A stretch of 64,000 nt of DNA. It comes from an uncultured Pseudomonadota bacterium. Lineage in GTDB: Bacteria; Pseudomonadota; Gammaproteobacteria; Burkholderiales; Rhodocyclaceae. Shown here one piece after another: positions 1 through 64,000 of this stretch (position 1 is its first letter; each line of letters begins with the position of its first letter). The translations under genes were made by a program, and so were the position numbers. Below the pieces are notes generated by a model. That model did not search any database. It saw nothing but the letters and a program-made list of their open reading frames with translations, and had not been told where the DNA came from. The DNA lies in contig CAIQBG010000015.1 in the NCBI GenBank assembly GCA_903870055.1, positions 1 through 64,000 of the forward strand, given 5' to 3'.

Positions 1-214
1 CCTCTGAATCAGCTTGTGCCTCAACCACCTCTTCTACATCGGCTGGCTTTTTTTGTTTGGCTACTTTAGTCTTCTTCACTTCCACAGGCGCCGTCTGTGA
101 AGACTCACCCCCGCCCAAACCAGTCTTTAAAGGTTGTGAACCCTCATCTAACCCCCTAGAAGGAGAGAGTTTTTTTCCTAGCGGACTATTTAGAAACAGG
201 GCCTTAAAATCCAT
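1..214 (-). CDS. N-terminal part of an unidentified protein, runs off the left edge
   Basis: An open frame reads leftward from an ATG at 214-212 to the window edge without a stop (71 codons). The visible product starts MDFKALFLNSPLGKK and becomes rich in Lys, Glu and Ala (VKKTKVAKQKKPAD). It has no recognisable domain, signal peptide or membrane segment. No strong ribosome binding site precedes the ATG. The frame stays open upstream as far as 254, inside the terminal repeat of the neighbouring insertion sequence, so the IS may have cut off the native 5' end or promoter. Function unknown; whether this is the true start is uncertain. Confidence 0.4.
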   Translation of the reverse strand, partial: MDFKALFLNSPLGKKLSPSRGLDEGSQPLKTGLGGGESSQTAPVEVKKTKVAKQKKPADVEEVVEAQADSE

Positions 215-234
215 ATGTATTGACTCTGAAATTA

Positions 235-251
235 GGGAAAGCCTGACAAAC
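235..251. repeat. IS5 terminal inverted repeat, left
   Basis: GGGAAAGCCTGACAAAC. It pairs with the reverse complement of 1422-1438 at 14 of 17 positions and marks the 3' side of the transposase gene. Confidence 0.75.
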
Positions 252-371
252 TATGTTTGCAGGTGTGGCTGATCCAAGGAATTGATGATTTTAGCGATTT
301 CTTGATGCAATCTGCCGATATTTCGGCGAATTTTGACCAGATGCGCTCCTGCATCCGCCTTTTTGGCGGAT

Positions 372-1352
372 TTATGCCACGATCTTCTGTAAAAATTTTT
401 TGCGCACCATCCAAAGATTGGAGAGCGCAAACAGCGTGGTCAGTTGAGCCGCGTTCTTGGCAAGACCACGATATCGCACTTTTGTATCACCGAATTGGCA
501 CTTGATCACCCGAAACGGGTGCTCGACCTTAGCCCGAATCCCCGCCTTGATCTTCTCAAGTCGCCGAGCGATGTTCCCTTGTGGATTGTCCGGTAATGCA
601 CGGACTGTTCCAGGCCTCATGGCAGCGATCCAGAACGTCTCGGTCGCCCCGTGTTCCGGTCGCTTCTGAACCCCCTGATAACCCGCGTCGCCCAAAGCAT
701 AGGTTTCCTCGCCGTGGAGCAGATCTGCCGCCTGGGTGACATCGTGCGCATTGGCGGCTGTGCCGACCACCGTGTGTACCAGCCCTGAGTTCGCATCCAC
801 ACCGATGTGCGCCTTAATGCCGAAGTACCATTGGTCACCCTTCTTGGTCGAGTGCATTTCCGGATCTCGACACCCCTCTTTGTTCTTTGTTAAACTGGGG
901 GCATCAATCAGCGGGGCAACCACCAAGGTACCTTCCTTAAGCAGCAAGCCTCGTGCCGTGAGCAGATCCTTCACACAATCAAACAACGCCTGTGCCAGAT
1001 GGTGTTTCTCCAACAGGTGCCTGAAGTTCAGAATCGTCGTTTCGTCAGGCACATCCACCAGGCTGCGATCAATGCCTGCGAACATACACATACTGGGAAC
1101 CTCATACAGCTTCTCTTCCATCCCCGGGTCAGACAAACCAAACCACTGCTGTAGAAAATAAATGCGCAGCATGATGCCAAGCCGTACAGGGGGGCGGCCG
1201 CCTTTGGCGCCAGTCTTGTCGTAGTAAGGCGCTATGCGCTTCTCCATATCGGCCCACGGCACCACGCAATCCATTTCCTGCAGAAACCGTTGCTGGTGCG
1301 TGACCTTCTCATTACGGATATATCCAGATTCTTTCAGCCCCAGTTGCATCAA
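372..1352 (-). CDS. IS5-family transposase, probably inactive
   Basis: 326 residues with the IS5 layout: N-terminal domain with RFLQEMDCVVPW, the GGRPP and FGLSD motifs, then a DDE catalytic core. The second catalytic Asp is present (ALGDAGYQG), as is the Glu (AKVEHPFRV). The first is not: where IS5 enzymes read GT-[IL]-V-D-A-T, this protein reads GTLVVAP, placing Val at residue 145 instead of Asp and Pro at 147 instead of Thr. Both changes are one base from the expected codons. The nearby APSSTKN motif is APSLTKN. The frame is otherwise full length. Loss of a DDE carboxylate normally abolishes transposition, so the element is probably fixed unless helped in trans. Confidence 0.9.
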   Translation of the reverse strand: MMQLGLKESGYIRNEKVTHQQRFLQEMDCVVPWADMEKRIAPYYDKTGAKGGRPPVRLGIMLRIYFLQQWFGLSDPGMEEKLYEVPSMCMFAGIDRSLVDVPDETTILNFRHLLEKHHLAQALFDCVKDLLTARGLLLKEGTLVVAPLIDAPSLTKNKEGCRDPEMHSTKKGDQWYFGIKAHIGVDANSGLVHTVVGTAANAHDVTQAADLLHGEETYALGDAGYQGVQKRPEHGATETFWIAAMRPGTVRALPDNPQGNIARRLEKIKAGIRAKVEHPFRVIKCQFGDTKVRYRGLAKNAAQLTTLFALSNLWMVRKKFLQKIVA

Positions 1353-1421
1353 CTTACCCCGATCAATTTATTCTCATCCCTATAACGCTTCAACTCGATT
1401 CCGGTTGGCACAAAGCATTAG

Positions 1422-1438
1422 GTTTATCAGACCTTCCC
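1422..1438. repeat. IS5 terminal inverted repeat, right
   Basis: On the minus strand this reads GGGAAGGTCTGATAAAC, a typical IS5-group end. It lies 5' of the transposase gene. Confidence 0.75.
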
Positions 1439-1446
1439 AAGCTGCG

Positions 1447-2901
1447 TTATAATGACCAGCTGCCGCCCAGAGACCTAATTAATAAAATGCTGGCATTAAG
1501 ACGTTGTTGGGCAATCAGTATGGATTTCTGCTGATTATTTAGCGCACTATTTTTTGCAACTACGACATTGGTGTAATTATCGATGCCTGCCTGATAGCGG
1601 TTCAAAGCAATGACCACGCCGCGCTCAGCGAGTTCAGCAGCCTCATCCTGGATGCCCGCTTCTTCTTCGTAAATACGTAGTGCAGCCAGTTGGGTTTCAA
1701 CTTCCTGCATGGCGGTTAATACAACCTGGCGATAAGTAGCAACGTTTTCATCATAAACACCGCGTGCTTCTTCAACTTTAGCGGCGCGCGCCCCAAAATC
1801 GAGCAAGGTAAAGGCGATGCTTGGTCCTATACCCCAGTAAAGAAACGAGGTGGTCAGCAACTGGTTAAAGGAAGAACCGAGAAAGCCCAGGTTATTCTGG
1901 CCTGCGTTTAAGGTCAGACTCGGGAAATACGCTGCCTTCTGAAACCCGATCTGGGCATTAGCCGCCGCCATACGACGTTCTGCCGCAGCGACATCCGGTC
2001 GCCGCTCAAGCAATTTTGAAGGTAAGCCCGCAGGCACAACTGGAACTACTAGATTAGCTCTTGTTGGTAACGGATTGAAATCTAATGAAAATTTAGATGG
2101 CGGTTTGCCGATGAGGACTGCAATCAGATTCTCCTGGGCCGCACGATTGACGCCCACCTCAATCAGTTGCGCCTGAACGCTGCGGTACTGCGAGCCGGCA
2201 TTGATTAGATCCTGGCGCGCCTTCACACCCACATCATATTGGTTTTTGGTTAGCCGGACAGCCTCCAAATTGGACGCGGTTGTATCACTCAGGAGGTGCT
2301 TCTGAGAATCAAGTGAACGGACCAGAAAGTAAGCCTGGGCCAGCTGGGTCTGCATAGATAGCTTGGCGTTTTCCAGGTCGGCAACACTGGCAACCAGGCT
2401 AGCGTCCTTAGACTCGACATTTCTACGTAATTTGCCCCAAAGATCACTATCCCAGCTGACTCCGCCATACATATTGACCTGATTCAGAATGGCACCATCA
2501 TTAATGGTGCCGTCTGGATTAACCAGGTTACCCATGCCCGTGCCCGATGCCTCGCGGCCGCCATTTGCGTTAAGGCCAAAGGTCGGATAGCGTGCCGCGT
2601 TGGCGCCACTGGCTAAAGCTTGTGCCTGACGAACCCGGGCGACATAAATGGCAATGTTCTGGTTATTAGGTGAAACCTGCGCCATCAGCTCATCAAGCTG
2701 TGGGTCTTTGTAGATTTTCCACCATTCGCCTTTGGTGACATCATCTTCAGGGGCGGCAATTTTCCAGCCCGGTGCGGCTTTGAACTCAGCCGCCAATGGG
2801 GCCTCAGGGCGTTCGTAATCAGGCCCAACGGCACAGCCAGCCATCAGGCAGGTGCCTAAAATCGCAAGCCAGAGCTTGTTAGGGATGGGTTTGGAATTCA
2901 T
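1447..2901 (-). CDS. RND efflux outer-membrane lipoprotein, NodT/OprM family
   Basis: 484 residues. The N-terminal signal ends in a lipobox (LMAGC, acylated Cys about residue 23), followed by CAVGPDYERPEAP, the hallmark of the NodT subfamily of TolC-like factors. Two repeated outer_membrane_efflux regions follow, with the conserved ERRPDVAAAERRMAAANAQIG stretch split between the helical barrels. It is expected to form the trimeric outer-membrane channel for the pumps encoded just upstream, with 5 bp between genes, as the last cistron of the operon. The IS5 element begins 9 bp beyond its stop codon, so the original terminator is displaced or supplied by the IS. Confidence 0.92.
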   Translation of the reverse strand: MNSKPIPNKLWLAILGTCLMAGCAVGPDYERPEAPLAAEFKAAPGWKIAAPEDDVTKGEWWKIYKDPQLDELMAQVSPNNQNIAIYVARVRQAQALASGANAARYPTFGLNANGGREASGTGMGNLVNPDGTINDGAILNQVNMYGGVSWDSDLWGKLRRNVESKDASLVASVADLENAKLSMQTQLAQAYFLVRSLDSQKHLLSDTTASNLEAVRLTKNQYDVGVKARQDLINAGSQYRSVQAQLIEVGVNRAAQENLIAVLIGKPPSKFSLDFNPLPTRANLVVPVVPAGLPSKLLERRPDVAAAERRMAAANAQIGFQKAAYFPSLTLNAGQNNLGFLGSSFNQLLTTSFLYWGIGPSIAFTLLDFGARAAKVEEARGVYDENVATYRQVVLTAMQEVETQLAALRIYEEEAGIQDEAAELAERGVVIALNRYQAGIDNYTNVVVAKNSALNNQQKSILIAQQRLNASILLIRSLGGSWSL

Positions 2902-2906
2902 GATCG

Positions 2907-5900
2907 TTATCGGGACGCCACAGACCCTATTCTATCGGTTTGTGCGCCCTCTTCCCGTGGTTTTCTGGTAAATCGATCCAGCGCCAGAAAAACAACCGGT
3001 GTCGTGTAAAGGGTCAGGATCTGACTCAGAATCAGGCCGCCAACAATCGCAACGCCAAGCGGTACGCGGAGCTCTGCTCCATCGCCCTGCCCGATCGCCA
3101 GTGGAATGGCAGCAAATAAAGCGGCAAAGGTGGTCATCATGATCGGCCGGAATCTCAGTAGACAGGCCTGGTGAATCGCTTCACGCGCCGCCAGCCCAGT
3201 GCGTTGAGCCGAAATGGCAAAGTCGATCATCATGATCGCGTTTTTCTTGACGATCCCGATAAGCAGGATGACACCGATCAGCGAGATGATATTGAAGTCA
3301 GTATCCGTGGCCAGAATAGCCAGTAAGGCGCCAACACCCGCCGATGGGAGTGTCGACAAAATGGTGAGCGGATGAATCAGGCTCTCGTAAAGCATGCCAA
3401 GAACAATATAGACGGCGATAATTGCCGCCAGTATCAATAGTGGCTGAGATTTAAGCGATGCCTGGAAGGCCTTGGCACTGCCAGAGAACGTGCCACGGAT
3501 CGAATCAGGGACGCCCATGTCATAGAGCGTGTTTTGAATGGCTTCGGTCGCTTGCGAAAGCGAAACACCCAGGGGTAGATTGAAAGATAGGGTTGAAACC
3601 ACGAAGGCCCCTTCGTGGTTCACAGCCAAGGGGGTTTTATCCGGCAGAATGCGAGCCACATTACTCAATGCTACTTGGCGCGCCGGGGTAGTTGCTGTTG
3701 ATGGCACCGTCAGCATCAGGCGATCCAGCGTATCCGGGCTTTGCGTGTATTCCGGCGCCGCTTCCAACACCACACGGTACTGATTGAGTGGGCGGTAGAT
3801 GACGGATACCTGTCGTTGGCCAAATAGATTGTTGAGTGCAGCATCAATTATTTTTGGCGTAACGCCCAGTCTGAATGCCGCATCCCGATCGATTTCAACA
3901 CGCGTTTGCAGGCCCTGATCCTGCTGGTCGGTATTAACGTCTGCCAAAACGGGTAGTTTGGTTAACGCAGCACGAATCTTGGGCTCCCATTCACGCAGTT
4001 CTTCCAGGTCGTCACTCTGCAGTGAAAACTGATACTGCGCATTCGATGGGCGGCCGCCAATACGGATATCCTGCATTGGGACCATAAATAGCCCTGCTCC
4101 AGGTTCCTTACCCAGTTTTGGGCGTAACCGATTAACCACCTCATCGGCCGAAACATCCCTGTCACCTAACGGTTTTAAAGAAATGAATACGATGCCGCTG
4201 TTGCGTTGAGACCCGCCGGTAAAGCCTGAGACTTTATCGACTGCCGGATCTGCTTGAATGATGCCGATGAATTTGGTCAGCTTGTCCTTCATGGTGCCAA
4301 AGGAGACAGACTGATCAGCCTGGATGAAGCCCATAATTCGGCCTGTATCCTGTTGCGGAAAGAATCCTTTAGGAACGATCTTGTATAGCTGAAAGTTAAG
4401 AACGATTGTTAGCAAAAGTCCGGTAAGCATGAATTTTCGGTGATCAAGCGCCCAGCCAATGGTGTTGGCGTAACCTTTATAAACCCAGTCAAATGCCCGG
4501 GTAAAAGCTTCCTGTAACCAATGCAACCCTCGGGTCATGTATTGGCCCACTAATTGAAATTTATTGCGACGGGTCTTCGTGGCGGTATGAATTTTGGCTT
4601 CATGATCGCGCAGCAAAATATCGGTCATCATGGGCGTTACCGTCAGTGAAATCACCATCGAAATCAGGATGGCGATAGACAGCACAACGGCAAATTCACG
4701 AAATAGACGCCCAATGATGCCGCCCATTAACAAAATGGGCAGAAACACGGCAATCAGTGACAGGCTGATGGAAATTACGGTGAAACTAACTTCCTTCGTT
4801 CCTTGTAATACGGCTTGGCGTAGCGGCATGCCTGCTTCGCGATGCCGGGTAATATTTTCCAGTACAACAATCGCGTCATCCACGACAAAGCCAGTGGCAA
4901 TCGTTAGCGCCATTAGGCTCAAGTTATCCAGGCTGTAATTGCACAGATACATGATGCCGAAGGTACCGATCAGAGATACGGGTACGACAATGCCCGGAAT
5001 AAGCGTCGCACGCCCATTTTTGAGAAACAGATAGACGGCAAGAATCACTAATGCCACTGACAGCACCAAGGTTCGCTCGACTTCTTTGAGCGACGCCAGA
5101 ATTGTTGGCGTTCGATCCATCACGGTTTCTATGCGTATACCGGCAGGAATCGATGCCTCAAGCTGCGGCAGCACGGCCTTAACACGAGCCACCGTTTCAA
5201 TAATGTTGGCCCCGGGCTGACGATAGAGAATGAGCGTCACGGAGCGCTGGCCATTGGTTAGACCGATATTGCGCACGTCCTGTACGGAATCGGTAACGGT
5301 TGCTACATCTTCCAGCCTGACAGGCGCGCCATTGCGCCAGACCACAATCACCGGTTTGTAATCGGCTGCCGTTTTAGCCTGATCATTTGCCTGGACTACC
5401 CATTGCCGGTGATCATTCTCGAGTGTGCCCTTGGGTAGGTTCAGATTAGCCTTGAGTACCGCCGTACGAATATCCTCACTGCTGATCCCCATAGCCTGTA
5501 TGACAGCGGGTATGACGGTCACGCGAACGGCTGGTTGGGCACTTCCCCCAATGACGACTTGCCCAATACCGCTGATTTGCGATAGCTTTTGCGAGAGAAC
5601 TGAATCTGCCACATCATAGACATGGAAGACATCAAGAATTTCGGAAGTTAGTGCCAACACCATGATCGGTGAATCAGCTAGATTGACCTTGCGGTAGGTG
5701 GGATTGGAAGGCAAACCAGTCGGAAGTAAGGCACGGGCTGCCACAATGGCTGCCTGTACATCGCGGGCAGCCCCATCGATATTGCGATCGAGATCAAACT
5801 GTAGCGTGACATTGGTAGAGCCCTGGGTGCTAAACGAGGTCATTTCCGTAATGCCGGCAATACGGCTTAACGAACGTTCCAGCGGCGTTGCGATACTTGA

Positions 5901-6080
5901 AGCCATGGTTTCCGGGCTGGCACCCGCCAACGAGGCACGAACAGAGATTGTCGGAAAATCAACCTGCGGTAATGGTGCAACAGGTAACTGTAGAAAACCG
6001 ATGATGCCTGATATGGTCACGGCCACCACGAGTAGCGTGGTGGCAATAGGACGCTCTACAAATAGCCGCAGCCAGTTCAC
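2907..6080 (-). CDS. mdtC: RND multidrug efflux permease, MdtC-like
   Basis: 1057 residues, normal for HAE1-type RND permeases. It starts [17 protein letters not shown], has twelve predicted membrane helices with two large periplasmic loops, and carries the proton-relay double Asp in helix 4 ([15 protein letters not shown]). It is a proton-drug antiporter of the inner membrane working with the adaptor and channel of the same operon. The start overlaps the end of the preceding pump gene by 4 bp, indicating translational coupling. Paired non-identical pumps in one operon point to the MdtBC type, which forms heterotrimers; substrates in Enterobacteria include bile salts and novobiocin, but substrates here are unknown. 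Confidence 0.9.
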
Positions 6081-9000
6081 GAATCGTTGCTACCGTTGGC
6101 GACATCCGTTGTCGGTGCCGCATTCAGATCCCAGCCGGTGCGCTCTTTAATACGGCGCGCCAGACGATCAAAATACAGATAGATCACGGGTGTCGTAAAC
6201 AGCGTCAGTAGTTGGCTCAGCAACAAGCCGCCGACCATGGCAATACCGAGTGGTTGGCGCAGTTCGCTGCCAATGCCGCCACCGAGCATCAACGGCAAGG
6301 CACCCAGGAGTGCCGCCATCGTAGTCATTAGAATCGGCCGGAAACGTAGCAGACAGGCCTGATGAATAGCGTCACGTGGCGACAGCCCTTCCCTACGTTC
6401 GGCATCCAGGGCAAAGTCGATCATCATAATGGCGTTCTTTTTGACGATGCCAATCAATAGGATGATGCCAATAATGCCGATGATCCCCAGATCGTTACCG
6501 GTTAACATCAGAGAGAGCAATGCGCCAACGCCCGCTGACGGCAGCGTTGAAAGAATGGTGATCGGATGAATATAGCTTTCGTACAACACACCAAGCACGA
6601 TATACATGGTGATGATGGCTGCCAGAATCAGTAGCACCGTACTGCTCAGTGATGACTCAAACGCATTCGCAGCACCTTGCAGATGGCTACGCACACCCAT
6701 CGGCAAACCGATCTCTGCTTCGCCTTCACGCACCGCATCTACAGCACTACCCAGAGAAACGCCATCGGGCAGATTGAAAGAAATGGTGGCTGCCGGAAAT
6801 TGACTATACCGGTTGATCGCAAGCGTTGTTTCTGCCTCACGCATCTGTGCCAGCACATTCATAGGCACCTGTTGGCCGCTGAGTGATGGCACATAGAGCT
6901 GGCTTAAAGATTTCGGGTCCAGTTTGAAGTTAGGCTCGGCTTCGAGGACCACACGATATTGATTGGATTGCGTGTAAATCGTGGAAATAAGCCGCTGGCC
7001 ATAGGCGCTATAAAGTGCATTGTCTATGGCATCCACCGAAACGCCCATGCGACCCGCTGTGTCACGATCGATATCGATATAGATCTGGAGCCCCTTGGTC
7101 TGCAAGTCAGAACTAACATCAGCCAACCGGCGAGATTGGCGCAGGCGTTCAACCAGTCGTTCCGTGGTTTTTACAACTTGCTGTTCTTCCGGCCCTTCGA
7201 GCGTAAATTGGTAACGGTTTTTAGTCACCCGATCTTCAATCGTCAGATCCTGGATAGGCTGTAAAAAGAGGCTGATACCGGGAATATCCCGTACCCGTTC
7301 TTTAAGGCGATGAATGATGGCTTCAACCCGATCGTCGCGCATAGCGATAGGCTTCAGATTGATCTGGATGCGACCCGTGTTCAGGGTGGTGTTAGCCCCG
7401 TCAATACCGATAAAGGAAGACAGACTCTCGACATCCGGATCTTCGAGAAGCGCATTAGCCATGGCCTGCTGACGTTGTGACATTGCCTGGAAGGAAACGC
7501 TCTGATCTGCTTCGGTTACCCCTTGAATAACGCCCGTGTCTTCTACCGGGAAGAACCCTTTGGGAATAACGACATACAGCAGAACCGTTAGCAACAAAGT
7601 ACCCACAGCAACCTGTAGCGTAAGGCGCTGCCGATTAAGTACCCAATTCAGAGCAATTTCATAGCGGGCCAGAAGTCGGTCGAAAGATGCCCCTACCCAG
7701 GTCATAAAGGCACCATGTTTAACCAGATGCTCGTCGGATCTGAGCAGCTTGGCACACATCATCGGCGTCAGGGTCAGTGACACAAACGCAGAAATCAGAA
7801 TGGCAACAGCCAGAGTAATGGCAAACTCTCTGAAAAGTCGACCAACTACATCACTCATGAACAGCAGCGGAATGAGCACGGCAATCAGGGAAATGGTGAG
7901 CGAGATAATCGTAAAGCCAATCTCGCGCGCGCCCTTCAGCGCAGCATTCAGCGGTGATTCGCCAAGCTCCAGATGACGGGCAATGTTCTCGATCATCACG
8001 ATGGCATCATCCACCACGAAGCCCGTGGCGATCGTTAAAGCCATCAGCGTCAGGTTGTTAATCGAAAACCCTGCCAGATACATCACGGCAAAGGTACCCA
8101 CTAATGATAGTGGTACAGCGACTGAAGGAATAATCGTGGCAGGTACACTGCGCAGAAATAGATAGATCACCATCACGACCAGGGCAATGGCGAGCATGAG
8201 TTCTGAACGAACATCACTCACCGATGCCCGGATGGTAATGGTCCGGTCTGTAAGGACTTTCAGTTCGGCCGCAGCTGGCAGGCTGGCCTGCAATTGCGGC
8301 ATCAAAGCATTGATGCGGTCGACCACTTCAATGACATTGGCACCGGGCTGCCGCTGGACGTTAACAATTACCGCTGGCTGACGGTTCACCCAGGCAGATA
8401 GGTAGGCATTTTCAGCGCCCTCCCCGACTTCGGCCAATTGGCTTAGGCGAACGGGGGCACCATTGCGCCACGCCACAATGACGTTACGGTACTCATCGGC
8501 GGACTTCAGCTGGTCGTTGGCATCGATCGTAACGGCTCGCAGATCGCCGTCAAAGCTACCCTTGGGATCGTTCACATTGGTGTTACCAATGGCCGTACGA
8601 ATATCCTCAAAGCTGAGGTTCATGGCGGCCAGTGTCGTCGGGTTCACCTGGATACGAACAGCCGGCCGACGCCCACCACTCAGAGACACCAGACCGACAC
8701 CGCTGACCTGGGAAATCTTCTGGGCCAAGCGTGTTTCCACCAGATCATGCAAGCGGGTTACCGGTAATGTTGGTGAGGTAATCGCTAGCGTCAGAATCGG
8801 TGCATCAGCAGGATTCACCTTGCTGTAGACCGGTGGCGTGGGTAGATCCTTGGGCAACAAGTTCGTTGCCGCATTAATTGCGGCCTGTACCTGTTGTTCG
8901 GCCACGTCCAGGGCCATGTCCAGCGTAAAGCGTAAAACTATCACCGAGCTACCAGTAGAGCTGGTAGAGGTCATTTGCTCCAAACCCGGCATCTGACCGA

Positions 9001-9211
9001 ATTGCCGTTCCAGAGGTGCGGTAACCGAACCCGTCATCACTTCCGGGCTAGCACCCGGATAGAAGGTATTAACCTGAATCGTCGGGTAATCGACCTCTGG
9101 CAAAGCAGACGTTGGTAACAGCCGGTAGGCAATAAGCCCAACCAGCAGAATTGCCACCATCAACAGCGATGTGGCAACTGGTCTGAGAATGAATAAACGG
9201 GAGGGATTCAC
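6077..9211 (-). CDS. mdtB: RND multidrug efflux permease, MdtB-like
   Basis: 1044 residues, starting [18 protein letters not shown] as in MdtB. It carries the helix-4 [15 protein letters not shown] motif with both Asp residues, and the late [14 protein letters not shown] motif shared with its partner. It overlaps the adaptor gene upstream and the second pump gene downstream by 4 bp each. The order adaptor, MdtB, MdtC, channel matches mdtABC-type operons. Which of the two pumps is the B and which the C homologue is inferred from order and N-terminus rather than from an alignment. Confidence 0.9.
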
Positions 9212-10509
9212 CGGGTCGGACGCTGAACGACGTTGACCTTGGCGCCCGGTTTGAGCTTATCGAACCCATCGATCACGACAGACGCGCCGGGTGCCAACCC
9301 CTCGAGAATTTCGGCTTGAGCACCTTGAACGCCACCCAGCTTGATCGGTGTTGCCGTAACCGTGCCATCCTCGGCAACGACATAAACATAGGTGCCTTGG
9401 CTGCCACGCAAAATCGCATTGCTTGGCGCAATAACGGCATTGGCACGTGATTCCACTTCCAGGCGGGCGTTTACAAATTGATTGGGGAACAATGCGTTGT
9501 TATCGTTGCTGTACTCCGCCTTTAATTTGACCATGCCCGTGGTTGGATCAATCACGTTGTCGATGGACTTCAGCGTGCCGGTAGCCAGGACCGTCTTGAA
9601 GTTTCGGTCATAGGCATCGACTGGCATCGGATCTCCGGCATTAAAGCGCGCCAGAATCCGAGGCAACTGTTCCGATGGGATGGTGAACAGCACATCAATC
9701 GGTTGAATCTGCGTCAGCGTCACAATGCCATTGGCATCGCTGGTTTTGACGATATTGCCCGCATCCACTTTACGTAAGCCCAGACGGCCATCAAATGGTG
9801 CCGTGATTTGCGTATACGACAACTGCGTCAAGGCATCGTCCAGCGCACCCTTGTCGGCCTCTGTGGCGCCTTCGAACTGCTGAACCAGTGCTGCTTGCGA
9901 ATCGAGATCCTGACGTGCAATCGAGTCCTGCTTAAACAGGGTTTGATAACGCTTCAGCTTGATCCGGTGATCGCGCAACAGCGCTTGATCCTGCTCCAGT
10001 TTGCCGCGTGCCTGCATGACTTTTGCTTCAGGAACCCGTGGGTCGACCACGGCAATAAGCTCACCCGCTTTAACCAGCTGACCTTCTTGAAATAGCACCT
10101 TGTCGAGCTGCCCATCAATACGGGTACGGATCACCACTTCGCGGCGGGCAGTAACGGTACCCAAACCATCTACCAGCACGGGGAAATTGCCCTCAACAAC
10201 TGCTTGCACGGCCACCGGTACCGGTGGTTTGCCGCGTTTGAGCGGGCTGCTATCGCCATTAAGAAATCCGATGAGCGCATAAGCGGCGACCACCAAAAGG
10301 AAGGCACCACCACCGATGAGCCATTGATCACGTTTGCTGCGGGACCTGAAAGCCGTTAGATGGGCTTGACCTCTCGTTTTGAGCTGGCCAGGTGCCGTAC
10401 GGGCAACGTGTCGCCAATCTGTTTGTCTGAGCTGATGCGTCAATTTAGCCGACGATTGGCTCAGGGAGCGCCGCCATGCGGCAATACGTTCACGATTAAT
10501 CAATGGCAT
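9208..10509 (-). CDS. mdtA: RND efflux membrane-fusion protein, MdtA-like
   Basis: 433 residues. Residues about 63-83 form the single membrane anchor ([20 protein letters not shown]). After it come the HlyD-type modules: a lipoyl half ([20 protein letters not shown]), an alpha-hairpin, the second lipoyl half ([18 protein letters not shown]) and beta-barrel. It bridges the inner-membrane pumps and the outer-membrane channel. An unusually long basic N-terminal segment of about 60 residues precedes the anchor. It is the first gene of the operon and is divergent from umuD across about 90 bp that must hold both promoters. No regulator gene is adjacent. Confidence 0.9.
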
Positions 10510-10601
10510 GCCGCTATTCTAACGGCAGAGGCGCCTGTTTTAACTTGTTTCAGCGCGCTAGTCTTGCTATTCTTGTTAAGGTTACAAATTCAAGAATTGG
10601 C
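10510..10601. promoter_or_regulatory. Divergent promoter region between mdtA and umuD
   Basis: These 92 bp separate two genes transcribed away from each other. They are more AT-rich toward umuD (ttgctattcttgttaagg). I could not find a consensus LexA box (CTGT, 8 bases, ACAG); a loose CTGTTTTAACTTGTTTCAG lies at about 10532-10550. Exact promoters are not assigned. Confidence 0.4.
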
Positions 10602-11222
10602 ATGAAAAACCCTACACAGAAAAAACATGGCGGCGCGCGTGAAGGTGCCGGTAGAAAAGCGACTTTTCTGGAAGCAACGAAACCCGTGAGGATTCCACTT
10701 AGCCAGATTGAGTCGGTACGCGCCTTTCTGCATCAGCAGGTATTTCCGGAGGCTGGCATCAAGCCCATCCATGTCGCTACCAATCCGGTGCCGAACAAGC
10801 TACCGGTGTTTGCCTCGGGTGTCCGGGCCGGCTTTCCCAGCCCAGCAGATGATCATGCCGAACCAGGCCTTGATCTGAATCAGTTGATCGAAAACCGTGC
10901 GAGTACTTTCTGCGCCTGGGCCGAAGGTGACAGCATGCAAGACCTAGGGATTCTCGATGGCGATCTCATGGTAATCGACCGTTCCCTGACGCCGCGCCAC
11001 GATGATGTGGTGGTAGCCGATCTCAATGGTGCTTTCACTGTTAAACGCTTGGTCCAGAAAACGAGTGGCAGCTTTCTAATGCCCGCCAACCCAGATTACG
11101 CACCCATTCCCATCAAGCCCGATGATGAAGTCCGGATATGGGGCGTTGTCGTACGCGTCATCCACGATCTGCGGGCTACAGGTCGTCGCAAACGCTCTGC
11201 AAACAGCAGCAAGAAAAAATGA
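10602..11222 (+). CDS. umuD: UmuD-like self-cleaving translesion polymerase subunit (S24 LexA-like)
   Basis: 206 residues from the ATG at 10602. The C-terminal S24 peptidase domain shows the Ser nucleophile (AEGDSMQD, Ser111) and general-base Lys (FTVKRL, Lys148), and a plausible Ala-Gly cleavage site (GVRAGFPSP, Ala76-Gly77). RecA-stimulated self-cleavage would yield UmuD', the partner of UmuC in error-prone polymerase V. It is longer than E. coli UmuD (139 residues) because of about 50 extra N-terminal residues including HGGAREGAGRKA, a motif common in plasmid and phage proteins. The stop overlaps the umuC start (ATGA). SOS control is expected but no clean LexA box was seen. Confidence 0.9.
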   Translation: MKNPTQKKHGGAREGAGRKATFLEATKPVRIPLSQIESVRAFLHQQVFPEAGIKPIHVATNPVPNKLPVFASGVRAGFPSPADDHAEPGLDLNQLIENRASTFCAWAEGDSMQDLGILDGDLMVIDRSLTPRHDDVVVADLNGAFTVKRLVQKTSGSFLMPANPDYAPIPIKPDDEVRIWGVVVRVIHDLRATGRRKRSANSSKKK

Positions 11223-12520
11223 GTGTGATGCGCCGACTGGCGCTGGTCGACTGCAACAATTTCTACGTCAGTTGCGAACAGGTCTTTAATCCGGCTTTGC
11301 GCAAACGGGTTGTTGTGGTGCTCTCCAATAATGATGGCTGCGTTGTCTCGCGTTCGGCCGAGGCCAAACAGGCAGGTATTGGCATGGGGGTGCCCTACTT
11401 CAAGGTCCGGCAGCAGCTAGAAGCTCTAGGCGGCATCGCCCTATCTTCCAACTATGCGCTCTATGCAGACATGAGCCATCGGGCAATGACGCTAATGCGA
11501 GACATGGCAGAAAGCCAGGAAATCTATTCCATCGACGAGTGCTTTCTGGATTTCTCGGCATTCACGCCGGATCAGGCGCTGATTCAGGCCACAAAGATTC
11601 GCCAGGCCTTATGGCAAAGCCTCAGCTTACCGGTATGCATTGGTTTGGGTGCCACTAAAACGCTCGCCAAGCTTGCAAACGAGATGGCTAAAACCCTGAA
11701 GGAAGCTTCCGGTATCTGTAACCTGAGCGATCCGCTATCCCCCTGGCGAGAAAGCCAGATGGAAGAGATGCCTGTCGGCAGCGTCTGGGGGATTGGCCGT
11801 CGCACCGCACGCTCCCTTGAAAGCATCGGCATCAAGACCGTTGGCGATCTGTTACAAGCGCCGCCACAGCGATTGCGCAAAAATTACTCAATCAATCTTT
11901 TCAGAACGTTGTCCGAGCTCAATGGACAGACATGCATCGGTTTTGAACAGGTAGCCCCGGCTCGGCAACAAATTATTGCTTCCCGCTCATTTGGTCATGC
12001 CGTTAAAGAAGTGCAGGACCTGAATGAAGCCCTCTCAACCTTTGCGACACGCGCAGCAGAGCGACTGCGTGCCGATGGGTCTTTAGCCTCTCATCTACAG
12101 ATTTACGTCCGGGGAAGCCCCTTTGCCGAACAGGCAAGCAGCCCTGACGACGCAATCAATATCCAGCTCTCATCGCCAACCAATGACACCCGGCGATTGG
12201 TCGATGCCACTTTATCGGGATTAAAACTTATCTACCGGCCAGGTCTTCGCTACAAGAAAGCCGGCGTCATACTTGGCGGCATCGTGCCCGCTCATCATTA
12301 CCAACCGGATCTACTAAGGACCCAATCCCATAACAATTCAAGCACGCTCATGCGCGTGATGGATCATATTAATGACCGTTTTGGTCGAGATGTATTACGG
12401 GTAGCCAGCATGGGACATCGGGATGAGGCTGACTGGCATATGAGCTGTTCCCGGCGATCACGGCGCTATACAACCACGCTGGATGAGCTCCCGGTATTCT
12501 CTTCTTTGGGCTTGTCGTAG
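11219..12520 (+). CDS. umuC: Y-family DNA polymerase V catalytic subunit UmuC
   Basis: 433 residues if read from the ATG overlapping the umuD stop (11219). The Y-family palm begins LALVDCNNFYVSCEQVF, with the second catalytic motif YSIDECFLDF. This is followed by a helix-hairpin-helix region (GIGRRTARSLESIGI) and the little-finger domain and UmuC C-terminal extension. With UmuD' it replicates across DNA lesions. The 4-bp ATGA overlap supports co-translation. A rightward tRNA gene with its own promoter follows 51 bp downstream. Confidence 0.93.
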   Translation: MSVMRRLALVDCNNFYVSCEQVFNPALRKRVVVVLSNNDGCVVSRSAEAKQAGIGMGVPYFKVRQQLEALGGIALSSNYALYADMSHRAMTLMRDMAESQEIYSIDECFLDFSAFTPDQALIQATKIRQALWQSLSLPVCIGLGATKTLAKLANEMAKTLKEASGICNLSDPLSPWRESQMEEMPVGSVWGIGRRTARSLESIGIKTVGDLLQAPPQRLRKNYSINLFRTLSELNGQTCIGFEQVAPARQQIIASRSFGHAVKEVQDLNEALSTFATRAAERLRADGSLASHLQIYVRGSPFAEQASSPDDAINIQLSSPTNDTRRLVDATLSGLKLIYRPGLRYKKAGVILGGIVPAHHYQPDLLRTQSHNNSSTLMRVMDHINDRFGRDVLRVASMGHRDEADWHMSCSRRSRRYTTTLDELPVFSSLGLS

Positions 12521-12530
12521 TAAAAAAGGC

Positions 12531-12559
12531 TTGCCAAGCAAAACCGACTCCCCTATAAT
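12531..12559 (+). promoter_or_regulatory. Promoter of tRNA-Asn
   Basis: A -35 TTGCCA at 12531-12536 and a perfect -10 TATAAT at 12554-12559, 17 bp apart, lie 12 bp before the tRNA. This is a textbook sigma-70 promoter. Confidence 0.75.
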
Positions 12560-12571
12560 TCGCTGCGCAAT

Positions 12572-12647
12572 TCCTCGATAGCTCAGTTGGTAGAGCGCCG
12601 GACTGTTAATCCGTAGGTCCCTGGTTCGAGCCCAGGTCGAGGAGCCA
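12572..12647 (+). tRNA. tRNA-Asn (anticodon GTT)
   Basis: 76 nt with encoded CCA. The acceptor stem TCCTCGA pairs with TCGAGGA (12637-12643); the D-loop is AGCTCAGTTGGTAGA; the anticodon loop CTGTTAA has GTT at 12605-12607; the T-arm is CTGGTTCGAGCCCAG. It decodes Asn AAU/AAC. Its 3' half, starting in the anticodon loop, is the attachment core of the integrated element, and a copy of that half is found at 20052-20101. The gene remains intact on the left side. Confidence 0.97.
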
Positions 12648-12652
12648 AAATT
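12603..12652 (+). repeat. attL (tRNA-Asn 3' half), 50-bp direct repeat
   Basis: Identical over 50 bp to 20052-20101. It starts in the anticodon loop (CTGTTAATCCG) and ends AAAATT just beyond CCA. It is the left attachment site and keeps the tRNA whole. Confidence 0.92.
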
Positions 12653-12657
12653 CGATG

Positions 12658-12696
12658 ATGGGCCAGTAATGAAGCGATGCTAAGTTACTGGCCCAT
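12658..12696. other. 12-bp perfect inverted repeat beside attL
   Basis: ATGGGCCAGTAA at 12658-12669 and TTACTGGCCCAT at 12685-12696, with a 15-nt loop. No T-run follows, so it is not an ordinary terminator. It may be an arm-type integrase or excisionase site, or block readthrough from the tRNA promoter. Confidence 0.5.
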
Positions 12697-12797
12697 ATAA
12701 GAAAATTGGCAGTAGTAAAACCTTGTGTGGCGCGTGAAAAGCGGCGGCAAGAAGGACACCAAATGTTTTTGGTATTCAATCTTGACCGGAGCGAAAA

Positions 12798-13751
12798 ATG
12801 CGACACGAAACTGCAGTGATCGTCCCCCTGACTAGGGGACAAATCTTCACCCTGAAGGAACTGGCCGACACTTACATGGCCTGTTACCAAGGGAGCGACC
12901 GCCAACAGGCCACACGACTGGCCTACTTCGTGCAACACCTGGGCGACAAGCCCGCGCACGACATCGATGGCGATGACATCCAAGACGTACTAGACGCCCT
13001 GCAGCTTCGCGGCCGCGTGCATAACCGTGGCGGTGCATCCCGTGATGCCCAGCTGGTGGAAACGCACAAGCCCCTGAAGCCCGCTAGCGTCAATCGCTAC
13101 CGCACCACCATTCAGGCCGTGCTGACCTGGGGCCGCAAGCGCCGCCTGATGCCCAAGGGCTGGATCAACCCGGTGGGCGAAACCGAACGGCTGCCCGAAG
13201 ACAACGTGCGCACCCGTTTTCTGTCCGAAGACGAATATCAGCGCCTGCTGAAAGCCGCCAAGGCGTCCTACTGGAAAAAGCTGCACGTGCTGATCAAGCT
13301 GGCTGTGACCACCGGCGCCCGGCGCGGCACGCTGATGGGCCTGCGCTGGGCTGATGTGAATCTGGACGATAAGCAAGCCTACGCCGAGCGCACGAAAAAC
13401 GGCGAACCCTTCGTGCTGGTGCTGCAGGATGATGTAGCCAATGAACTGAAGGCCCTGAAAGGCGCTTCAAAGGATGACGAACTGGTTTTCTGCGGGCGCA
13501 ACCCGTACAAGCCCATGACCCTGGAAAAGGCGTATTACAACGCCCTGGCGAATGCCGGCATCACGGGGGCGGTATTCCACACCCTGCGCCACACGCACGC
13601 CAGCTGGCTGGCCAAACAAGGCGCCCCACTGCTGGCCATTGCCGATTCGATGGGCCACAAAAGCCTGGCCATGACGAAACGCTATGCGCACCTGTGCATC
13701 AATACCCGCGCAGAAATGCTGTCCCGTGTGTTTGCCCAGGCCGCTGCCTGA
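12798..13751 (+). CDS. int: Tyrosine-recombinase integrase of the element
   Basis: 317 residues. An N-terminal SAM-like core-binding domain (about 15-115) is followed by a catalytic domain with Arg175 (TTGARRGTLMGLRW), the HTLRH box (His261, Arg264), His287 (MGHKSLAMTKRY) and the Tyr296 nucleophile. It catalyses site-specific recombination between a phage-type att site and the tRNA-Asn gene. The start is supported by GGAG eight bases upstream. It is the first gene inside attL and reads into the element, as in many tRNA-integrated islands. At 317 residues it is shorter than P4-type integrases (about 400) and lacks an obvious arm-binding domain. That places it nearer to Shufflon/XerC-like phage integrases. 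Confidence 0.93.
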   Translation: MRHETAVIVPLTRGQIFTLKELADTYMACYQGSDRQQATRLAYFVQHLGDKPAHDIDGDDIQDVLDALQLRGRVHNRGGASRDAQLVETHKPLKPASVNRYRTTIQAVLTWGRKRRLMPKGWINPVGETERLPEDNVRTRFLSEDEYQRLLKAAKASYWKKLHVLIKLAVTTGARRGTLMGLRWADVNLDDKQAYAERTKNGEPFVLVLQDDVANELKALKGASKDDELVFCGRNPYKPMTLEKAYYNALANAGITGAVFHTLRHTHASWLAKQGAPLLAIADSMGHKSLAMTKRYAHLCINTRAEMLSRVFAQAAA

Positions 13752-13782
13752 TCGCCCCCTGAACCTTTTGGAGATTCCAACC

Positions 13783-14034
13783 ATGACCAACAAAACCACC
13801 CAAACCAACGCCCACGAAGCCGCCCTGACTGCCGTGATCGATGAACTGCACACCCTGGCCGCCCTGGTGGGTGCTGCCGAGCAGGCCGCATTCGATTATT
13901 CCGTGGGCGAGAACCGAGAGCCGGAAGTTATCGACCGCATCAATCGCCTGATGCTGGTGGCGCGTGAGCGCATCGCCGCCGCCCTGGTGCGCGCTGATGT
14001 GATCCCTGGCCAACCCGTGAAACTGGTGGCTTAA
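13783..14034 (+). CDS. Small protein of unknown function
   Basis: 83 residues, starting MTNKTTQTNAHEAAL, mostly alpha-helical and Ala-rich with no Cys. The start at 13783 is preceded by TTTTGGAG at a good distance. It lies 31 bp after the integrase gene and is probably co-transcribed. No family recognised; small helical proteins in this position can be excision or regulatory factors, but nothing in the sequence shows this. Confidence 0.6.
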   Translation: MTNKTTQTNAHEAALTAVIDELHTLAALVGAAEQAAFDYSVGENREPEVIDRINRLMLVARERIAAALVRADVIPGQPVKLVA

Positions 14035-14042
14035 TTGAGTTT

Positions 14043-14095
14043 GCCGCGCCTAGGCTGATCCCCGAAAAACCGGAACCCTACCGGAATGGCGCGGC
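14043..14095. terminator. 8-bp inverted repeat between small genes
   Basis: GCCGCGCC at 14043-14050 pairs with GGCGCGGC at 14088-14095, followed by ACCTTTT. The loop is long (37 nt) and itself contains CCGG repeats. It could be a weak terminator or an RNA structure controlling the next gene. Confidence 0.35.
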
Positions 14096-14123
14096 ACCTT
14101 TTAGGGTGCGCAAGGGAGCGCAG

Positions 14124-14723
14124 ATGCAATTCAAAGAACAAGAACGCGCCAGGCTGCAGGCGCTACTGAATGACAGCGAACGGGCGGTGCAGCGCATCGA
14201 GGAATCGATCGGGCGCTATCAGACCATGCTGCCGATCGCCCGCCTGGTAGAACAAAAGCCCAGCGAGATAAAGAAAGACGCCGAAGACCTGCACCAGGCG
14301 CTGCAGACGCTGGTGCGCATCATCGCCAATGGTGGCGAAGCCTGGGACAATTTCAAAGCCAGCGCAGCCGAAGAAGGGCTGGCCGCACCGCTGCACTGCC
14401 TGGCTGAAGCCCTGGGCACCGGCGTCGGCGAACCAGGCGAAGCACTGGCCAGCGTGGCCCAGCAAAACGCCGCAGACATGACACCCACCCGCAGCCGGCC
14501 GCGCAGCCCTGAGAAAGCCGAGCGCTTCGTGCTGCTGTTTCATGTGATCGGCGCCGCCAATGATGCGGGCGTGCCGGTATCGCGTAGCAATGCCGACTTC
14601 CTGGAAATCATCGAAACCGCATATGAAGCGGCCGGCATATCGAACCGCACCCACGGCCGCGAATTCGGGCTGCACAACGCCGAAAACGATCTGAAGGAAT
14701 ACCTGAAGAAGGCCGCCGAATAA
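14124..14723 (+). CDS. Protein of unknown function, coiled-coil N-terminus
   Basis: 199 residues from the ATG at 14124, chosen because AAGGGAG sits six bases upstream; a GTG at 14106 is the alternative. Residues 1-80 are charged and heptad-like (EQERARLQALLNDSERAV), suggesting a coiled coil. The C-terminal 70 residues (RFVLLFHVIGAANDAGVPVS) form a separate, probably globular helical unit. No family recognised. Its place between int and the replication genes fits a regulatory or accessory role, which is only a guess. Confidence 0.6.
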   Translation: MQFKEQERARLQALLNDSERAVQRIEESIGRYQTMLPIARLVEQKPSEIKKDAEDLHQALQTLVRIIANGGEAWDNFKASAAEEGLAAPLHCLAEALGTGVGEPGEALASVAQQNAADMTPTRSRPRSPEKAERFVLLFHVIGAANDAGVPVSRSNADFLEIIETAYEAAGISNRTHGREFGLHNAENDLKEYLKKAAE

Positions 14724-14728
14724 GGGCT

Positions 14729-14764
14729 GGCAGGAAGTCAGCAAAAAACGGGGCACTTCCTGCC
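14729..14764. other. 10-bp perfect inverted repeat
   Basis: GGCAGGAAGT (14729-14738) and ACTTCCTGCC (14755-14764) with a 16-nt loop, just after the stop of the preceding gene. No T-run follows on the plus strand. It may be an RNA processing hairpin or a protein-binding dyad. Confidence 0.45.
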
Positions 14765-14847
14765 CTGCACACGCTTCCGCTGTATCGAGAAACTCCAAAT
14801 GTCGCCGCTAGTCACGGCCACACAAGGAACCTTTCGGAGATACACAC

Positions 14848-15093
14848 ATGGAACAACAGAAAACCCTTTCCGCCGTTGAGAACTGGCGAGATTTTCAACA
14901 GACCGCAGACGGTAGGCGCCTATTCCCTGGGCTGGAATCCCTGCGCTGGTTTATCCGCGAACACCGCGACAGCCTGATCCACGCCGGCGCCATTCTGAAG
15001 ATTCGCGGCCAGTGGCACCTGGTTCGCCCTGAATTCGATGAAGCCGTGATCCGCACCCTGCGTGAAAAAGCCCTGGCCACCCTGGCACATTGA
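14848..15093 (+). CDS. Small winged-helix-like DNA-binding protein, possible excisionase/AlpA-type
   Basis: 81 residues. The core SLRWFIREHRDSLIHAGA followed by ILKIRGQWHLVRPEFDEAV resembles short MerR-like winged-helix proteins found next to integrases in islands and phages: a helix pair, then a hydrophobic strand pair carrying RG-x-W-x-x-x-P. Such proteins direct excision or switch on island transcription (AlpA-type). The start is supported by TTCGGAG upstream. The family call is from pattern memory and is tentative. Confidence 0.55.
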   Translation: MEQQKTLSAVENWRDFQQTADGRRLFPGLESLRWFIREHRDSLIHAGAILKIRGQWHLVRPEFDEAVIRTLREKALATLAH

Positions 15094-15105
15094 CCGGGGG
15101 CGACC

Positions 15106-15345
15106 ATGCGAAGAATGAAGAAAGCCGCACCGGGGACTAGCCGGGCGGCTTCCAAGCGACACACGAAAACAAGCCCACATCATAACGGCCAGCGCACCCC
15201 ATTGCCAGCCCGTAGGGCCACCGCCTGGGGCCGATCGCTGGCGCTGGCTGCAGCCTTGCGTGCCGGCCTGGTGCAATGCCTGCGGGCGCTGAAATCATCC
15301 TGTGTGCGCAAGCCAGGGAAACCAGCCAATCGGGTGCCGCGATGA
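15106..15345 (+). CDS. Basic, Arg/Lys/Ala-rich small protein
   Basis: 79 residues beginning MRRMKKAAPGTSRAASKR, very basic throughout with about a dozen Arg in the first half. GGGGGCGACC precedes the ATG. Its stop overlaps the start of the next gene (ATGATG at 15342), an arrangement that usually means real translation. No domain recognised. It may bind nucleic acid because of its charge. It could also be a spurious frame in G+C-rich DNA. Confidence 0.4.
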   Translation: MRRMKKAAPGTSRAASKRHTKTSPHHNGQRTPLPARRATAWGRSLALAAALRAGLVQCLRALKSSCVRKPGKPANRVPR

Positions 15346-15578
15346 TGGGCATCACCGAAAAGGAATTCCACACGCTGCGGGCTAAGGCTGCGATGATGGG
15401 CTATATCCTGCACCGCACCGATGCAGACGATGGCCCCGTGAGCTACTTTGCCGAGAGCCAGGGCCAGCTGTATCACCTGCCCACCCCTGAAAGCCTGCTG
15501 GCCTTCGTGGCCCGTGCGCAACCGATCAGGAAGTGGGCATACCCGCGCCAGGCATTCCGGGCAATGAGGGGGCGATGA
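15342..15578 (+). CDS. Small protein of unknown function
   Basis: 78 residues, starting MMGITEKEFHTLRAKAAM, with the pattern GYILHRTDADDGPVSYFAE and YHLPTPESLLAFV. This alternation of short strands and helices is often seen in small phage and plasmid proteins encoded before replication initiators. The ATG pair overlaps the preceding stop, and its own TGA overlaps the next start (ATGA at 15575), so three genes are translationally chained. Function unknown. Confidence 0.55.
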   Translation: MMGITEKEFHTLRAKAAMMGYILHRTDADDGPVSYFAESQGQLYHLPTPESLLAFVARAQPIRKWAYPRQAFRAMRGR

Positions 15579-16375
15579 GCAACAACGCAATCAGCGCCAC
15601 CTGGAAGGCAGATATTCAGCCTGCTGCACGCAAGCTGGTGCTGCTATTCATGGCCGATTCCCTGAACGACAAAACCGGGCAACTGAATCCCAGCATCGAT
15701 GCTGTGGCCCGTGCCTGCGGTATGTCAGCAGCCCAGGCGCGCCGGCACCTTCACGCCCTGATCGATGCGGGCTGTTTGAGCGTGATCGGTAACAGCAACG
15801 GGGGGTATCACCGAGAAGCCAGCAGACGCTACCAGCTGCACCTGGACGCTGTGACCCCTTGCATCCATGCAACCCCTAGCACCCATGCAACCCCTTGCAC
15901 TGATGCACGAGACCCCTTGCATCCACGCACTGAACCCCTTGCATCCATGCACGAGACCCCTTGCACCCATGCAAGCCAAACCAGAAAGAACCATAAGGAA
16001 CCAGAAGGGAACCAGAAAGTAACGCGCGCGAATCGCGCCGATGCCACCTCTGATGCCTTCGCAACCTTTTGGAATGCCTACCCGAAGAAGGTGGGCAGAC
16101 AAGCCGCCGAAAAAGCATTCGCCAGGGTAAAGCAGCCGGCAGACAAGCTGGCACTGATCCTGAAGGCGCTGGCCTGGCAAACGGTATCAGAGCAGTGGCA
16201 ACGCGATGGCGGGCAATTCATCCCAAACCCGGCGACCTACATCAACCAGGGCCGATGGGATGACGAGCAGCCCACCGCCACCAGCACCACCAGCAAGGCG
16301 CACACCAGCCGCCATTCAGGCTTCGAAAAGATCAACTATCGGGAGGGCATCAACGATGATGGATCATTCAGCTAA
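15575..16375 (+). CDS. Lambda-O-like replication initiator with internal origin
   Basis: 266 residues from the ATG at 15575, preceded by GAGGGGGCG. Residues 1-90 form a winged-helix domain (PSIDAVARACGMSAAQARRH) like those of phage O and plasmid Rep proteins. Residues about 93-132 are a low-complexity His/Pro/Thr/Cys linker, which is the translation of the DNA iterons described separately. The C-terminal domain (FWNAYPKKVGRQAAEKAF, then FIPNPATYINQGRWDDEQ) matches the helicase-recruiting region of O-type proteins. It should bind the iterons in its own gene, melt the origin and load host helicase. No helicase loader or primase is encoded in the element, so host DnaB/DnaG are implied. Confidence 0.8.
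   Translation: MSNNAISATWKADIQPAARKLVLLFMADSLNDKTGQLNPSIDAVARACGMSAAQARRHLHALIDAGCLSVIGNSNGGYHREASRRYQLHLDAVTPCIHATPSTHATPCTDARDPLHPRTEPLASMHETPCTHASQTRKNHKEPEGNQKVTRANRADATSDAFATFWNAYPKKVGRQAAEKAFARVKQPADKLALILKALAWQTVSEQWQRDGGQFIPNPATYINQGRWDDEQPTATSTTSKAHTSRHSGFEKINYREGINDDGSFS
15854..15973 (+). repeat. Six 18-bp iterons, candidate replication origin inside the initiator gene
   Basis: Consensus ACCCCTTGCATCCATGCA, with the internal dyad TGCAT-CC-ATGCA. Copies begin at 15854, 15872, 15890, 15912, 15934 and 15956. The first three abut (18-bp period); the last three have 4-bp spacers (22-bp period). The 22-bp steps move the reading frame, so copies 4 and 5 are translated differently (DPLHPR, EPLASMH) from the others (TPCIHA-like). 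The DNA, not the peptide, is therefore conserved. This mirrors the lambda origin, which lies inside gene O. Confidence 0.85.
15977..16018 (+). other. Purine-rich AACCAGAA repeats, candidate unwinding element
   Basis: Directly after the iterons the plus strand reads AACCAGAAAGAACCATAAGG and continues with two more AACCAGAA copies. Nearly all bases are A or G, with AT content higher than in the flanking gene. In lambda an asymmetric AT-rich tract sits in the same place and melts first. Confidence 0.5.
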
Positions 16376-16616
16376 CACCGGCATCGCCAAGGTGCGCGCA
16401 GCACTGCAGCGAGGCGACAGCCTGACGCACATGGACGCGCTGCGCCGCTTCGGGCTGTGGAGCCTGGCAACCGCCATTCATTCGCTGAAGGGCCAAGGCA
16501 TGGCGATCCATTCCAGGCTGATCAACGTGCGCACATCCACTGGCAACCTGTCCCGCGTGGCGCTGTATTCCCTTGACCCTGAAGCCAGCCATCCCGATGA
16601 AGTGTGCGATGCGTGA
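16356..16616 (+). CDS. Small helix-turn-helix protein
   Basis: 86 residues from the ATG at 16356 (a second ATG follows at 16359), overlapping the end of the initiator gene by 20 bp. GGGAGGG lies eight bases upstream. The core LTHMDALRRFGLWSLATAIH and LKGQGMAIHSRLINV followed by RVALYSL is the pattern of the short phage winged-helix family often placed near replication genes: an LT-x-x-x-A-L-x-x-F-G start, then a recognition helix, then a wing ending in Y-x-L. It probably binds DNA as a regulator. The overlap with the initiator gene suggests coupled expression. Confidence 0.65.
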   Translation: MMDHSANTGIAKVRAALQRGDSLTHMDALRRFGLWSLATAIHSLKGQGMAIHSRLINVRTSTGNLSRVALYSLDPEASHPDEVCDA

Positions 16617-16774
16617 TCAGTTAGCGCACAAGGCTGGCGCACAGCACAGGCACCGGCCTGGCATGGCCCCCGGCATCAAGGTACTTCCGAAGGCCCCACC
16701 CCATGCGGGGCGAAACGGCCCGCCTAGTTTCCCTTGTGAGTGCCCTTCGAATTCCACTTCCAAACTTCCAAACC
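16617..16774. other. Non-coding gap before the small-terminase gene, candidate packaging site
   Basis: 158 bp between the HTH gene and the terminase gene, with a small GC hairpin (GCCCC-ACCCCAT-GCGGGGC) near 16694-16712 and a pyrimidine tract (CTTCGAATTCCACTTCCAAAC) near the end, shown here split by position only. In lambdoid phages cos/cosB lies immediately upstream of the Nu1 gene, so this is the expected place for a packaging signal. No cohesive-end sequence is recognised. Confidence 0.3.
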
Positions 16775-17269
16775 ATGAGCATTGACGAAATGACCGTAAG
16801 CGATCGTGACCTGGCGCAGCTGGCCGGAGTGAGCGATCGGCGCATCCGGGCAATGGCAGAGGCCGGCATCCTGGAAAAGCATGGGCGCGGCAAGTATCTA
16901 CTGGGGCCATCCATTCGCGCCCTGCTGAATAACGCCGCAGACAACGCCAGCGAACTGCAGCGAGAGCGCACGCGCAAGATGGCTGCTGATGCTGACCTGG
17001 CCGAACTGGAATACGCCAGGCGCAAAAGCCTGATCGCGCCAGTGGCACAGATGCAGCTGGCGCTGGAAAGCATTTTCGCCCTGGTGCGCGCCAGCATGAT
17101 GAACATCCCGCAGCGCACTGCGCTGCAGATTGTGGGCGACACAGACGAGGCCCGCATTAAGCGGGTGCTGGATGACGAAATACGGGCGGCCCTGACCGCC
17201 ATGGCCGATGCCGAACTAGGCCCCGATTTTTTTGACACCACAACGGAGGAAACCAGCGATGGCAAATGA
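16775..17269 (+). CDS. Nu1-like terminase small subunit
   Basis: 164 residues from the ATG at 16775; 16790 is another possible start, and neither has a strong ribosome binding site. An N-terminal winged helix (DRDLAQLAGVSDRRIRAMAE, then GILEKHGRGKYLLGPSI) is the DNA-recognition domain typical of Nu1/DUF1441 proteins. A charged helix follows (ERTRKMAADADLAELEYARR) with the R-x-K-x-A-x-A-x-L-x-x-L-E pattern used for oligomerisation. In lambda this subunit selects DNA at cos for the large terminase. No large subunit is encoded here, so the protein probably redirects a helper phage's motor to satellite DNA. Confidence 0.8.
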   Translation: MSIDEMTVSDRDLAQLAGVSDRRIRAMAEAGILEKHGRGKYLLGPSIRALLNNAADNASELQRERTRKMAADADLAELEYARRKSLIAPVAQMQLALESIFALVRASMMNIPQRTALQIVGDTDEARIKRVLDDEIRAALTAMADAELGPDFFDTTTEETSDGK

Positions 17270-17492
17270 AAACAAACTGAAGCAGGCATTCAAGCGGGCG
17301 AAGCGATACCTGGCACCACCCGCAGCCGAAGAACTGCGCCCAGTGCACCTGGCTGCAGCCAGGGAGGCTATCGCGCGCGCTGCCGATCTGATCGATGCAG
17401 CCGAAGCCGAAGCCGAAGCTATCAAGGCTGGCGACCACGCCCTGGCAATGGCCCTGGGCGACCAGCATCACGCGCTTGATCGGCTTCGATAA
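17259..17492 (+). CDS. Small helical protein of the capsid module
   Basis: 77 residues, starting MANENKLKQAFKRAKRYLAP, overlapping the terminase gene by 11 bp; CGGAGGA lies nine bases upstream. It is nearly all alpha-helix, basic at the N-terminus and acidic in the middle (DAAEAEAEAIKAGDHALA). By position, between small terminase and capsid protein, it could be a scaffold or head-completion protein. No family recognised. An open stretch in the +1 frame directly after it (17493-17607) ends at the capsid start codon. Confidence 0.55.
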   Translation: MANENKLKQAFKRAKRYLAPPAAEELRPVHLAAAREAIARAADLIDAAEAEAEAIKAGDHALAMALGDQHHALDRLR

Positions 17493-17603
17493 CACCGACA
17501 AGGCAAAAGCGGAAAAACCACAAGAGGAAAAAGCGCCAGAGGAAATTAACACTGTGGGCCTGAATACTTCGCAAGACAGCAACCCAACCAGGACACCACC
17601 AAC

Positions 17604-18539
17604 ATGATCGAAGCCCGCACCCAGATTCGCGCATTGCTTGCCGATGCACAGAACCAGACCGCTTTCGTTTCCCACACGCCGGAAGGCTTCACCGAGCCAA
17701 CCGCGTATTTTTCGAAAAAGCCAGCCACCACTGGCACGCTGAATCTGGTTTCCACTTTCCTGCCCAGCATGGCGGCTGCCGATGGCAACCTGTACGGCCA
17801 GCCGATCGCCACCCCTGGCGGTGAAATGGCCACCCTATCTGCCGGCATCCTGGTGAATTCGCGCTGCGCTGCAGCTGGCGCCACGATCATCACCCGCCCC
17901 GATCCGAGCCGCGCCATTGCCGTGGGTTACGACAAGGGCATCGCATTCCAGCGCGTGGCGAAATACTTCAGCACCATTGAGGCTGCACCGTTTGCCACCA
18001 CCGCTGATGATGTCGATGTGGCCGCTTCGAATCTGCCGATCAGCCGCACCACCATGGACTGGTCGGCCAGCATTCAGAAATCGGTGCGCTTCGAATTGCC
18101 CCGATCCCTGCAGCGCCAAATCGGTTACGAACAAATCGTGGATGAAGTGATCCTGGCCTTCGTGCTGGGCCTGGCGCGCGCCGCTGATGCTGTGCTGCTG
18201 AATGCGATCGAAGCCAGCACCCCGGCAGCCTTTACCGCTGCCGCTGCGGCTGCCAAGGGCGTGCGCATCACTGAATTGCGCGCCCTGGTCGGCACCAATG
18301 GCACCGGCGCCACCTGGCGCGGCGATGGCCAATTCGCCGCCGCTGGCGGCATCCTGGCAGACACCACAGCCGACATCGCCGGCACCGTGATCGGCAGCTT
18401 CGGCCGCGCTGGTGTGGCCATTCACGAATCAATCGATCTGATCATCGAACGGCGCAACACAAAGGGCGATCTGGTGCTGACTGCGCACGCCAACATGATC
18501 CCGCTACTGCCGAACCCTGGCGTTTTCTGGACTGCCTGA
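17604..18539 (+). CDS. HK97-fold major-capsid-like protein
   Basis: 311 residues. Features match HK97-type capsid proteins: a middle segment FELPRSLQRQIGYEQIVDEVILAF followed by an R-A-A-D-A-V-L-L-N-A-I helix (spine helix and P domain, split here by position). An A-domain-like region (residues about 205-285) with strands IHESIDLIIERRNTKGDLVL precedes a C-terminal strand. There is no long N-terminal delta/scaffold region and no protease gene nearby, so it may assemble without proteolytic maturation. It is preceded by CAGGACACC and overlaps an upstream stop in ATGA form. The fold assignment is by pattern and position after a small terminase; a structure prediction would settle it. Confidence 0.65.
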   Translation: MIEARTQIRALLADAQNQTAFVSHTPEGFTEPTAYFSKKPATTGTLNLVSTFLPSMAAADGNLYGQPIATPGGEMATLSAGILVNSRCAAAGATIITRPDPSRAIAVGYDKGIAFQRVAKYFSTIEAAPFATTADDVDVAASNLPISRTTMDWSASIQKSVRFELPRSLQRQIGYEQIVDEVILAFVLGLARAADAVLLNAIEASTPAAFTAAAAAAKGVRITELRALVGTNGTGATWRGDGQFAAAGGILADTTADIAGTVIGSFGRAGVAIHESIDLIIERRNTKGDLVLTAHANMIPLLPNPGVFWTA

Positions 18540-18541
18540 CC

Positions 18542-18889
18542 ATGCTGGCCGGAATCATCAAGGCATTCCCCTGGGGCTTCATCCACGCAATCAAGCGCGG
18601 CAAAGCGGCCCTACCTGATGACGTGGCGGCCGTAATCGAGGCCGCACGCATCACCGAACGCCATGGCGATGAAGACAACGGGCCGCGCATTGCCGTGGCC
18701 CTGGGTGGCCCCTTGCGTGGGATGTTTATCTATTCCCATGAGGAAGCCGAAAGCCGAATTCGCGCCAGGTGGCCGTGGCTGAATGATGCGCAGCTGAAGC
18801 GCGCTGTGTCCTACCTGGATGCACGTGTGCGCCTGGCTGCGCAACCCAACAAACCCAGCAAGCGAAAAAGCTGGATTTTCGACTACTGA
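18542..18889 (+). CDS. Unknown protein downstream of the capsid gene
   Basis: 115 residues, starting two bases after the capsid stop. It begins MLAGIIKAFPWGFIHAIKRG, an amphipathic or weakly hydrophobic N-terminus, continues with helices (DDVAAVIEAARITERHG) and ends in a basic tail KPSKRKSWIFDY. The tight spacing suggests translational coupling with the capsid gene. It might be a head-decoration, minor head or size-determining factor; no family is recognised and nothing in the sequence shows such a role. Confidence 0.6.
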   Translation: MLAGIIKAFPWGFIHAIKRGKAALPDDVAAVIEAARITERHGDEDNGPRIAVALGGPLRGMFIYSHEEAESRIRARWPWLNDAQLKRAVSYLDARVRLAAQPNKPSKRKSWIFDY

Positions 18890-18900
18890 AAGGCGAGTAC

Positions 18901-19068
18901 ATGAACCAAGCAAAACCCGAAGACGAAATGCCACCCGTGGCCGTGCGTGTGCTTTCTGCCTTCTACGTGAAAGGCCAGCTGGCGCGCCCTGGTGCGATTG
19001 TGAAACTTGACCCATTCGAAGCGCGCGAATTGATCGCCTGCGAAAAGGCCGAGCCCGTTCAGAACTGA
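18901..19068 (+). CDS. Small phage-head-region protein (DUF7210-like)
   Basis: 55 residues, with AAAGGCGAG directly before the ATG at 18901. The pattern VRVLSAFYVKGQLARPGAIVK followed by LDPFEARELIACEKAEPV (split here) matches a family of 50-60-residue proteins commonly encoded just after the major capsid gene of siphophages: a beta-strand pair with a 'V..G..V..LD...A.EL...KAE' signature. Its presence supports descent of this module from a phage head operon. Molecular role unknown. Confidence 0.6.
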   Translation: MNQAKPEDEMPPVAVRVLSAFYVKGQLARPGAIVKLDPFEARELIACEKAEPVQN

Positions 19069-19079
19069 AAACAGTGTCA

Positions 19080-19098
19080 CCGCCATGGCCGATGGCGG
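19080..19098. other. Perfect 7-bp hairpin
   Basis: CCGCCAT-GGCCG-ATGGCGG, twelve bases after the previous stop. No T-run follows. It may act with the terminator hairpin further on. Confidence 0.4.
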
Positions 19099-19141
19099 CA
19101 GTAATCGGCCGTTTCCTTGCCCTTCCCCCGGGGGCTTCAAT

Positions 19142-19186
19142 GGGGGGCCCGAATGCCCGGAAGGCGTAAGGGCCGCCCCTTTTTTT
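19142..19186 (+). terminator. Rho-independent terminator after the capsid module
   Basis: GGGGGGCCC (19142-19150) pairs with GGGCC-G-CCCC (19170-19179), followed by seven T residues (19180-19186). It separates the capsid module from the last two genes, which would then need their own promoter or antitermination. Confidence 0.65.
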
Positions 19187-19193
19187 GGAATGA

Positions 19194-19520
19194 ATGATGA
19201 CCCCAGACGATGAACTTTCAGCGATGCGCACGATCCTGTGCAACCTGGAGCAGCGTGCCACCCAGGCGCGCCACACCTTCCCCAGCCTGAAATCTGCAGC
19301 CAGCATGGCCGCGATGACCCTGGCGCATGACCTGGCCATTTTGGGCCAGGAATTCATCATCCTATCGGTGAAGCTGAAACAGGCCGCCCGCGATGAGGCT
19401 GCCCAGGAAGCCGATGCAGTCAGAGAGGCGCAAGGCGGGCGCAAGATCGCCCCCAGGGTAACAGCAGCCAAAGCAGCCGCCACGATGATCAGAAACGGCG
19501 CTTATCGGGTGCAGGCATGA
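19194..19520 (+). CDS. Unknown helical protein
   Basis: 108 residues, starting MMTPDDELSAMRTILCNLEQ. It is almost entirely helical, with an Ala-rich middle (AASMAAMTLAHDLAILGQEF) and a basic C-terminus. A double ATG at 19194/19197 leaves the start uncertain by one codon. Its TGA overlaps the ATG of the next gene (ATGA at 19517), so the pair is translated together. No family recognised. Confidence 0.55.
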   Translation: MMTPDDELSAMRTILCNLEQRATQARHTFPSLKSAASMAAMTLAHDLAILGQEFIILSVKLKQAARDEAAQEADAVREAQGGRKIAPRVTAAKAAATMIRNGAYRVQA

Positions 19521-19870
19521 ACGACAAGGCACCGCCCCTGCTGGCGAAAATCGCCGCCCTGATCGGTAACGATCTGGCTGTGGCTTTGATCATCAATGCA
19601 CACACCACCGGCCGCAGCGGCTGGCTATACATTCCGCGCCGCCCAAAGCCAGGCAAGCGCCTGGTGAGCATGATCGGCATGGATGCTGCACAAAAGCTGG
19701 CCGGAGCCTTCGGCGGGCAATCGCTGGAAATGCCCAAGTGCCGCGCCATGTACCGAGAGCAGCGCAACGCTGAAGCCCTGCGCATGGCCGCGGATGGAAT
19801 GTCGCACCGGAGCATCGCGGAAGCTGTGGGCCTGACCGATCGCCAGGTGCGCAACGTGCTGGCCAAATAG
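19517..19870 (+). CDS. Mor/C-like transcriptional regulator
   Basis: 117 residues. The C-terminal third is a clear helix-turn-helix (MSHRSIAEAVGLTDRQVRNV). The region before it (GWLYIPRRPKPGKRLVSMIG and AGAFGGQSLEMPKCRAMYRE) follows the Mor/C activator layout: a 'G..lYIP' strand motif, a basic segment, an 'F.G....el...Y' turn, then the HTH. In Mu these proteins activate middle and late genes. Here the gene sits last, beyond a terminator, and could switch on the element's own or a helper's late promoters. The family assignment is moderately sure; the targets are unknown. Confidence 0.65.
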   Translation: MNDKAPPLLAKIAALIGNDLAVALIINAHTTGRSGWLYIPRRPKPGKRLVSMIGMDAAQKLAGAFGGQSLEMPKCRAMYREQRNAEALRMAADGMSHRSIAEAVGLTDRQVRNVLAK

Positions 19871-19894
19871 CCGACAGCCACCACCCAACTGCTG

Positions 19895-19932
19895 CCCCCT
19901 GGTGCCGAAACAAGGCAACGTCAGGGGGTTTT
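19895..19932 (+). terminator. Rho-independent terminator at the element's right end
   Basis: CCCCCTG (19895-19901) pairs with CAGGGGG (19922-19928), with an inner GTGCC/GGCAAC stem, followed by TTTT. It closes the last transcription unit of the element. Confidence 0.65.
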
Positions 19933-20051
19933 CATTGCTGCAGACCGTTGATCCCAGACCAACGGACAAAAGCACCATTCGCCCCTTGTTGACGCGGTGA
20001 AAAATGGTGTAAAGTGGCGCCAGGTGTTCTTCTTCCGGCGCCCAGAGACCT

Positions 20052-20101
20052 CTGTTAATCCGTAGGTCCCTGGTTCGAGCCCAGGTCGAGGAGCCAAAAT
20101 T
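20052..20101 (+). repeat. attR, 50-bp direct repeat of the tRNA-Asn 3' half
   Basis: Identical to 12603-12652. It lacks the 5' half of the tRNA, so it is not a functional tRNA gene. It marks the right junction of the element. Confidence 0.92.
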
Positions 20102-20105
20102 TAAA

Positions 20106-20135
20106 AGCCTCAGAGTGAAAGCTCTGGGGCTTTTT
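20106..20135 (+). terminator. Original terminator of tRNA-Asn, now displaced
   Basis: AGCCTCAGAG-TGAAAG-CTCTGGGGCT with a T5 tail (20131-20135), five bases beyond attR. In the empty chromosome it would follow the tRNA directly. The element has moved it about 7.4 kb away. Confidence 0.75.
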
Positions 20136-20207
20136 CTATTTCTGACTACTGTATTTGGTGCGCCGCAGGTAGACCTTAAGGAAACCTTAAGGCATGATGC
20201 GAAGCTC

Positions 20208-21611
20208 ATGTTGCTTCAGCCCCGACTCTCTCCAAATCCATTTTGCCGACTGACATACCGGCTGGCTATTTACATCCTGTTTCTTGGTGTAATAGCAGCG
20301 CAGGCAACGCCGGTTGCACCGGTTGTGAGCATCGGGTATCTTGAAGCAGAAAATGTGGCGCTGAAACATAATGCCCAGATCCAGAATGCACGGGCAGCGC
20401 TGGATGGCGCCCAGGCAGATCTAATCACGGCGGGTGCCAGACCCAATGCCGTCATGTCGGTAAACACCTCAGGCGTAGATAAGACGCAGTATCAATATGG
20501 GACGAGTTTAAACGCCCTGGATACGATTGTCAGAATTGACCAGCCTTTCGAGCGCGGTAATAAACGAGATTTGCGCATTGCTAAAGCAACGGATCTTGGA
20601 CAGGCCACCGTCTGGGATATGCATGACACGATTCGCCAGGAACGTTTTCGTGTGGTTTCGGCATGGCTAGACCTACGGGTGTCAGAACAGGCCTGCCAGA
20701 TTGCCGAAGCTAATCTGGCGCAGGCCAATCAGGTACTGGATAGAGCACGACTCAGATTCAAAACAGGTGATCTGTCAGGCGCTGATTTAGGTCGTATTGA
20801 ATCCGACCATGGACGCTTACTCGCAGAATCCCAAGCTGCCCAGCGGGACAGAGCGCGCGCAGCAGCAAACCTGTCCAACTTGCTGGGATCAGAAATGCAG
20901 CGTGAACGGATCGGCACCCGGGGCGATTGGCCTAAGGTGATGTCGCATCAAGATGCAGAAAAAATGATTGCCACTCTGGCAGATACACGGCCGGATGTTC
21001 AGGCGGCTCGCGCCAGACTATCAGCTGCTAAACAAAGTGTGGAATTAGCCCGGGCACAGCAAACCCGTGATTTCACGGTGGGTCTGCAATACGAACGCAA
21101 TAACCCGACGGTGGTGAACTCGGTCGGTGCAGGCATTGCCATACCGCTATTTACAGGCAACAACTTTGAAGGGGATATACGCCGCAGCATGGCCGAGATG
21201 ACTCAGGCAGAAATTGCCATGTTACAAACGGAGCGTACTGCGCGTTCGGAATCGCTGTTGTATTTACAGGAACTGGATCAGGCCAATGCCCGATTAACGA
21301 GTTTGCAGGACCACACCTTGCAATCAGCGAAGCGAACAGATAAAGCAGCAGATGTCGCCTACAGTCTAGGCGCCATGAGCACATTTGAGTATCTAGATGC
21401 TAAACGTGCTTTACGTCAGGCTGAGTTCGACGCCCTCCTCGCCCGATCGGATGCGGCCAAAGTCGCTAGCGCTATTAGAATTCTCGCAGCGGTTTCAGAA
21501 TCTGCCGTGACCAACAAACCGGCTCGCTACGACTCGCCAGTGCAATCAATGACGCCAGTTAATATGCCTGATAAAGATCGCCAACTACCGGATCTACCCG
21601 GAGCTCACTAA
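20208..21611 (+). CDS. Heavy-metal RND efflux outer-membrane factor, CzcC/CusC-like
   Basis: 467 residues from the ATG at 20208, giving a normal signal peptide (TYRLAIYILFLGVIAAQA); upstream in-frame codons run through the tRNA terminator and are unlikely to be translated. TolC-family repeats follow (EAENVALKHNAQIQNARAAL, and later RPDVQAARARLSAAKQSVEL). It is the outer-membrane channel for the adaptor and pump encoded immediately downstream. The gene belongs to the host, not the element: it lies beyond attR. Its native promoter must lie within the first 70 bp after the tRNA terminator, or farther upstream if the element disrupted it. Confidence 0.85.
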   Translation: MLLQPRLSPNPFCRLTYRLAIYILFLGVIAAQATPVAPVVSIGYLEAENVALKHNAQIQNARAALDGAQADLITAGARPNAVMSVNTSGVDKTQYQYGTSLNALDTIVRIDQPFERGNKRDLRIAKATDLGQATVWDMHDTIRQERFRVVSAWLDLRVSEQACQIAEANLAQANQVLDRARLRFKTGDLSGADLGRIESDHGRLLAESQAAQRDRARAAANLSNLLGSEMQRERIGTRGDWPKVMSHQDAEKMIATLADTRPDVQAARARLSAAKQSVELARAQQTRDFTVGLQYERNNPTVVNSVGAGIAIPLFTGNNFEGDIRRSMAEMTQAEIAMLQTERTARSESLLYLQELDQANARLTSLQDHTLQSAKRTDKAADVAYSLGAMSTFEYLDAKRALRQAEFDALLARSDAAKVASAIRILAAVSESAVTNKPARYDSPVQSMTPVNMPDKDRQLPDLPGAH

Positions 21612-21613
21612 TA

Positions 21614-22960
21614 ATGAAGTCTTCTCGCAATAAACTCCAACGCGCCTGGCACTTGTTGCTCTCGGGTAGCATCGACTGGCTAAAGTCTGATGCCGTGCTT
21701 GGTCGTTTGCAACGGATTTTTCAACGTGTACGTAACGACCCTACGCTAAGTAAGAGCGAAGCTTATCTAAAGACGAATATCCCGGTCTGGAAAACGCGTT
21801 ACAAGGAGTCGCGTCAATTCAAAGACCAGGTTTGGTACACCAGCGCATTTGTATTGTTTCTCGGCATTGTGCTCTGGCTATCGATTGGTGGTGCTCCTGA
21901 AATCCCCAATTTCCGGATTAACCAGAATGAAATTCAGTTCAAAACCGGATCGCCACAACTGTCATTTATCCGCTCTGAAGTAGTTGTTGCTTCTCCTTTG
22001 CCGATTAATGCACCTGTACCTGCCCGTGTAATGATGGACGACACTCGTACAGCACCCATTAGCCCATCACTCAACGGCCGCGTTGTGCAGATACATGCCC
22101 AGCTAGGTGACAAAGTTGAAGTCGGTGCACCGCTGGTAACCATTGATTCACCCGATTACGGCACGGCCTTAACTGACTGGCAAAAAGCAGAGGCTGATGC
22201 CAAAAGAAAACGCGCTGCTTATAGTCGTTCTAAAGAACTGCTTGCTGGAGAAGCGATCGCCAAGCGGGATTTTGAAGTGGCCGAGAGCGATTTCCGCATT
22301 GCTGACGCTGAGGCGCGTCGTGCCTATTTGCGGATTGCCAATCTGGTGCCATATGGCAAACCTGATCCTGAAAGCGAACGCCTCACCTTACGCGCACCCA
22401 TTTCTGGTGTTATTGCTTCAGCCAATATCAATCCCGGACGTGAAATCCGTGCAGATCAATCAGACCCATTACTTGTCATTACCGACCTCGGCCATCTTTG
22501 GATCGTCGTTGATGCACCGGAACAGTCTGCCAATGGTATCCGTGTAGGTGATGTACTGCTTGTATCGTTTGACAGCCTGCCTGGCCAGGTCTTCAGCGCC
22601 AATGTCACCCGCGTATCACCCGTTCTGGATTCGCAATTGCGCCGGGTTCAGATCCGCGCTGAGTTAGACAATGCCGACCTGCGCTTACGTCCAGAGATGT
22701 ATGGTCGTGCTCAGGTAGCAGATCCTAACGCGACAATGGCGCTGCGTGTACCGCTATCGGCATTAAGCACAGATGGCATTTATACCACGGTGTTTGTTGA
22801 AGCTGAGCCCGGTTTATTTCGTCGCCAGCGTGTTGCCGTTGCTTTCCAAGATAACCAGTGGGCATGGATCATGCCGGATGAAAATCTGAAGGCAAGTGAT
22901 CGGGTTGTTACAACGGGGGCGCTCTTGCTGGCTTCCGAATTCTCGCAGAGCGCCCGATAG
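21614..22960 (+). CDS. Heavy-metal RND efflux adaptor, CzcB/CusB-like
   Basis: 448 residues. Residues about 73-91 form the membrane anchor (VWYTSAFVLFLGIVLWLSIG), preceded by an unusually long cytoplasmic segment of some 70 residues. A periplasmic region with the HlyD modules follows: APISPSLNGRVVQIHAQLGD, then LRAPISGVIASANINPGREI. It lacks the Met-rich N-terminus of CusB and the His-rich end of CzcB, so metal specificity cannot be named. Two bases separate it from the channel gene and its stop overlaps the pump start. Confidence 0.88.
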   Translation: MKSSRNKLQRAWHLLLSGSIDWLKSDAVLGRLQRIFQRVRNDPTLSKSEAYLKTNIPVWKTRYKESRQFKDQVWYTSAFVLFLGIVLWLSIGGAPEIPNFRINQNEIQFKTGSPQLSFIRSEVVVASPLPINAPVPARVMMDDTRTAPISPSLNGRVVQIHAQLGDKVEVGAPLVTIDSPDYGTALTDWQKAEADAKRKRAAYSRSKELLAGEAIAKRDFEVAESDFRIADAEARRAYLRIANLVPYGKPDPESERLTLRAPISGVIASANINPGREIRADQSDPLLVITDLGHLWIVVDAPEQSANGIRVGDVLLVSFDSLPGQVFSANVTRVSPVLDSQLRRVQIRAELDNADLRLRPEMYGRAQVADPNATMALRVPLSALSTDGIYTTVFVEAEPGLFRRQRVAVAFQDNQWAWIMPDENLKASDRVVTTGALLLASEFSQSAR

Positions 22961-25900
22961 TGCTTCGTCAGCTTGTTAACTTCGCAGTCAGCCAGAGGGC
23001 ATTTATCCTGCTGGTGTTTGCGATTATGTCTATCGTAGGTCTGCGTGCGCTAAAGGATCTACCGATTGAGGCTTTTCCGGATGTACAGGATGTACAGGTC
23101 CAGGTGATTACCCAGGTGCCAGGCAAGGCGCCAGAGGAAGTGGAACGTAGCGTCACCTTACCCATCGAACGCGAGATGAGTGGTGTTCCACGCGTCACCC
23201 AGCAACGATCAGTTTCAATCACTGGTCTGTCAGTGGTGACGCTGATATTCAGCGATGGCACTCAGGATCGTTTTGCCCGGAGTCAGGTGCTGGAGAAACT
23301 ACAAGGCATCACCCTGCCCCCCGGTGTAACACCGACCCTAGCCCCGCTAACAACAGCAGTCGGCGAGATCTTTCGATACATTATTGAAGCACCGCCCCAA
23401 ACGCCGCTCAATGAAATTCGAGCCATTCAGGATTGGCTTGTCCGGCCTGCTCTGCGCCGTGTGCCGGGCGTCGCTGATGTTACAAGTTTTGGCGGAACGG
23501 TTAAAGAAATTCAGGTCAACGCCGATCCTATATTGATGCGTCGATATAACGTTACGCTGAATCAGTTATCTGATGCGCTTAGCGCAAACAACGAGAGTAC
23601 GGGCGGCGGCATTTTGCGTCGCGGTAATGAAGGATTAGTACTGCGGAGTACAGGCCTATACCGCAACATCGAAGATATCCAGAGTACGGTCATTCGCTCA
23701 ATGAACGGACGTGCGATCCTGGTGGGAGATGTCGCACAGGTTGGTATTGGCGACCACCCCCCTGCCGGTAGCGTTTCCGTTGCACTTCGCAATGAGGATG
23801 GGCAGGTGATCCAGAAGGAAGGTGTCGTTGAAGGCATCGTCATGATGACAAAGGCTGAAAATCCGGCGATTGTTATCGAAGCACTCCGCGAGAAAATCAA
23901 CTGGCTTAACGAACAGGAACATTTGCCTGCTGGCGTTTCACTGAAACCCCTCTACGATCGCACTGAGCTAATCAATCATACGGTGGATACGGTTACTCAC
24001 AATCTCCTGATTGGTGCCTTATTGGTCGTTGGCGTACTTATTATTTTCCTGCGCAACTGGAAAGTCTCTCTCATCGTTGCCAGCCTGATCCCGCTCACCC
24101 TGCTCTTTGTTTTCATCATGATGGATCTGTTCAAGGTCTCGGCAAATCTGATTTCTCTCGGTGCTGTCGACTTCGGGATCATTATTGATAGCGCAGTGGT
24201 TGTCGTTGAGGCGCTGATGGTCAAAATGACCCTGCAAACAGGGCCTGAATATGAGCACCTTGGCCATAACCGCCCGGTGTGGCGTTTAAATGCGCTAAAA
24301 AATACTGTTTCAACCTTAGCGTCACCCATTCTATATTCAAAGGCGATCATTATTCTGGCGTTCATTCCGATCTTTACCTTTCAACGGGTAGAGGGCAAGA
24401 TCTTTTCGCCCGTTGCACTGACGCTATCGTGTGCACTGCTCGGTGCCATCCTGTTGACGTTAACTTATGTGCCGACGCTACTGGCCTACATGGCAGATAA
24501 AGGGCCATTACTGGAACCACATCTGGAATGGATGGCGCGCTTGCAGCATCGCTACCGCGAGAAGCTAGAAGAGATGCTTGCTACACCACGTAAAGTGTAC
24601 ATACGGACTGGGGGGGCACTTCTAGCATCTCTATGCCTGCTACCCGTTGTTGGCACTGAGTTTTTACCAAAGCTAGATGAAGGCAACATCTGGCTCACGA
24701 TTATGATGCCCCCTTCTACGCATCTGGAACAAACCCGTGAAGTCGAACGTTCCGTACGTGAATACATGATCAGCTATCCGGAAACACGCAAGGTCATTAC
24801 GCACGTGGGCAGACCCGATGAAGGCACCGACCCGAAAGGCCCGAACAATATCGAAGTCTTGGTTGATCTGGCTCCACGTGACGACTGGCGCTTTTCTACG
24901 AAAGAAGAACTCGTTCGCAACATGAGCGAAGGGCTTAACTCGATGCCGGGGGTGCCGACCAATTTTTCGCAAGTCATCCAGGATAACGTCGAAGAATCTC
25001 TCTCTGGCGTTAAAGGTGAAATAGCCGTGAAGATCTTCGGCCCCGACTTGAACATCCTTCAGGAAAAGGCCAACCATGTCGCTGGCATTCTAGCCGGGAT
25101 ACAGGGCGCTGTTGAAGTTGCAGCCATTCAGGTTGGTGGACAAACTGAAGTGACCGTTATGCCGGATCGTCAACGCATGGCCCGCCTGGGTATCTCTATC
25201 GCTGACGTTAACCGTACTTTTGAAACAGCTATGGGTGGTTTCGAAACGACCGGTTTTTTTGAAGGCGATCGCCGTTACGATGTGACATTACGTATGGCTC
25301 AGGATTATCGGGGTTCCATTAACGACATTGCCAACCTGTCGATCCAAATCCCCGGTGTCGATGGTGGATCAATCCCACTTGGTGAAATTGCAACTATCGA
25401 AGTAAAGCAAGGGGCCTCACGGATTGCACGGGAAGCTGGTATGCGCGCCGTTTCTATCAAGGCCAACCTATCGGGTCGGGACCAGGGTGGTTTTGTGAAA
25501 GAGGCTCAGCGTAAAGTTAAGCGGGATGTAGGCCTGCCCCCGGGTTACACCATGACCTGGGGCGGACAGTTCGAAAACCAGCAGCGTGCCATGGCTCGCC
25601 TCAAGATTATTGTGCCGGCAAGCTTGCTGGCAATTTTTGGTTTGCTGTTCTGGATGTTCCGCTCTTACAAGATTGCAGCAGTCATTCTTGCAATTGCACC
25701 TACAACCCTTATTGGTGGTTTGATTGGCCTCGCTTTGAGTGGCATGCATCTATCCATTTCGGCAGCCGTAGGCTTTATTGCTGTATCAGGTATCGCCATT
25801 CAGAACGGTGTGATTATGGTTGAGGAGATTGTCGAGATGCTGCGTAACGGCAAACCCTTCCAGCAGGCAATTCGCGAAGGCGCTGTATTACGTATGCGAC

Positions 25901-26091
25901 CCATTATCATGACCGCACTAATGGCAGGCTTAGGGCTTTTGCCGGCGGCGCTGTCACATGGGATTGGTTCGGAAACGCAACGCCCCTTCGCAGTGGTCAT
26001 TGTTGGCGGCATCATTTCTGCAACGATCTGCACCCTCTTCCTGCTGCCGGTTCTTTTCTCCAGATTGCTTAAGCGGGATAAACCAGTTTGA
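22960..26091 (+). CDS. Heavy-metal-type RND efflux pump, CzcA/CusA family
   Basis: 1043 residues with a GTG start at 22960 sharing one base with the adaptor's TAG. It starts MLRQLVNFAVSQRAFILLVF and has twelve membrane helices. Helix 4 carries AVDFGIIIDSAVVVVEALMV, matching the HME signature DFG-x-x-x-D-[GS]-A-V, closest to the divalent-cation (Zn/Co/Cd/Ni) CzcA group rather than monovalent CusA. It is a proton-metal antiporter forming the CBA complex with the two upstream proteins. No metal-sensing regulator is adjacent, so control is unknown. Confidence 0.9.
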   Translation: MLRQLVNFAVSQRAFILLVFAIMSIVGLRALKDLPIEAFPDVQDVQVQVITQVPGKAPEEVERSVTLPIEREMSGVPRVTQQRSVSITGLSVVTLIFSDGTQDRFARSQVLEKLQGITLPPGVTPTLAPLTTAVGEIFRYIIEAPPQTPLNEIRAIQDWLVRPALRRVPGVADVTSFGGTVKEIQVNADPILMRRYNVTLNQLSDALSANNESTGGGILRRGNEGLVLRSTGLYRNIEDIQSTVIRSMNGRAILVGDVAQVGIGDHPPAGSVSVALRNEDGQVIQKEGVVEGIVMMTKAENPAIVIEALREKINWLNEQEHLPAGVSLKPLYDRTELINHTVDTVTHNLLIGALLVVGVLIIFLRNWKVSLIVASLIPLTLLFVFIMMDLFKVSANLISLGAVDFGIIIDSAVVVVEALMVKMTLQTGPEYEHLGHNRPVWRLNALKNTVSTLASPILYSKAIIILAFIPIFTFQRVEGKIFSPVALTLSCALLGAILLTLTYVPTLLAYMADKGPLLEPHLEWMARLQHRYREKLEEMLATPRKVYIRTGGALLASLCLLPVVGTEFLPKLDEGNIWLTIMMPPSTHLEQTREVERSVREYMISYPETRKVITHVGRPDEGTDPKGPNNIEVLVDLAPRDDWRFSTKEELVRNMSEGLNSMPGVPTNFSQVIQDNVEESLSGVKGEIAVKIFGPDLNILQEKANHVAGILAGIQGAVEVAAIQVGGQTEVTVMPDRQRMARLGISIADVNRTFETAMGGFETTGFFEGDRRYDVTLRMAQDYRGSINDIANLSIQIPGVDGGSIPLGEIATIEVKQGASRIAREAGMRAVSIKANLSGRDQGGFVKEAQRKVKRDVGLPPGYTMTWGGQFENQQRAMARLKIIVPASLLAIFGLLFWMFRSYKIAAVILAIAPTTLIGGLIGLALSGMHLSISAAVGFIAVSGIAIQNGVIMVEEIVEMLRNGKPFQQAIREGAVLRMRPIIMTALMAGLGLLPAALSHGIGSETQRPFAVVIVGGIISATICTLFLLPVLFSRLLKRDKPV

Positions 26092-26102
26092 TTTAAAGCG
26101 CT

Positions 26103-26558
26103 TCAGCTAAGGGTGCTGCGCGATTTAATCAGTAGATTCAGATAGAACGAAGCCACTTCTTCCTTACGCTGATTGATCGATTTGAATTTCAGTTTGGCCA
26201 CACCGCGATCGGGTTTTGAACGCGATGGATTCACTGACTCAACGATCACTTCTGTATGCAATGTATCCCCTGGGCGTACTGGCATCGTCCAACGCACTTC
26301 ATCAATGCCTGGCGACCCCATGCTCGATGTCTGAAAAATTCCCAGTTGCATAAATAGCCGGAAGCTCAATGCAATCACATGAAAGCCACTAGCAATAAGG
26401 CCGCCATATATCGAATCGGATGCAGCCAGCGTATTCACATGAAAAGGCTGTGGATCGTAGGTCAGTGCAAAGCCGATAATTTCACTTTCGGTGATCGTGA
26501 CGCCCGGGCAAATAAACAGATCGCCCATCTTGAGGTCTTCCAGGTAGCGTGAATTCAT
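26103..26558 (-). CDS. MaoC-like hot-dog-fold hydratase/dehydratase
   Basis: 151 residues with the hot-dog-fold hydratase pattern GVTITESEIIGFALTYDPQP then FHVN, in which D-P-x-x-x-H supplies the catalytic pair. MaoC-like proteins hydrate enoyl-CoA thioesters; the actual substrate is not clear. It reads leftward, convergent with the metal pump (12 bp between stops). It has a short 5' region with AGATACT before the ATG. It stands alone rather than in a fatty-acid operon. Confidence 0.85.
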   Translation of the reverse strand: MNSRYLEDLKMGDLFICPGVTITESEIIGFALTYDPQPFHVNTLAASDSIYGGLIASGFHVIALSFRLFMQLGIFQTSSMGSPGIDEVRWTMPVRPGDTLHTEVIVESVNPSRSKPDRGVAKLKFKSINQRKEEVASFYLNLLIKSRSTLS

Positions 26559-26674
26559 AGTATCTCCATTTGTTTAGAGCCTAACGAATCTATGCCTAAA
26601 GCACAACCGTATGAAAATAGATCCTTAGCTGATGCGATAGAATGAGCACGCTAACCCGAACCTATTGAGAAGCT

Positions 26675-26857
26675 ATGGCCAGTCGAATTCGCCCCGAACC
26701 AGAATCACCCTGCGTGAACATTTGTCGCATGGATTCAGACAATCATTACTGTGTGGGGTGCTGGCGCACATTGGACGAGATTCGACTCTGGTCAACAATG
26801 AGCGCTGATGAGCGACATAAAGTACTCGGTGAGCTGGAAGAACGCTCACCGGTTTGA
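26675..26857 (+). CDS. DUF1289 protein, predicted Fe-S or zinc-binding
   Basis: 60 residues. The N-terminal half has the DUF1289 signature SPCVNICRMDSDNHYCVGCW, with four Cys in C-x3-C-x8-C-x2-C spacing, followed by R-T-L-D-E-I-x-x-W. The Cys set probably binds a metal. The function of this widespread small proteobacterial family is not established. It is convergent with the MerR-type regulator gene (15 bp between stops) and divergent from the MaoC gene. Confidence 0.85.
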   Translation: MASRIRPEPESPCVNICRMDSDNHYCVGCWRTLDEIRLWSTMSADERHKVLGELEERSPV

Positions 26858-26872
26858 AGCGGGTTTAGTAAT

Positions 26873-27817
26873 CTAGGCGACGGATCTGGACGTATCAACC
26901 TGACGCACATCGCGCCAGCTTTTGATCAGGGATTGGATATGGTCGAGATCAGATACCACCCGAATGCCATGCAGACGCTTTTCTTTACGATATAAAGCCT
27001 GACCGCCGGCCCACAGCTCAATGTTTTTATCCAGGCGTTCACGGAATTGATTCAAGTCACGAACGGCAACCTGCGATGGGTAAGCACCACTGAAAGACAG
27101 AGCGACCACGTCAAAATTGCCCTCTTGTGCATACTTGGCAATATCTGCGATTGGAAGACGGGTACCGAGCGAAAGGCAATTGGCACCTTCCGCAAGGCAA
27201 AGCGCTTCAACCATCAGAATACCTAGCTGATGCGCCTCATCCGGAAATGTAGTCAGAAGGATATTGGGGCGGTCATCTACGCCTTGCTGATTCTGAATGG
27301 CGTGCCGTAGAACATTCTGAACCTGCTCGGTATACAGATGCTCTTCCGGTATTGTTAACTCACCACGCACCCAAGCATCACCTACCGCCTTATTTAGCGG
27401 CGCAATCGTTTCGATAATGAAACGCCTCAGGCCTTCTCTGGCAAAAACATGGTTCAGCGCCTGTCGTAGCTCGGCACCTCGATGTAACCGCAATAGCTTG
27501 AGCAAAGACGCACATCGAACCGTTTGTTCGTGCGTCAAATGGCTTTGATTAATCGAATCAAGCATTTCATGTAGCTGCCCCAGATTCTTACCTAGCACTT
27601 TGCTCGGCCGGAATCCGTTATCCAACAGACGTCGGATCACTCTGAGTTGTTCCACTTGTGTGAAGGGGTAAAGGCGTTCCCCCAATTCATCACGCTCCGG
27701 CTTAGGAAACTGGTACCGTCGTTCCCATACACGCAAGGTCTCTTTCGCAAGCCCAGTGTCTCTTTCAACCTCGGCTATGCGCATCGGCAATTGCGAATCT
27801 TCGAAATCGAGCATCAT
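26873..27817 (-). CDS. MerR-family regulator with B12-binding domain, CarH/LitR-like photoreceptor candidate
   Basis: 314 residues (ATG at 27817 or the next codon). Residues 12-80 form a MerR winged helix (RIAEVERDTGLAKETLRVWE). Then come a helical-bundle cap and a cobalamin-binding Rossmann domain. The cap contains W149-x9-E159-H160 and the B12 domain E194-x-H196-x-x-G199, the two signatures of CarH proteins that bind adenosylcobalamin and release DNA in light. In such bacteria LitR/CarH represses genes for photoprotection, DNA photolyase or carotenoids in the dark. None of these are adjacent here, so targets are elsewhere or include its own promoter. A light-sensing role is inferred from the residues. 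Confidence 0.85.
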   Translation of the reverse strand: MMLDFEDSQLPMRIAEVERDTGLAKETLRVWERRYQFPKPERDELGERLYPFTQVEQLRVIRRLLDNGFRPSKVLGKNLGQLHEMLDSINQSHLTHEQTVRCASLLKLLRLHRGAELRQALNHVFAREGLRRFIIETIAPLNKAVGDAWVRGELTIPEEHLYTEQVQNVLRHAIQNQQGVDDRPNILLTTFPDEAHQLGILMVEALCLAEGANCLSLGTRLPIADIAKYAQEGNFDVVALSFSGAYPSQVAVRDLNQFRERLDKNIELWAGGQALYRKEKRLHGIRVVSDLDHIQSLIKSWRDVRQVDTSRSVA

Positions 27818-28114
27818 TTTGTTTAGGACAGTCTATTGACCGGAGTTCTTAATGTTGATATTCTAATCGAATATTAAATACATGTCCAGGACAAACAAGT
27901 GGATACGCAACAAGTAAAAAAAATGCCCAAGCGCTCTAGAGCAGTTTCAGAAACCTAGCTTATTACAATCTGCTCGCAGGAATCAACTTTGTGCGTACGC
28001 CGGTGCCAATGACTCATTTATCAGTTCAGGCCAATAAAGTTGGAACAACAAAATCTTCAGTGAATGGCAATACCGAAACGGTTAACAACTAAGGTTCACG
28101 TATGATCGATCCCC
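27818..28114. promoter_or_regulatory. Intergenic region upstream of the B12-MerR gene and earP
   Basis: 297 bp, AT-rich near the regulator. It holds two dyads: TGATATTC-TAATC-GAATATTA (27856-27876, one mismatch pair) and TGTCC-A-GGACA (27883-27893), plus a GGACA half-site at 27826-27830. These are candidate operators of the MerR-type regulator. The right half (27900-28110) contains only very short open frames with no recognisable product. Confidence 0.4.
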
Positions 28115-29233
28115 ATGATCGATCAGCCCCCCGCCGCATTACGTTGGGATATTTTTTGCAGAGTCATCGATAACTTCGGTGACGCTGGTGTTTGCTGGCG
28201 CCTGGCTGCAGATCTTGCATCACGCGGTGAACTTGTAAGACTTTATATAGATCAGCCCGAGATCCTTGCAGGACTCACCGGCAAATCCCTACCAGCCTCC
28301 TCTGTATCGATACATCACTGGCCTGAAGATCATCAAAGTTTCGCGCCGGACGATCTTGCTGATGTGGTCATAGAGGCATTTGCCTGCGATCCACCCAGTG
28401 CATACGTTCTGGCCATGTCAGACACTGACAGAAAAATTGCCTGGATTAATCTTGAATACCTATCGGCAGAAAAATGGGTGGAAACCCATCACCTGGTTGC
28501 TTCTCCAAACCCGCGCCACGCATTAACGAAATATTTCTACTTTCCTGGCTTCACTCCCGGAACCGGTGGACTAATACGCGAACTCGGTCTAATAGAAAAG
28601 CTAAAAAAACTGGAAGCCGCTCACCCTTCAACTGGCACATCACACTTACGGCTATTCCTGTTTAGCTATCAGCAACCTGCACTAGAGTGCTGGTTAGACA
28701 CATTGAACGCCAACGGAACTATCGGAACCTTAAGTGTTGCACCCTGCCCGGCTGAAGATCAGATAGAAAAGTGGATGAAGGCAGGTAATGCTCAAAAACA
28801 AGTCAAGGTAGAAAAATTAGCTTTTGTAGCGCAAGAAAAATTTGATGCAGTGCTATCTGGTTACGATTGGCTGTTTGTACGCGGTGAAGACTCCTTTGTG
28901 CGCGCACAATGGGCCGGCATGCCGCTGGTGTGGCACATCTACCCACAGGATGAAGATACGCATCTCCTGAAACTGCGGGCCTTTTATGACCTTTATCTGG
29001 ATCAGGGCGTATTAACTGCATCGCAGCGTTCTATTTACTGGCAATTTGTCCTAGCCTGGAATAATGAACCCAGCAACAGCGTGCCCGAAAAACTTGCAGA
29101 CCTATGGCCGCAGCTTGCGTCGATTTATCCCGCACTACTGGAAAATGCACAAGTTTGGCGCAGCCGCCTGATCAGACAGCCGGACCTCGTGTCACAACTC
29201 AGAGATTTCGTGAGCCATCTGGTAAAATGCTAG
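28115..29233 (+). CDS. earP: EF-P arginine rhamnosyltransferase EarP
   Basis: 372 residues. The N-terminal motif WDIFCRVIDNFGDAGVCWRL is diagnostic of EarP, including the conserved Asp residues used in catalysis. The C-terminal half has the nucleotide-sugar site (YDWLFVRGEDSFVRAQWAGM). The enzyme moves rhamnose from dTDP-rhamnose to Arg32 of elongation factor P, allowing it to rescue ribosomes stalled at polyproline. The efp gene lies 65 bp downstream on the same strand, the usual arrangement. dTDP-rhamnose synthesis genes are not in this window. Confidence 0.95.
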   Translation: MIDQPPAALRWDIFCRVIDNFGDAGVCWRLAADLASRGELVRLYIDQPEILAGLTGKSLPASSVSIHHWPEDHQSFAPDDLADVVIEAFACDPPSAYVLAMSDTDRKIAWINLEYLSAEKWVETHHLVASPNPRHALTKYFYFPGFTPGTGGLIRELGLIEKLKKLEAAHPSTGTSHLRLFLFSYQQPALECWLDTLNANGTIGTLSVAPCPAEDQIEKWMKAGNAQKQVKVEKLAFVAQEKFDAVLSGYDWLFVRGEDSFVRAQWAGMPLVWHIYPQDEDTHLLKLRAFYDLYLDQGVLTASQRSIYWQFVLAWNNEPSNSVPEKLADLWPQLASIYPALLENAQVWRSRLIRQPDLVSQLRDFVSHLVKC

Positions 29234-29298
29234 GTTTCGCGAGTTGGGCATTACGGCCGGCACGCCACCCGGTTTAACTTAAAGAAAGCACGAATAGC

Positions 29299-29859
29299 AT
29301 GAAGACAGCACAGGATTTACGCGTTGGTAACGTAATCATGGTCGGCACTGAGCCGCAGGTTATCCTGAAGGCCGAATACAACAAGTCGGGCCGCAATGCC
29401 GCTGTTGTCAAAATGAAAATGAAGAACCTGCTCACCGGCAGCGGTAGCGAGTCTGTTTATAAAGCAGATGAAAAGTTCGAAATTGTTGTTCTCGACCGTA
29501 AGGAAGTGACGTATTCCTACTTTGCCGATCCAATGTATGTCTTCATGGATGCCGAGTACAACCAGTACGAAGTTGAAGGCGAAAACATGACCGAGGCACT
29601 CAACTACCTCGACGATGGTATGCCTTGCGAAGTGGTTTTCTATGACGGCAAGGCTATCTCGGTAGAGCTGCCTACTTCAGTTGTTCGTGAAGTGGAATAC
29701 ACCGAGCCAGCCGTTAAGGGCGATACCTCAGGCAAAGTGATGAAACCAGCCCGTATCAAGCCAACCAACTTTGTCATCAACGTACCAGCGTTCGTTGAAA
29801 TCGGTGACAAGATTGAAATCGATACCCGTACACACGAGTACCGTTCACGCGTTAAATAA
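29299..29859 (+). CDS. efp: Translation elongation factor P
   Basis: 186 residues with KOW-like domain I, then two OB-like domains ending [13 protein letters not shown]. The loop that reaches the peptidyl-transferase centre reads [12 protein letters not shown], placing Arg at position 32, the residue rhamnosylated by EarP rather than the lysine used by the EpmA/B system. It relieves ribosome stalling on consecutive prolines. AAAGAAAG precedes the ATG. It is followed by a GC hairpin and a bidirectional terminator shared with typA. Confidence 0.97.
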
Positions 29860-29873
29860 TTAACGCTGGATCC

Positions 29874-29898
29874 GGGCGAACCATTGAAAGGTTCGCCC
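29874..29898 (+). other. 9-bp hairpin after efp
   Basis: GGGCGAACC-ATTGAAA-GGTTCGCCC, perfect stem. No T-run directly follows. It may protect the efp mRNA 3' end or assist the terminator just downstream. Confidence 0.5.
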
Positions 29899-29902
29899 CA
29901 AC

Positions 29903-29939
29903 AAAAAACCCGCCAGAAGTAAAATCAGGCGGGTTTTTT
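29903..29939. terminator. Bidirectional terminator between efp and typA
   Basis: AAAAAACCCGCC-(13 nt)-GGCGGGTTTTTT. The A6/T6 tails serve both converging transcripts. Confidence 0.85.
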
Positions 29940-29961
29940 GTTGTTAAGTATTATCTGAACA

Positions 29962-31800
<1,839 letters not shown>

Positions 31801-31847
31801 GTGTATTCAACCGGAAGTCAGAAAATGGGAACAACAAACAACGGAAA

Positions 31848-31868
31848 GCCTGCTGCGCCGCAGCAGGC
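31848..31868 (-). other. 9-bp hairpin in the typA leader
   Basis: GCCTGCTGC-GCC-GCAGCAGGC. On the minus strand it is followed by TTTCCG and lies between the likely typA promoter and its start codon. It may be a terminator of the upstream haemoglobin gene or an attenuator for typA. Confidence 0.5.
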
Positions 31869-31883
31869 CTAAATAATCTTTAA

Positions 31884-31889
31884 ATTATA
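31884..31889 (-). promoter_or_regulatory. Probable typA -10 box
   Basis: TATAAT on the minus strand, within CTATAATTTAAAG, about 84 bp before the typA ATG. A convincing -35 was not found (TTGGCC lies 19 bp upstream). Confidence 0.4.
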
Positions 31890-31925
31890 GCAAAAAGTCG
31901 TTGATTCTGGCCAACAATTTGGCGA

Positions 31926-32324
31926 TCAGACGTCCTTATTGCGCATCCAGTCCGCTGTTTTGAACAGCGCCCCAATGAGCGCCGTACGTGATTCGGCACT
32001 CAACGCAGACTTCTGCATCACATCTGACATGCAGGTCATCCACTGATCCCGCTCTGATTCACCGATAGAAAAAGGCAAATGCCTTGCACGCAAACGCGGA
32101 TGGCCGAATTTCTCTTCAAATAGCGGGGGACCGCCCAGCCAACCGGAAAGAAACCAGAACAGCTTATCCCGCGACGTACTCATATCCTGTGGGTGCATGG
32201 CACGGATGCCGGCAAAGCGTTCATCGAGCGCCATATGGTCATAGAAGTCATCGACCAGCGTACGCACGCCCTCCTCGCCACCTAAAAGTTCGTAGTAGCT
32301 TTGGTCTATGCGCGGGACAACCAT
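31926..32324 (-). CDS. Truncated haemoglobin, group II (trHbO/GlbO-like)
   Basis: 132 residues with the 2-over-2 globin pattern: SYYELLGGEEGVRTLVDDFY, a proximal region FGHPRLRARHLPF containing the F8-type His, and WMTCMSDVMQ with the conserved Trp of helix G. Group II proteins bind O2 and react with peroxide or nitric oxide. The N-terminus is short and complete. It reads leftward, divergent from mscL across about 60 bp. Its physiological role here is unknown. Confidence 0.9.
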   Translation of the reverse strand: MVVPRIDQSYYELLGGEEGVRTLVDDFYDHMALDERFAGIRAMHPQDMSTSRDKLFWFLSGWLGGPPLFEEKFGHPRLRARHLPFSIGESERDQWMTCMSDVMQKSALSAESRTALIGALFKTADWMRNKDV

Positions 32325-32383
32325 GGTCTTTCCTTTGTATGATTCGTTATTCGAACAATTTTACCGGTAGTAAAGGAAAACAG

Positions 32384-32836
32384 ATGCTTAAAGACTTTCT
32401 CAAATTTGCCGTACGCGGCAATGCCGTTGATATGGCTGTCGGTATTGTTATCGGTGCTGCCTTTGGCACGATTGTCACCAGCCTAGTTAATGATGTACTG
32501 ATGCCACCACTTGGACTCATGCTGGGCGGTTTGGATTTCTCCAGCCTCTTTATCGTACTCAAAGAAGGCGCGACACCTGGCCCGTATGCAACACCAGCAC
32601 TAGCCAAGGCCGCTGGTGCAGTAACGCTGAACTACGGTCTATTTGCCAATGCCATGGTCAGCTTCTTCATCATCGCTTTTGCCGTCTACTGGGTTGTTAA
32701 GGGATACAACAAAGCCGCTGACAAACTCATTCCCAAAGAGGATGCAGCGCCAACAACCAAAGAATGTCCGGAATGCTGTACAGCCGTACCTCTTGCAGCT
32801 AAACGCTGCCCGGCGTGTACATCAACGCTTGGGTGA
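32384..32836 (+). CDS. mscL: Large-conductance mechanosensitive channel with zinc-ribbon tail
   Basis: 150 residues from the ATG at 32384, preceded by AAAGGAAAACAG. Residues 1-115 are standard Msc[21 protein letters not shown] (TM1) and a second helix [20 protein letters not shown]. The last 25 residues add Cys128, Cys131, Cys142 and Cys145 in CPEC...CPAC form, a likely zinc ribbon that replaces the usual charged C-terminal helix end. The channel releases solutes on hypo-osmotic shock. Its 3' end overlaps the convergent ygiQ stop by 15 bp, so the two mRNAs are complementary at their ends. Confidence 0.92.
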
Positions 32837-35113
32837 TCCTTTGGCCGCAGGTTTTGCGGTGCGTCTAGCCGATGGGGCTCCCGAGGGAGTCCCTTTTCTT
32901 TGGGGGCTTGCCGTAACACCGGCAGCCAAACGGGCACCAGGTCGCATCAAGCCCGAACGTGGCGTTGCGCTTGGCGGCGAGGCAAAGGATCGCGTAGTAC
33001 GCTCCCCTTCCCCTTTGGGTTGCCAGGCAGGAATCAGTTGCTTCTTGCCGTTGCCGATCAGGTCAGCACGACCCATAGCATTCAGTGCTTCACGCAACAT
33101 CGGCCAGTTAGCCGGATCGTGATAGCGCAAAAATGCCTTGTGTAGTCGACGGCGACGCCCTTCGCGGACAACCTCGACATCTTCACCGCCACCCTTCAAA
33201 CCGCGTAACGGGTTCTTTTTAGAGTGATACATCGTGGTGGCAAGAGCCATCGGCGTCGGCAGGAATGTCTGCACTTGGTCCAGTCGGAAGTTATTTCGCT
33301 TCAGCCAGAGCGCCAGATTCAGCATATCTTCATCGCTGGTGCCCGGGTGTGCGGCAATGAAGTACGGAATCAGATACTGCTCTTTACCAGCCGCTTTGGA
33401 GGCCGCTTCAAATAGCTGCTTGAAACGATCGTAGGCACCCATTCCCGGCTTCATCATCTTCGAAAGCGGGCCAGTTTCTGTATGCTCTGGCGCAATCTTG
33501 AGGTAGCCACCTACGTGATGCGTGACCAGTTCCTTAATGTATTCCGGTGAACGTACCGCCAGGTCATAACGCAAGCCAGAGCCCACCAGAATTTTTTTAA
33601 TGCCCGGCAAGGCACGTGCTTTTCGATACAACTGAATCAGCGGGCCATGATCGGTATTGAGGTTGTCGCAGATGTCCGGATAAACGCAAGACAGCTTTCG
33701 GCAGGAGGCCTCAATCTTGGGGTCTTTACAGGTCAGCTGATACATATTGGCCGTTGGGCCGCCTACATCGGAAATGATGCCCGTAAACCCCGGGGTCTTG
33801 TCGCGGATTGCCTCGATCTCTTTGAGAATCGAGTCTTCCGAACGGCTCTGGATGATGCGACCTTCGTGTTCGGTAATCGAACAGAAGGTACAACCACCGA
33901 AACAGCCCCGCATGATGTTCACGGAGAACCGGATCATTTCCCAGGCCGGAATTTTGGCATCACCATACGACGGATGTGGCGCACGCGCGTACGGCAGATC
34001 GAATACCCCATCCATTTCCGGGGTAGTCAGCGGGATCGGTGGCGGATTCAGCCACACGTTACGTTCACCGTGAGCTTGAATCAACGGGCGTGCGTTGCCC
34101 GGATTGGATTCCAGATGGAATACACGGGAAGCATGGGCATAGAGCACCGGGTCTTCACTCACCTGCTCATAGGCAGGCAAACGAATGGCCGTGTGCTGAC
34201 GTGTTTTTTTATGGGCGGCGATCTGTTCCGATCGTTCAGCTCGCGGCATAAAGCTTATAGGCTTTGCCTCAGCGGTTAATCCAACAGAGGGTTTGCCATC
34301 CTTCGGGGTCGACGGGGTGCTGTCAGCCATCGCATAAGGATCGGTATGTTGCTCGATGCGCCCTGGCTTATCGATCTGGGTTGAATCAACCACCTGCCAG
34401 TCATCTCCCGGCAACCAGTTTTTAGGCGTCATGAACGCCGTGCCACGTACGTCGCGGATCTGGTTGGCCGCTTCGCCTTTGGCAATACGGTGTGCCACAT
34501 CGATCAATGCCCGTTCGGCATTACCAAAAATCAGCAGATCCGCTTTACTGTCAGGTAAGACAGAACGCCGAACCTTGTCGGACCAGTAATCGTAGTGAGC
34601 AATACGACGCAGGCTGGCTTCAATTGATCCAATGATCACCGTTGTATCTGGATAGGCTTCCCGTGCGCGCTGGCTATAAACCACCACAGCCCGATCCGGG
34701 CGTTTGTTCGGTTCCGCATTGGGCGTATAAGCATCATCTGAGCGGATCTTGCGGTCTGCCGTATAGCGGTTGACCATCGAATCCATGTTGCCGGCAGTGA
34801 TACCGAAGAACAGTTTGGGTTTGCCCAGACGTTGAAAATCCTTGGCCGAGTGCCAGTCCGGCTGACTGATGATCCCTACGCGAAAACCCTGCGCTTCCAA
34901 CAGTCGACCGACGAGGGCCATACCAAAACTCGGATGGTCGATATACGCATCACCGGTAACAAGAATAATGTCGCATTCATCCCAGCCTAACTGATCCATC
35001 TCTGCACGGGACATTGGCAGAAAAGGCGCCGTACCGAAGCGTTGCGCCCAGTATTTGCGGTAACTGAACAGCGGCTTAGGCGCCGCAGCGAGATCAATAG
35101 AGGTCATATTCAC
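32822..35113 (-). CDS. ygiQ: YgiQ-family radical SAM protein
   Basis: 763 residues. The N-terminal domain ([20 protein letters not shown]) is B12-domain-like. The radical SAM core has [19 protein letters not shown], whose three Cys bind the 4Fe-4S cluster and S-adenosylmethionine. The C-terminal tail after [11 protein letters not shown] is Lys/Arg/Pro-rich. The reaction of YgiQ proteins is not known. The start overlaps the radA stop by 4 bp, so it is likely co-transcribed with radA and alr. Confidence 0.9.
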
Positions 35114-36474
35114 AGTCCGAAGGCCTTGCTGACGGCTTCATCAAGGCGCCGGACGGCAATCACTTCCAGACCGGGTATGGCAGATTTGGGGGCATTCGCG
35201 GCAGGAACAAGCGCCTGGGTGAAGCCTAGCTTAGCGGCTTCTTTCAAACGTTCCTGACCGCGTGGGCAGGGACGCAATTCTCCGGTGAGGCCGACCTCAC
35301 CAAAAACGCAGAGTTTGTCATTCAGCGGTTTGTTCTTGAACGAGGACAGAATCGAAAGGATCACGGCCAGGTCGGCTGCAGGTTCATTAATACGCACCCC
35401 ACCTACCGCATTCACATAGACATCCTGATCGCTGACCATGATCCCCACGTGACGATGCAATACAGCCAACAACATCGAAAGTCGTTGGGATTCTAAGCCC
35501 ACGGTTAAACGCTTCGGATGGCCGGCATTGGCCTGGTCGACCAGCGCCTGCACTTCAACAAGCAATGGGCGGGTGCCCTCTTGTGTCACCACAATAGAGG
35601 ATCCGGGTACCGGTTCAGGATGACGCGACAAGAACAATGCCGAAGGATTGGTCACGGCACGCAGGCCACGATCCGTCATGGCAAATACACCAAGCTCATT
35701 GACTGAGCCGTAACGGTTCTTAACAGCGCGCACCAGACGGAAGCTGGAATGAGAGTCGCCTTCAAAATAGAGCACCGTATCAACGATATGCTCCAGCACG
35801 CGGGGGCCTGCCAGGGTGCCATCTTTGGTCACATGGCCGACGAAGAGCAAGGTAATACCGCACTGCTTGGCAAAGCGTGTCAGTTGCGCAGCGCACTCAC
35901 GGACTTGGGCCACTGATCCCGGTGCAGAAGTCAGTGCATCAGACCAGAGTGTCTGAATCGAATCGATCACAGCGACCCGAGGCTGTCGTGCCTCTAAGGT
36001 CTTGAGGATCTTTTCCAGATTGATCTCGGCATACAGCGGCAGATCCGGTGCAGCGACTTCGAGTCGTTGGGCACGTAAAGCAATCTGCTCGGCCGACTCT
36101 TCACCACTCACGTAAAGCACCTGCGTCTTGGTTGAGAGCGCAGCGAGGCACTGGAGTAACAAGGTGCTCTTGCCAATACCGGGGTCGCCACCAATCAGCA
36201 CCACCCCACCTGATACCAGACCGCCGCCCAATACACGATCAAACTCGTCGATACCCGAGGTAAGCCGAGGGGCTTCTCTGGCTTCAACCTTGCCAAGCGT
36301 TTGCACCCCGCTCGCAGGCGCCAGACTGGCGAAACGATGTGCGGTGGCCGCAGGCTTTTCAGCAATAGTTTCTACCAGCGTGTTCCAGGCGTTACAGTCC
36401 GGACACTGACCTTGCCACTTGGGCTGGGTAGAGCCGCATTCAGTGCAGATATAAAGTGTTTTGGCTTTAGCCAT
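35110..36474 (-). CDS. radA: DNA repair protein RadA
   Basis: 454 residues with three domains: an N-terminal zinc finger ([18 protein letters not shown]), a RecA-like ATPase ([16 protein letters not shown], Walker A), the RadA-specific KNRYG motif ([12 protein letters not shown]), and a C-terminal Lon-like domain. It drives branch migration in recombinational repair. It begins 2 bp after the alr stop, reads leftward and overlaps ygiQ. Confidence 0.96.
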
Positions 36475-36476
36475 GG

Positions 36477-37592
36477 CTAATCTTTCCAGATCCGGGGGAC
36501 TCGGGATGCCAGCGCACAGAAAAGCTCGTAAGCAATCGTGCCGGCGGCATCAGCCACCTCATCCGCGGACAAACCGTCACCCCAGAGCGTAACAGGTGAG
36601 CCGACATCTGCATCGGGAATGTCGCTCAGGTCGCAACAGAGCATATCCATCGAAATACGACCCAGCACCTGGGTGCGTGTGCCGTTAACCAGAATAGGCG
36701 CCTTGCCACTGGCATGACGCGGGTAACCGTCAGCGTAACCGCAGGCAACAATGCCAATCGTCATTGGACGTTCAGCGACAAAGGTACCGCCATAGCCCAC
36801 GCGTTCACCTGCTTTTAAATGCTGGATGGCGATGATGGCACTTTTCAGTGTCATTACGGGTAGCAAATCAAGGGCAATAGCCGTTCTGGCAGCATCTGAT
36901 GCGCCCCAGGGCGAAGATCCGTAAAGCATGATGCCGGGACGTGTAATGTCGCCCAGCCGTGTTCTTTCACAAGGCCCTACCAGCAAGGCAGCCGAATTGG
37001 CAAAACATAGCGGCGCACCATGTACCTCTGGCCAGGCCTTTACCAGACGTTCGAGCTGCCAGGCGGTGCCACGATCAATATCGGCATCGGCGAAATGGGT
37101 CATCACCGTAATGCTGCGAACGGCGTCCAGTGTCTTAAGGCGCTGATAGGCCGTCGCAGCCTCCACCGCGGGAATGCCCAGACGGTTCATGCCCGTATTG
37201 ATCTTGAGAAATACATCAATGGGTTCAGCCAATCTGGCAATGGCCAGTGCTTCGATCTGATCGGACCGGTGAACCACGGTGCTTAAACCCAGCTGGCTGA
37301 ATACCTGCAGTTCTTCCGGGTTAAAAAAACCTTCGAGCATGAGAATTGGCTGTTTAAAGCCTTGCTCCCGCAGCAATCTGGCGGCAGACAGCTCAAGAAT
37401 GGCAAAACCATCCACATCAGGAGCAATTCTCTGAGCGATATCTACCAGCCCATGGCCATAGGCATCTGCCTTAATGACCGCATAGATCTTGCCGCCTGTA
37501 GATACCAGGGCTTTCGCCCGCTTGACGTTATGACGCAGCGCCTTGCCGGAAAATTCGGCAACAATCGGGCGTGGATGAGCGCGAGAATTCAT
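36477..37592 (-). CDS. alr: Alanine racemase
   Basis: 371 residues, fold type III. The PLP lysine lies in AVIKADAYGHGL. The C-terminal beta domain has the catalytic Tyr in ERVGYGGTFVAERPMTIGIV and ISMDMLCCDLSD. It converts L- to D-alanine for peptidoglycan. It is the first gene of the alr-radA-ygiQ set, divergent from lplT across 113 bp. Confidence 0.96.
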   Translation of the reverse strand: MNSRAHPRPIVAEFSGKALRHNVKRAKALVSTGGKIYAVIKADAYGHGLVDIAQRIAPDVDGFAILELSAARLLREQGFKQPILMLEGFFNPEELQVFSQLGLSTVVHRSDQIEALAIARLAEPIDVFLKINTGMNRLGIPAVEAATAYQRLKTLDAVRSITVMTHFADADIDRGTAWQLERLVKAWPEVHGAPLCFANSAALLVGPCERTRLGDITRPGIMLYGSSPWGASDAARTAIALDLLPVMTLKSAIIAIQHLKAGERVGYGGTFVAERPMTIGIVACGYADGYPRHASGKAPILVNGTRTQVLGRISMDMLCCDLSDIPDADVGSPVTLWGDGLSADEVADAAGTIAYELFCALASRVPRIWKD

Positions 37593-37705
37593 GATTACCG
37601 GATTCTACCTGCTCTATCCTTGCCCCGAGGGTGTTCGTTGCGGCGCACAATCGAATGTCATGATATTCATGCTATAAAGCGGTCTGATTTTTACAGGCGA
37701 GAAGC

Positions 37706-38971
37706 ATGCCATTTGGGTTCTACATCATCATGGCAGCGCAGTTTTTTTCAGCGCTGGCAGATAACGCTCTACTGATCGCAGCCATCTTTGCACTTCACGA
37801 GATGCAATCCCCGCTGTGGTTCGACCCGATGTTAAAACTCTTATTCACAGTTTCTTACGTCATTCTTGCCGGGTTTGTCGGGGCTTTTGCCGACTCCATG
37901 CCCAAAGGCAAGGTGATGCTGATTTCCAATACCATTAAGATTGCTGGCTGCCTCATGATCTTTCTGGGGGCACATCCATTACTGGGTTATGCCGTGGTCG
38001 GTCTGGGTGCAGCAACCTATTCCCCTGCAAAATACGGCATTCTCACTGAATTGCTGCCGCATCGCCTGCTGGTTGTGGCCAATGGGTGGATCGAGGGGCT
38101 AACCGTCCTTGCCATTATTCTAGGCACGGTGGCCGGTGGTGCCATGATTAACCCGCATATTGCATCTGCCCTGCTCAGCTTTGACATGCCGGTGATTGAG
38201 ACACCGATCGATTCGATTCTGGAAGTGTCATTGATCATCATTACGGGCATCTATCTGCTTGCCGCACTGTTCAACCTCTACATCCCAGACACTAAAGTGG
38301 ACCATGTGCCCCTGTCTTTGAAGCCAGCGCACCTATTCCATGAATTCAACCATTGCCTGAAGCTGCTCTGGCGTGACAAGCTCGGCCAGATTTCCCTGGC
38401 CACGACGACACTCTTTTGGGGCGCAGGCGCCACCCTACAGTTCATCGTCATCCGTTGGGCTGCCGATGCACTTGGCTACGATCTGGGCAAAGCATCCATG
38501 CTGCAAGGCGTTACCGCCATCGGTGTTGCCGTTGGCGCTGCCATGGCTGCCCGCATGATTACCCTGCGCAAATCGGTACGCGTTATCCCGATGGGTATCG
38601 CCATGGGCTTCGTGGTCATGCTGATGAACTTTGCAACTAATTTGTGGACGGCCGTGCCCCTGCTGATTCTGATTGGTGCCCTCTCCGGTTTCTTCGTCGT
38701 CCCCATGAACGCCCTGCTCCAGCATCGTGGCCATATTCTGATGGGCGCTGGCCACTCGATTGCCGTTCAGAACTTCAATGAAAACCTGGCAATTCTCGTT
38801 ATGACTGGCCTTTACGCCGTACTAATCTGGGCAGACTGCAGCATTTACACCGTCATTGTGTCGTTTGGCTTATTTGTTGCGGGTGCAATGTATCTGGTTA
38901 AGCGCCGTTTTGAGGCCAATCAGCGGATACGTGATGATGCCAGCCACCTGGATGACTGTACGTCGCATTAA
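37706..38971 (+). CDS. lplT: Lysophospholipid transporter LplT (MFS)
   Basis: 421 residues, twelve-helix MFS protein. The N-terminus FYIIMAAQFFSALADNALLI is characteristic of LplT, which flips lyso-phosphatidylethanolamine inward for re-acylation. The partner acyltransferase (aas) is not adjacent. The stop overlaps the convergent glycosylase stop by 3-4 bases (CATTAAA). The start follows GGCGAGAAGC. Confidence 0.92.
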   Translation: MPFGFYIIMAAQFFSALADNALLIAAIFALHEMQSPLWFDPMLKLLFTVSYVILAGFVGAFADSMPKGKVMLISNTIKIAGCLMIFLGAHPLLGYAVVGLGAATYSPAKYGILTELLPHRLLVVANGWIEGLTVLAIILGTVAGGAMINPHIASALLSFDMPVIETPIDSILEVSLIIITGIYLLAALFNLYIPDTKVDHVPLSLKPAHLFHEFNHCLKLLWRDKLGQISLATTTLFWGAGATLQFIVIRWAADALGYDLGKASMLQGVTAIGVAVGAAMAARMITLRKSVRVIPMGIAMGFVVMLMNFATNLWTAVPLLILIGALSGFFVVPMNALLQHRGHILMGAGHSIAVQNFNENLAILVMTGLYAVLIWADCSIYTVIVSFGLFVAGAMYLVKRRFEANQRIRDDASHLDDCTSH

Positions 38972-39666
38972 ACCTCTAGCGATTGCCTTGCCAGCAACAG
39001 ATCCTGCCAAGCTTTCCACTTCTCGGCAGGTTCTCTGAGCAAATAGGCCGGATGGTAAGAAACAACCACCGGTATTTTGCGGTCACCCAGCTGACGATAG
39101 TGAACGGTGCCCCGCATGCTCTGAATAGAGGCTTCGTGGCCTAAAACGGCATACGCGGCTGGTCGGCCAAGCGCCAGTATGACTTTGGGTTGAATCTGTT
39201 CAATCTGCTGGCTCAGAAAACCGTTACAGGCATCAATTTCAGCTGCTTCAGGCGTCCGGTTATCTTCGGGGCGGCATTTAACCGCGTTGGTCAGATAAAC
39301 GCCTTTATCACGTTTAAGCCCGAGCGCCGCCAGCATGGCATCGAGCAACTTACCGGACTGGCCCGCAAAAGGTAGGCCGGCCATATCCTCTTCCGCACCT
39401 GGAGCTTCCCCGATGAGCAACCAGTCGGCCTGGTGATCACCCGATCCCGGCACGGCCTGTTTGCGGCTACGAGACAGCGTACAGTTTTTACAGGAACGGA
39501 TATTTCGATCCAGAGAAGTCCAATCAGCGGTTTTTTCCACGACTGCTATGGAAGGCTGAAGCGCTAGTTCTTGCGCGGGCTGTGGCGTATCAACAATCCA
39601 GAAGGGATCAACACCGAGGGCCTCAAGCCACTGGGTCTGCGTCAACTCACGACGAACTGCGCTCAT
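38968..39666 (-). CDS. Uracil-DNA glycosylase, family 4 (Fe-S type)
   Basis: 232 residues. Cluster Cys are visible in CKNCTLSRSRKQAVPGSGD, and the uracil pocket in IGEAPGAEEDMAGLPFAGQS, with the later motif SYHPAYLLREP. It removes uracil from DNA. Family-4 enzymes use a 4Fe-4S cluster for structure. The N-terminal 60 residues are variable, as in relatives. It is the last gene of the ispD-ispF-tsaB-rimI-udg leftward set. It overlaps rimI by 4 bp. Confidence 0.92.
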   Translation of the reverse strand: MSAVRRELTQTQWLEALGVDPFWIVDTPQPAQELALQPSIAVVEKTADWTSLDRNIRSCKNCTLSRSRKQAVPGSGDHQADWLLIGEAPGAEEDMAGLPFAGQSGKLLDAMLAALGLKRDKGVYLTNAVKCRPEDNRTPEAAEIDACNGFLSQQIEQIQPKVILALGRPAAYAVLGHEASIQSMRGTVHYRQLGDRKIPVVVSYHPAYLLREPAEKWKAWQDLLLARQSLEV

Positions 39667-40154
39667 GGCTGAGCTTCCCCCAGACTCAGGCTCATCAGCA
39701 AGGCATGCTCACGACCGGCAGGACGCAGCATCAAAGGGTCAGCCGGAATTGGATAGTAGTTCTTGCGCATGCCGCCTATTTTAAAGCCCATTTGCTCATA
39801 GAGGCGGATCGCGCCCTGGTTGCTTTCGCGTACTTCAAGAAATATCTGCCCAGCATGACGTTGTTGCGCACCGGCCAGCACCTCCTGCATCAGCAGTTTT
39901 CCTAGCCCCTGTCGCGTCAGATCTGGCCGCACGGTGATGGTAAGCAACTCTTCATCATCCCCCGCGGTCATTGTGACGCAATACCCTAAAACCAGCCCTG
40001 CCGCATCCTTCAGTACGCGGCAATGCCAGCCATAGCGCAATGCATCAGCAAAACTCTGTGCAGACCAGGGAACCTGATTTTGTAACGATTCAATCTCGGC
40101 AACCCGCGGGATATCCGCTTCGTCCATCGGGTGAATCCTTGGCGTCATGGTCAA
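39663..40154 (-). CDS. rimI: Ribosomal-protein alanine N-acetyltransferase RimI
   Basis: 163 residues, GNAT fold. The acetyl-CoA pyrophosphate loop is VRPDLTRQGLGKLLMQEV, followed by FLEVRESNQGAIRLYEQMGF, the strong RimI signature. It acetylates the N-terminus of ribosomal protein S18. It is directly after tsaB, the usual pairing. Confidence 0.94.
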   Translation of the reverse strand: MTMTPRIHPMDEADIPRVAEIESLQNQVPWSAQSFADALRYGWHCRVLKDAAGLVLGYCVTMTAGDDEELLTITVRPDLTRQGLGKLLMQEVLAGAQQRHAGQIFLEVRESNQGAIRLYEQMGFKIGGMRKNYYPIPADPLMLRPAGREHALLMSLSLGEAQP

Positions 40155-40889
40155 TTAAAGGCTTTCGCCTGAAGCGCGCTCTGCCGTAGTGAGTGCCACT
40201 CGATCACGTACATACACGGGAATGGCATCTGCCGGATCAGTCAGTTGCCCCGAGGCAAATCGAACCGCGCCTAGGCGCACGAGCGCCTCTGCCGTAGGGT
40301 AACGAACACAGGTATCAACCACATCCTGCTGATTCAACCAGGTTTTAACGGCCGGGTATTCGTCGATCCCTGTTCCCGTTGCTGCATAAGGCTCAGACAG
40401 CATAGGTAGTTGGTCGAGACTGTCCGGATTTACCAGGCAGGCTTCAAACAAAGCGCACCAGCCCGTCTCTGTAAGTGCCCATCCACCTGCGTAAACCTGG
40501 TTCATACGAGCATCGAGCAGCGTTAGCAGCGTCGTCATTCCCGTCTGCTCGCGCGTTGCCTCGGCCAGAACTTCTAGCGATGACACCGGAATCACTGGTT
40601 TAACCAATGCAACTGCCAGGCCCTGCGCCAGCGCTGCAGAAACACGCAACCCGGTAAACATGCCCGGCCCTGCATCAAACACAATCGCATCCAGGCTATC
40701 CAACGTCCAACCTAGCGTGTTCAAAGCATCTCGTACTGCCGGCAACAGGGTTTCCGCATGAGGCTGCCCTGCCGGGCAATTGAAGACATGACAGCTCGTC
40801 GTGGACGCTTTAAACGACACCACATCGCCAGACCAGAGCGCAAATGCGCCGCGATCCGTGGCGGTTTCCAGGCTGAGTAGTCTTAACAT
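40155..40889 (-). CDS. tsaB: tRNA threonylcarbamoyladenosine biosynthesis protein TsaB
   Basis: 244 residues. The ASKHA-fold start LRLLSLETATDRGAFALWSG and VFDAGPGMFTGLRVSAALAQ are typical of TsaB, the non-catalytic partner of TsaD in making t6A37 of ANN-decoding tRNAs. One base separates it from rimI; 9 bp separate it from ispF. Confidence 0.94.
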   Translation of the reverse strand: MLRLLSLETATDRGAFALWSGDVVSFKASTTSCHVFNCPAGQPHAETLLPAVRDALNTLGWTLDSLDAIVFDAGPGMFTGLRVSAALAQGLAVALVKPVIPVSSLEVLAEATREQTGMTTLLTLLDARMNQVYAGGWALTETGWCALFEACLVNPDSLDQLPMLSEPYAATGTGIDEYPAVKTWLNQQDVVDTCVRYPTAEALVRLGAVRFASGQLTDPADAIPVYVRDRVALTTAERASGESL

Positions 40890-40898
40890 CTAACGGAA

Positions 40899-41408
40899 TT
40901 AGTGATCGTCATGATCATGGTCTTCTTCATCCGCCAGCTCGCCCAGCAGCACAACTGCCTGAGCAATGATGGCCTCTTTACGACCCACTGCATCCAGATG
41001 CTCGTTCGTCTTGGCTTTAACGTTGATATCTTTTTCCGGCAAACCCAGATCGGCAGCAATATTGGCAATCATGGCAGGCACATGGGCAGATAGCTTGGGG
41101 CTTTGTGCGATCACCGTACTATCGATATTGAGAATGCCATAACCGGCAGCTTCAACCCGTTTCATGGTTTCACGCAATAAGGCACGCGAGTCGGCGCCAG
41201 CAAATGCCGGATCAGTATCGGGAAAGTGGAAACCGATATCACGTAACGCAGCGCCACCGAACAAGGCATCGATAACGGCATGTAGCAAGACGTCAGCATC
41301 AGAATGTCCCGCAAGGCCATGCGTATGGGGAATAGTGACGCCACCGATAATCAGTGGGCGGTCGGGTACCAGCGCGTGGATATCGTAGCCTTGGCCAATG
41401 CGAATCAT
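40899..41408 (-). CDS. ispF: 2-C-methyl-D-erythritol 2,4-cyclodiphosphate synthase
   Basis: 169 residues. Zn-binding motif [11 protein letters not shown] (Asp, His) and [16 protein letters not shown] are present, with [18 protein letters not shown] and [17 protein letters not shown] later. It makes MEcPP in the MEP isoprenoid pathway. The C-terminus carries an extra acidic, His-rich tail ([10 protein letters not shown]) that typical 157-160-residue IspF proteins lack. It lies 16 bp after ispD, the preceding pathway gene. Confidence 0.96.
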
Positions 41409-41424
41409 AGAAATGCTCTTTTAG

Positions 41425-42138
41425 TCAGGAGTTATTACGGTTGCTGTTGATAATGGCTGCAGCCAACGGCAGATCAGCGGGATAAGTCACTTTAAGATTG
41501 GATAGGCTACCCGGAATCAACTTCGGCGCATGACCCAATGCCTCAATAGCAGCGGATTCATCCGTCGCTAAGGCCAGGTCGACTGCACCAAGAGCTTTTT
41601 GCAGGAGTTTCAGTCGAAACATCTGCGGTGTTTGAGCCTGCCAGAGCTGACTGCGATCCACCGTTGCCGCTACACGATCGTCGCTATCACTCCGCTTCAC
41701 CGTATCTGCCACAGGAATTGCCAGCAAACCACCTACCGGATCATCGGTCAGAGAAGAGATCAGCGCATCAATTTGCAAAACTGAAAGACAGGGTCGAGCC
41801 GCATCATGAACGAGAACCCAATCATCGCAATTAACATTAGGTTGTTGCTTCAACCAATTGATTCCGTTGAGAACGCTTTCGGCTCTGCTAGCACCACCAA
41901 TACGGATAATCGATACACGATCCATGCTATCAGCAGGCATACAGTCTGCGCACCAATCACGGTCCTCTGGTGAAAGAACAACCACAACGCGTGCTATACG
42001 CGCATCAGCAAGCAAGGCTTCAACGGTATACCGGATTAACGGCAGTCCGTTAATCTTTAGATATTGCTTGGGTAGCGGCGCACCAAAACGGCTCCCGGAA
42101 CCAGCGGCAGGAATCACGGCGAAGTATTGAGAAGACAT
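41425..42138 (-). CDS. ispD: 2-C-methyl-D-erythritol 4-phosphate cytidylyltransferase
   Basis: 237 residues. The nucleotide-binding motif YFAVIPAAGSGSRFGAPLPK and the later VLVHDAARPCLS are diagnostic. It forms CDP-ME in the MEP pathway and heads the ispD-ispF-tsaB-rimI-udg gene row. On the minus strand a TATAAT box at 42150-42145 lies only 6 bases before the ATG, so transcription might begin at the start codon itself. It is divergent from mfd across 65 bp. Confidence 0.96.
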   Translation of the reverse strand: MSSQYFAVIPAAGSGSRFGAPLPKQYLKINGLPLIRYTVEALLADARIARVVVVLSPEDRDWCADCMPADSMDRVSIIRIGGASRAESVLNGINWLKQQPNVNCDDWVLVHDAARPCLSVLQIDALISSLTDDPVGGLLAIPVADTVKRSDSDDRVAATVDRSQLWQAQTPQMFRLKLLQKALGAVDLALATDESAAIEALGHAPKLIPGSLSNLKVTYPADLPLAAAIINSNRNNS

Positions 42139-42203
42139 CCCCGAATTATACCGGTCGCCTATAATCTCGGCCTCTGCTTTGTTTTAGTTGCCCACTAGGC
42201 CTT
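42139..42203. promoter_or_regulatory. Divergent ispD / mfd promoter region
   Basis: Plus-strand TATAAT at 42160-42165 can serve mfd (38 bp before its ATG). Minus-strand TATAAT at 42150-42145 can serve ispD. Neither has a clear -35. Confidence 0.5.
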
Positions 42204-45200
42204 ATGCCCCAGGATTCCACCTCCCGTTCTGATATGAACACCCAGTTACCGGCACTCCCTCAGGGCGTTTTGCCAGAGCGTTTGCCGGACGTTGGGCATC
42301 GGCACACCATCCGGGGCGTTGCCACCGGAGCACAAAGCCTATTAATTGCCGAACTGGCCCGCAAAAAGACCCAGTCGCTGCTTGTGGTATTTACTGCAGA
42401 TGCACTAGAGCGCCAGCGACTATTTGAAGAACTGCAGTGGCTCATCCCGGATGCCCGAATCCGACAGTTTCCCGATTGGGAAACCCTACCCTACGACCCG
42501 TTTTCACCGCACCACGATCTGATCTCGGAACGTCTTGCTACGCTATCCGCGTTGCAACGTGGCGAGTGTGACATTCTTCTGGCCTCAGTCCAGACGGCAC
42601 TTCACCGTCTACCACCACCGGCATTCCTAGCCGCGCACTCATTCAGTTTCAGCCAGAAGCAGGCACTCGATGAGCCTGCTTTGCGTGCCCAATTGGCGCT
42701 CGCCGGTTATCAGGCAGTCACCAACGTCATCTCGCAAGGCGAATTCTCTATCCGGGGCGGATTAATTGATCTATTCCCCATGGGCAGCATGCTGCCTTTC
42801 CGTCTGGATCTATTCGACAAGGAAATCGAGAGCATCAAAACTTTTGATGTCGATACCCAGCGTACGCTTTTCCCGGTCCCAGAAATCCAGTTACTTCCTG
42901 CGCGTGAATTTCCTACCGATGACCGCAGCCGCACCCTATTCCGTCAGCGATTCCGTGAAGTGTTCGAAGGTGATCCAGCCAAAACAGGCGTCTATCGAGA
43001 TGTCTCGCAGGGCACGCTCCCTGCCGGGATCGAGTACTACCTTCCCCTGTTCTTTGAAGACAACGAAACCGCGACTTTGATCGATTATCTGGACGGTCCG
43101 ACGGCAGGGAATCCACCAATGGTGGTCTTCACGTCGGAACTGAGCACACCGATTCAGAGTTTCTGGCAGGAAGTCCGTTCGCGCTACACCTTTCATCAGG
43201 GTGAACGGGAGCGTCCACTGCTCCCCCCGGAATCTTTATTCCTCAATGAAGAAACCTTCTTCACAGAAATCCAGCACACACCACGCATACTGCTAGCCGC
43301 TGCTGAATCCGACGCTGAGCAATGTGCCTTCCTGGATATTCCGGCGATTGGTCTGGACCGTCGCCGCGAAGACCCGCTGGAAGCATTTCGTGCTTTCACG
43401 CAGCAGCACACCGGCAAAATCCTGGTCATGGCCGAAACACCCGGCCGCCGGGAAAGCATCCTGGCACTCCTGCAGGAAGGTAGCTTTGCCGTACATCCGA
43501 TTGAATCGCTTAGCGCCGCACTAGAGGCCGACGACAAACTGCAGCTGCTGACAGGGCCACTGCACCAGGGCTTTGCCATCCCCGGTCTGGCCATTGTTAC
43601 CGAAACAGAACTCTTTGCTGGCACGCCTCGTCGCAAGAAACAATCCCGTAAAAAGGCCAGCGCCGATAACTGGCTACGCGACCTTACCGAACTCCGGATC
43701 GGCGATCCGGTTGTGCATGAGACGCATGGCGTCGCTCGCTACCAGGGTTTAACCCACCTGGATCTAGGCGATGGCGACACCGAGTTTATGGTGCTGGAAT
43801 TCGCTAACGAAGCAAAGCTGTATGTGCCCGTTGCCCAAATGCACCTGATCAGCCGCTATTCAGGTGGTGATCCGGATCAGGCGCCGATTCATACGCTAGG
43901 GAGTGGCCAGTGGGAAAAGGCCAAGCGCAAAGCTGCACTGCAAGCACGCGATACGGCAGCAGAACTACTGGCGCTCTATGCAGCCCGTGCCTCGCGTCAG
44001 GGCCACGCCTTCCATTTCGATGAAAGTGACTACGAGCGCTTTGCCGATGGTTTCGGCTTTGAAGAAACCATCGATCAGGCAGTCGCGATAGATGCTGTCT
44101 TATCCGATATGCGTTCTGGCCAACCCATGGATCGACTGGTCTGTGGTGATGTAGGCTTTGGTAAAACTGAAGTGGCTTTGCGTGCGGCATTCGCCGCAGT
44201 CGCCGGTGGCAAACAGGTCGCCGTGCTATGCCCGACCACTCTGCTTTGTGAACAACATGCGGAAAACTTCCGTAACCGCTTTGCAGACTGGCCGGTTAAA
44301 GTTGTTGAGCTATCCCGCTTCCGGTCCGCCAAAGAAAGCCAGATAGCGCTCGATGAAATGGCCGATGGCCGTGCCGACATCGTTATCGGTACCCATCGCC
44401 TCATACAGAACGACATCAAGTTTTCTCGCCTGGGGCTTCTGATCATTGATGAAGAACACCGGTTTGGCGTCAAACAAAAAGAACAACTCAAGGCATTACG
44501 TGCCGAAGTGGATGTGCTGACGCTCACCGCTACGCCCATCCCTCGTACGCTGGCCATGTCACTGGAAGGTTTGCGTGACTTCTCCGTCATCGCTACCGCC
44601 CCGCAGAAACGTCTGGCCATCAAAACCTTCGTCCACAACCTCTCCGATGGCATCATCCGCGAAGCCATCCTGCGCGAACTCAATCGGGGCGGCCAGATTT
44701 ACTTCCTGCACAATGAAGTCGATACGATCGAGAACATGCGTGAGCGCCTGACTAAACTGGTGCCGGAAGCCAGTATCGTCATCGGTCACGGGCAGATGAA
44801 CGAGCGGGAGCTGGAACGTGTGATGCGCGACTTCACACAACAACGCGCCAATGTCCTGCTCTGTACGACCATTATTGAAACAGGGATTGATAACCCGCAC
44901 GCCAATACCATCCTGATCAACCGTGCCGATAAATTCGGCCTGGCGCAATTACACCAGCTGCGTGGTCGCGTCGGCCGTTCCCATCACCAGGCATACGCTT
45001 ACCTGATGGTTCAGGAAATGAAAGGCCTCACCAAGGCTGCCAAGCAACGGCTTGAAGCCATCCAGATGATGGAAGAGCTGGGGTCAGGCTTCTACCTGGC
45101 CATGCATGATCTGGAGATTCGTGGCGCCGGTGAGGTTCTGGGTGATTCGCAATCGGGCGAGATCCAGGAAGTGGGTTTTGCCTTATTCACCGAGATGCTT

Positions 45201-45734
45201 AATCGTGCGGTGAAAGCTATGAAGGCGGGCGAGACCCCCGACCTGAGCCAACCCCTCGGCATCGGCACCGAAATCAATCTGCACGTACCCGCGCTATTGC
45301 CAGATGCCTATTGCCCGGATGTGCACGAACGACTCAACCTCTACAAACGTCTGGCCAACAGTGATGATGCTGAAGAGCTAACGCTGATGCAGGAAGAATT
45401 GATTGACCGCTTTGGCAGCCTGCCCCCACAAGCCGAATCGCTTATGGCAACGCACCAGGTGCGCTTGCAGGCCAAGTACTGGGGTATGACCAAAGTAGAT
45501 ATGTCACAGGATCAGATCGTCATCCAGTTCGGGCCGCAAACACCGGCCGATCCGATGACCCTGCTCTGGCTTATCCAGAACCGGCGCGACCTTAAACTGG
45601 CCGGTCAGGATAGAATTATCCTTTCACGTCACATGCCTACCTTGTCCCTGCGCATTCAGGCTTTCCGCGAACTTTGCAGCACGCTGGAAAAACCACCTGC
45701 CGCACTGGCCAAAGCCAGCAACAAAAGTAAATAA
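42204..45734 (+). CDS. mfd: Transcription-repair coupling factor Mfd
   Basis: 1176 residues from the ATG at 42204; the next Met, at 42234, is closer to other Mfd N-termini. An N-terminal UvrB-like region, then the RNA-polymerase interaction domain (IGDPVVHETHGVARYQGL), then the translocase motor (Walker A CGDVGFGKTEVALRAAF; DEEHRFG box; TATPIPRTL) and the TRG motif and C-terminal autoinhibitory domain. It removes stalled RNA polymerase and recruits UvrA. No frame problems seen. Confidence 0.96.
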   Translation: MPQDSTSRSDMNTQLPALPQGVLPERLPDVGHRHTIRGVATGAQSLLIAELARKKTQSLLVVFTADALERQRLFEELQWLIPDARIRQFPDWETLPYDPFSPHHDLISERLATLSALQRGECDILLASVQTALHRLPPPAFLAAHSFSFSQKQALDEPALRAQLALAGYQAVTNVISQGEFSIRGGLIDLFPMGSMLPFRLDLFDKEIESIKTFDVDTQRTLFPVPEIQLLPAREFPTDDRSRTLFRQRFREVFEGDPAKTGVYRDVSQGTLPAGIEYYLPLFFEDNETATLIDYLDGPTAGNPPMVVFTSELSTPIQSFWQEVRSRYTFHQGERERPLLPPESLFLNEETFFTEIQHTPRILLAAAESDAEQCAFLDIPAIGLDRRREDPLEAFRAFTQQHTGKILVMAETPGRRESILALLQEGSFAVHPIESLSAALEADDKLQLLTGPLHQGFAIPGLAIVTETELFAGTPRRKKQSRKKASADNWLRDLTELRIGDPVVHETHGVARYQGLTHLDLGDGDTEFMVLEFANEAKLYVPVAQMHLISRYSGGDPDQAPIHTLGSGQWEKAKRKAALQARDTAAELLALYAARASRQGHAFHFDESDYERFADGFGFEETIDQAVAIDAVLSDMRSGQPMDRLVCGDVGFGKTEVALRAAFAAVAGGKQVAVLCPTTLLCEQHAENFRNRFADWPVKVVELSRFRSAKESQIALDEMADGRADIVIGTHRLIQNDIKFSRLGLLIIDEEHRFGVKQKEQLKALRAEVDVLTLTATPIPRTLAMSLEGLRDFSVIATAPQKRLAIKTFVHNLSDGIIREAILRELNRGGQIYFLHNEVDTIENMRERLTKLVPEASIVIGHGQMNERELERVMRDFTQQRANVLLCTTIIETGIDNPHANTILINRADKFGLAQLHQLRGRVGRSHHQAYAYLMVQEMKGLTKAAKQRLEAIQMMEELGSGFYLAMHDLEIRGAGEVLGDSQSGEIQEVGFALFTEMLNRAVKAMKAGETPDLSQPLGIGTEINLHVPALLPDAYCPDVHERLNLYKRLANSDDAEELTLMQEELIDRFGSLPPQAESLMATHQVRLQAKYWGMTKVDMSQDQIVIQFGPQTPADPMTLLWLIQNRRDLKLAGQDRIILSRHMPTLSLRIQAFRELCSTLEKPPAALAKASNKSK

Positions 45735-45764
45735 ACCAAATAACGCACGTCCGGAAATTCGATC

Positions 45765-46847
45765 ATGACCCAGAGCAACCAACAGCCGATTAGCAACTTG
45801 CACATTGCGGCTTTTGACCCGATGCCAACGCCAGAGGCCATTCAGGCTCAACTTCCACTGAGCGCCAAGGCCGCTCAAACAGTTGCTCAAGGTCGCGCTG
45901 AACTGATCAACATCCTTGATCACAAGGATCCACGGCCGTTTGTGGTCGTCGGCCCCTGCTCTATTCATGATCCGATCGCCGGTCTGGACTATGCGCGCCG
46001 GCTTAAAGCACTGGCCGATGAAGTTTCCGATGCGCTGATGATTGTGATGCGCGTGTATTTCGAAAAGCCGCGCACCACTGTCGGCTGGAAGGGATACATC
46101 AACGACCCGGACATGGATGACAGCTTCAAAGTCGATGCAGGCATGGCCAAAGCCCGCGAGTTTCTGCTCGCAATCAATGAACTGGGCTTGCCGGCTGGTA
46201 CCGAAGCGCTGGACCCTATCTCGCCCCAGTATCTGGGCGATCTGATCGCCTGGAATGCCATCGGCGCACGCACCACGGAATCTCAGACCCACCGTGAAAT
46301 GTCTTCGGGACTATCAACACCCGTCGGCTTCAAGAACGGCACTAACGGTGATCTCACCATCGCGATCAACGCCATTCTTTCCGCCAGTCGTCCACATAGC
46401 TTCCTGGGCATTAACAGCGATGGCCGCGTAGCAATCGTTCGCACCAAAGGCAACCCCTACGGCCACATCGTCCTGCGTGGTGGCGATGGCCGTCCGAATT
46501 ACGACACCGTTTCAGTCACGCTGGCCGAAAACGCCATGACCAAGGCCAAACTGCTACCCAATGTCATCGTTGACTGCTCGCACGCCAATAGCAACAAGAA
46601 CCCCGAATTGCAGCCACTCGTTATGGCTGATGTGATTGGCCAAATCGTCGCTGGCAACAAAAACATCACCGGCCTCATGATTGAATCCAATCTGGTGGCC
46701 GGCAATCAACCGATCCTTGCAGATCGTAACCAGATGACTTACGGATGTTCGGTAACGGATGGCTGCGTTAACTGGGACACTACCGAGCAGATGATCCGCG
46801 ATGCAGCTGTTCGTCTCCGCCCGATTCTTAGCAATCGTCTAGGCTAA
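45765..46847 (+). CDS. aroG: 3-deoxy-7-phosphoheptulonate synthase (class I, AroG/F/H type)
   Basis: 360 residues. Motifs: FVVVGPCSIHDP, RVYFEKPRTTVGWKGYINDP, LVMAD-type metal site near DCSHANSNKNPELQP, and GLMIESNLVAGNQP. It condenses PEP and erythrose-4-phosphate to start the shikimate pathway. The sensitivity to Phe, Tyr or Trp cannot be read from the sequence here, so the aroG name is provisional. It lies between mfd and serB, with 5 bp to serB. Confidence 0.94.
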   Translation: MTQSNQQPISNLHIAAFDPMPTPEAIQAQLPLSAKAAQTVAQGRAELINILDHKDPRPFVVVGPCSIHDPIAGLDYARRLKALADEVSDALMIVMRVYFEKPRTTVGWKGYINDPDMDDSFKVDAGMAKAREFLLAINELGLPAGTEALDPISPQYLGDLIAWNAIGARTTESQTHREMSSGLSTPVGFKNGTNGDLTIAINAILSASRPHSFLGINSDGRVAIVRTKGNPYGHIVLRGGDGRPNYDTVSVTLAENAMTKAKLLPNVIVDCSHANSNKNPELQPLVMADVIGQIVAGNKNITGLMIESNLVAGNQPILADRNQMTYGCSVTDGCVNWDTTEQMIRDAAVRLRPILSNRLG

Positions 46848-46852
46848 GCACC

Positions 46853-47698
46853 ATGTTCGATCTCGTTGTTTATGGTGGCCCCGTACCAACTTACCTGATT
46901 GAATCTATTCAGTCAGCCCTTCAGCCCGCCTCAGTGAAACCGCAGGCGATGCAGGCGGTTCGTTTTACCGGAGTCGCTAGCAAGGTGCTTTCTGAGACAC
47001 TACGTCAGAATCTGAGTAATGAGCAGCTGGACTGGGCTGTTCTGCCTGCAGGACGCAGCCTGAAAGATTTCAAGCTCGTCGTGTTCGACATGGACTCCAC
47101 GCTGATCAACATTGAATGCATTGACGAGCTGGCCGACTTTGCTGGCCGCAAGGCCGAAGTTTCAGCAATTACCGAAGCAGCCATGCGAGGCGAACTGGAT
47201 TACAGAGAAAGTCTTAAAAAGCGTGTCGCCATTCTTGAAGGGCTGAATGCACAGGTATTGGCCCGCGTTTTTTCCGAGCGCCTCCTATTGAATCCGGGCG
47301 CCCGTACGTTACTCGAAGCCCTACAAGCCACCAATATCCATACCGCATTACTATCCGGTGGCTTTACCTATTTCACCGAGCGACTCCGCATCGAGCTGGG
47401 TCTGGACTTCGCCACATCCAATGAACTGGAAATCGTTAGCGGCAAACTCACCGGTAAGGTCGTTGGCGAGATTGTGGATGCCAAGGCTAAGGCCGATATG
47501 CTCCTGAGCCTGAGCAATGAATTCGGACTAACGCAGGATCAGGTCATGGCTGTTGGCGATGGCGCTAACGACCTACTCATGATGGCTGCCGCAGGCACCT
47601 CGATTGCTTACCATGCCAAACCCGCGACACAGGCTAAAGCAACCCACGCCATTAATCATGGCGGACTAGATAGCATCCTGACGCTATACCCTGCCTGA
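46853..47698 (+). CDS. serB: Phosphoserine phosphatase
   Basis: 281 residues. HAD motifs: VFDMDSTLINIECIDELADF (I), LLSGGFTYF (II), Lys region, and AVGDGANDLLMMAAAG (IV). A roughly 75-residue N-terminal part resembles the ACT-like extension of betaproteobacterial SerB. It makes serine from phosphoserine. The stop is followed by a hairpin that overlaps the end of the next, convergent gene. Confidence 0.95.
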   Translation: MFDLVVYGGPVPTYLIESIQSALQPASVKPQAMQAVRFTGVASKVLSETLRQNLSNEQLDWAVLPAGRSLKDFKLVVFDMDSTLINIECIDELADFAGRKAEVSAITEAAMRGELDYRESLKKRVAILEGLNAQVLARVFSERLLLNPGARTLLEALQATNIHTALLSGGFTYFTERLRIELGLDFATSNELEIVSGKLTGKVVGEIVDAKAKADMLLSLSNEFGLTQDQVMAVGDGANDLLMMAAAGTSIAYHAKPATQAKATHAINHGGLDSILTLYPA

Positions 47699-47707
47699 AT
47701 CACCCTC

Positions 47708-47729
47708 AAACCCGGCTTAAACCGGGTTT
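47708..47729. terminator. Hairpin between serB and the DUF2789 gene
   Basis: AAACCCGG-CTTAAA-CCGGGTTT. The right half lies inside the 3' end of the convergent DUF2789 gene. TTTC follows on the plus strand; AAA flanks provide T's on the other strand. Confidence 0.6.
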
Positions 47730-47956
47730 CTCAAACGGGCGTTTAGCTCATCGACAACTTCTGCCCAATCGGCGTCATCCTCGATCTCTTCCGAGAGAAA
47801 AGTCGACTGAGAGGCTGTCCAGAAGATCGCCTCATGCAACAGGCAATAATCCGGCAACGGACAATGCAATTCTATAAAGGCATCAACCTCTTCGGTTGTA
47901 TTGGGCAGGCCCAGCTGGGCAAATAGACTATTGATCGAATGAATCGGGGTTTCCAT
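47717..47956 (-). CDS. DUF2789 family protein
   Basis: 79 residues. The layout HSINSLFAQLGLPNTTEEVD, then PLPDYCLLHEAIFWTASQ and DDADWAEVVDELNARLR, matches the small, acidic DUF2789 family of proteobacteria. No enzymatic motif. It lies 39 bp after iscX on the same strand and may be read from the isc operon. Function unknown. Confidence 0.85.
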   Translation of the reverse strand: METPIHSINSLFAQLGLPNTTEEVDAFIELHCPLPDYCLLHEAIFWTASQSTFLSEEIEDDADWAEVVDELNARLRNPV

Positions 47957-47995
47957 GACAAACTCCTCGCAAAAATTTAATCAATAAGAATCTGT

Positions 47996-48193
47996 TTAAC
48001 GTTCGTCTATCCAGGTTTGCTGAATCGCTTCAAGAACGCGTTCGCCGCAACGCTTTGGATCATCCTCGAATTCCGGCAGCGCCATAACCCATTGCATCAG
48101 ATCCACAAAATTGATCTGGGTCGGATCCTGCTCTGGATGTGCTCCAATCAGGGCTTCCGCAATATCCAGGGTATCTGTCCATTTCAGTGTCAT
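47996..48193 (-). CDS. iscX: Fe-S assembly protein IscX
   Basis: 65 residues. TDTLDIAEALIGAHPEQDP and NFVDLMQWVMALPEFEDDP are the IscX signature. The acidic protein binds IscS and iron, and regulates cluster assembly. It closes the isc cluster, 3 bp after fdx. Confidence 0.95.
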   Translation of the reverse strand: MTLKWTDTLDIAEALIGAHPEQDPTQINFVDLMQWVMALPEFEDDPKRCGERVLEAIQQTWIDER

Positions 48194-48196
48194 GAC

Positions 48197-48538
48197 TTAC
48201 CTCTTGCCCTCGCGGGTCATATTGATCGAGTACTTAGGAATCTCGATGACCAGGGGTGTTTCAGCCACAATAGCCTGACAGGAAAGACGTGACTCTGGCT
48301 CCAGGCCCCAAGCCTTGTCCAGCAGATCCTCTTCCAGCTCTTCAGGCTCGTTCAAAGAGTTATAGCCCTCACGCACCATCACATGACAGGTTGTGCAGGC
48401 GCAAGAGCATTCACAAGCGTGTTCGATTTCAATGCCGTTATTCAGCAAGACCTCGCAAATGGACTCGCCCACCGGAGCTTCAAGCACTGCGCCTTCGGGG
48501 CAGTAGTCACTGTGGGGCAGTACGATTAATTGCGTCAT
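48197..48538 (-). CDS. fdx: Isc-type 2Fe-2S ferredoxin
   Basis: 113 residues with the adrenodoxin-like cluster motif [14 protein letters not shown] and the fourth Cys in RLSCQAIV. It donates electrons during cluster assembly on IscU. Its start overlaps the hscA stop by 4 bp. Confidence 0.96.
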
Positions 48539-50457
48539 TTCTTTTCCTTCAGCGGCGCATTAGCAACCTGATGCAAATCATGCATCGCTTCTTCTACCGA
48601 ATCAATGGTTTTCCCGGCGAGCGCCCGATTCACAGCCTGGTTCATACGACGTCCGGCAAATTCCTTGCAGTCCGCGTCCAGATCATCCATGGCAATCGTA
48701 ATCTGACGACGGTTGCCGGATAAGCTGGCCGTTTGTAGTTTGACGATGTCCGACTCGATGAGTTGGAACTCGTTTTCGTTTAACAGGTGGCGATCTTCGG
48801 TTAGGGCCGAGCGTACCGCCTCGATCAAACGCTGTGCGTCCACCTGCGTTTCCTTGAGTGCCCGCGTCTGGGCATCATCACGGGCATGATCTACCGAAGC
48901 CTTGAGCATGCCGGTAATCTGATCGTCCGATAGGCCGTAGGAAGGTTTTACTTCTACGTGCGCCTCAACACCTGTTGTCTGTTCACGGGCTGTTACCGAA
49001 AGCAACCCATCGGCATCCACCTGGAACGTCACACGAATACGCGCAGCACCCGCGACCATTGGCGGAATACCGCGCAATTCGAAGCGTGCCAGTGATCGGC
49101 CATCATCGACCAATTCACGTTCACCTTGTACCACGTGCACCATCATGGCCGTCTGGCCATCACGGTAAGTCGTGAATTCCTGAGCACGCGCTACGGGTAG
49201 TGTTGAATTACGTGGAATCACCTTCTCTACCAGACCACCCATCGTTTCCAGACCCAGCGACAGGGGAATCACATCCAGCAGCAACCAGTCTTCACCCGGT
49301 GCACGGTTACCCGCCAGCAGATTAGCCTGAATGGCGGCGCCCAGCGCAACGACTTTGTCAGGATCCAGATTGTTAAGCGGTTCCTGTTTGAAGAACTCAC
49401 CCACCGCACGTTGAATCAGCGGAATACGGGTTGCACCACCTACCATAACCACGCCCTGGATATCTTCCGGGCGTAGTCCAGCATCGCGTAGTGTTTTCTT
49501 AACCGGCTGTAGCGTTTTGGAAACCAGCATCTGGCTGATTTCGGCAAAGGTTGCCATGTCGATCGTCACATCAAGCACTTCACCCGAGGCCAGACGCGCG
49601 GTAATCGGTGCTTCAGGATGGGTTGATAAATACTCTTTGGCTTCACGGGAGCGTAGCAACAACAACGCCGTATCTTCAATCGTTGGCGGTGATTTAAGTT
49701 GTGCCTTTTCCAGCACCCAGCAATAAATGCGGCGATCGAAATCATCTCCACCCAGGGCAGAATCACCGCCCGTAGCCAGCACTTCAAACACACCACGTGT
49801 CAGACGCAGTATCGAAATATCAAAAGTGCCACCGCCCAGATCGTAAACTGCGTAAACGCCCTCGGAGGAATTATCTAGCCCATACGCCACGGCAGCCGCA
49901 GTGGGTTCGTTCAGCAGACGGAGCACATTCAGGCCCGCCAGGCGTGCAGCATCTTTGGTCGCCTGACGTTGTGCGTCATCAAAATAAGCCGGCACGGTAA
50001 TCACTGCGCCCACAATATCCTGCCCCAATGTCTGCAAGGCACGATCATTCAAGACGCGCAAAATTTCTGCAGACACCTCAACCGGCGTTTTAACTCCCTG
50101 ACGGGTTTTAACGCTAACCATGCCGGGGTTATCAACCAGATCGAGCGGCAAATTCTCGCGGTGGGCAATATCCGTGAGCGAGCGCCCCATCAAACGTTTT
50201 ACCGAGGCAATCGTATTCTTGGGATCTTTAGCAATGGCCTTGAGCGCATCGTAGCCAACCAGCACGGAGCCGTCTTCCTGATAACGTACGACGGAAGGCA
50301 CCAGCGCCCTGCCCTCGGCATCATTCATCACATGGGACATACCCTGTCGCACACTGGCGACCAGAGAGTTAGTCGTCCCTAAATCTATACCAATGGCATG
50401 ACGTGTTTCATGCGGTAATGGGCTCTGCCCGGGTTCGGCGATTTGCAGTAGTGCCAT
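48535..50457 (-). CDS. hscA: Hsp70-type chaperone HscA
   Basis: 640 residues. ATPase domain motifs: [32 protein letters not shown] and [16 protein letters not shown]. Substrate-binding domain and helical lid follow. It is specialised for the LPPVK motif of IscU, acting with HscB to release clusters. It lies 30 bp after hscB. Confidence 0.96.
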
Positions 50458-50487
50458 AGGATCAGCAACAGTATTTAATAGTGAAGG

Positions 50488-51060
50488 TCAGAGATCTTCA
50501 AGCGCGAAAACCGCGTCTTCGATCTCTTCCCGTAATTTTTCCAGAAACATCAGGCAACGCACACCCTCAACAGCATCCTGTGTACGATTTTCCTGATCCA
50601 GCATCACCGCAAGATCGCTATAGGCATCACGAATGTCATCAGCAATCTCGGCCTGTAGGCGTTCCAGCTCGGCAAGATTCTTGTCGCTACGGGCATCTGC
50701 CACCTGCTCACGCCACATCATCTGGCTCATGAGAAAATCCGCCGACATGGCCGTGTTGGATTCAGCACCGATATCGATGCCTGCCTGCTCCAGCAGATAC
50801 GTAGCGCGCTTTAATGGCGAGCGCAAAGTCTGGTAAGCGGCATTAATCTGGGTGGCCAGCATCATCGAAGCGCGTCTGGCCGCATCATCGGCTGCAGCAA
50901 AACGGTCCGGGTGGACCTCACGTTGCAACTGACGAAAACGCTCATTCAGGCCGGCAATATCTAACTCGAAGCGCTTGGGCAAACCCAGCAGCGTAAAAAA
51001 GTCTGCGCCCAGCAAATCTGCCGTAATGGCGATGCCAGGCGCAGCTTTTGAATCAGACAT
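50488..51060 (-). CDS. hscB: Co-chaperone HscB
   Basis: 190 residues. J-domain with the HPD tripeptide ([12 protein letters not shown]), then a C-terminal helical IscU-binding bundle. It delivers IscU to HscA. It overlaps iscA by 8 bp. Confidence 0.95.
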
Positions 51061-51376
51061 GGAACGACTCGCCGCAACCGCATTCGTCTTTAACGTTCGG
51101 GTTGTTGAACTTAAAACCTTCGTTCAACCCCTCACGTACAAAGTCGAGTTCGGTGCCATCCAGATAAGCCAGACTCTTCGGGTCAACCACAATCTTGACG
51201 CCATGAGATTCGAACACCGAATCTTCATCGGCCAGATCATCCACATATTCCAGACGATAGGCCATACCCGAGCAGCCGGCAGTCCGCACACCCAGGCGCA
51301 GGCCTACGCCCTTGCCACGTTGTGTGAGTGCCTTGCCTACGTGGGCTGCGGCACGTTCAGTCATGGTCACGCTCAT
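51053..51376 (-). CDS. iscA: Iron-sulfur carrier IscA
   Basis: 107 residues from the ATG at 51376, chosen because the alternative upstream Met adds a basic, unconserved segment from the intergenic region. AGGAGAT lies just before it. A-type motifs: [10 protein letters not shown] and DECGCGESF, giving the three cluster-binding Cys. It carries Fe-S clusters to target proteins. Confidence 0.95.
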
Positions 51377-51389
51377 CGTGATCTCCTTT

Positions 51390-51773
51390 TCAGGATTCCT
51401 GTTTCTTCTTGTAGTCGGCAACCGCTGCCTTGATGGCATCCTCAGCCAGAATCGAGCAGTGGATTTTCACCGGCGGCAAAGCCAGTTCTTCGGCAATCGC
51501 CGTGTTCTTGATCTCCAGCGCTTCATCCAGATTCTTGCCCTTGACCCATTCGGTCACCAGCGAGCTGGACGCAATAGCAGAGCCGCAGCCGTAGGTCTTG
51601 AACTTGGCATCTTCAATCACGCCTTCCTTGTTCACCTTGATCTGCAGCTTCATCACATCACCGCAGGCCGGTGCGCCCACCATACCGGTGCCTACGCCAG
51701 CTTCTTCCTTGTCGAAAGAACCTACGTTGCGGGGATTTTCGTAGTGGTCAATGACCTTAACGCTATATGCCAT
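51390..51773 (-). CDS. iscU: Fe-S scaffold IscU
   Basis: 127 residues. The three ligand Cys lie in [24 protein letters not shown] and [12 protein letters not shown]; the HscA-binding LPPVK motif reads [10 protein letters not shown]. It receives sulfur from IscS. It lies 30 bp after iscS. Confidence 0.97.
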
Positions 51774-51803
51774 GAAAGACTCCTTTGAATGAGATCGGGT
51801 GCG

Positions 51804-53016
51804 TTAGTGCGCAGCCCATTGAACCGTATTGAGATCAATACCTTCCTGAACCATCTCCCAGAGCGGAGACATTTCACGCAGGCGTCCAATTTGCTTATGT
51901 AGTAGATCAACCGTGAAATCGACTTCTTCTTCCGTGGTGAAACGGCCAATCGAAAAACGGATCGATGAATGGGCCAACTCATCAGTCAGACCCAAGGCAC
52001 GTAATACGTACGAAGGCTCTAGCGATGCCGAAGTACAGGCCGAACCGGAAGACACGGCGATATCACGCACAGCCATGATCAACGACTCACCTTCCACGTA
52101 GGCAAAGCTCACATTCAAGTTGTGCGGTACACGATTCACCAGATCGCCATTGACATAGATTTCCGGCATGTCAGACAGACCTTTGTACAGACGATCACGC
52201 AGCGCAGTCACCCGTTTGTTTTCTTCCTGCATTTCAACACGGGCTAGACGGAACGCTTCGCCCATACCCACGATCAGGAAGGTCGCCAGCGTGCCTGAAC
52301 GCATACCGCGCTCATGGCCGCCACCGTGCATCTGGGCTTCCAAGCGCACACGTGGCTTACGACGGACGTACAAAGCACCAATACCTTTAGGACCGTAGGT
52401 TTTATGGGCAGAGAAACTCATCAGGTCGACTTTTAGCGTCGACAGATCGATATCGATCTTGCCCGTTGCCTGCGCTGCATCAACGTGAAAAAGGATGCCC
52501 TTGCTGCGCAAGAGTTCGCCGATCTGGGCAATCGGTTGCACCACACCGATTTCATTATTAACCGCCATGATCGACACCAGCACTGTATCAGGGCGAAGCG
52601 CTGCTTCCAGCGCCGCCATATCCACCAGGCCATTCGGCAACACATCAAGGTAGGTCACTTCGAAACCCTGACGTTCAAGTTCGCGCATCGTATCGAGCAC
52701 GGCCTTGTGTTCTGTTTTCAGCGTAATGAGGTGCTTGCCCTTACCCTGGTAAAAATTGGCCGCGCCTTTAATAGCCAGGTTATTGGCTTCGGTAGCGCCA
52801 GAAGTCCAGACGATCTCTTTAGGATCGGCATGTACCAGTGCAGCAACTTCTGCACGCGCATTTTCAACGGCCGCTTCTGCATCCCAGCCATACTGGTGTG
52901 AGCGTGAGGCCGGGTTGCCGAACTTCTCGGTGAGATAAGGCAGCATCGCCTCCACGACACGCGGATCGATAGGGGTTGTTGCCGAATAATCGAGATAGAT
53001 AGATTGGGAATTTCAT
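51804..53016 (-). CDS. iscS: Cysteine desulfurase IscS, out of frame near its start
   Basis: The C-terminal 383 residues (51804-52955) read as normal Isc[17 protein letters not shown] lysine in [13 protein letters not shown], Cys loop [15 protein letters not shown]. The expected start ATG (53016-53014) opens MKFPIY, but then the frame is lost. The minus strand has ATCT three times (plus AGAT at 52993-53004) where two copies would give [17 protein letters not shown], exactly as in other IscS. With three copies the conserved first 20 residues are not joined to the rest, and the correct frame has stops (TGA TGA) just upstream. Possible rescue: the internal ATG at 52955 after GTGGAGGCG. Either a real mutation, a slippage switch or an assembly error. 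Confidence 0.85.
52993..53004. repeat. (AGAT)3 tetranucleotide repeat in iscS
   Basis: Three AGAT units at codons 5-8 of iscS. Two (or five) units would restore the reading frame. Confidence 0.9.
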
Positions 53017-53036
53017 CATTAACTCCAGGGAAAACG

Positions 53037-54221
53037 TCAGGCCACAGCAGCAAAGCGCTGCAGCTGACTTAAAACCTTATCCAGCTGACCAATCAGTCGA
53101 TCAACCGCTTCAATAGATGTTGCACCATAAGTCATCATGCCGAGGCTAATGCGGATGGCACCTTTAGCCAGCAACGGGTCGACACCCATAGCAAGCAGTA
53201 CTGCAGACACACCGCTTTTACCCGAACCGCATGCCGCACCGCTGGCAATCGCCATACCCTGACGATCCAGGAGTGACACCAGTGTTTCACCATCAAAGCC
53301 AGGAAATGCGGCAAACGTTGTATTCGGAAGTCGCTCGACGGCAGCTGAAAAAATCACGGCGCCACGGCTTCTAAGCCAGGCTTCCAGATGTTGCTGCAGA
53401 CGTTGCGCCAGCATCATGCGCATTTCAAGATCGGCAACGGCACGCGTACAGGCAACGCCGAATCCAACAATAGCCGCCACATTCTCGGTGCCCGAACGCA
53501 AGCCCTGCTCCTGTCCGCCGCCATACACCAGCGGCATCAGCGGTAGCTGACGATCACGCACAAGTGCAGCTGCGCCTTTAGGCCCGCCAATCTTATGGCC
53601 GGAGACCGTTAGCGCATCAACACCCGCAGTATTGAGCTTACGAAAGTTTAATGGGTGTTTGCCCAGCGCCTGCACGGCATCCGTGTGAAAACACGTCATA
53701 TCGTGGCGGTCACGCTTGAAGGCCGCGCCAAGATCGGCAACCGGTTGCAATGCACCGGTTTCGTTATTAGCGGACATCACAGATACCAAACAGGTATCCA
53801 TCGGTAAACCAGTCATGCTGGCACGCTCAACAACGCCGGACGCATTAACAGCCACTTCCGAAACGTCCCAACCCGAACGGGTCAGAGCCCGCACTGGTTC
53901 GGCTACACACGGATGCTCAATCTGCGTACAGGCCAGTCTTGTAGGTGCAGCACCTTCGGCCAGCAATGCGTCAGCAAAGCCGCGAATCAGAAGATTATTG
54001 GCTTCGCTACCACTGGCGGTAAAAATCACTTCGGAAGCATCGGCATCAAGGGCAGCGGCAACCTGTTCACGCGCATGCTCAACCGCACGACGCGCTTCGC
54101 GACCCGCGGTATAGGTTGCCGATGGATTGGCGAAACTCGCCCCCATGAAGGGCATCATGGCTTCAAGCACAAACGGATCCAGCGCTGTGGTCGCGTTATG
54201 GTCGAAGTAATTCATAGACAT
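53037..54221 (-). CDS. Second cysteine desulfurase, NifS/IscS-like
   Basis: 394 residues with an intact start (MNYFDHNATTALDPFVLEAM). PLP lysine in VSGHKIGGPKGAAAL and the Cys loop in IASGAACGSGKSGVS. It is clearly a diverged paralogue, not a duplicate of the neighbouring iscS; the loop is the short NifS/group-I type. It sits between iscR and iscS, 9 bp after iscR and in the same operon. It might supply sulfur when iscS is off, or serve another acceptor. Not all betaproteobacteria have this extra copy. Confidence 0.92.
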   Translation of the reverse strand: MSMNYFDHNATTALDPFVLEAMMPFMGASFANPSATYTAGREARRAVEHAREQVAAALDADASEVIFTASGSEANNLLIRGFADALLAEGAAPTRLACTQIEHPCVAEPVRALTRSGWDVSEVAVNASGVVERASMTGLPMDTCLVSVMSANNETGALQPVADLGAAFKRDRHDMTCFHTDAVQALGKHPLNFRKLNTAGVDALTVSGHKIGGPKGAAALVRDRQLPLMPLVYGGGQEQGLRSGTENVAAIVGFGVACTRAVADLEMRMMLAQRLQQHLEAWLRSRGAVIFSAAVERLPNTTFAAFPGFDGETLVSLLDRQGMAIASGAACGSGKSGVSAVLLAMGVDPLLAKGAIRISLGMMTYGATSIEAVDRLIGQLDKVLSQLQRFAAVA

Positions 54222-54229
54222 AATCGTAC

Positions 54230-54703
54230 TCAGGCAGCTTGTGCCACGCTGAAAGAAACAGTCTTCGTCTCTGATTTAGTCGCCTGTTTTGCCACCTTCT
54301 GACGCTGCTTCTCCACCAGATCATACAAAGTCACCGAAGCCAGATAATCCAGCATCTTGCGGTTAAGCGTAGACCACAGATCATGCGTCATGCAGCGATG
54401 ATCCGATTTGCAATTTTCACGGCCACCACACTGTGTCGCATCCAGCGGCTCGTCCACGGCCAGAATGACATCTGCCACCGTAATTTCCAGCGCATTACGA
54501 CCCAGGCAATAACCACCACCCGGACCGCGCACACTTTCCACAATCTTGTGGCGGCGCAGTTTGGCAAAAAGCTGTTCCAGATAAGACAGAGAAATATTCT
54601 GTCGCTCGCTAATCGATGCCAGCGTTACAGGGCGTTCACCCACATAGAGCGCTAGGTCAATCATCGCGGTTACTGCAAAACGGCCTTTGGTCGTTAATCT
54701 CAT
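54230..54703 (-). CDS. iscR: Fe-S-sensing regulator IscR
   Basis: 157 residues, Rrf2 family. Winged helix LTTKGRFAVTAMIDLALYVG, then cluster ligands Cys92, Cys98 and Cys104 and His107 (CGGRENCKSDHRCMTH). Holo-IscR represses the isc operon; apo-IscR activates others. It is the first gene of the operon and has an IscR-type site in its promoter. Confidence 0.96.
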   Translation of the reverse strand: MRLTTKGRFAVTAMIDLALYVGERPVTLASISERQNISLSYLEQLFAKLRRHKIVESVRGPGGGYCLGRNALEITVADVILAVDEPLDATQCGGRENCKSDHRCMTHDLWSTLNRKMLDYLASVTLYDLVEKQRQKVAKQATKSETKTVSFSVAQAA

Positions 54704-54758
54704 AATGCCTCCCGTTGGGATTGGGACTGATTCGGATTAAATGGGAGCGCTTTGCGCT

Positions 54759-54783
54759 ATATCCAAGTATTTAAGTCAACTAT
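54759..54783 (-). promoter_or_regulatory. Type 1 IscR binding site
   Basis: On the minus strand the left half is ATAGTTGACT and the right half ACTTGGATAT, separated by TAAAT, fitting the known type-1 pattern (ATASYYGACT, 5 bases, AGTCRRSTAT) at almost every position. It overlaps the -10 of the iscR promoter, so repression by steric block is expected. Confidence 0.8.
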
Positions 54784-54808
54784 AATGCGTCTTGCCGCAA
54801 TTAGTCAA
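54779..54808 (-). promoter_or_regulatory. iscR operon promoter
   Basis: Minus-strand -35 TTGACT (54808-54803) and -10 TATAGT (54784-54779), 18 bp apart. The -35 overlaps the cysE stop codon. The -10 falls within the IscR site. Confidence 0.65.
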
Positions 54809-55559
54809 CTATTTTACTCAGGTATTGCGGATCAAACTTGTCGGCAACCGAATTAGCCTCTTCCACCTGCATGCCGGAAGCCTCCAGCTTCTTGAGCAGA
54901 TGTTCCAGGCGTTGGTCGGTTTCGGCCGCATGCTCAAGCAGCGCATGGAGCGCCTTGGCGTAGGGGTCACTCGCATCCCGGTTAATGGCATAGGCTGTGA
55001 AACCTAGTTTGGCCGCTTGTGCCGAGGTGTCCTGGGCCTTTTCGTTTTCGATAATGCGGGCCGGATTCCCCACGGCCGTTGCACCATCAGGCACATCCTT
55101 CACCACGACCGCATCACTACCCACACGGGCGCCTGCGCCGATGGTAATCGGACCCAGCACCTTGGCACCGGCACCAATGACCACGCCAGCCTTCAAAGTC
55201 GGATGACGACGGCCTTTATTCCAACTGGTCCCGCCCAGCGTCACACCGTGATACAGGGTCACATCATCTTCAATAATGGCGGTTTCACCAATCACTACAC
55301 CCATACCGTGATCAATAAAGAAACGGCGGCCGATCGTTGCCCCCGGGTGAATTTCAATACCCGTGAGAAAGCGGGAAATATGCGAGACAAAGCGCGCCAG
55401 CCAGTAAAAGTGCCAGGTCCACAAACGGTGCGCCAGGCGATGAAACACCATGGCATGCACGCCGGGATAGCAAGTCACAATCTCCAGGGTCGAGCGCGCC
55501 GCAGGGTCGCGTTCGAATATGGAGCGGATATCTTCCCGAATGGACTTGAAAATTGTCAT
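54801..55559 (-). CDS. cysE: Serine O-acetyltransferase
   Basis: 252 residues. N-terminal helical domain, then a left-handed beta-helix of hexapeptide repeats ([37 protein letters not shown]). His in FIDHGMG is catalytic. It makes O-acetylserine for cysteine, the sulfur donor for the isc operon just downstream. It reads leftward. Confidence 0.95.
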
Positions 55560-55637
55560 TTAAGCGTCTGATTTTTAGTAGTTTGAATAGCTTAAAGCGG
55601 CTTTGCTACGGCTGATATTGTACTAATCCCGACTTTT

Positions 55638-56435
55638 TTAATCAACCTTCTGAGCAGCATTCAAGGCCGAAATTATGCCGCGCAAAATATTCACTTCGTC
55701 AGACTCCAGGCGGGTTCGCTCGAAGATGCGACGTATCTTGGGCATCAACCGCCTTGGCCGGTTCGGATCATGAAATCCCGACTGGATTAGCGCCGTCTCC
55801 AGCTGTTTGTAAAAGCCCTCAACGGCATCAACCGTAGCCAAGAGGGACGCATAGCGTGTGGCGCCGCTATCGACTGCGCTCTGGTTGCCGGAAGCCTCGC
55901 GTAAAAGGTAAGTGATGATCTGTACGGCGGCACCCAGATTCAGGGAGCCATAATCCGGATTGGTCGAAATACTCACTTCTGCCCGGCAATGCTGCAGTTC
56001 TTCGTTAGTTAAACCATGCGTCTCGTTACCAAAAACAAAGGCAGACAGCGCACCACCCTCGCCCCCTTGATGCCAGTGATCTTTAGCCGCCGCAACTGCC
56101 GCTTTCGGTTGCAAAGGCTCCGGACCCAGCTCACGGGCTCTCACCGTCATACCGAAGGCACCCGTACAGCCACCCAATGCTTCGGCCAGGCTTTGAACAA
56201 TGCGGCACTCGGTCACCAAATCAGCAGCGCCAGAAGCGCGCCGCACAGCCACCTCGTCAATCGCACACAATGGATTGACCAGATAGAGCTGTGCACCACT
56301 CACCAGACCCATGGTTTTCATAGCCCGCGCAACGGCACCGATATTGCCCGGATGTGATGGTCGGCACAGCACAATACGCTGACAATCCAGAAAAGGGATC
56401 GAGGGCAAAGCCAGTTTGGAAAATTCGTCAGTCAT
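55638..56435 (-). CDS. trmJ: tRNA (cytidine/uridine-2'-O-)-methyltransferase TrmJ
   Basis: 265 residues from the ATG at 56435 (MTDEFSK); the longer frame to 56507 adds an unconserved stretch. SPOUT fold: RIVLCRPSHPGNIGAVARAM, then LSAFVFGNETHGLTNEEL and SLNLGAAVQIITYLL, the knot motifs. It methylates position 32 of tRNAs. It is divergent from suhB. Confidence 0.93.
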   Translation of the reverse strand: MTDEFSKLALPSIPFLDCQRIVLCRPSHPGNIGAVARAMKTMGLVSGAQLYLVNPLCAIDEVAVRRASGAADLVTECRIVQSLAEALGGCTGAFGMTVRARELGPEPLQPKAAVAAAKDHWHQGGEGGALSAFVFGNETHGLTNEELQHCRAEVSISTNPDYGSLNLGAAVQIITYLLREASGNQSAVDSGATRYASLLATVDAVEGFYKQLETALIQSGFHDPNRPRRLMPKIRRIFERTRLESDEVNILRGIISALNAAQKVD

Positions 56436-56470
56436 GCACTTTTCATCACAAGTAAAAGGGTTGGCAGTGG

Positions 56471-56499
56471 TCGACCAGGAGACAGCCAGCAGGTACAAT
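56471..56499 (+). promoter_or_regulatory. Candidate suhB promoter
   Basis: -35 TCGACC (56471-56476) and -10 TACAAT (56494-56499), 17 bp apart, 52 bp before the suhB start. Confidence 0.5.
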
Positions 56500-56551
56500 A
56501 GCGCCAATCGCGCGAACGAACCTCGTTTGCCACTTGCTCTGTGTCCCTGAT

Positions 56552-57352
56552 ATGCATCCCTTTCTTAATGTTGCCGTTAAGGCCGCACGTCGTGCTGGTC
56601 AAATTATCAACCGCGCTGCTCTCGAAATCGAGAACCTTCAGGTTACCCGCAAAGGTCAAAGTGACTATGTCACGCAGGTCGACCGCGCAGCAGAGGATGC
56701 CATCAAGGAAATTCTGCTCGAGGCGTATCCGAGCCACAGCATTCTAGCGGAAGAATCAGGCAGCACAGGCGCTGCTAATGCCGAGTTCCAGTGGATTATC
56801 GATCCGCTCGACGGCACCACCAACTTTATCCATGGCTTCCCGCAATATGCGGTATCGATTGCCCTCACCCAGAACGGCCAGCTGGCCCATGGCGTGATCT
56901 ACGATCCTATGCGTAACGAACTATTCACCGCCAGCAAGGGAAGCGGTGCGTTTCTTAATGACCGCCGCATTCGCGTTAGCCGTAAAGATCGGCTGGCAGA
57001 CTCACTCATTGGTACAGGCTTTCCGTATCGCACCTTTGATCGCATCGACAACTACATGGGTGCTTTCAGAGAACTGACCGAAAAAACTGCCGGCATGCGC
57101 CGTCCTGGTGCCGCATCGCTGGATCTGGCCTATGTGGCCGCTGGTCGACTCGATGGCTTCTGGGAGTTTGGTCTGGCGCCGTGGGATATGGCCGCTGGCA
57201 CGCTGATGGTTCTTGAAGCCGGTGGCTTTGTCACCGATCTGAATGGTGACGGTGATTTCCTCAAATCGGGCGATATCGTTGCCGGTGCACCAAAGGTTCA
57301 TACCCCGCTGCTACAGATCGTTCAAAAGCATCTGACAAAGGCTAGCGCCTAA
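56552..57352 (+). CDS. suhB: Inositol monophosphatase family protein SuhB
   Basis: 266 residues from the ATG at 56552 ([16 protein letters not shown]). Metal motifs: [27 protein letters not shown], and late [15 protein letters not shown]. It dephosphorylates inositol monophosphate in vitro. In E. coli it also acts in rRNA antitermination with Nus factors. It is divergent from trmJ, a common pairing. Confidence 0.95.
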
Positions 57353-57380
57353 GCTAAGCAATACCGGGGTCATTGCCGAC

Positions 57381-60044
57381 ATGAGCAAAAAGAACGCATC
57401 CGCAGAGACCCCGGAGCCAACAGTAACGCCAATGATGCGCCAGTTCCTGGCCATTAAGGAAACAGTTCCCGACACCCTCCTGTTCTACCGCCTGGGCGAT
57501 TTTTACGAGTTATTCCAGGGCGATGCAGAAAAGGCAGCACGGATTCTAGACATTACGCTGACCAAACGGGGTCAGACGCCCATGGCCGGCGTGCCATTTC
57601 ATGCCGCCGATCAGTACATTGCCCGATTGATCAAAGCTGGTGAGTCCGTTGCCATCTGTGAACAGATTGGTGACCCGGCAACCTCCAAAGGCCCGGTCGA
57701 ACGAGCGATCAGCCGCATCATTACACCAGGCACGGTTAGCGATGCCACGCTCATGGACGAGCGTCGCGAGAACCATCTGATGTCACTTTTTCCGGCAGGT
57801 GCCCGCTGGGGTGCCGCCTGGATATCGCTGGCGGCCGGCCGTATTACGCTCAGCGAAGTACCCGCTGATCAGATCAGCACATTGCTCGGACGTATCGAAC
57901 CTTCCGAACTGCTGATCCCGGAATCGCACTCATGGCAGGAAACCAATCACCGCCCATCCCGCCGAGCCGATTGGCTTTTTGATGCGGCCAGTGGCAATCG
58001 CACGCTCTGTGCCGCACTCAACGTCAGCGCCCTCAACGCCTACGGGATAGACCCGAACGAAGATCAGCCGGCCCTGGCAGCCGCCAGTGCACTACTCGAT
58101 TACATCCAGGCCACGCAGCTACGCAAACCAGAAATGCTGGGCATCAGCCAGGTGCTCGTAGAGCGTCCGAATCAATATCTGCGCATGGACGCCATTACGC
58201 GTCGCAATCTGGAACTCACCGAATCACTCCGCCTAGCCAGCGGCCCGAATGCCGAACCCACAACACTGTTCAGCATTCTGGATCAAACCATGACCAGCAT
58301 GGGCTCACGCGCATTGCGCCATGCCCTGCACCACCCCTCAGCGGATGATTTCATTCCGGCTAACCGGCACCAGTTAATCGACATCCTGCTGGATCGTACT
58401 GATCTGCTGGAAAAACTCCGCGCCCTATTACGTTCCTTCTGTGACATCGAACGCATCGCCGGACGCATTGCCCTACAGTCCGTCCGCCCACGCGAACTGG
58501 CTGCACTCAGAGACACGCTGACGCAATGGCCAGCGCTTGCTGGACTCCTGGGTGATCTGGAAAAAGCCTCGCTGGCACAGGCCGTGCTGCAACAACTCAC
58601 CGCCAAAATTATCCAGACAGCGGCACCGGCCGAGGTAAGCCAACTGCTCACGAGCGCATTACACCTAGAACCAGCACTCAACGTACGCGATGGCGGCGTC
58701 ATTGCCGATGGGTACGATAGCGATCTGGATGAACTGCGCCAGATCCAGACGCATTGCGGAGACTTCCTGCTTGATCTGGAAACCCGTGAGCGCGAAGCAA
58801 CCGGCATTGCCACACTCAAAGTGGAATACAACCGGGTGCATGGTTTCTATATCGAAGTCTCGCAAGCGCAGTCGGTAAAAGTACCCGAGCATTACCGACG
58901 CCGGCAAACGCTCAAAAATGCCGAGCGCTACATCACCCCGGAACTCAAAGCCTTCGAGGATAAGGCACTGTCGGCACAGGATCGGGCGCTTTCACGAGAA
59001 AAGCAACTCTTCGAAGCCTTGCTGCAGCAACTTCAATCGCACGTCATTGCCATCAAGTCTCTCGCCAGCGATATTGCCGAGTTAGATCTGGTGGGTAGCT
59101 TTGCCCAATCCGCGCATGAGCGTGGCTGGGCACGCCCTGCCTTCAGCCCGATTCCAGAAATCGATATCTGCGATGGCCGCCATCCGGTGGTTGAACAAGC
59201 GTTGCGTAAAGACGGCAAACCCTTTGTCGAAAACGATACCCGCCTGCATCCAGATCGTCAGTGCCTGCTAATCACCGGCCCCAACATGGGTGGTAAATCC
59301 ACCTTCATGCGGCAGACGGCACTCATTGTGCTGCTGGCCCGCATTGGTAGCTATGTGCCGGCGCGCGCCGCGCGTATCGGCCGCATTAATGCCCTGTTTA
59401 CCCGGATTGGCGCGTCCGATGACTTAGCGTCTGGCCGTTCTACCTTTATGGTAGAGATGACAGAAACAGCCGCCATCCTCAATCAGGCCGATGCCAACAG
59501 CCTCGTACTGATGGATGAAATCGGACGTGGCACTTCCACGTTTGATGGTCTAGCTCTGGCTTCAGCGGTGCTCAAACAGGTAATGCGCCAGAACAAATCA
59601 CTCACGCTATTCGCCACACATTATTTCGAGCTTACGCGCCTGAGCGAAAAATTCAAGCAACTGGAAAACGTTCACTTGAATGCGGTTGAGCACCATGACC
59701 GTATTGTCTTTTTGCATCGCGTACAACCCGGTCCTGCTAACCAGAGTTACGGAATCGAAGTGGCATCACTTGCCGGCATTCCTGCAACCGTGGTGCGGGA
59801 TGCCCGCAGAACCCTGTTAGAGCTTGAAGCCCAATCGGTTCATCACAGCCAAGACAGCACTAATCAAACCGATTTCTTCGATACCGAATCTACGGTTAAA
59901 GAGCCAGTCGCCGCCGATACGGCACTGGTAGAGGCAACCCACTCTGCACTGCTTGCAGAACTGGAAGCGCTGGATCCGGATAGCATGACACCGCGCCAGG
60001 CGCTAGATGCGCTATACCAACTTAAAAATAACTCAAGGCAATAA
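57381..60044 (+). CDS. mutS: DNA mismatch repair protein MutS
   Basis: 887 residues. Mismatch-recognition Phe-x-Glu region [19 protein letters not shown]; core, lever and clamp domains; ATPase with [20 protein letters not shown] (Walker A), [20 protein letters not shown] (Walker B/signature) and [12 protein letters not shown]-terminal tetramerisation segment is present. It recognises mispairs and recruits MutL. The next gene begins two bases later. Confidence 0.97.
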
Positions 60045-60046
60045 AG

Positions 60047-61036
60047 ATGATGCATTGTCGACTCCGCACCGTCCGCGCGGCCATCAAAGCGCTACTGCTA
60101 ACGCTTGTACTCTCTACCGGCCAGAACCTCTGGGCCAGCAGCCTCACCTTTGCACTTTTTGGTGATGTGTACATGACTGCAGAGCACCAGGGTTACCTCA
60201 AAGGCATGCTGGCCGACATGGCAGGCAAAGGCTCTGATCTGGCCATTTCTACAGGTGGACTAAAGCCCGCTGACCAGAACTGTAACGACAAAAACCTGCT
60301 GGCAGCCTACCCGGTATTTGCCGCAGCACCGCTGCCCCTCTTTTATGTACCGGGCGATGCCGAGTGGCTGCTCTGTGGCAAAAGCGCCAACGGTAAATAC
60401 ACCCCGGAAGAGCGCCTCAATCTGCTGCGCAAAACCTTCTACCAATCAGATCGCAGCCTTGGACAACCAAGCCTGCCACTAATTCGTCAGGCAGATTACC
60501 CAGAGCATATGCGCTGGCAAAACGGACCCGCCCTCTTCATTACGCTTTCATCACCGGATCAGATCAACTTCAATCCCAAAAACGCAGAAGCGGCGCAATC
60601 CGTTCAGAGCAGAAACGATGCCGTCATAAGCTGGATCAAAGAAGCCTTTAGCGAAGCCCGTAAGCAAGACATCAGCATGCTCGTAATGGTTATGCCCGAC
60701 GAGGTTAGTTTCGGCGCCGTTGACCCCAAAGCACCCAGCGATAAATATCTGCTTGCAGATCTGATCAAATCTGAAACTGCGGGATTCCCCGGCCAGGTGC
60801 TGATGGTTCATGGCGGCAATGGCGTTCACCGCATCGATCATCCGCTCACCAATCCCGACAACGATCTACCCTTGCAGAATTTTACGCGGGTTGAAACCTA
60901 CGGCGCGTTGCAACAGGGTTGGGTACAGGTACGCGTTGAGCGCAATAAAAAGTCCGGTGACGATCCCGTACACCGGACTGAATTTCTATTTGAATCTTTT
61001 CCTTGGCCCCCACTCGATATGGGGACGGAGGAATAA
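60047..61036 (+). CDS. Exported metallophosphoesterase-like protein, catalytic motifs degenerate
   Basis: 329 residues with a cleavable-type signal (KALLLTLVLSTGQNLWASS). The order of motifs follows calcineurin-like phosphoesterases: TFALFGDVYMT (usually GD-x-H), ISTGGLKPADQNC (usually GD..D), FYVPGDAEW (usually GNHE/D), and late MVHGGNGVHR (usually GH-x-H). Several metal-ligand His and Asn are replaced. It may be inactive or use a different chemistry. It is exported and lies directly after mutS. Such genes recur in Betaproteobacteria; function is unknown. Confidence 0.75.
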   Translation: MMHCRLRTVRAAIKALLLTLVLSTGQNLWASSLTFALFGDVYMTAEHQGYLKGMLADMAGKGSDLAISTGGLKPADQNCNDKNLLAAYPVFAAAPLPLFYVPGDAEWLLCGKSANGKYTPEERLNLLRKTFYQSDRSLGQPSLPLIRQADYPEHMRWQNGPALFITLSSPDQINFNPKNAEAAQSVQSRNDAVISWIKEAFSEARKQDISMLVMVMPDEVSFGAVDPKAPSDKYLLADLIKSETAGFPGQVLMVHGGNGVHRIDHPLTNPDNDLPLQNFTRVETYGALQQGWVQVRVERNKKSGDDPVHRTEFLFESFPWPPLDMGTEE

Positions 61037-61053
61037 ACGACTAAAGCGGCAAA

Positions 61054-61566
61054 TTAGTGAATGATGACCTGCGGCGCTTCGCCGTTGTCATCATCTTCAC
61101 CGACGCACTCATCTTCGATCTCTTCTGCCGTAGCCGGACGTACATCACGCACCGTGCAGGTAAATACCAGCGACATACCGGCTAGAGGATGATTGCCATC
61201 CAGCACAACCTTGCCTTCTGCAACTTCGGTCACGCGGTAGATGATGATATCGTCTTCATCAGAACCTTCGGGGGCGCCTTCAAACTGCATCCCCACCTTG
61301 GTTTCCTTAGGGAAACGCGAAAGTTCTTCAATCTGCACCATCTCGGAATCGTACTCGCCGTAGGCTTCTTCCGGTTGCAATTTGACGGTTACTGACTCGC
61401 CAATCTTCTTACCTTCCAGGGTTTCTTCAATACGATCGAAGATGTCGCCATAACCGCCATGCAGGTAGCAAATCGGGTTACGACCATCATCAACCACCTG
61501 ACCATCCGAATCCGTCACGCTGTAGTCCAGCGTCACAACGGTATTGCGATGAATGAGTCCTGTCAT
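61054..61566 (-). CDS. slyD: FKBP-type peptidyl-prolyl isomerase SlyD
   Basis: 170 residues: FKBP domain with inserted flap (VTLDYSVTDSDGQVVDDGRN, CYLHGGYGDIFDRIEETLEG). The C-terminus is acidic (VGEDDDNGEAPQVIIH) and short of the His/Cys-rich nickel-binding tail of E. coli SlyD. It catalyses prolyl isomerisation and has chaperone action. It overlaps ftsB by 4 bp. Confidence 0.92.
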   Translation of the reverse strand: MTGLIHRNTVVTLDYSVTDSDGQVVDDGRNPICYLHGGYGDIFDRIEETLEGKKIGESVTVKLQPEEAYGEYDSEMVQIEELSRFPKETKVGMQFEGAPEGSDEDDIIIYRVTEVAEGKVVLDGNHPLAGMSLVFTCTVRDVRPATAEEIEDECVGEDDDNGEAPQVIIH

Positions 61567-61904
61567 TGTTTTTCCTTGGTAGATTCGGGCGTAGCTGGCT
61601 CGACGGCCGCGGGTTCAGCAGCGGCAGCTTTCTTACGCTGTGGCAGCTGATAGAAAACCTCATCCGGCTTAACCATACCCAGTTCAAACCTGGAGCGTTC
61701 TTCAACCGCTTCCAGGCCAGATTTCAGATTGCGTGTTTCTGCTTCCAGACCCGCATTACGTAATTCCAGTTGACGATTCATTTCTCGCTGCTGACGCAGC
61801 TGGGAATCGCTTTCCCACACCTTCAACCAGCCACCCTTGCCCAGCCATAGCGGGTACTGAATCACCACAGCTAGGCCGACCAGAATTGCGGTTGAAGGAC
61901 GCAT
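61563..61904 (-). CDS. ftsB: Cell division protein FtsB
   Basis: 113 residues. One membrane helix (STAILVGLAVVIQYPLWLG), then a coiled coil (LRQQREMNRQLELRNAGLEA) and a tail rich in Ala/Pro/Lys. It forms the FtsQLB divisome subcomplex. It lies 12 bp after eno, the usual order. Confidence 0.94.
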   Translation of the reverse strand: MRPSTAILVGLAVVIQYPLWLGKGGWLKVWESDSQLRQQREMNRQLELRNAGLEAETRNLKSGLEAVEERSRFELGMVKPDEVFYQLPQRKKAAAAEPAAVEPATPESTKEKQ

Positions 61905-61915
61905 GGAAGAATGAA

Positions 61916-64000
<2,085 letters not shown>

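Follow-up and report, generated by a model that had tools for sequence, protein, structure and literature searches.

The DNA analysed (hereafter the window) is a 64,000-nt stretch of contig CAIQBG010000015.1 from an uncultured member of the Rhodocyclaceae; all coordinates refer to it and all features described lie on the + strand. ARAGORN identified a tRNA-Asn (GTT) gene (12572–12647) that is the integration target of an element bordered by exact 50-bp direct repeats, attL (12603–12652) and attR (20052–20101), as the first-pass annotation of this DNA had described. The 3′ part of the tRNA gene is contained in the repeat. The element bounded by these repeats is 7.45 kb long and has a GC content of 60.8%, whereas the 5 kb on either side have 54.1% and 51.8%. 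About 15 rightward genes with ATGA overlaps had been reported; 14 genes, all in the rightward direction, were counted (83% coding), and two of their four overlaps (4, 17, 11 and 4 bp) are of the 4-bp type.

The gene at one end, directed inward, encodes a tyrosine integrase (12798–13751; PF00589, 6e-31). It is followed by g2 (13783–14034), a small ORF with no Pfam or PHROG match, g3 (14124–14723; 199 aa), with no significant family match, g4 (14848–15093) and g6 (15345–15578). The next gene, g7 (15575–16375), encodes a lambda-O-like replication initiator (phrog_270, 6e-38; phrog_391, 7e-18) and contains an iteron array (15853–15973; 22-bp period, 5.9 copies, TRF score 121), a probable replication origin by analogy with phage lambda. 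Downstream are g8, encoding a winged-helix protein (16359–16616; PF14090, 4e-11), and the late zone, composed of the small terminase gene g9 (TerS; 16775–17269), the small gene g10 (17259–17492), the capsid-type gene g12 (17604–18539) and g13 (18542–18889). The remaining genes are g14 (18901–19068), small and with only weak PHROG similarity (E 0.015), g15 (19197–19520), with no significant family match, and g16 (19517–19870), encoding a Mor-like late transcription activator (phrog_836, 2.5e-23; PF08765 (Mor), 6e-8). The integrase, O-like initiator, TerS, capsid-like protein and Mor-like regulator named in the first-pass annotation were thus all confirmed by Pfam or PHROG or, in the case of the capsid, by the predicted fold. 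The description of TerS as Nu1-like stood as regards TerS (phrog_57, 1e-28), but the Pfam Nu1 match (E 0.024) was below the cut-off.

The reported lack of motor, portal and tail genes also held: inspection of Pfam and PHROG matches and of ORF lengths found no large terminase (TerL), portal, protease or tail gene within the element. In the list of frames of at least 40 aa, none of the other coding-strand frames exceeds 205 aa, which is too short for TerL or portal. No AlpA match was detected among the 15 window ORFs (Pfam), no primase was found in the element (Pfam, PHROG), and neither a pri-rep gene nor an Stl-type regulator was recognised there. The element is a compact and apparently intact satellite.

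One of the four congeners examined (G128) contains, at the same tRNA-Asn, an element whose integrase is 82% identical (aa) to that of the window, and which also carries a homolog of g4 (68% identity) and a weak homolog of g6 (39% over 56 aa); its capsid and TerS differ from those of the window, and similarity of its canonical capsid to g12 was not significant. Purifying selection was seen for the integrase (dN/dS 0.14/0.76) and g4 (0.20/0.58), both compared with the G128 element, and for the capsid gene of the enteric relatives (median dN/dS 0.22 over 77 non-independent pairs).

Relatives of g12 (29–35% identity) were found here only in satellite-like elements, distributed over three classes (alpha-, beta- and gammaproteobacteria). 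The capsid gene together with g13 is present in six lineages, the window included, in elements of 7.4–9.8 kb that differ in integration site and replication genes. The sites of the other five are tRNA-Pro in Paraburkholderia (49-bp repeat), tRNA-Lys in Variovorax (48-bp repeat), tRNA-Trp in Paracoccus (51-bp repeat, copies 94% identical), tRNA-Ser in Vreelandella (16-bp repeat) and fis in E. coli (17-bp repeat in all five loci inspected). In Paraburkholderia sacchari LMG 19450 the element measures about 8.6 kb. In every lineage aligned, g13 is the gene directly following the capsid gene (23–41% identity of the window protein to six aligned relatives), and in the Vreelandella element the final gene of substantial length belongs to the same late-activator family as g16 (phrog_836, 2e-7). 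The late-module relatives also lack TerL and portal: no unassigned coding-strand frame of TerL or portal length occurs in the five non-enteric elements, and the annotation of the enteric elements names neither. A scan of genome contigs confirmed at least four loci from 402 pattern matches, this being a lower bound since the scan rests on two short patterns. In IMG/VR, a single-protein scan with the window capsid yielded no relative, and a search with a six-row alignment yielded three loci, all of enteric type.

The g12 protein has no significant sequence match in Pfam, PHROG, NCBIfam or PDB. Its predicted fold is of the HK97 type, in a model of moderate confidence (mean pLDDT 63). By their titles, the best 50 of 462 Foldseek matches in PDB are phage or virus heads, gene transfer agents or encapsulins, although some titles consist of a bare phage name and 3bjq is termed only a “phage-related protein”; none of the matches listed reached E 0.001. 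The same categories were obtained by title for the best 50 of 370 chains (Z ≥2) in a structural realignment, which could not show any fold missed by Foldseek. Among the realignment matches, 7rwz represents the SaPIbov5 procapsid (Z 7.0) and 9gyi the cf-PICI EcCI2 (Z 7.7), at values (Z <8) that may reflect no more than a common arrangement. The named BFVD matches are mostly capsid proteins. There is no space in g12 for an HK97-type delta domain. The fold search with g13 gave no match (best E 0.5). In view of the encapsulins among the fold matches, an encapsulin reading of g12 was considered and rejected, since the adjacent TerS gene argues for a head protein.

At the sensitivity used, three members of the g12 family gave no matches in 50,697 phage records. 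Profile comparison of g12 with the capsid of phage ep3 was not significant (P 0.1; alignment near the C-terminus in both), and no similarity was detected between the capsid of EcCICFT073 and the g12 family. The family was not described among the matches listed in a literature search that covered few subscription papers and preprints. What appears to be new is a capsid family unmatched in these phage records at this sensitivity, carried by an element that has neither AlpA nor primase, together with TerS and tape-measure similarities that both point to Iiscvirinae-type helpers.

The g9 TerS is 42% identical to the TerS of a Salmonella circle (L007), in which the gene following terS encodes a protein 33% identical to g10, and approximately 34% identical to those of Iiscvirinae-type phages. 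Its best 13 matches come from nine phages, and the same nine supply the 12 listed matches of the enteric tape-measure protein (55–62% identity among the matches listed). The best 10 matches of the enteric TerS (41–42% identity) come from seven of these nine. One of them, ep3, encodes a GpA-type TerL, a lambda-type portal and a protease-capsid fusion, i.e. parts absent from the satellite. Because TerS (window and enteric) and the tape measure (enteric) both point there, Iiscvirinae-type (Jilinvirus/Aryavirus) myoviruses are our best guess for the helper lineage. As for a resident helper, none was detected: the genome carrying the element contains no TerL of PF05876 or PF03237, and the ep3 TerL matched none of five genomes of the genus in a search run without a positive control. 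No satellites of Jilinvirus were described among the matches listed in the above literature search. The terS gene is unannotated in four of the five E. coli loci, is either missing or uncertain in the Variovorax and Paracoccus elements, and is therefore not essential to the capsid-g13 module; E. coli megablast, whose counts miss copies below approximately 85% identity, detected it in 17 genomes, compared to 65 for the capsid gene.

P4-like satellites carry AlpA plus a primase-helicase, together with Sid/Psu; neither AlpA nor a primase was found among the scanned ORFs of the window element. Some VEIMEs and tycheposons of marine bacteria carry genes for a capsid protein and for TerS. Both groups are named in the available text of PMC11389934 and PMC10803314. 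PICMIs, as described in excerpts of the latter, have no capsid-remodelling genes, and the window element falls outside their definition through its predicted capsid-type protein. The cf-PICIs resemble the window in encoding their own capsid-type protein and TerS; they add portal, protease, connectors, HNH and TerL (PMC10690885, available sections), none of which was found here. In the cos-type SaPI SaPIbov5, as would apply to the window element if the fold prediction is correct, a satellite HK97-fold protein is combined with other virion parts from the helper (PMC8569155 and PMC5052747, in part). The accessible text of PMC8569155 describes this protein, Ccm, as filling pentamers of a helper-built shell and unable to form shells alone. 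The kinship of Ccm with the helper capsid is recognisable, and Ccm starts out with an N-terminal delta domain that it later loses, whereas the window family has no sequence-detectable relative among phage capsids and the window protein has no room for such a domain.

The closest resemblance is to the PICIs of Gram-negative bacteria, with which the window shares an inward integrase, (mostly) one-directional genes and a late zone with a capsid gene; it lacks their AlpA-type regulator/excisionase and primase/DUF5906 replication module. According to the portions of PMC10111431 available, the late gene found most often in these elements is that for a major capsid protein (21 of 29 reference PICIs), and some of them have no alpA. 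Both terS and capsid genes have been described in PICIs, the latter in EcCICFT073 and PmCI172 among others (PMC6092414, in part); these two are like the window in having a capsid-type gene but not the complete set of head genes, but EcCICFT073 carries an annotated DNA primase family gene and the window none. The view that the gene set matches no known satellite is not supported, since capsid-carrying PICIs, terS PICIs and SaPIbov5 Ccm had all been described. “New satellite type” was likewise too strong: the capsid gene occurs in 65 E. coli genomes, and the five loci inspected among these belong to the fis PICIs known from PMC10111431 (excerpts); their att repeat includes the published fis core.

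In the E. coli fis PICI L014, the capsid is 31%, the g13 homolog 39% and TerS 40% identical to the window proteins, and the g10-like protein has the same accession as the protein aligned to window g10 at 33%. Like the window, fis PICIs have the integrase first, directed inward, and the late genes at the far end. L014 contains AlpA (also detected in a second relative, L024), a primase-helicase region, a tape-measure gene and a fis site, all four of which are missing from the window element, which instead sits at tRNA-Asn and encodes an O-like initiator and a Mor-like activator. The window element is a divergent version of a known satellite kind rather than a wholly new one.

We consider it probable (roughly 0.6) that this element is an integrated phage satellite working like a capsid-carrying PICI. 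Upon entry or induction of a helper phage, the element would excise and replicate from the g7 iterons, and its TerS would direct the helper TerL to satellite DNA. The Mor-like g16 may switch on late genes of the satellite, of the helper, or of both, in the manner of Delta of P4. The g12 protein would join or partly replace the helper shell, giving a head suited to a genome of 7.4–9.8 kb, while the helper would supply portal, motor, protease and tail. This mixed-shell function is inferred; published precedents are Ccm of SaPIbov5 (PMC8569155) and the capsid genes of Gram-negative PICIs (PMC10111431). Ccm-like, partial incorporation seems more likely than a shell of g12 alone, because g12 has no room for a delta domain and the element no protease; however, co-assembly is less obvious than for Ccm, given that the g12 family has no detected homology to phage capsids.

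An unlikely alternative is a reduced cf-PICI, in which g12 and g13 would build a complete satellite shell and the helper would give only portal, motor and tail. The restriction of the g12 family to satellite-like elements of narrow size, and the constant position of g13, as could be expected of a scaffold or decoration protein, agree with this, as does the fact that cf-PICIs make their own shells (PMC10690885, available sections). Against it, protease, connector and portal were not found, g12 has no delta-domain room, and Ccm forms no shells alone (PMC8569155, in part). It is rather doubtful that g12 serves interference or defence, poisoning helper head assembly while the satellite is packaged in ordinary helper heads. 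TerS may be enough for packaging, and deletion of the EcCICFT073 capsid gene left transfer unaffected (PMC6092414, in part), so that the spread of a PICI does not necessarily depend on its capsid gene. However, the same deletion did not relieve interference, the EcCICFT073 capsid has no detected similarity to the g12 family, and the narrow element size would fit a small head more readily than packaging as a concatemer. Descent from a prophage by decay, with loss of the portal, TerL and tail genes, a reading to which the small gene number and the phage-type capsid and TerS might point, is very improbable: the closest relatives are not full prophages, the capsid-g13 pair recurs in six lineages at different sites, purifying selection is seen on g4, on the integrase gene and on the capsid gene of the enteric relatives, the g12 family is unmatched in the 50,697 phage records with three queries, the genes are open and the att repeats exact.

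We tentatively propose, at clearly less than even odds, a distinct satellite lineage of alpha-, beta- and gammaproteobacteria. It would have kept its own capsid family with g13 for so long that phage kin are unrecognisable by sequence, would form mixed shells for 7.4–9.8 kb on Iiscvirinae-type helpers, and would change helper by swapping the capsid/packaging cassette between integration/replication chassis, of which the two elements at tRNA-Asn, in the window and in the congener, would be an example. If this is true, the capsid proteins of satellites can form an ancient lineage confined to satellites, instead of having been captured recently from helpers. The g12-g13 pair is a defined one for testing the entry of foreign HK97-fold subunits into a helper shell, and the E. 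coli relatives, together with a candidate helper group in which some phages are recorded with E. coli as host (e.g. Bas97, a K-12 phage of the BASEL set), bring the question within reach of laboratory experiments.

Four weak capsid matches in other genomes (G066, E 1e-4; G123, E 4e-4; G1023, E 4.5e-4; G112, E 0.004) were dropped and taken as chance, since they are short and partial and lie, as judged by eye, among apparent housekeeping genes. Finally, one IMG/VR contig (L010) carries a partial cf-PICI-type head set beside a relative, across a fis att site.

Sequence analysis placed the element at positions 12603–20101, bounded by exact copies of a 50-bp repeat that takes in the 3′ end of the tRNA-Asn gene, which bears out the direct repeats described in the first-pass annotation. 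The GC content of this region is 60.8%, compared with 54.1% and 51.8% in the flanks. The element contains 14 genes (about 15 had been counted), all in the reported rightward orientation and covering 83% of its length: the integrase gene, g2, g3, g4, g6, g7 (O-like initiator), g8 (winged-helix protein), g9 (TerS), g10, g12 (311-aa protein), g13, g14, g15 and, as the last gene, g16 (Mor-like late activator). The integrase, initiator, TerS and Mor-like regulator noted earlier were all found among them. A 22-bp repeat array (5.9 copies; 15853–15973) is located inside g7, the same place as the lambda origin, which sits within its initiator gene. Immediately upstream of the tRNA-Asn target lies a gene (11138–12520) which we take to encode a UmuC-like DNA polymerase V.

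No significant sequence match to g12 was found in Pfam, PHROG, NCBIfam or PDB. Its structure was predicted from an 8-sequence alignment (mean pLDDT 63, pTM 0.62), and comparison of the model with BFVD gave 23 matches with E ≤0.001, the best of which (3e-7) was a major capsid protein; those carrying a name were mostly capsid proteins. For a Foldseek search of PDB and a structural realignment, the titles of the 50 matches listed in each case denote heads, gene transfer agents or encapsulins (some titles give a phage name alone, and 3bjq is titled just “phage-related protein”). All PDB matches had E >0.001, and every Z was below 8, a range in which a match may reflect just a common arrangement. 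Since neither E 0.001 nor Z 8 was reached in these two comparisons, the assignment of g12 as a capsid-type protein by predicted fold rests on the BFVD scores and the consistency of the match lists. The earlier description as capsid-like is supported by the predicted fold. The structural realignment starts at residue 3 of g12 and residue 76 of the HK97 prohead protein, so that g12 has no space for a delta domain (approximately 100 residues in HK97). The capsid-type proteins of the Variovorax, Paraburkholderia and Paracoccus elements described below exceed g12 in length by some 20 to 65 residues.

Tblastn with g12 identified no relatives among 50,697 phage records, and two further family members gave the same result. 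Matches were obtained in 5 of 72,556 plasmid records, the same five being recovered with the Vreelandella member as query. Four are circles of 8.9–9.3 kb from Escherichia, Proteus and Salmonella, while the fifth (L006, E. coli, 17.4 kb) looks like a dimer. Their capsid-type proteins are 31–32% and their g13-like proteins 40–44% identical to those of the window; the Salmonella circle (L007) also shares TerS (42%) and g10 (33%), and TerS is absent from the annotation of the other enteric circles. No integrase is annotated in L004, L005, L006, L007 or L008 (approximately 9 kb, L006 aside), PLSDB lists all five as non-mobilizable, and L004 lacks the fis att core; these enteric relatives look like satellites kept as plasmids.

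The capsid gene is present in 65 of 5,426 E. coli genomes (64 chromosomal places and one plasmid). At all five chromosomal loci inspected, the element is inserted between yhdJ and fis, and its 17-bp att repeat contains the published core of fis PICIs (PMC10111431). TerS is missing from the annotation at four of these five loci, and a TerS gene like that of the E. coli fis element L014 occurs in 17 of the 5,426 genomes. L014 carries a full tape-measure gene (11928–14213; phrog_28, 5e-131), the sole annotated tail gene in this and other enteric satellites; its product could set the tail length of the satellite particle.

A pattern-limited scan of 84,980 species confirmed four relatives, in Paraburkholderia sacchari, Variovorax sp. 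Sphag1AA, Vreelandella maris and Paracoccus siganidrum. Among genomes of the family (297), order (399) and phylum (398), the window's own genome was matched, as was Vreelandella in the phylum set; weak further matches (two, one and one, respectively) were dropped as chance after inspection. The capsid family thus appears, from these scans, to be rare yet broad. Each of the four is flanked by att repeats and sits at a tRNA gene: tRNA-Pro in Paraburkholderia (49-bp repeat, 8.65-kb element), tRNA-Lys in Variovorax (48 bp, 9.6 kb), tRNA-Trp in Paracoccus (51 bp, 94% identical; 9.0 kb) and tRNA-Ser in Vreelandella (16 bp, 8.6 kb). The capsid gene and its partner g13 are constant, whereas for replication the four elements have, variously, a phage helicase (phrog_256), a phrog_239 primase/helicase, an O-like initiator or an unassigned 134-aa gene with three 34-nt repeats close by. 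A clear phrog_57-type TerS is encoded by the Paraburkholderia and Vreelandella elements; in Paracoccus the similarity is weak and limited to an N-terminal stretch (6e-4), and in Variovorax the position holds a weakly matching HTH protein. AlpA is present in the Variovorax element and L014. The Variovorax element also contains, a little upstream of its late genes, an HslV-like peptidase gene (L024: 8824–9261; phrog_1040, 1e-24), possibly a stand-in protease, and the Paracoccus element contains anti-repressor (L026: 13555–14397; phrog_63, 5e-53) and BrnA antitoxin (11956–12246; PF14384, 3e-27) genes.

A search for syntenic copies at tRNA-Asn revealed an 8.2-kb element in a congener genome, G128 (3104–11364), with a left flank matching that of the window, an integrase 82% identical and homologs of g4 and g6. 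Its capsid and TerS differ from those of the window: it encodes a canonical HK97 capsid (PF05065, 2e-78; 93 residues precede the Pfam domain) and a P27-type TerS (PF05119, 5e-17), together with an AAA-ATPase replication gene and a final gene whose product weakly resembles a Q antiterminator (phrog_127, 3e-5). Since the chassis is close but the capsid-TerS pair different, the two recombine, and the same minimal logic recurs, built from unrelated parts. In another congener, G021, the same tRNA-Asn is occupied by a different 5-kb insertion (2112–7188) with another integrase.

As in the window element, neither portal nor TerL was seen among the frames of the G128 element, and the unassigned coding-strand frames of the four distant elements are all too short for either. 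IMG/VR contig L010 (148–6486) has both: cf-PICI-like portal, connector, HNH, TerS and TerL genes adjoin a relative of the window element, but an exact fis att core (5067–5081) divides the two, probably representing a tandem at fis. Low dN/dS agreed with purifying selection for the integrase (dN 0.14, dS 0.76) and g4 (dN 0.20, dS 0.58), window versus G128, and for the enteric capsid gene (median 0.22, range 0.09–0.32; 77 non-independent pairs from 13 sequences, none with stop codons), a figure that applies to the enteric gene, as the window g12 gene is without a close relative.

Very probably, the window element is a functional satellite. Neither AlpA nor a primase was found in it, which sets it outside strict PICI membership, but it resembles a capsid-carrying PICI in its working and has late genes in common with fis PICIs. 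Apparently new are a capsid family restricted to satellites and accompanied by g13, its occurrence in three classes, chassis swapping and a lead to the helper.

According to PMC8569155 and PMC5052747, SaPIbov5 Ccm takes the place of the helper capsid protein at pentamers, giving a small isometric head, and cannot make shells alone (PMC8569155). The g12 protein is of approximately mature size and no protease was found in the element, so a Ccm-like role would fit best: g12 would enter a helper-built shell, and we infer a mixed-shell function. According to PMC10111431, 21 of 29 reference Gram-negative PICIs carry a capsid gene, and PMC6092414 reports that such a gene was dispensable for transfer in the one tested. 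Integrated elements with a g12-family capsid measure 7.4–9.8 kb in six lineages, the enteric copies not being independent, compared with 10–20 kb for Gram-negative PICIs in PMC10111431; this narrow range fits a small fixed-volume head.

The window TerS is most similar to those of nine phages (34–36%; best 13 of 39 records): Bas97, KA2-1, ep3, PT1, Arya, ECO1230-10, ECOO78, Alux-21 and ET-SD-TH. The same nine match the L014 tape-measure protein (55–62%; best 12 of 144 records), and seven of them its TerS (41–42%; best 10 of 31 records). Because TerS and tape measure of one enteric element agree, Bas97/ep3-type phages are a reasonable guess as helpers of the enteric members; for the window element, the same guess is drawn from one protein, TerS. 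Two TerL families (PF05876 and PF03237) had no match in the window's own genome (they matched 3 and 6 of 14 control genomes), and a search with the ep3 TerL, run without a positive control, matched none of five genomes of the genus. Phage ep3, a Jilinvirus of the subfamily Iiscvirinae, which also includes Aryavirus, encodes a GpA-type TerL, a lambda-type portal and a protease-capsid fusion.
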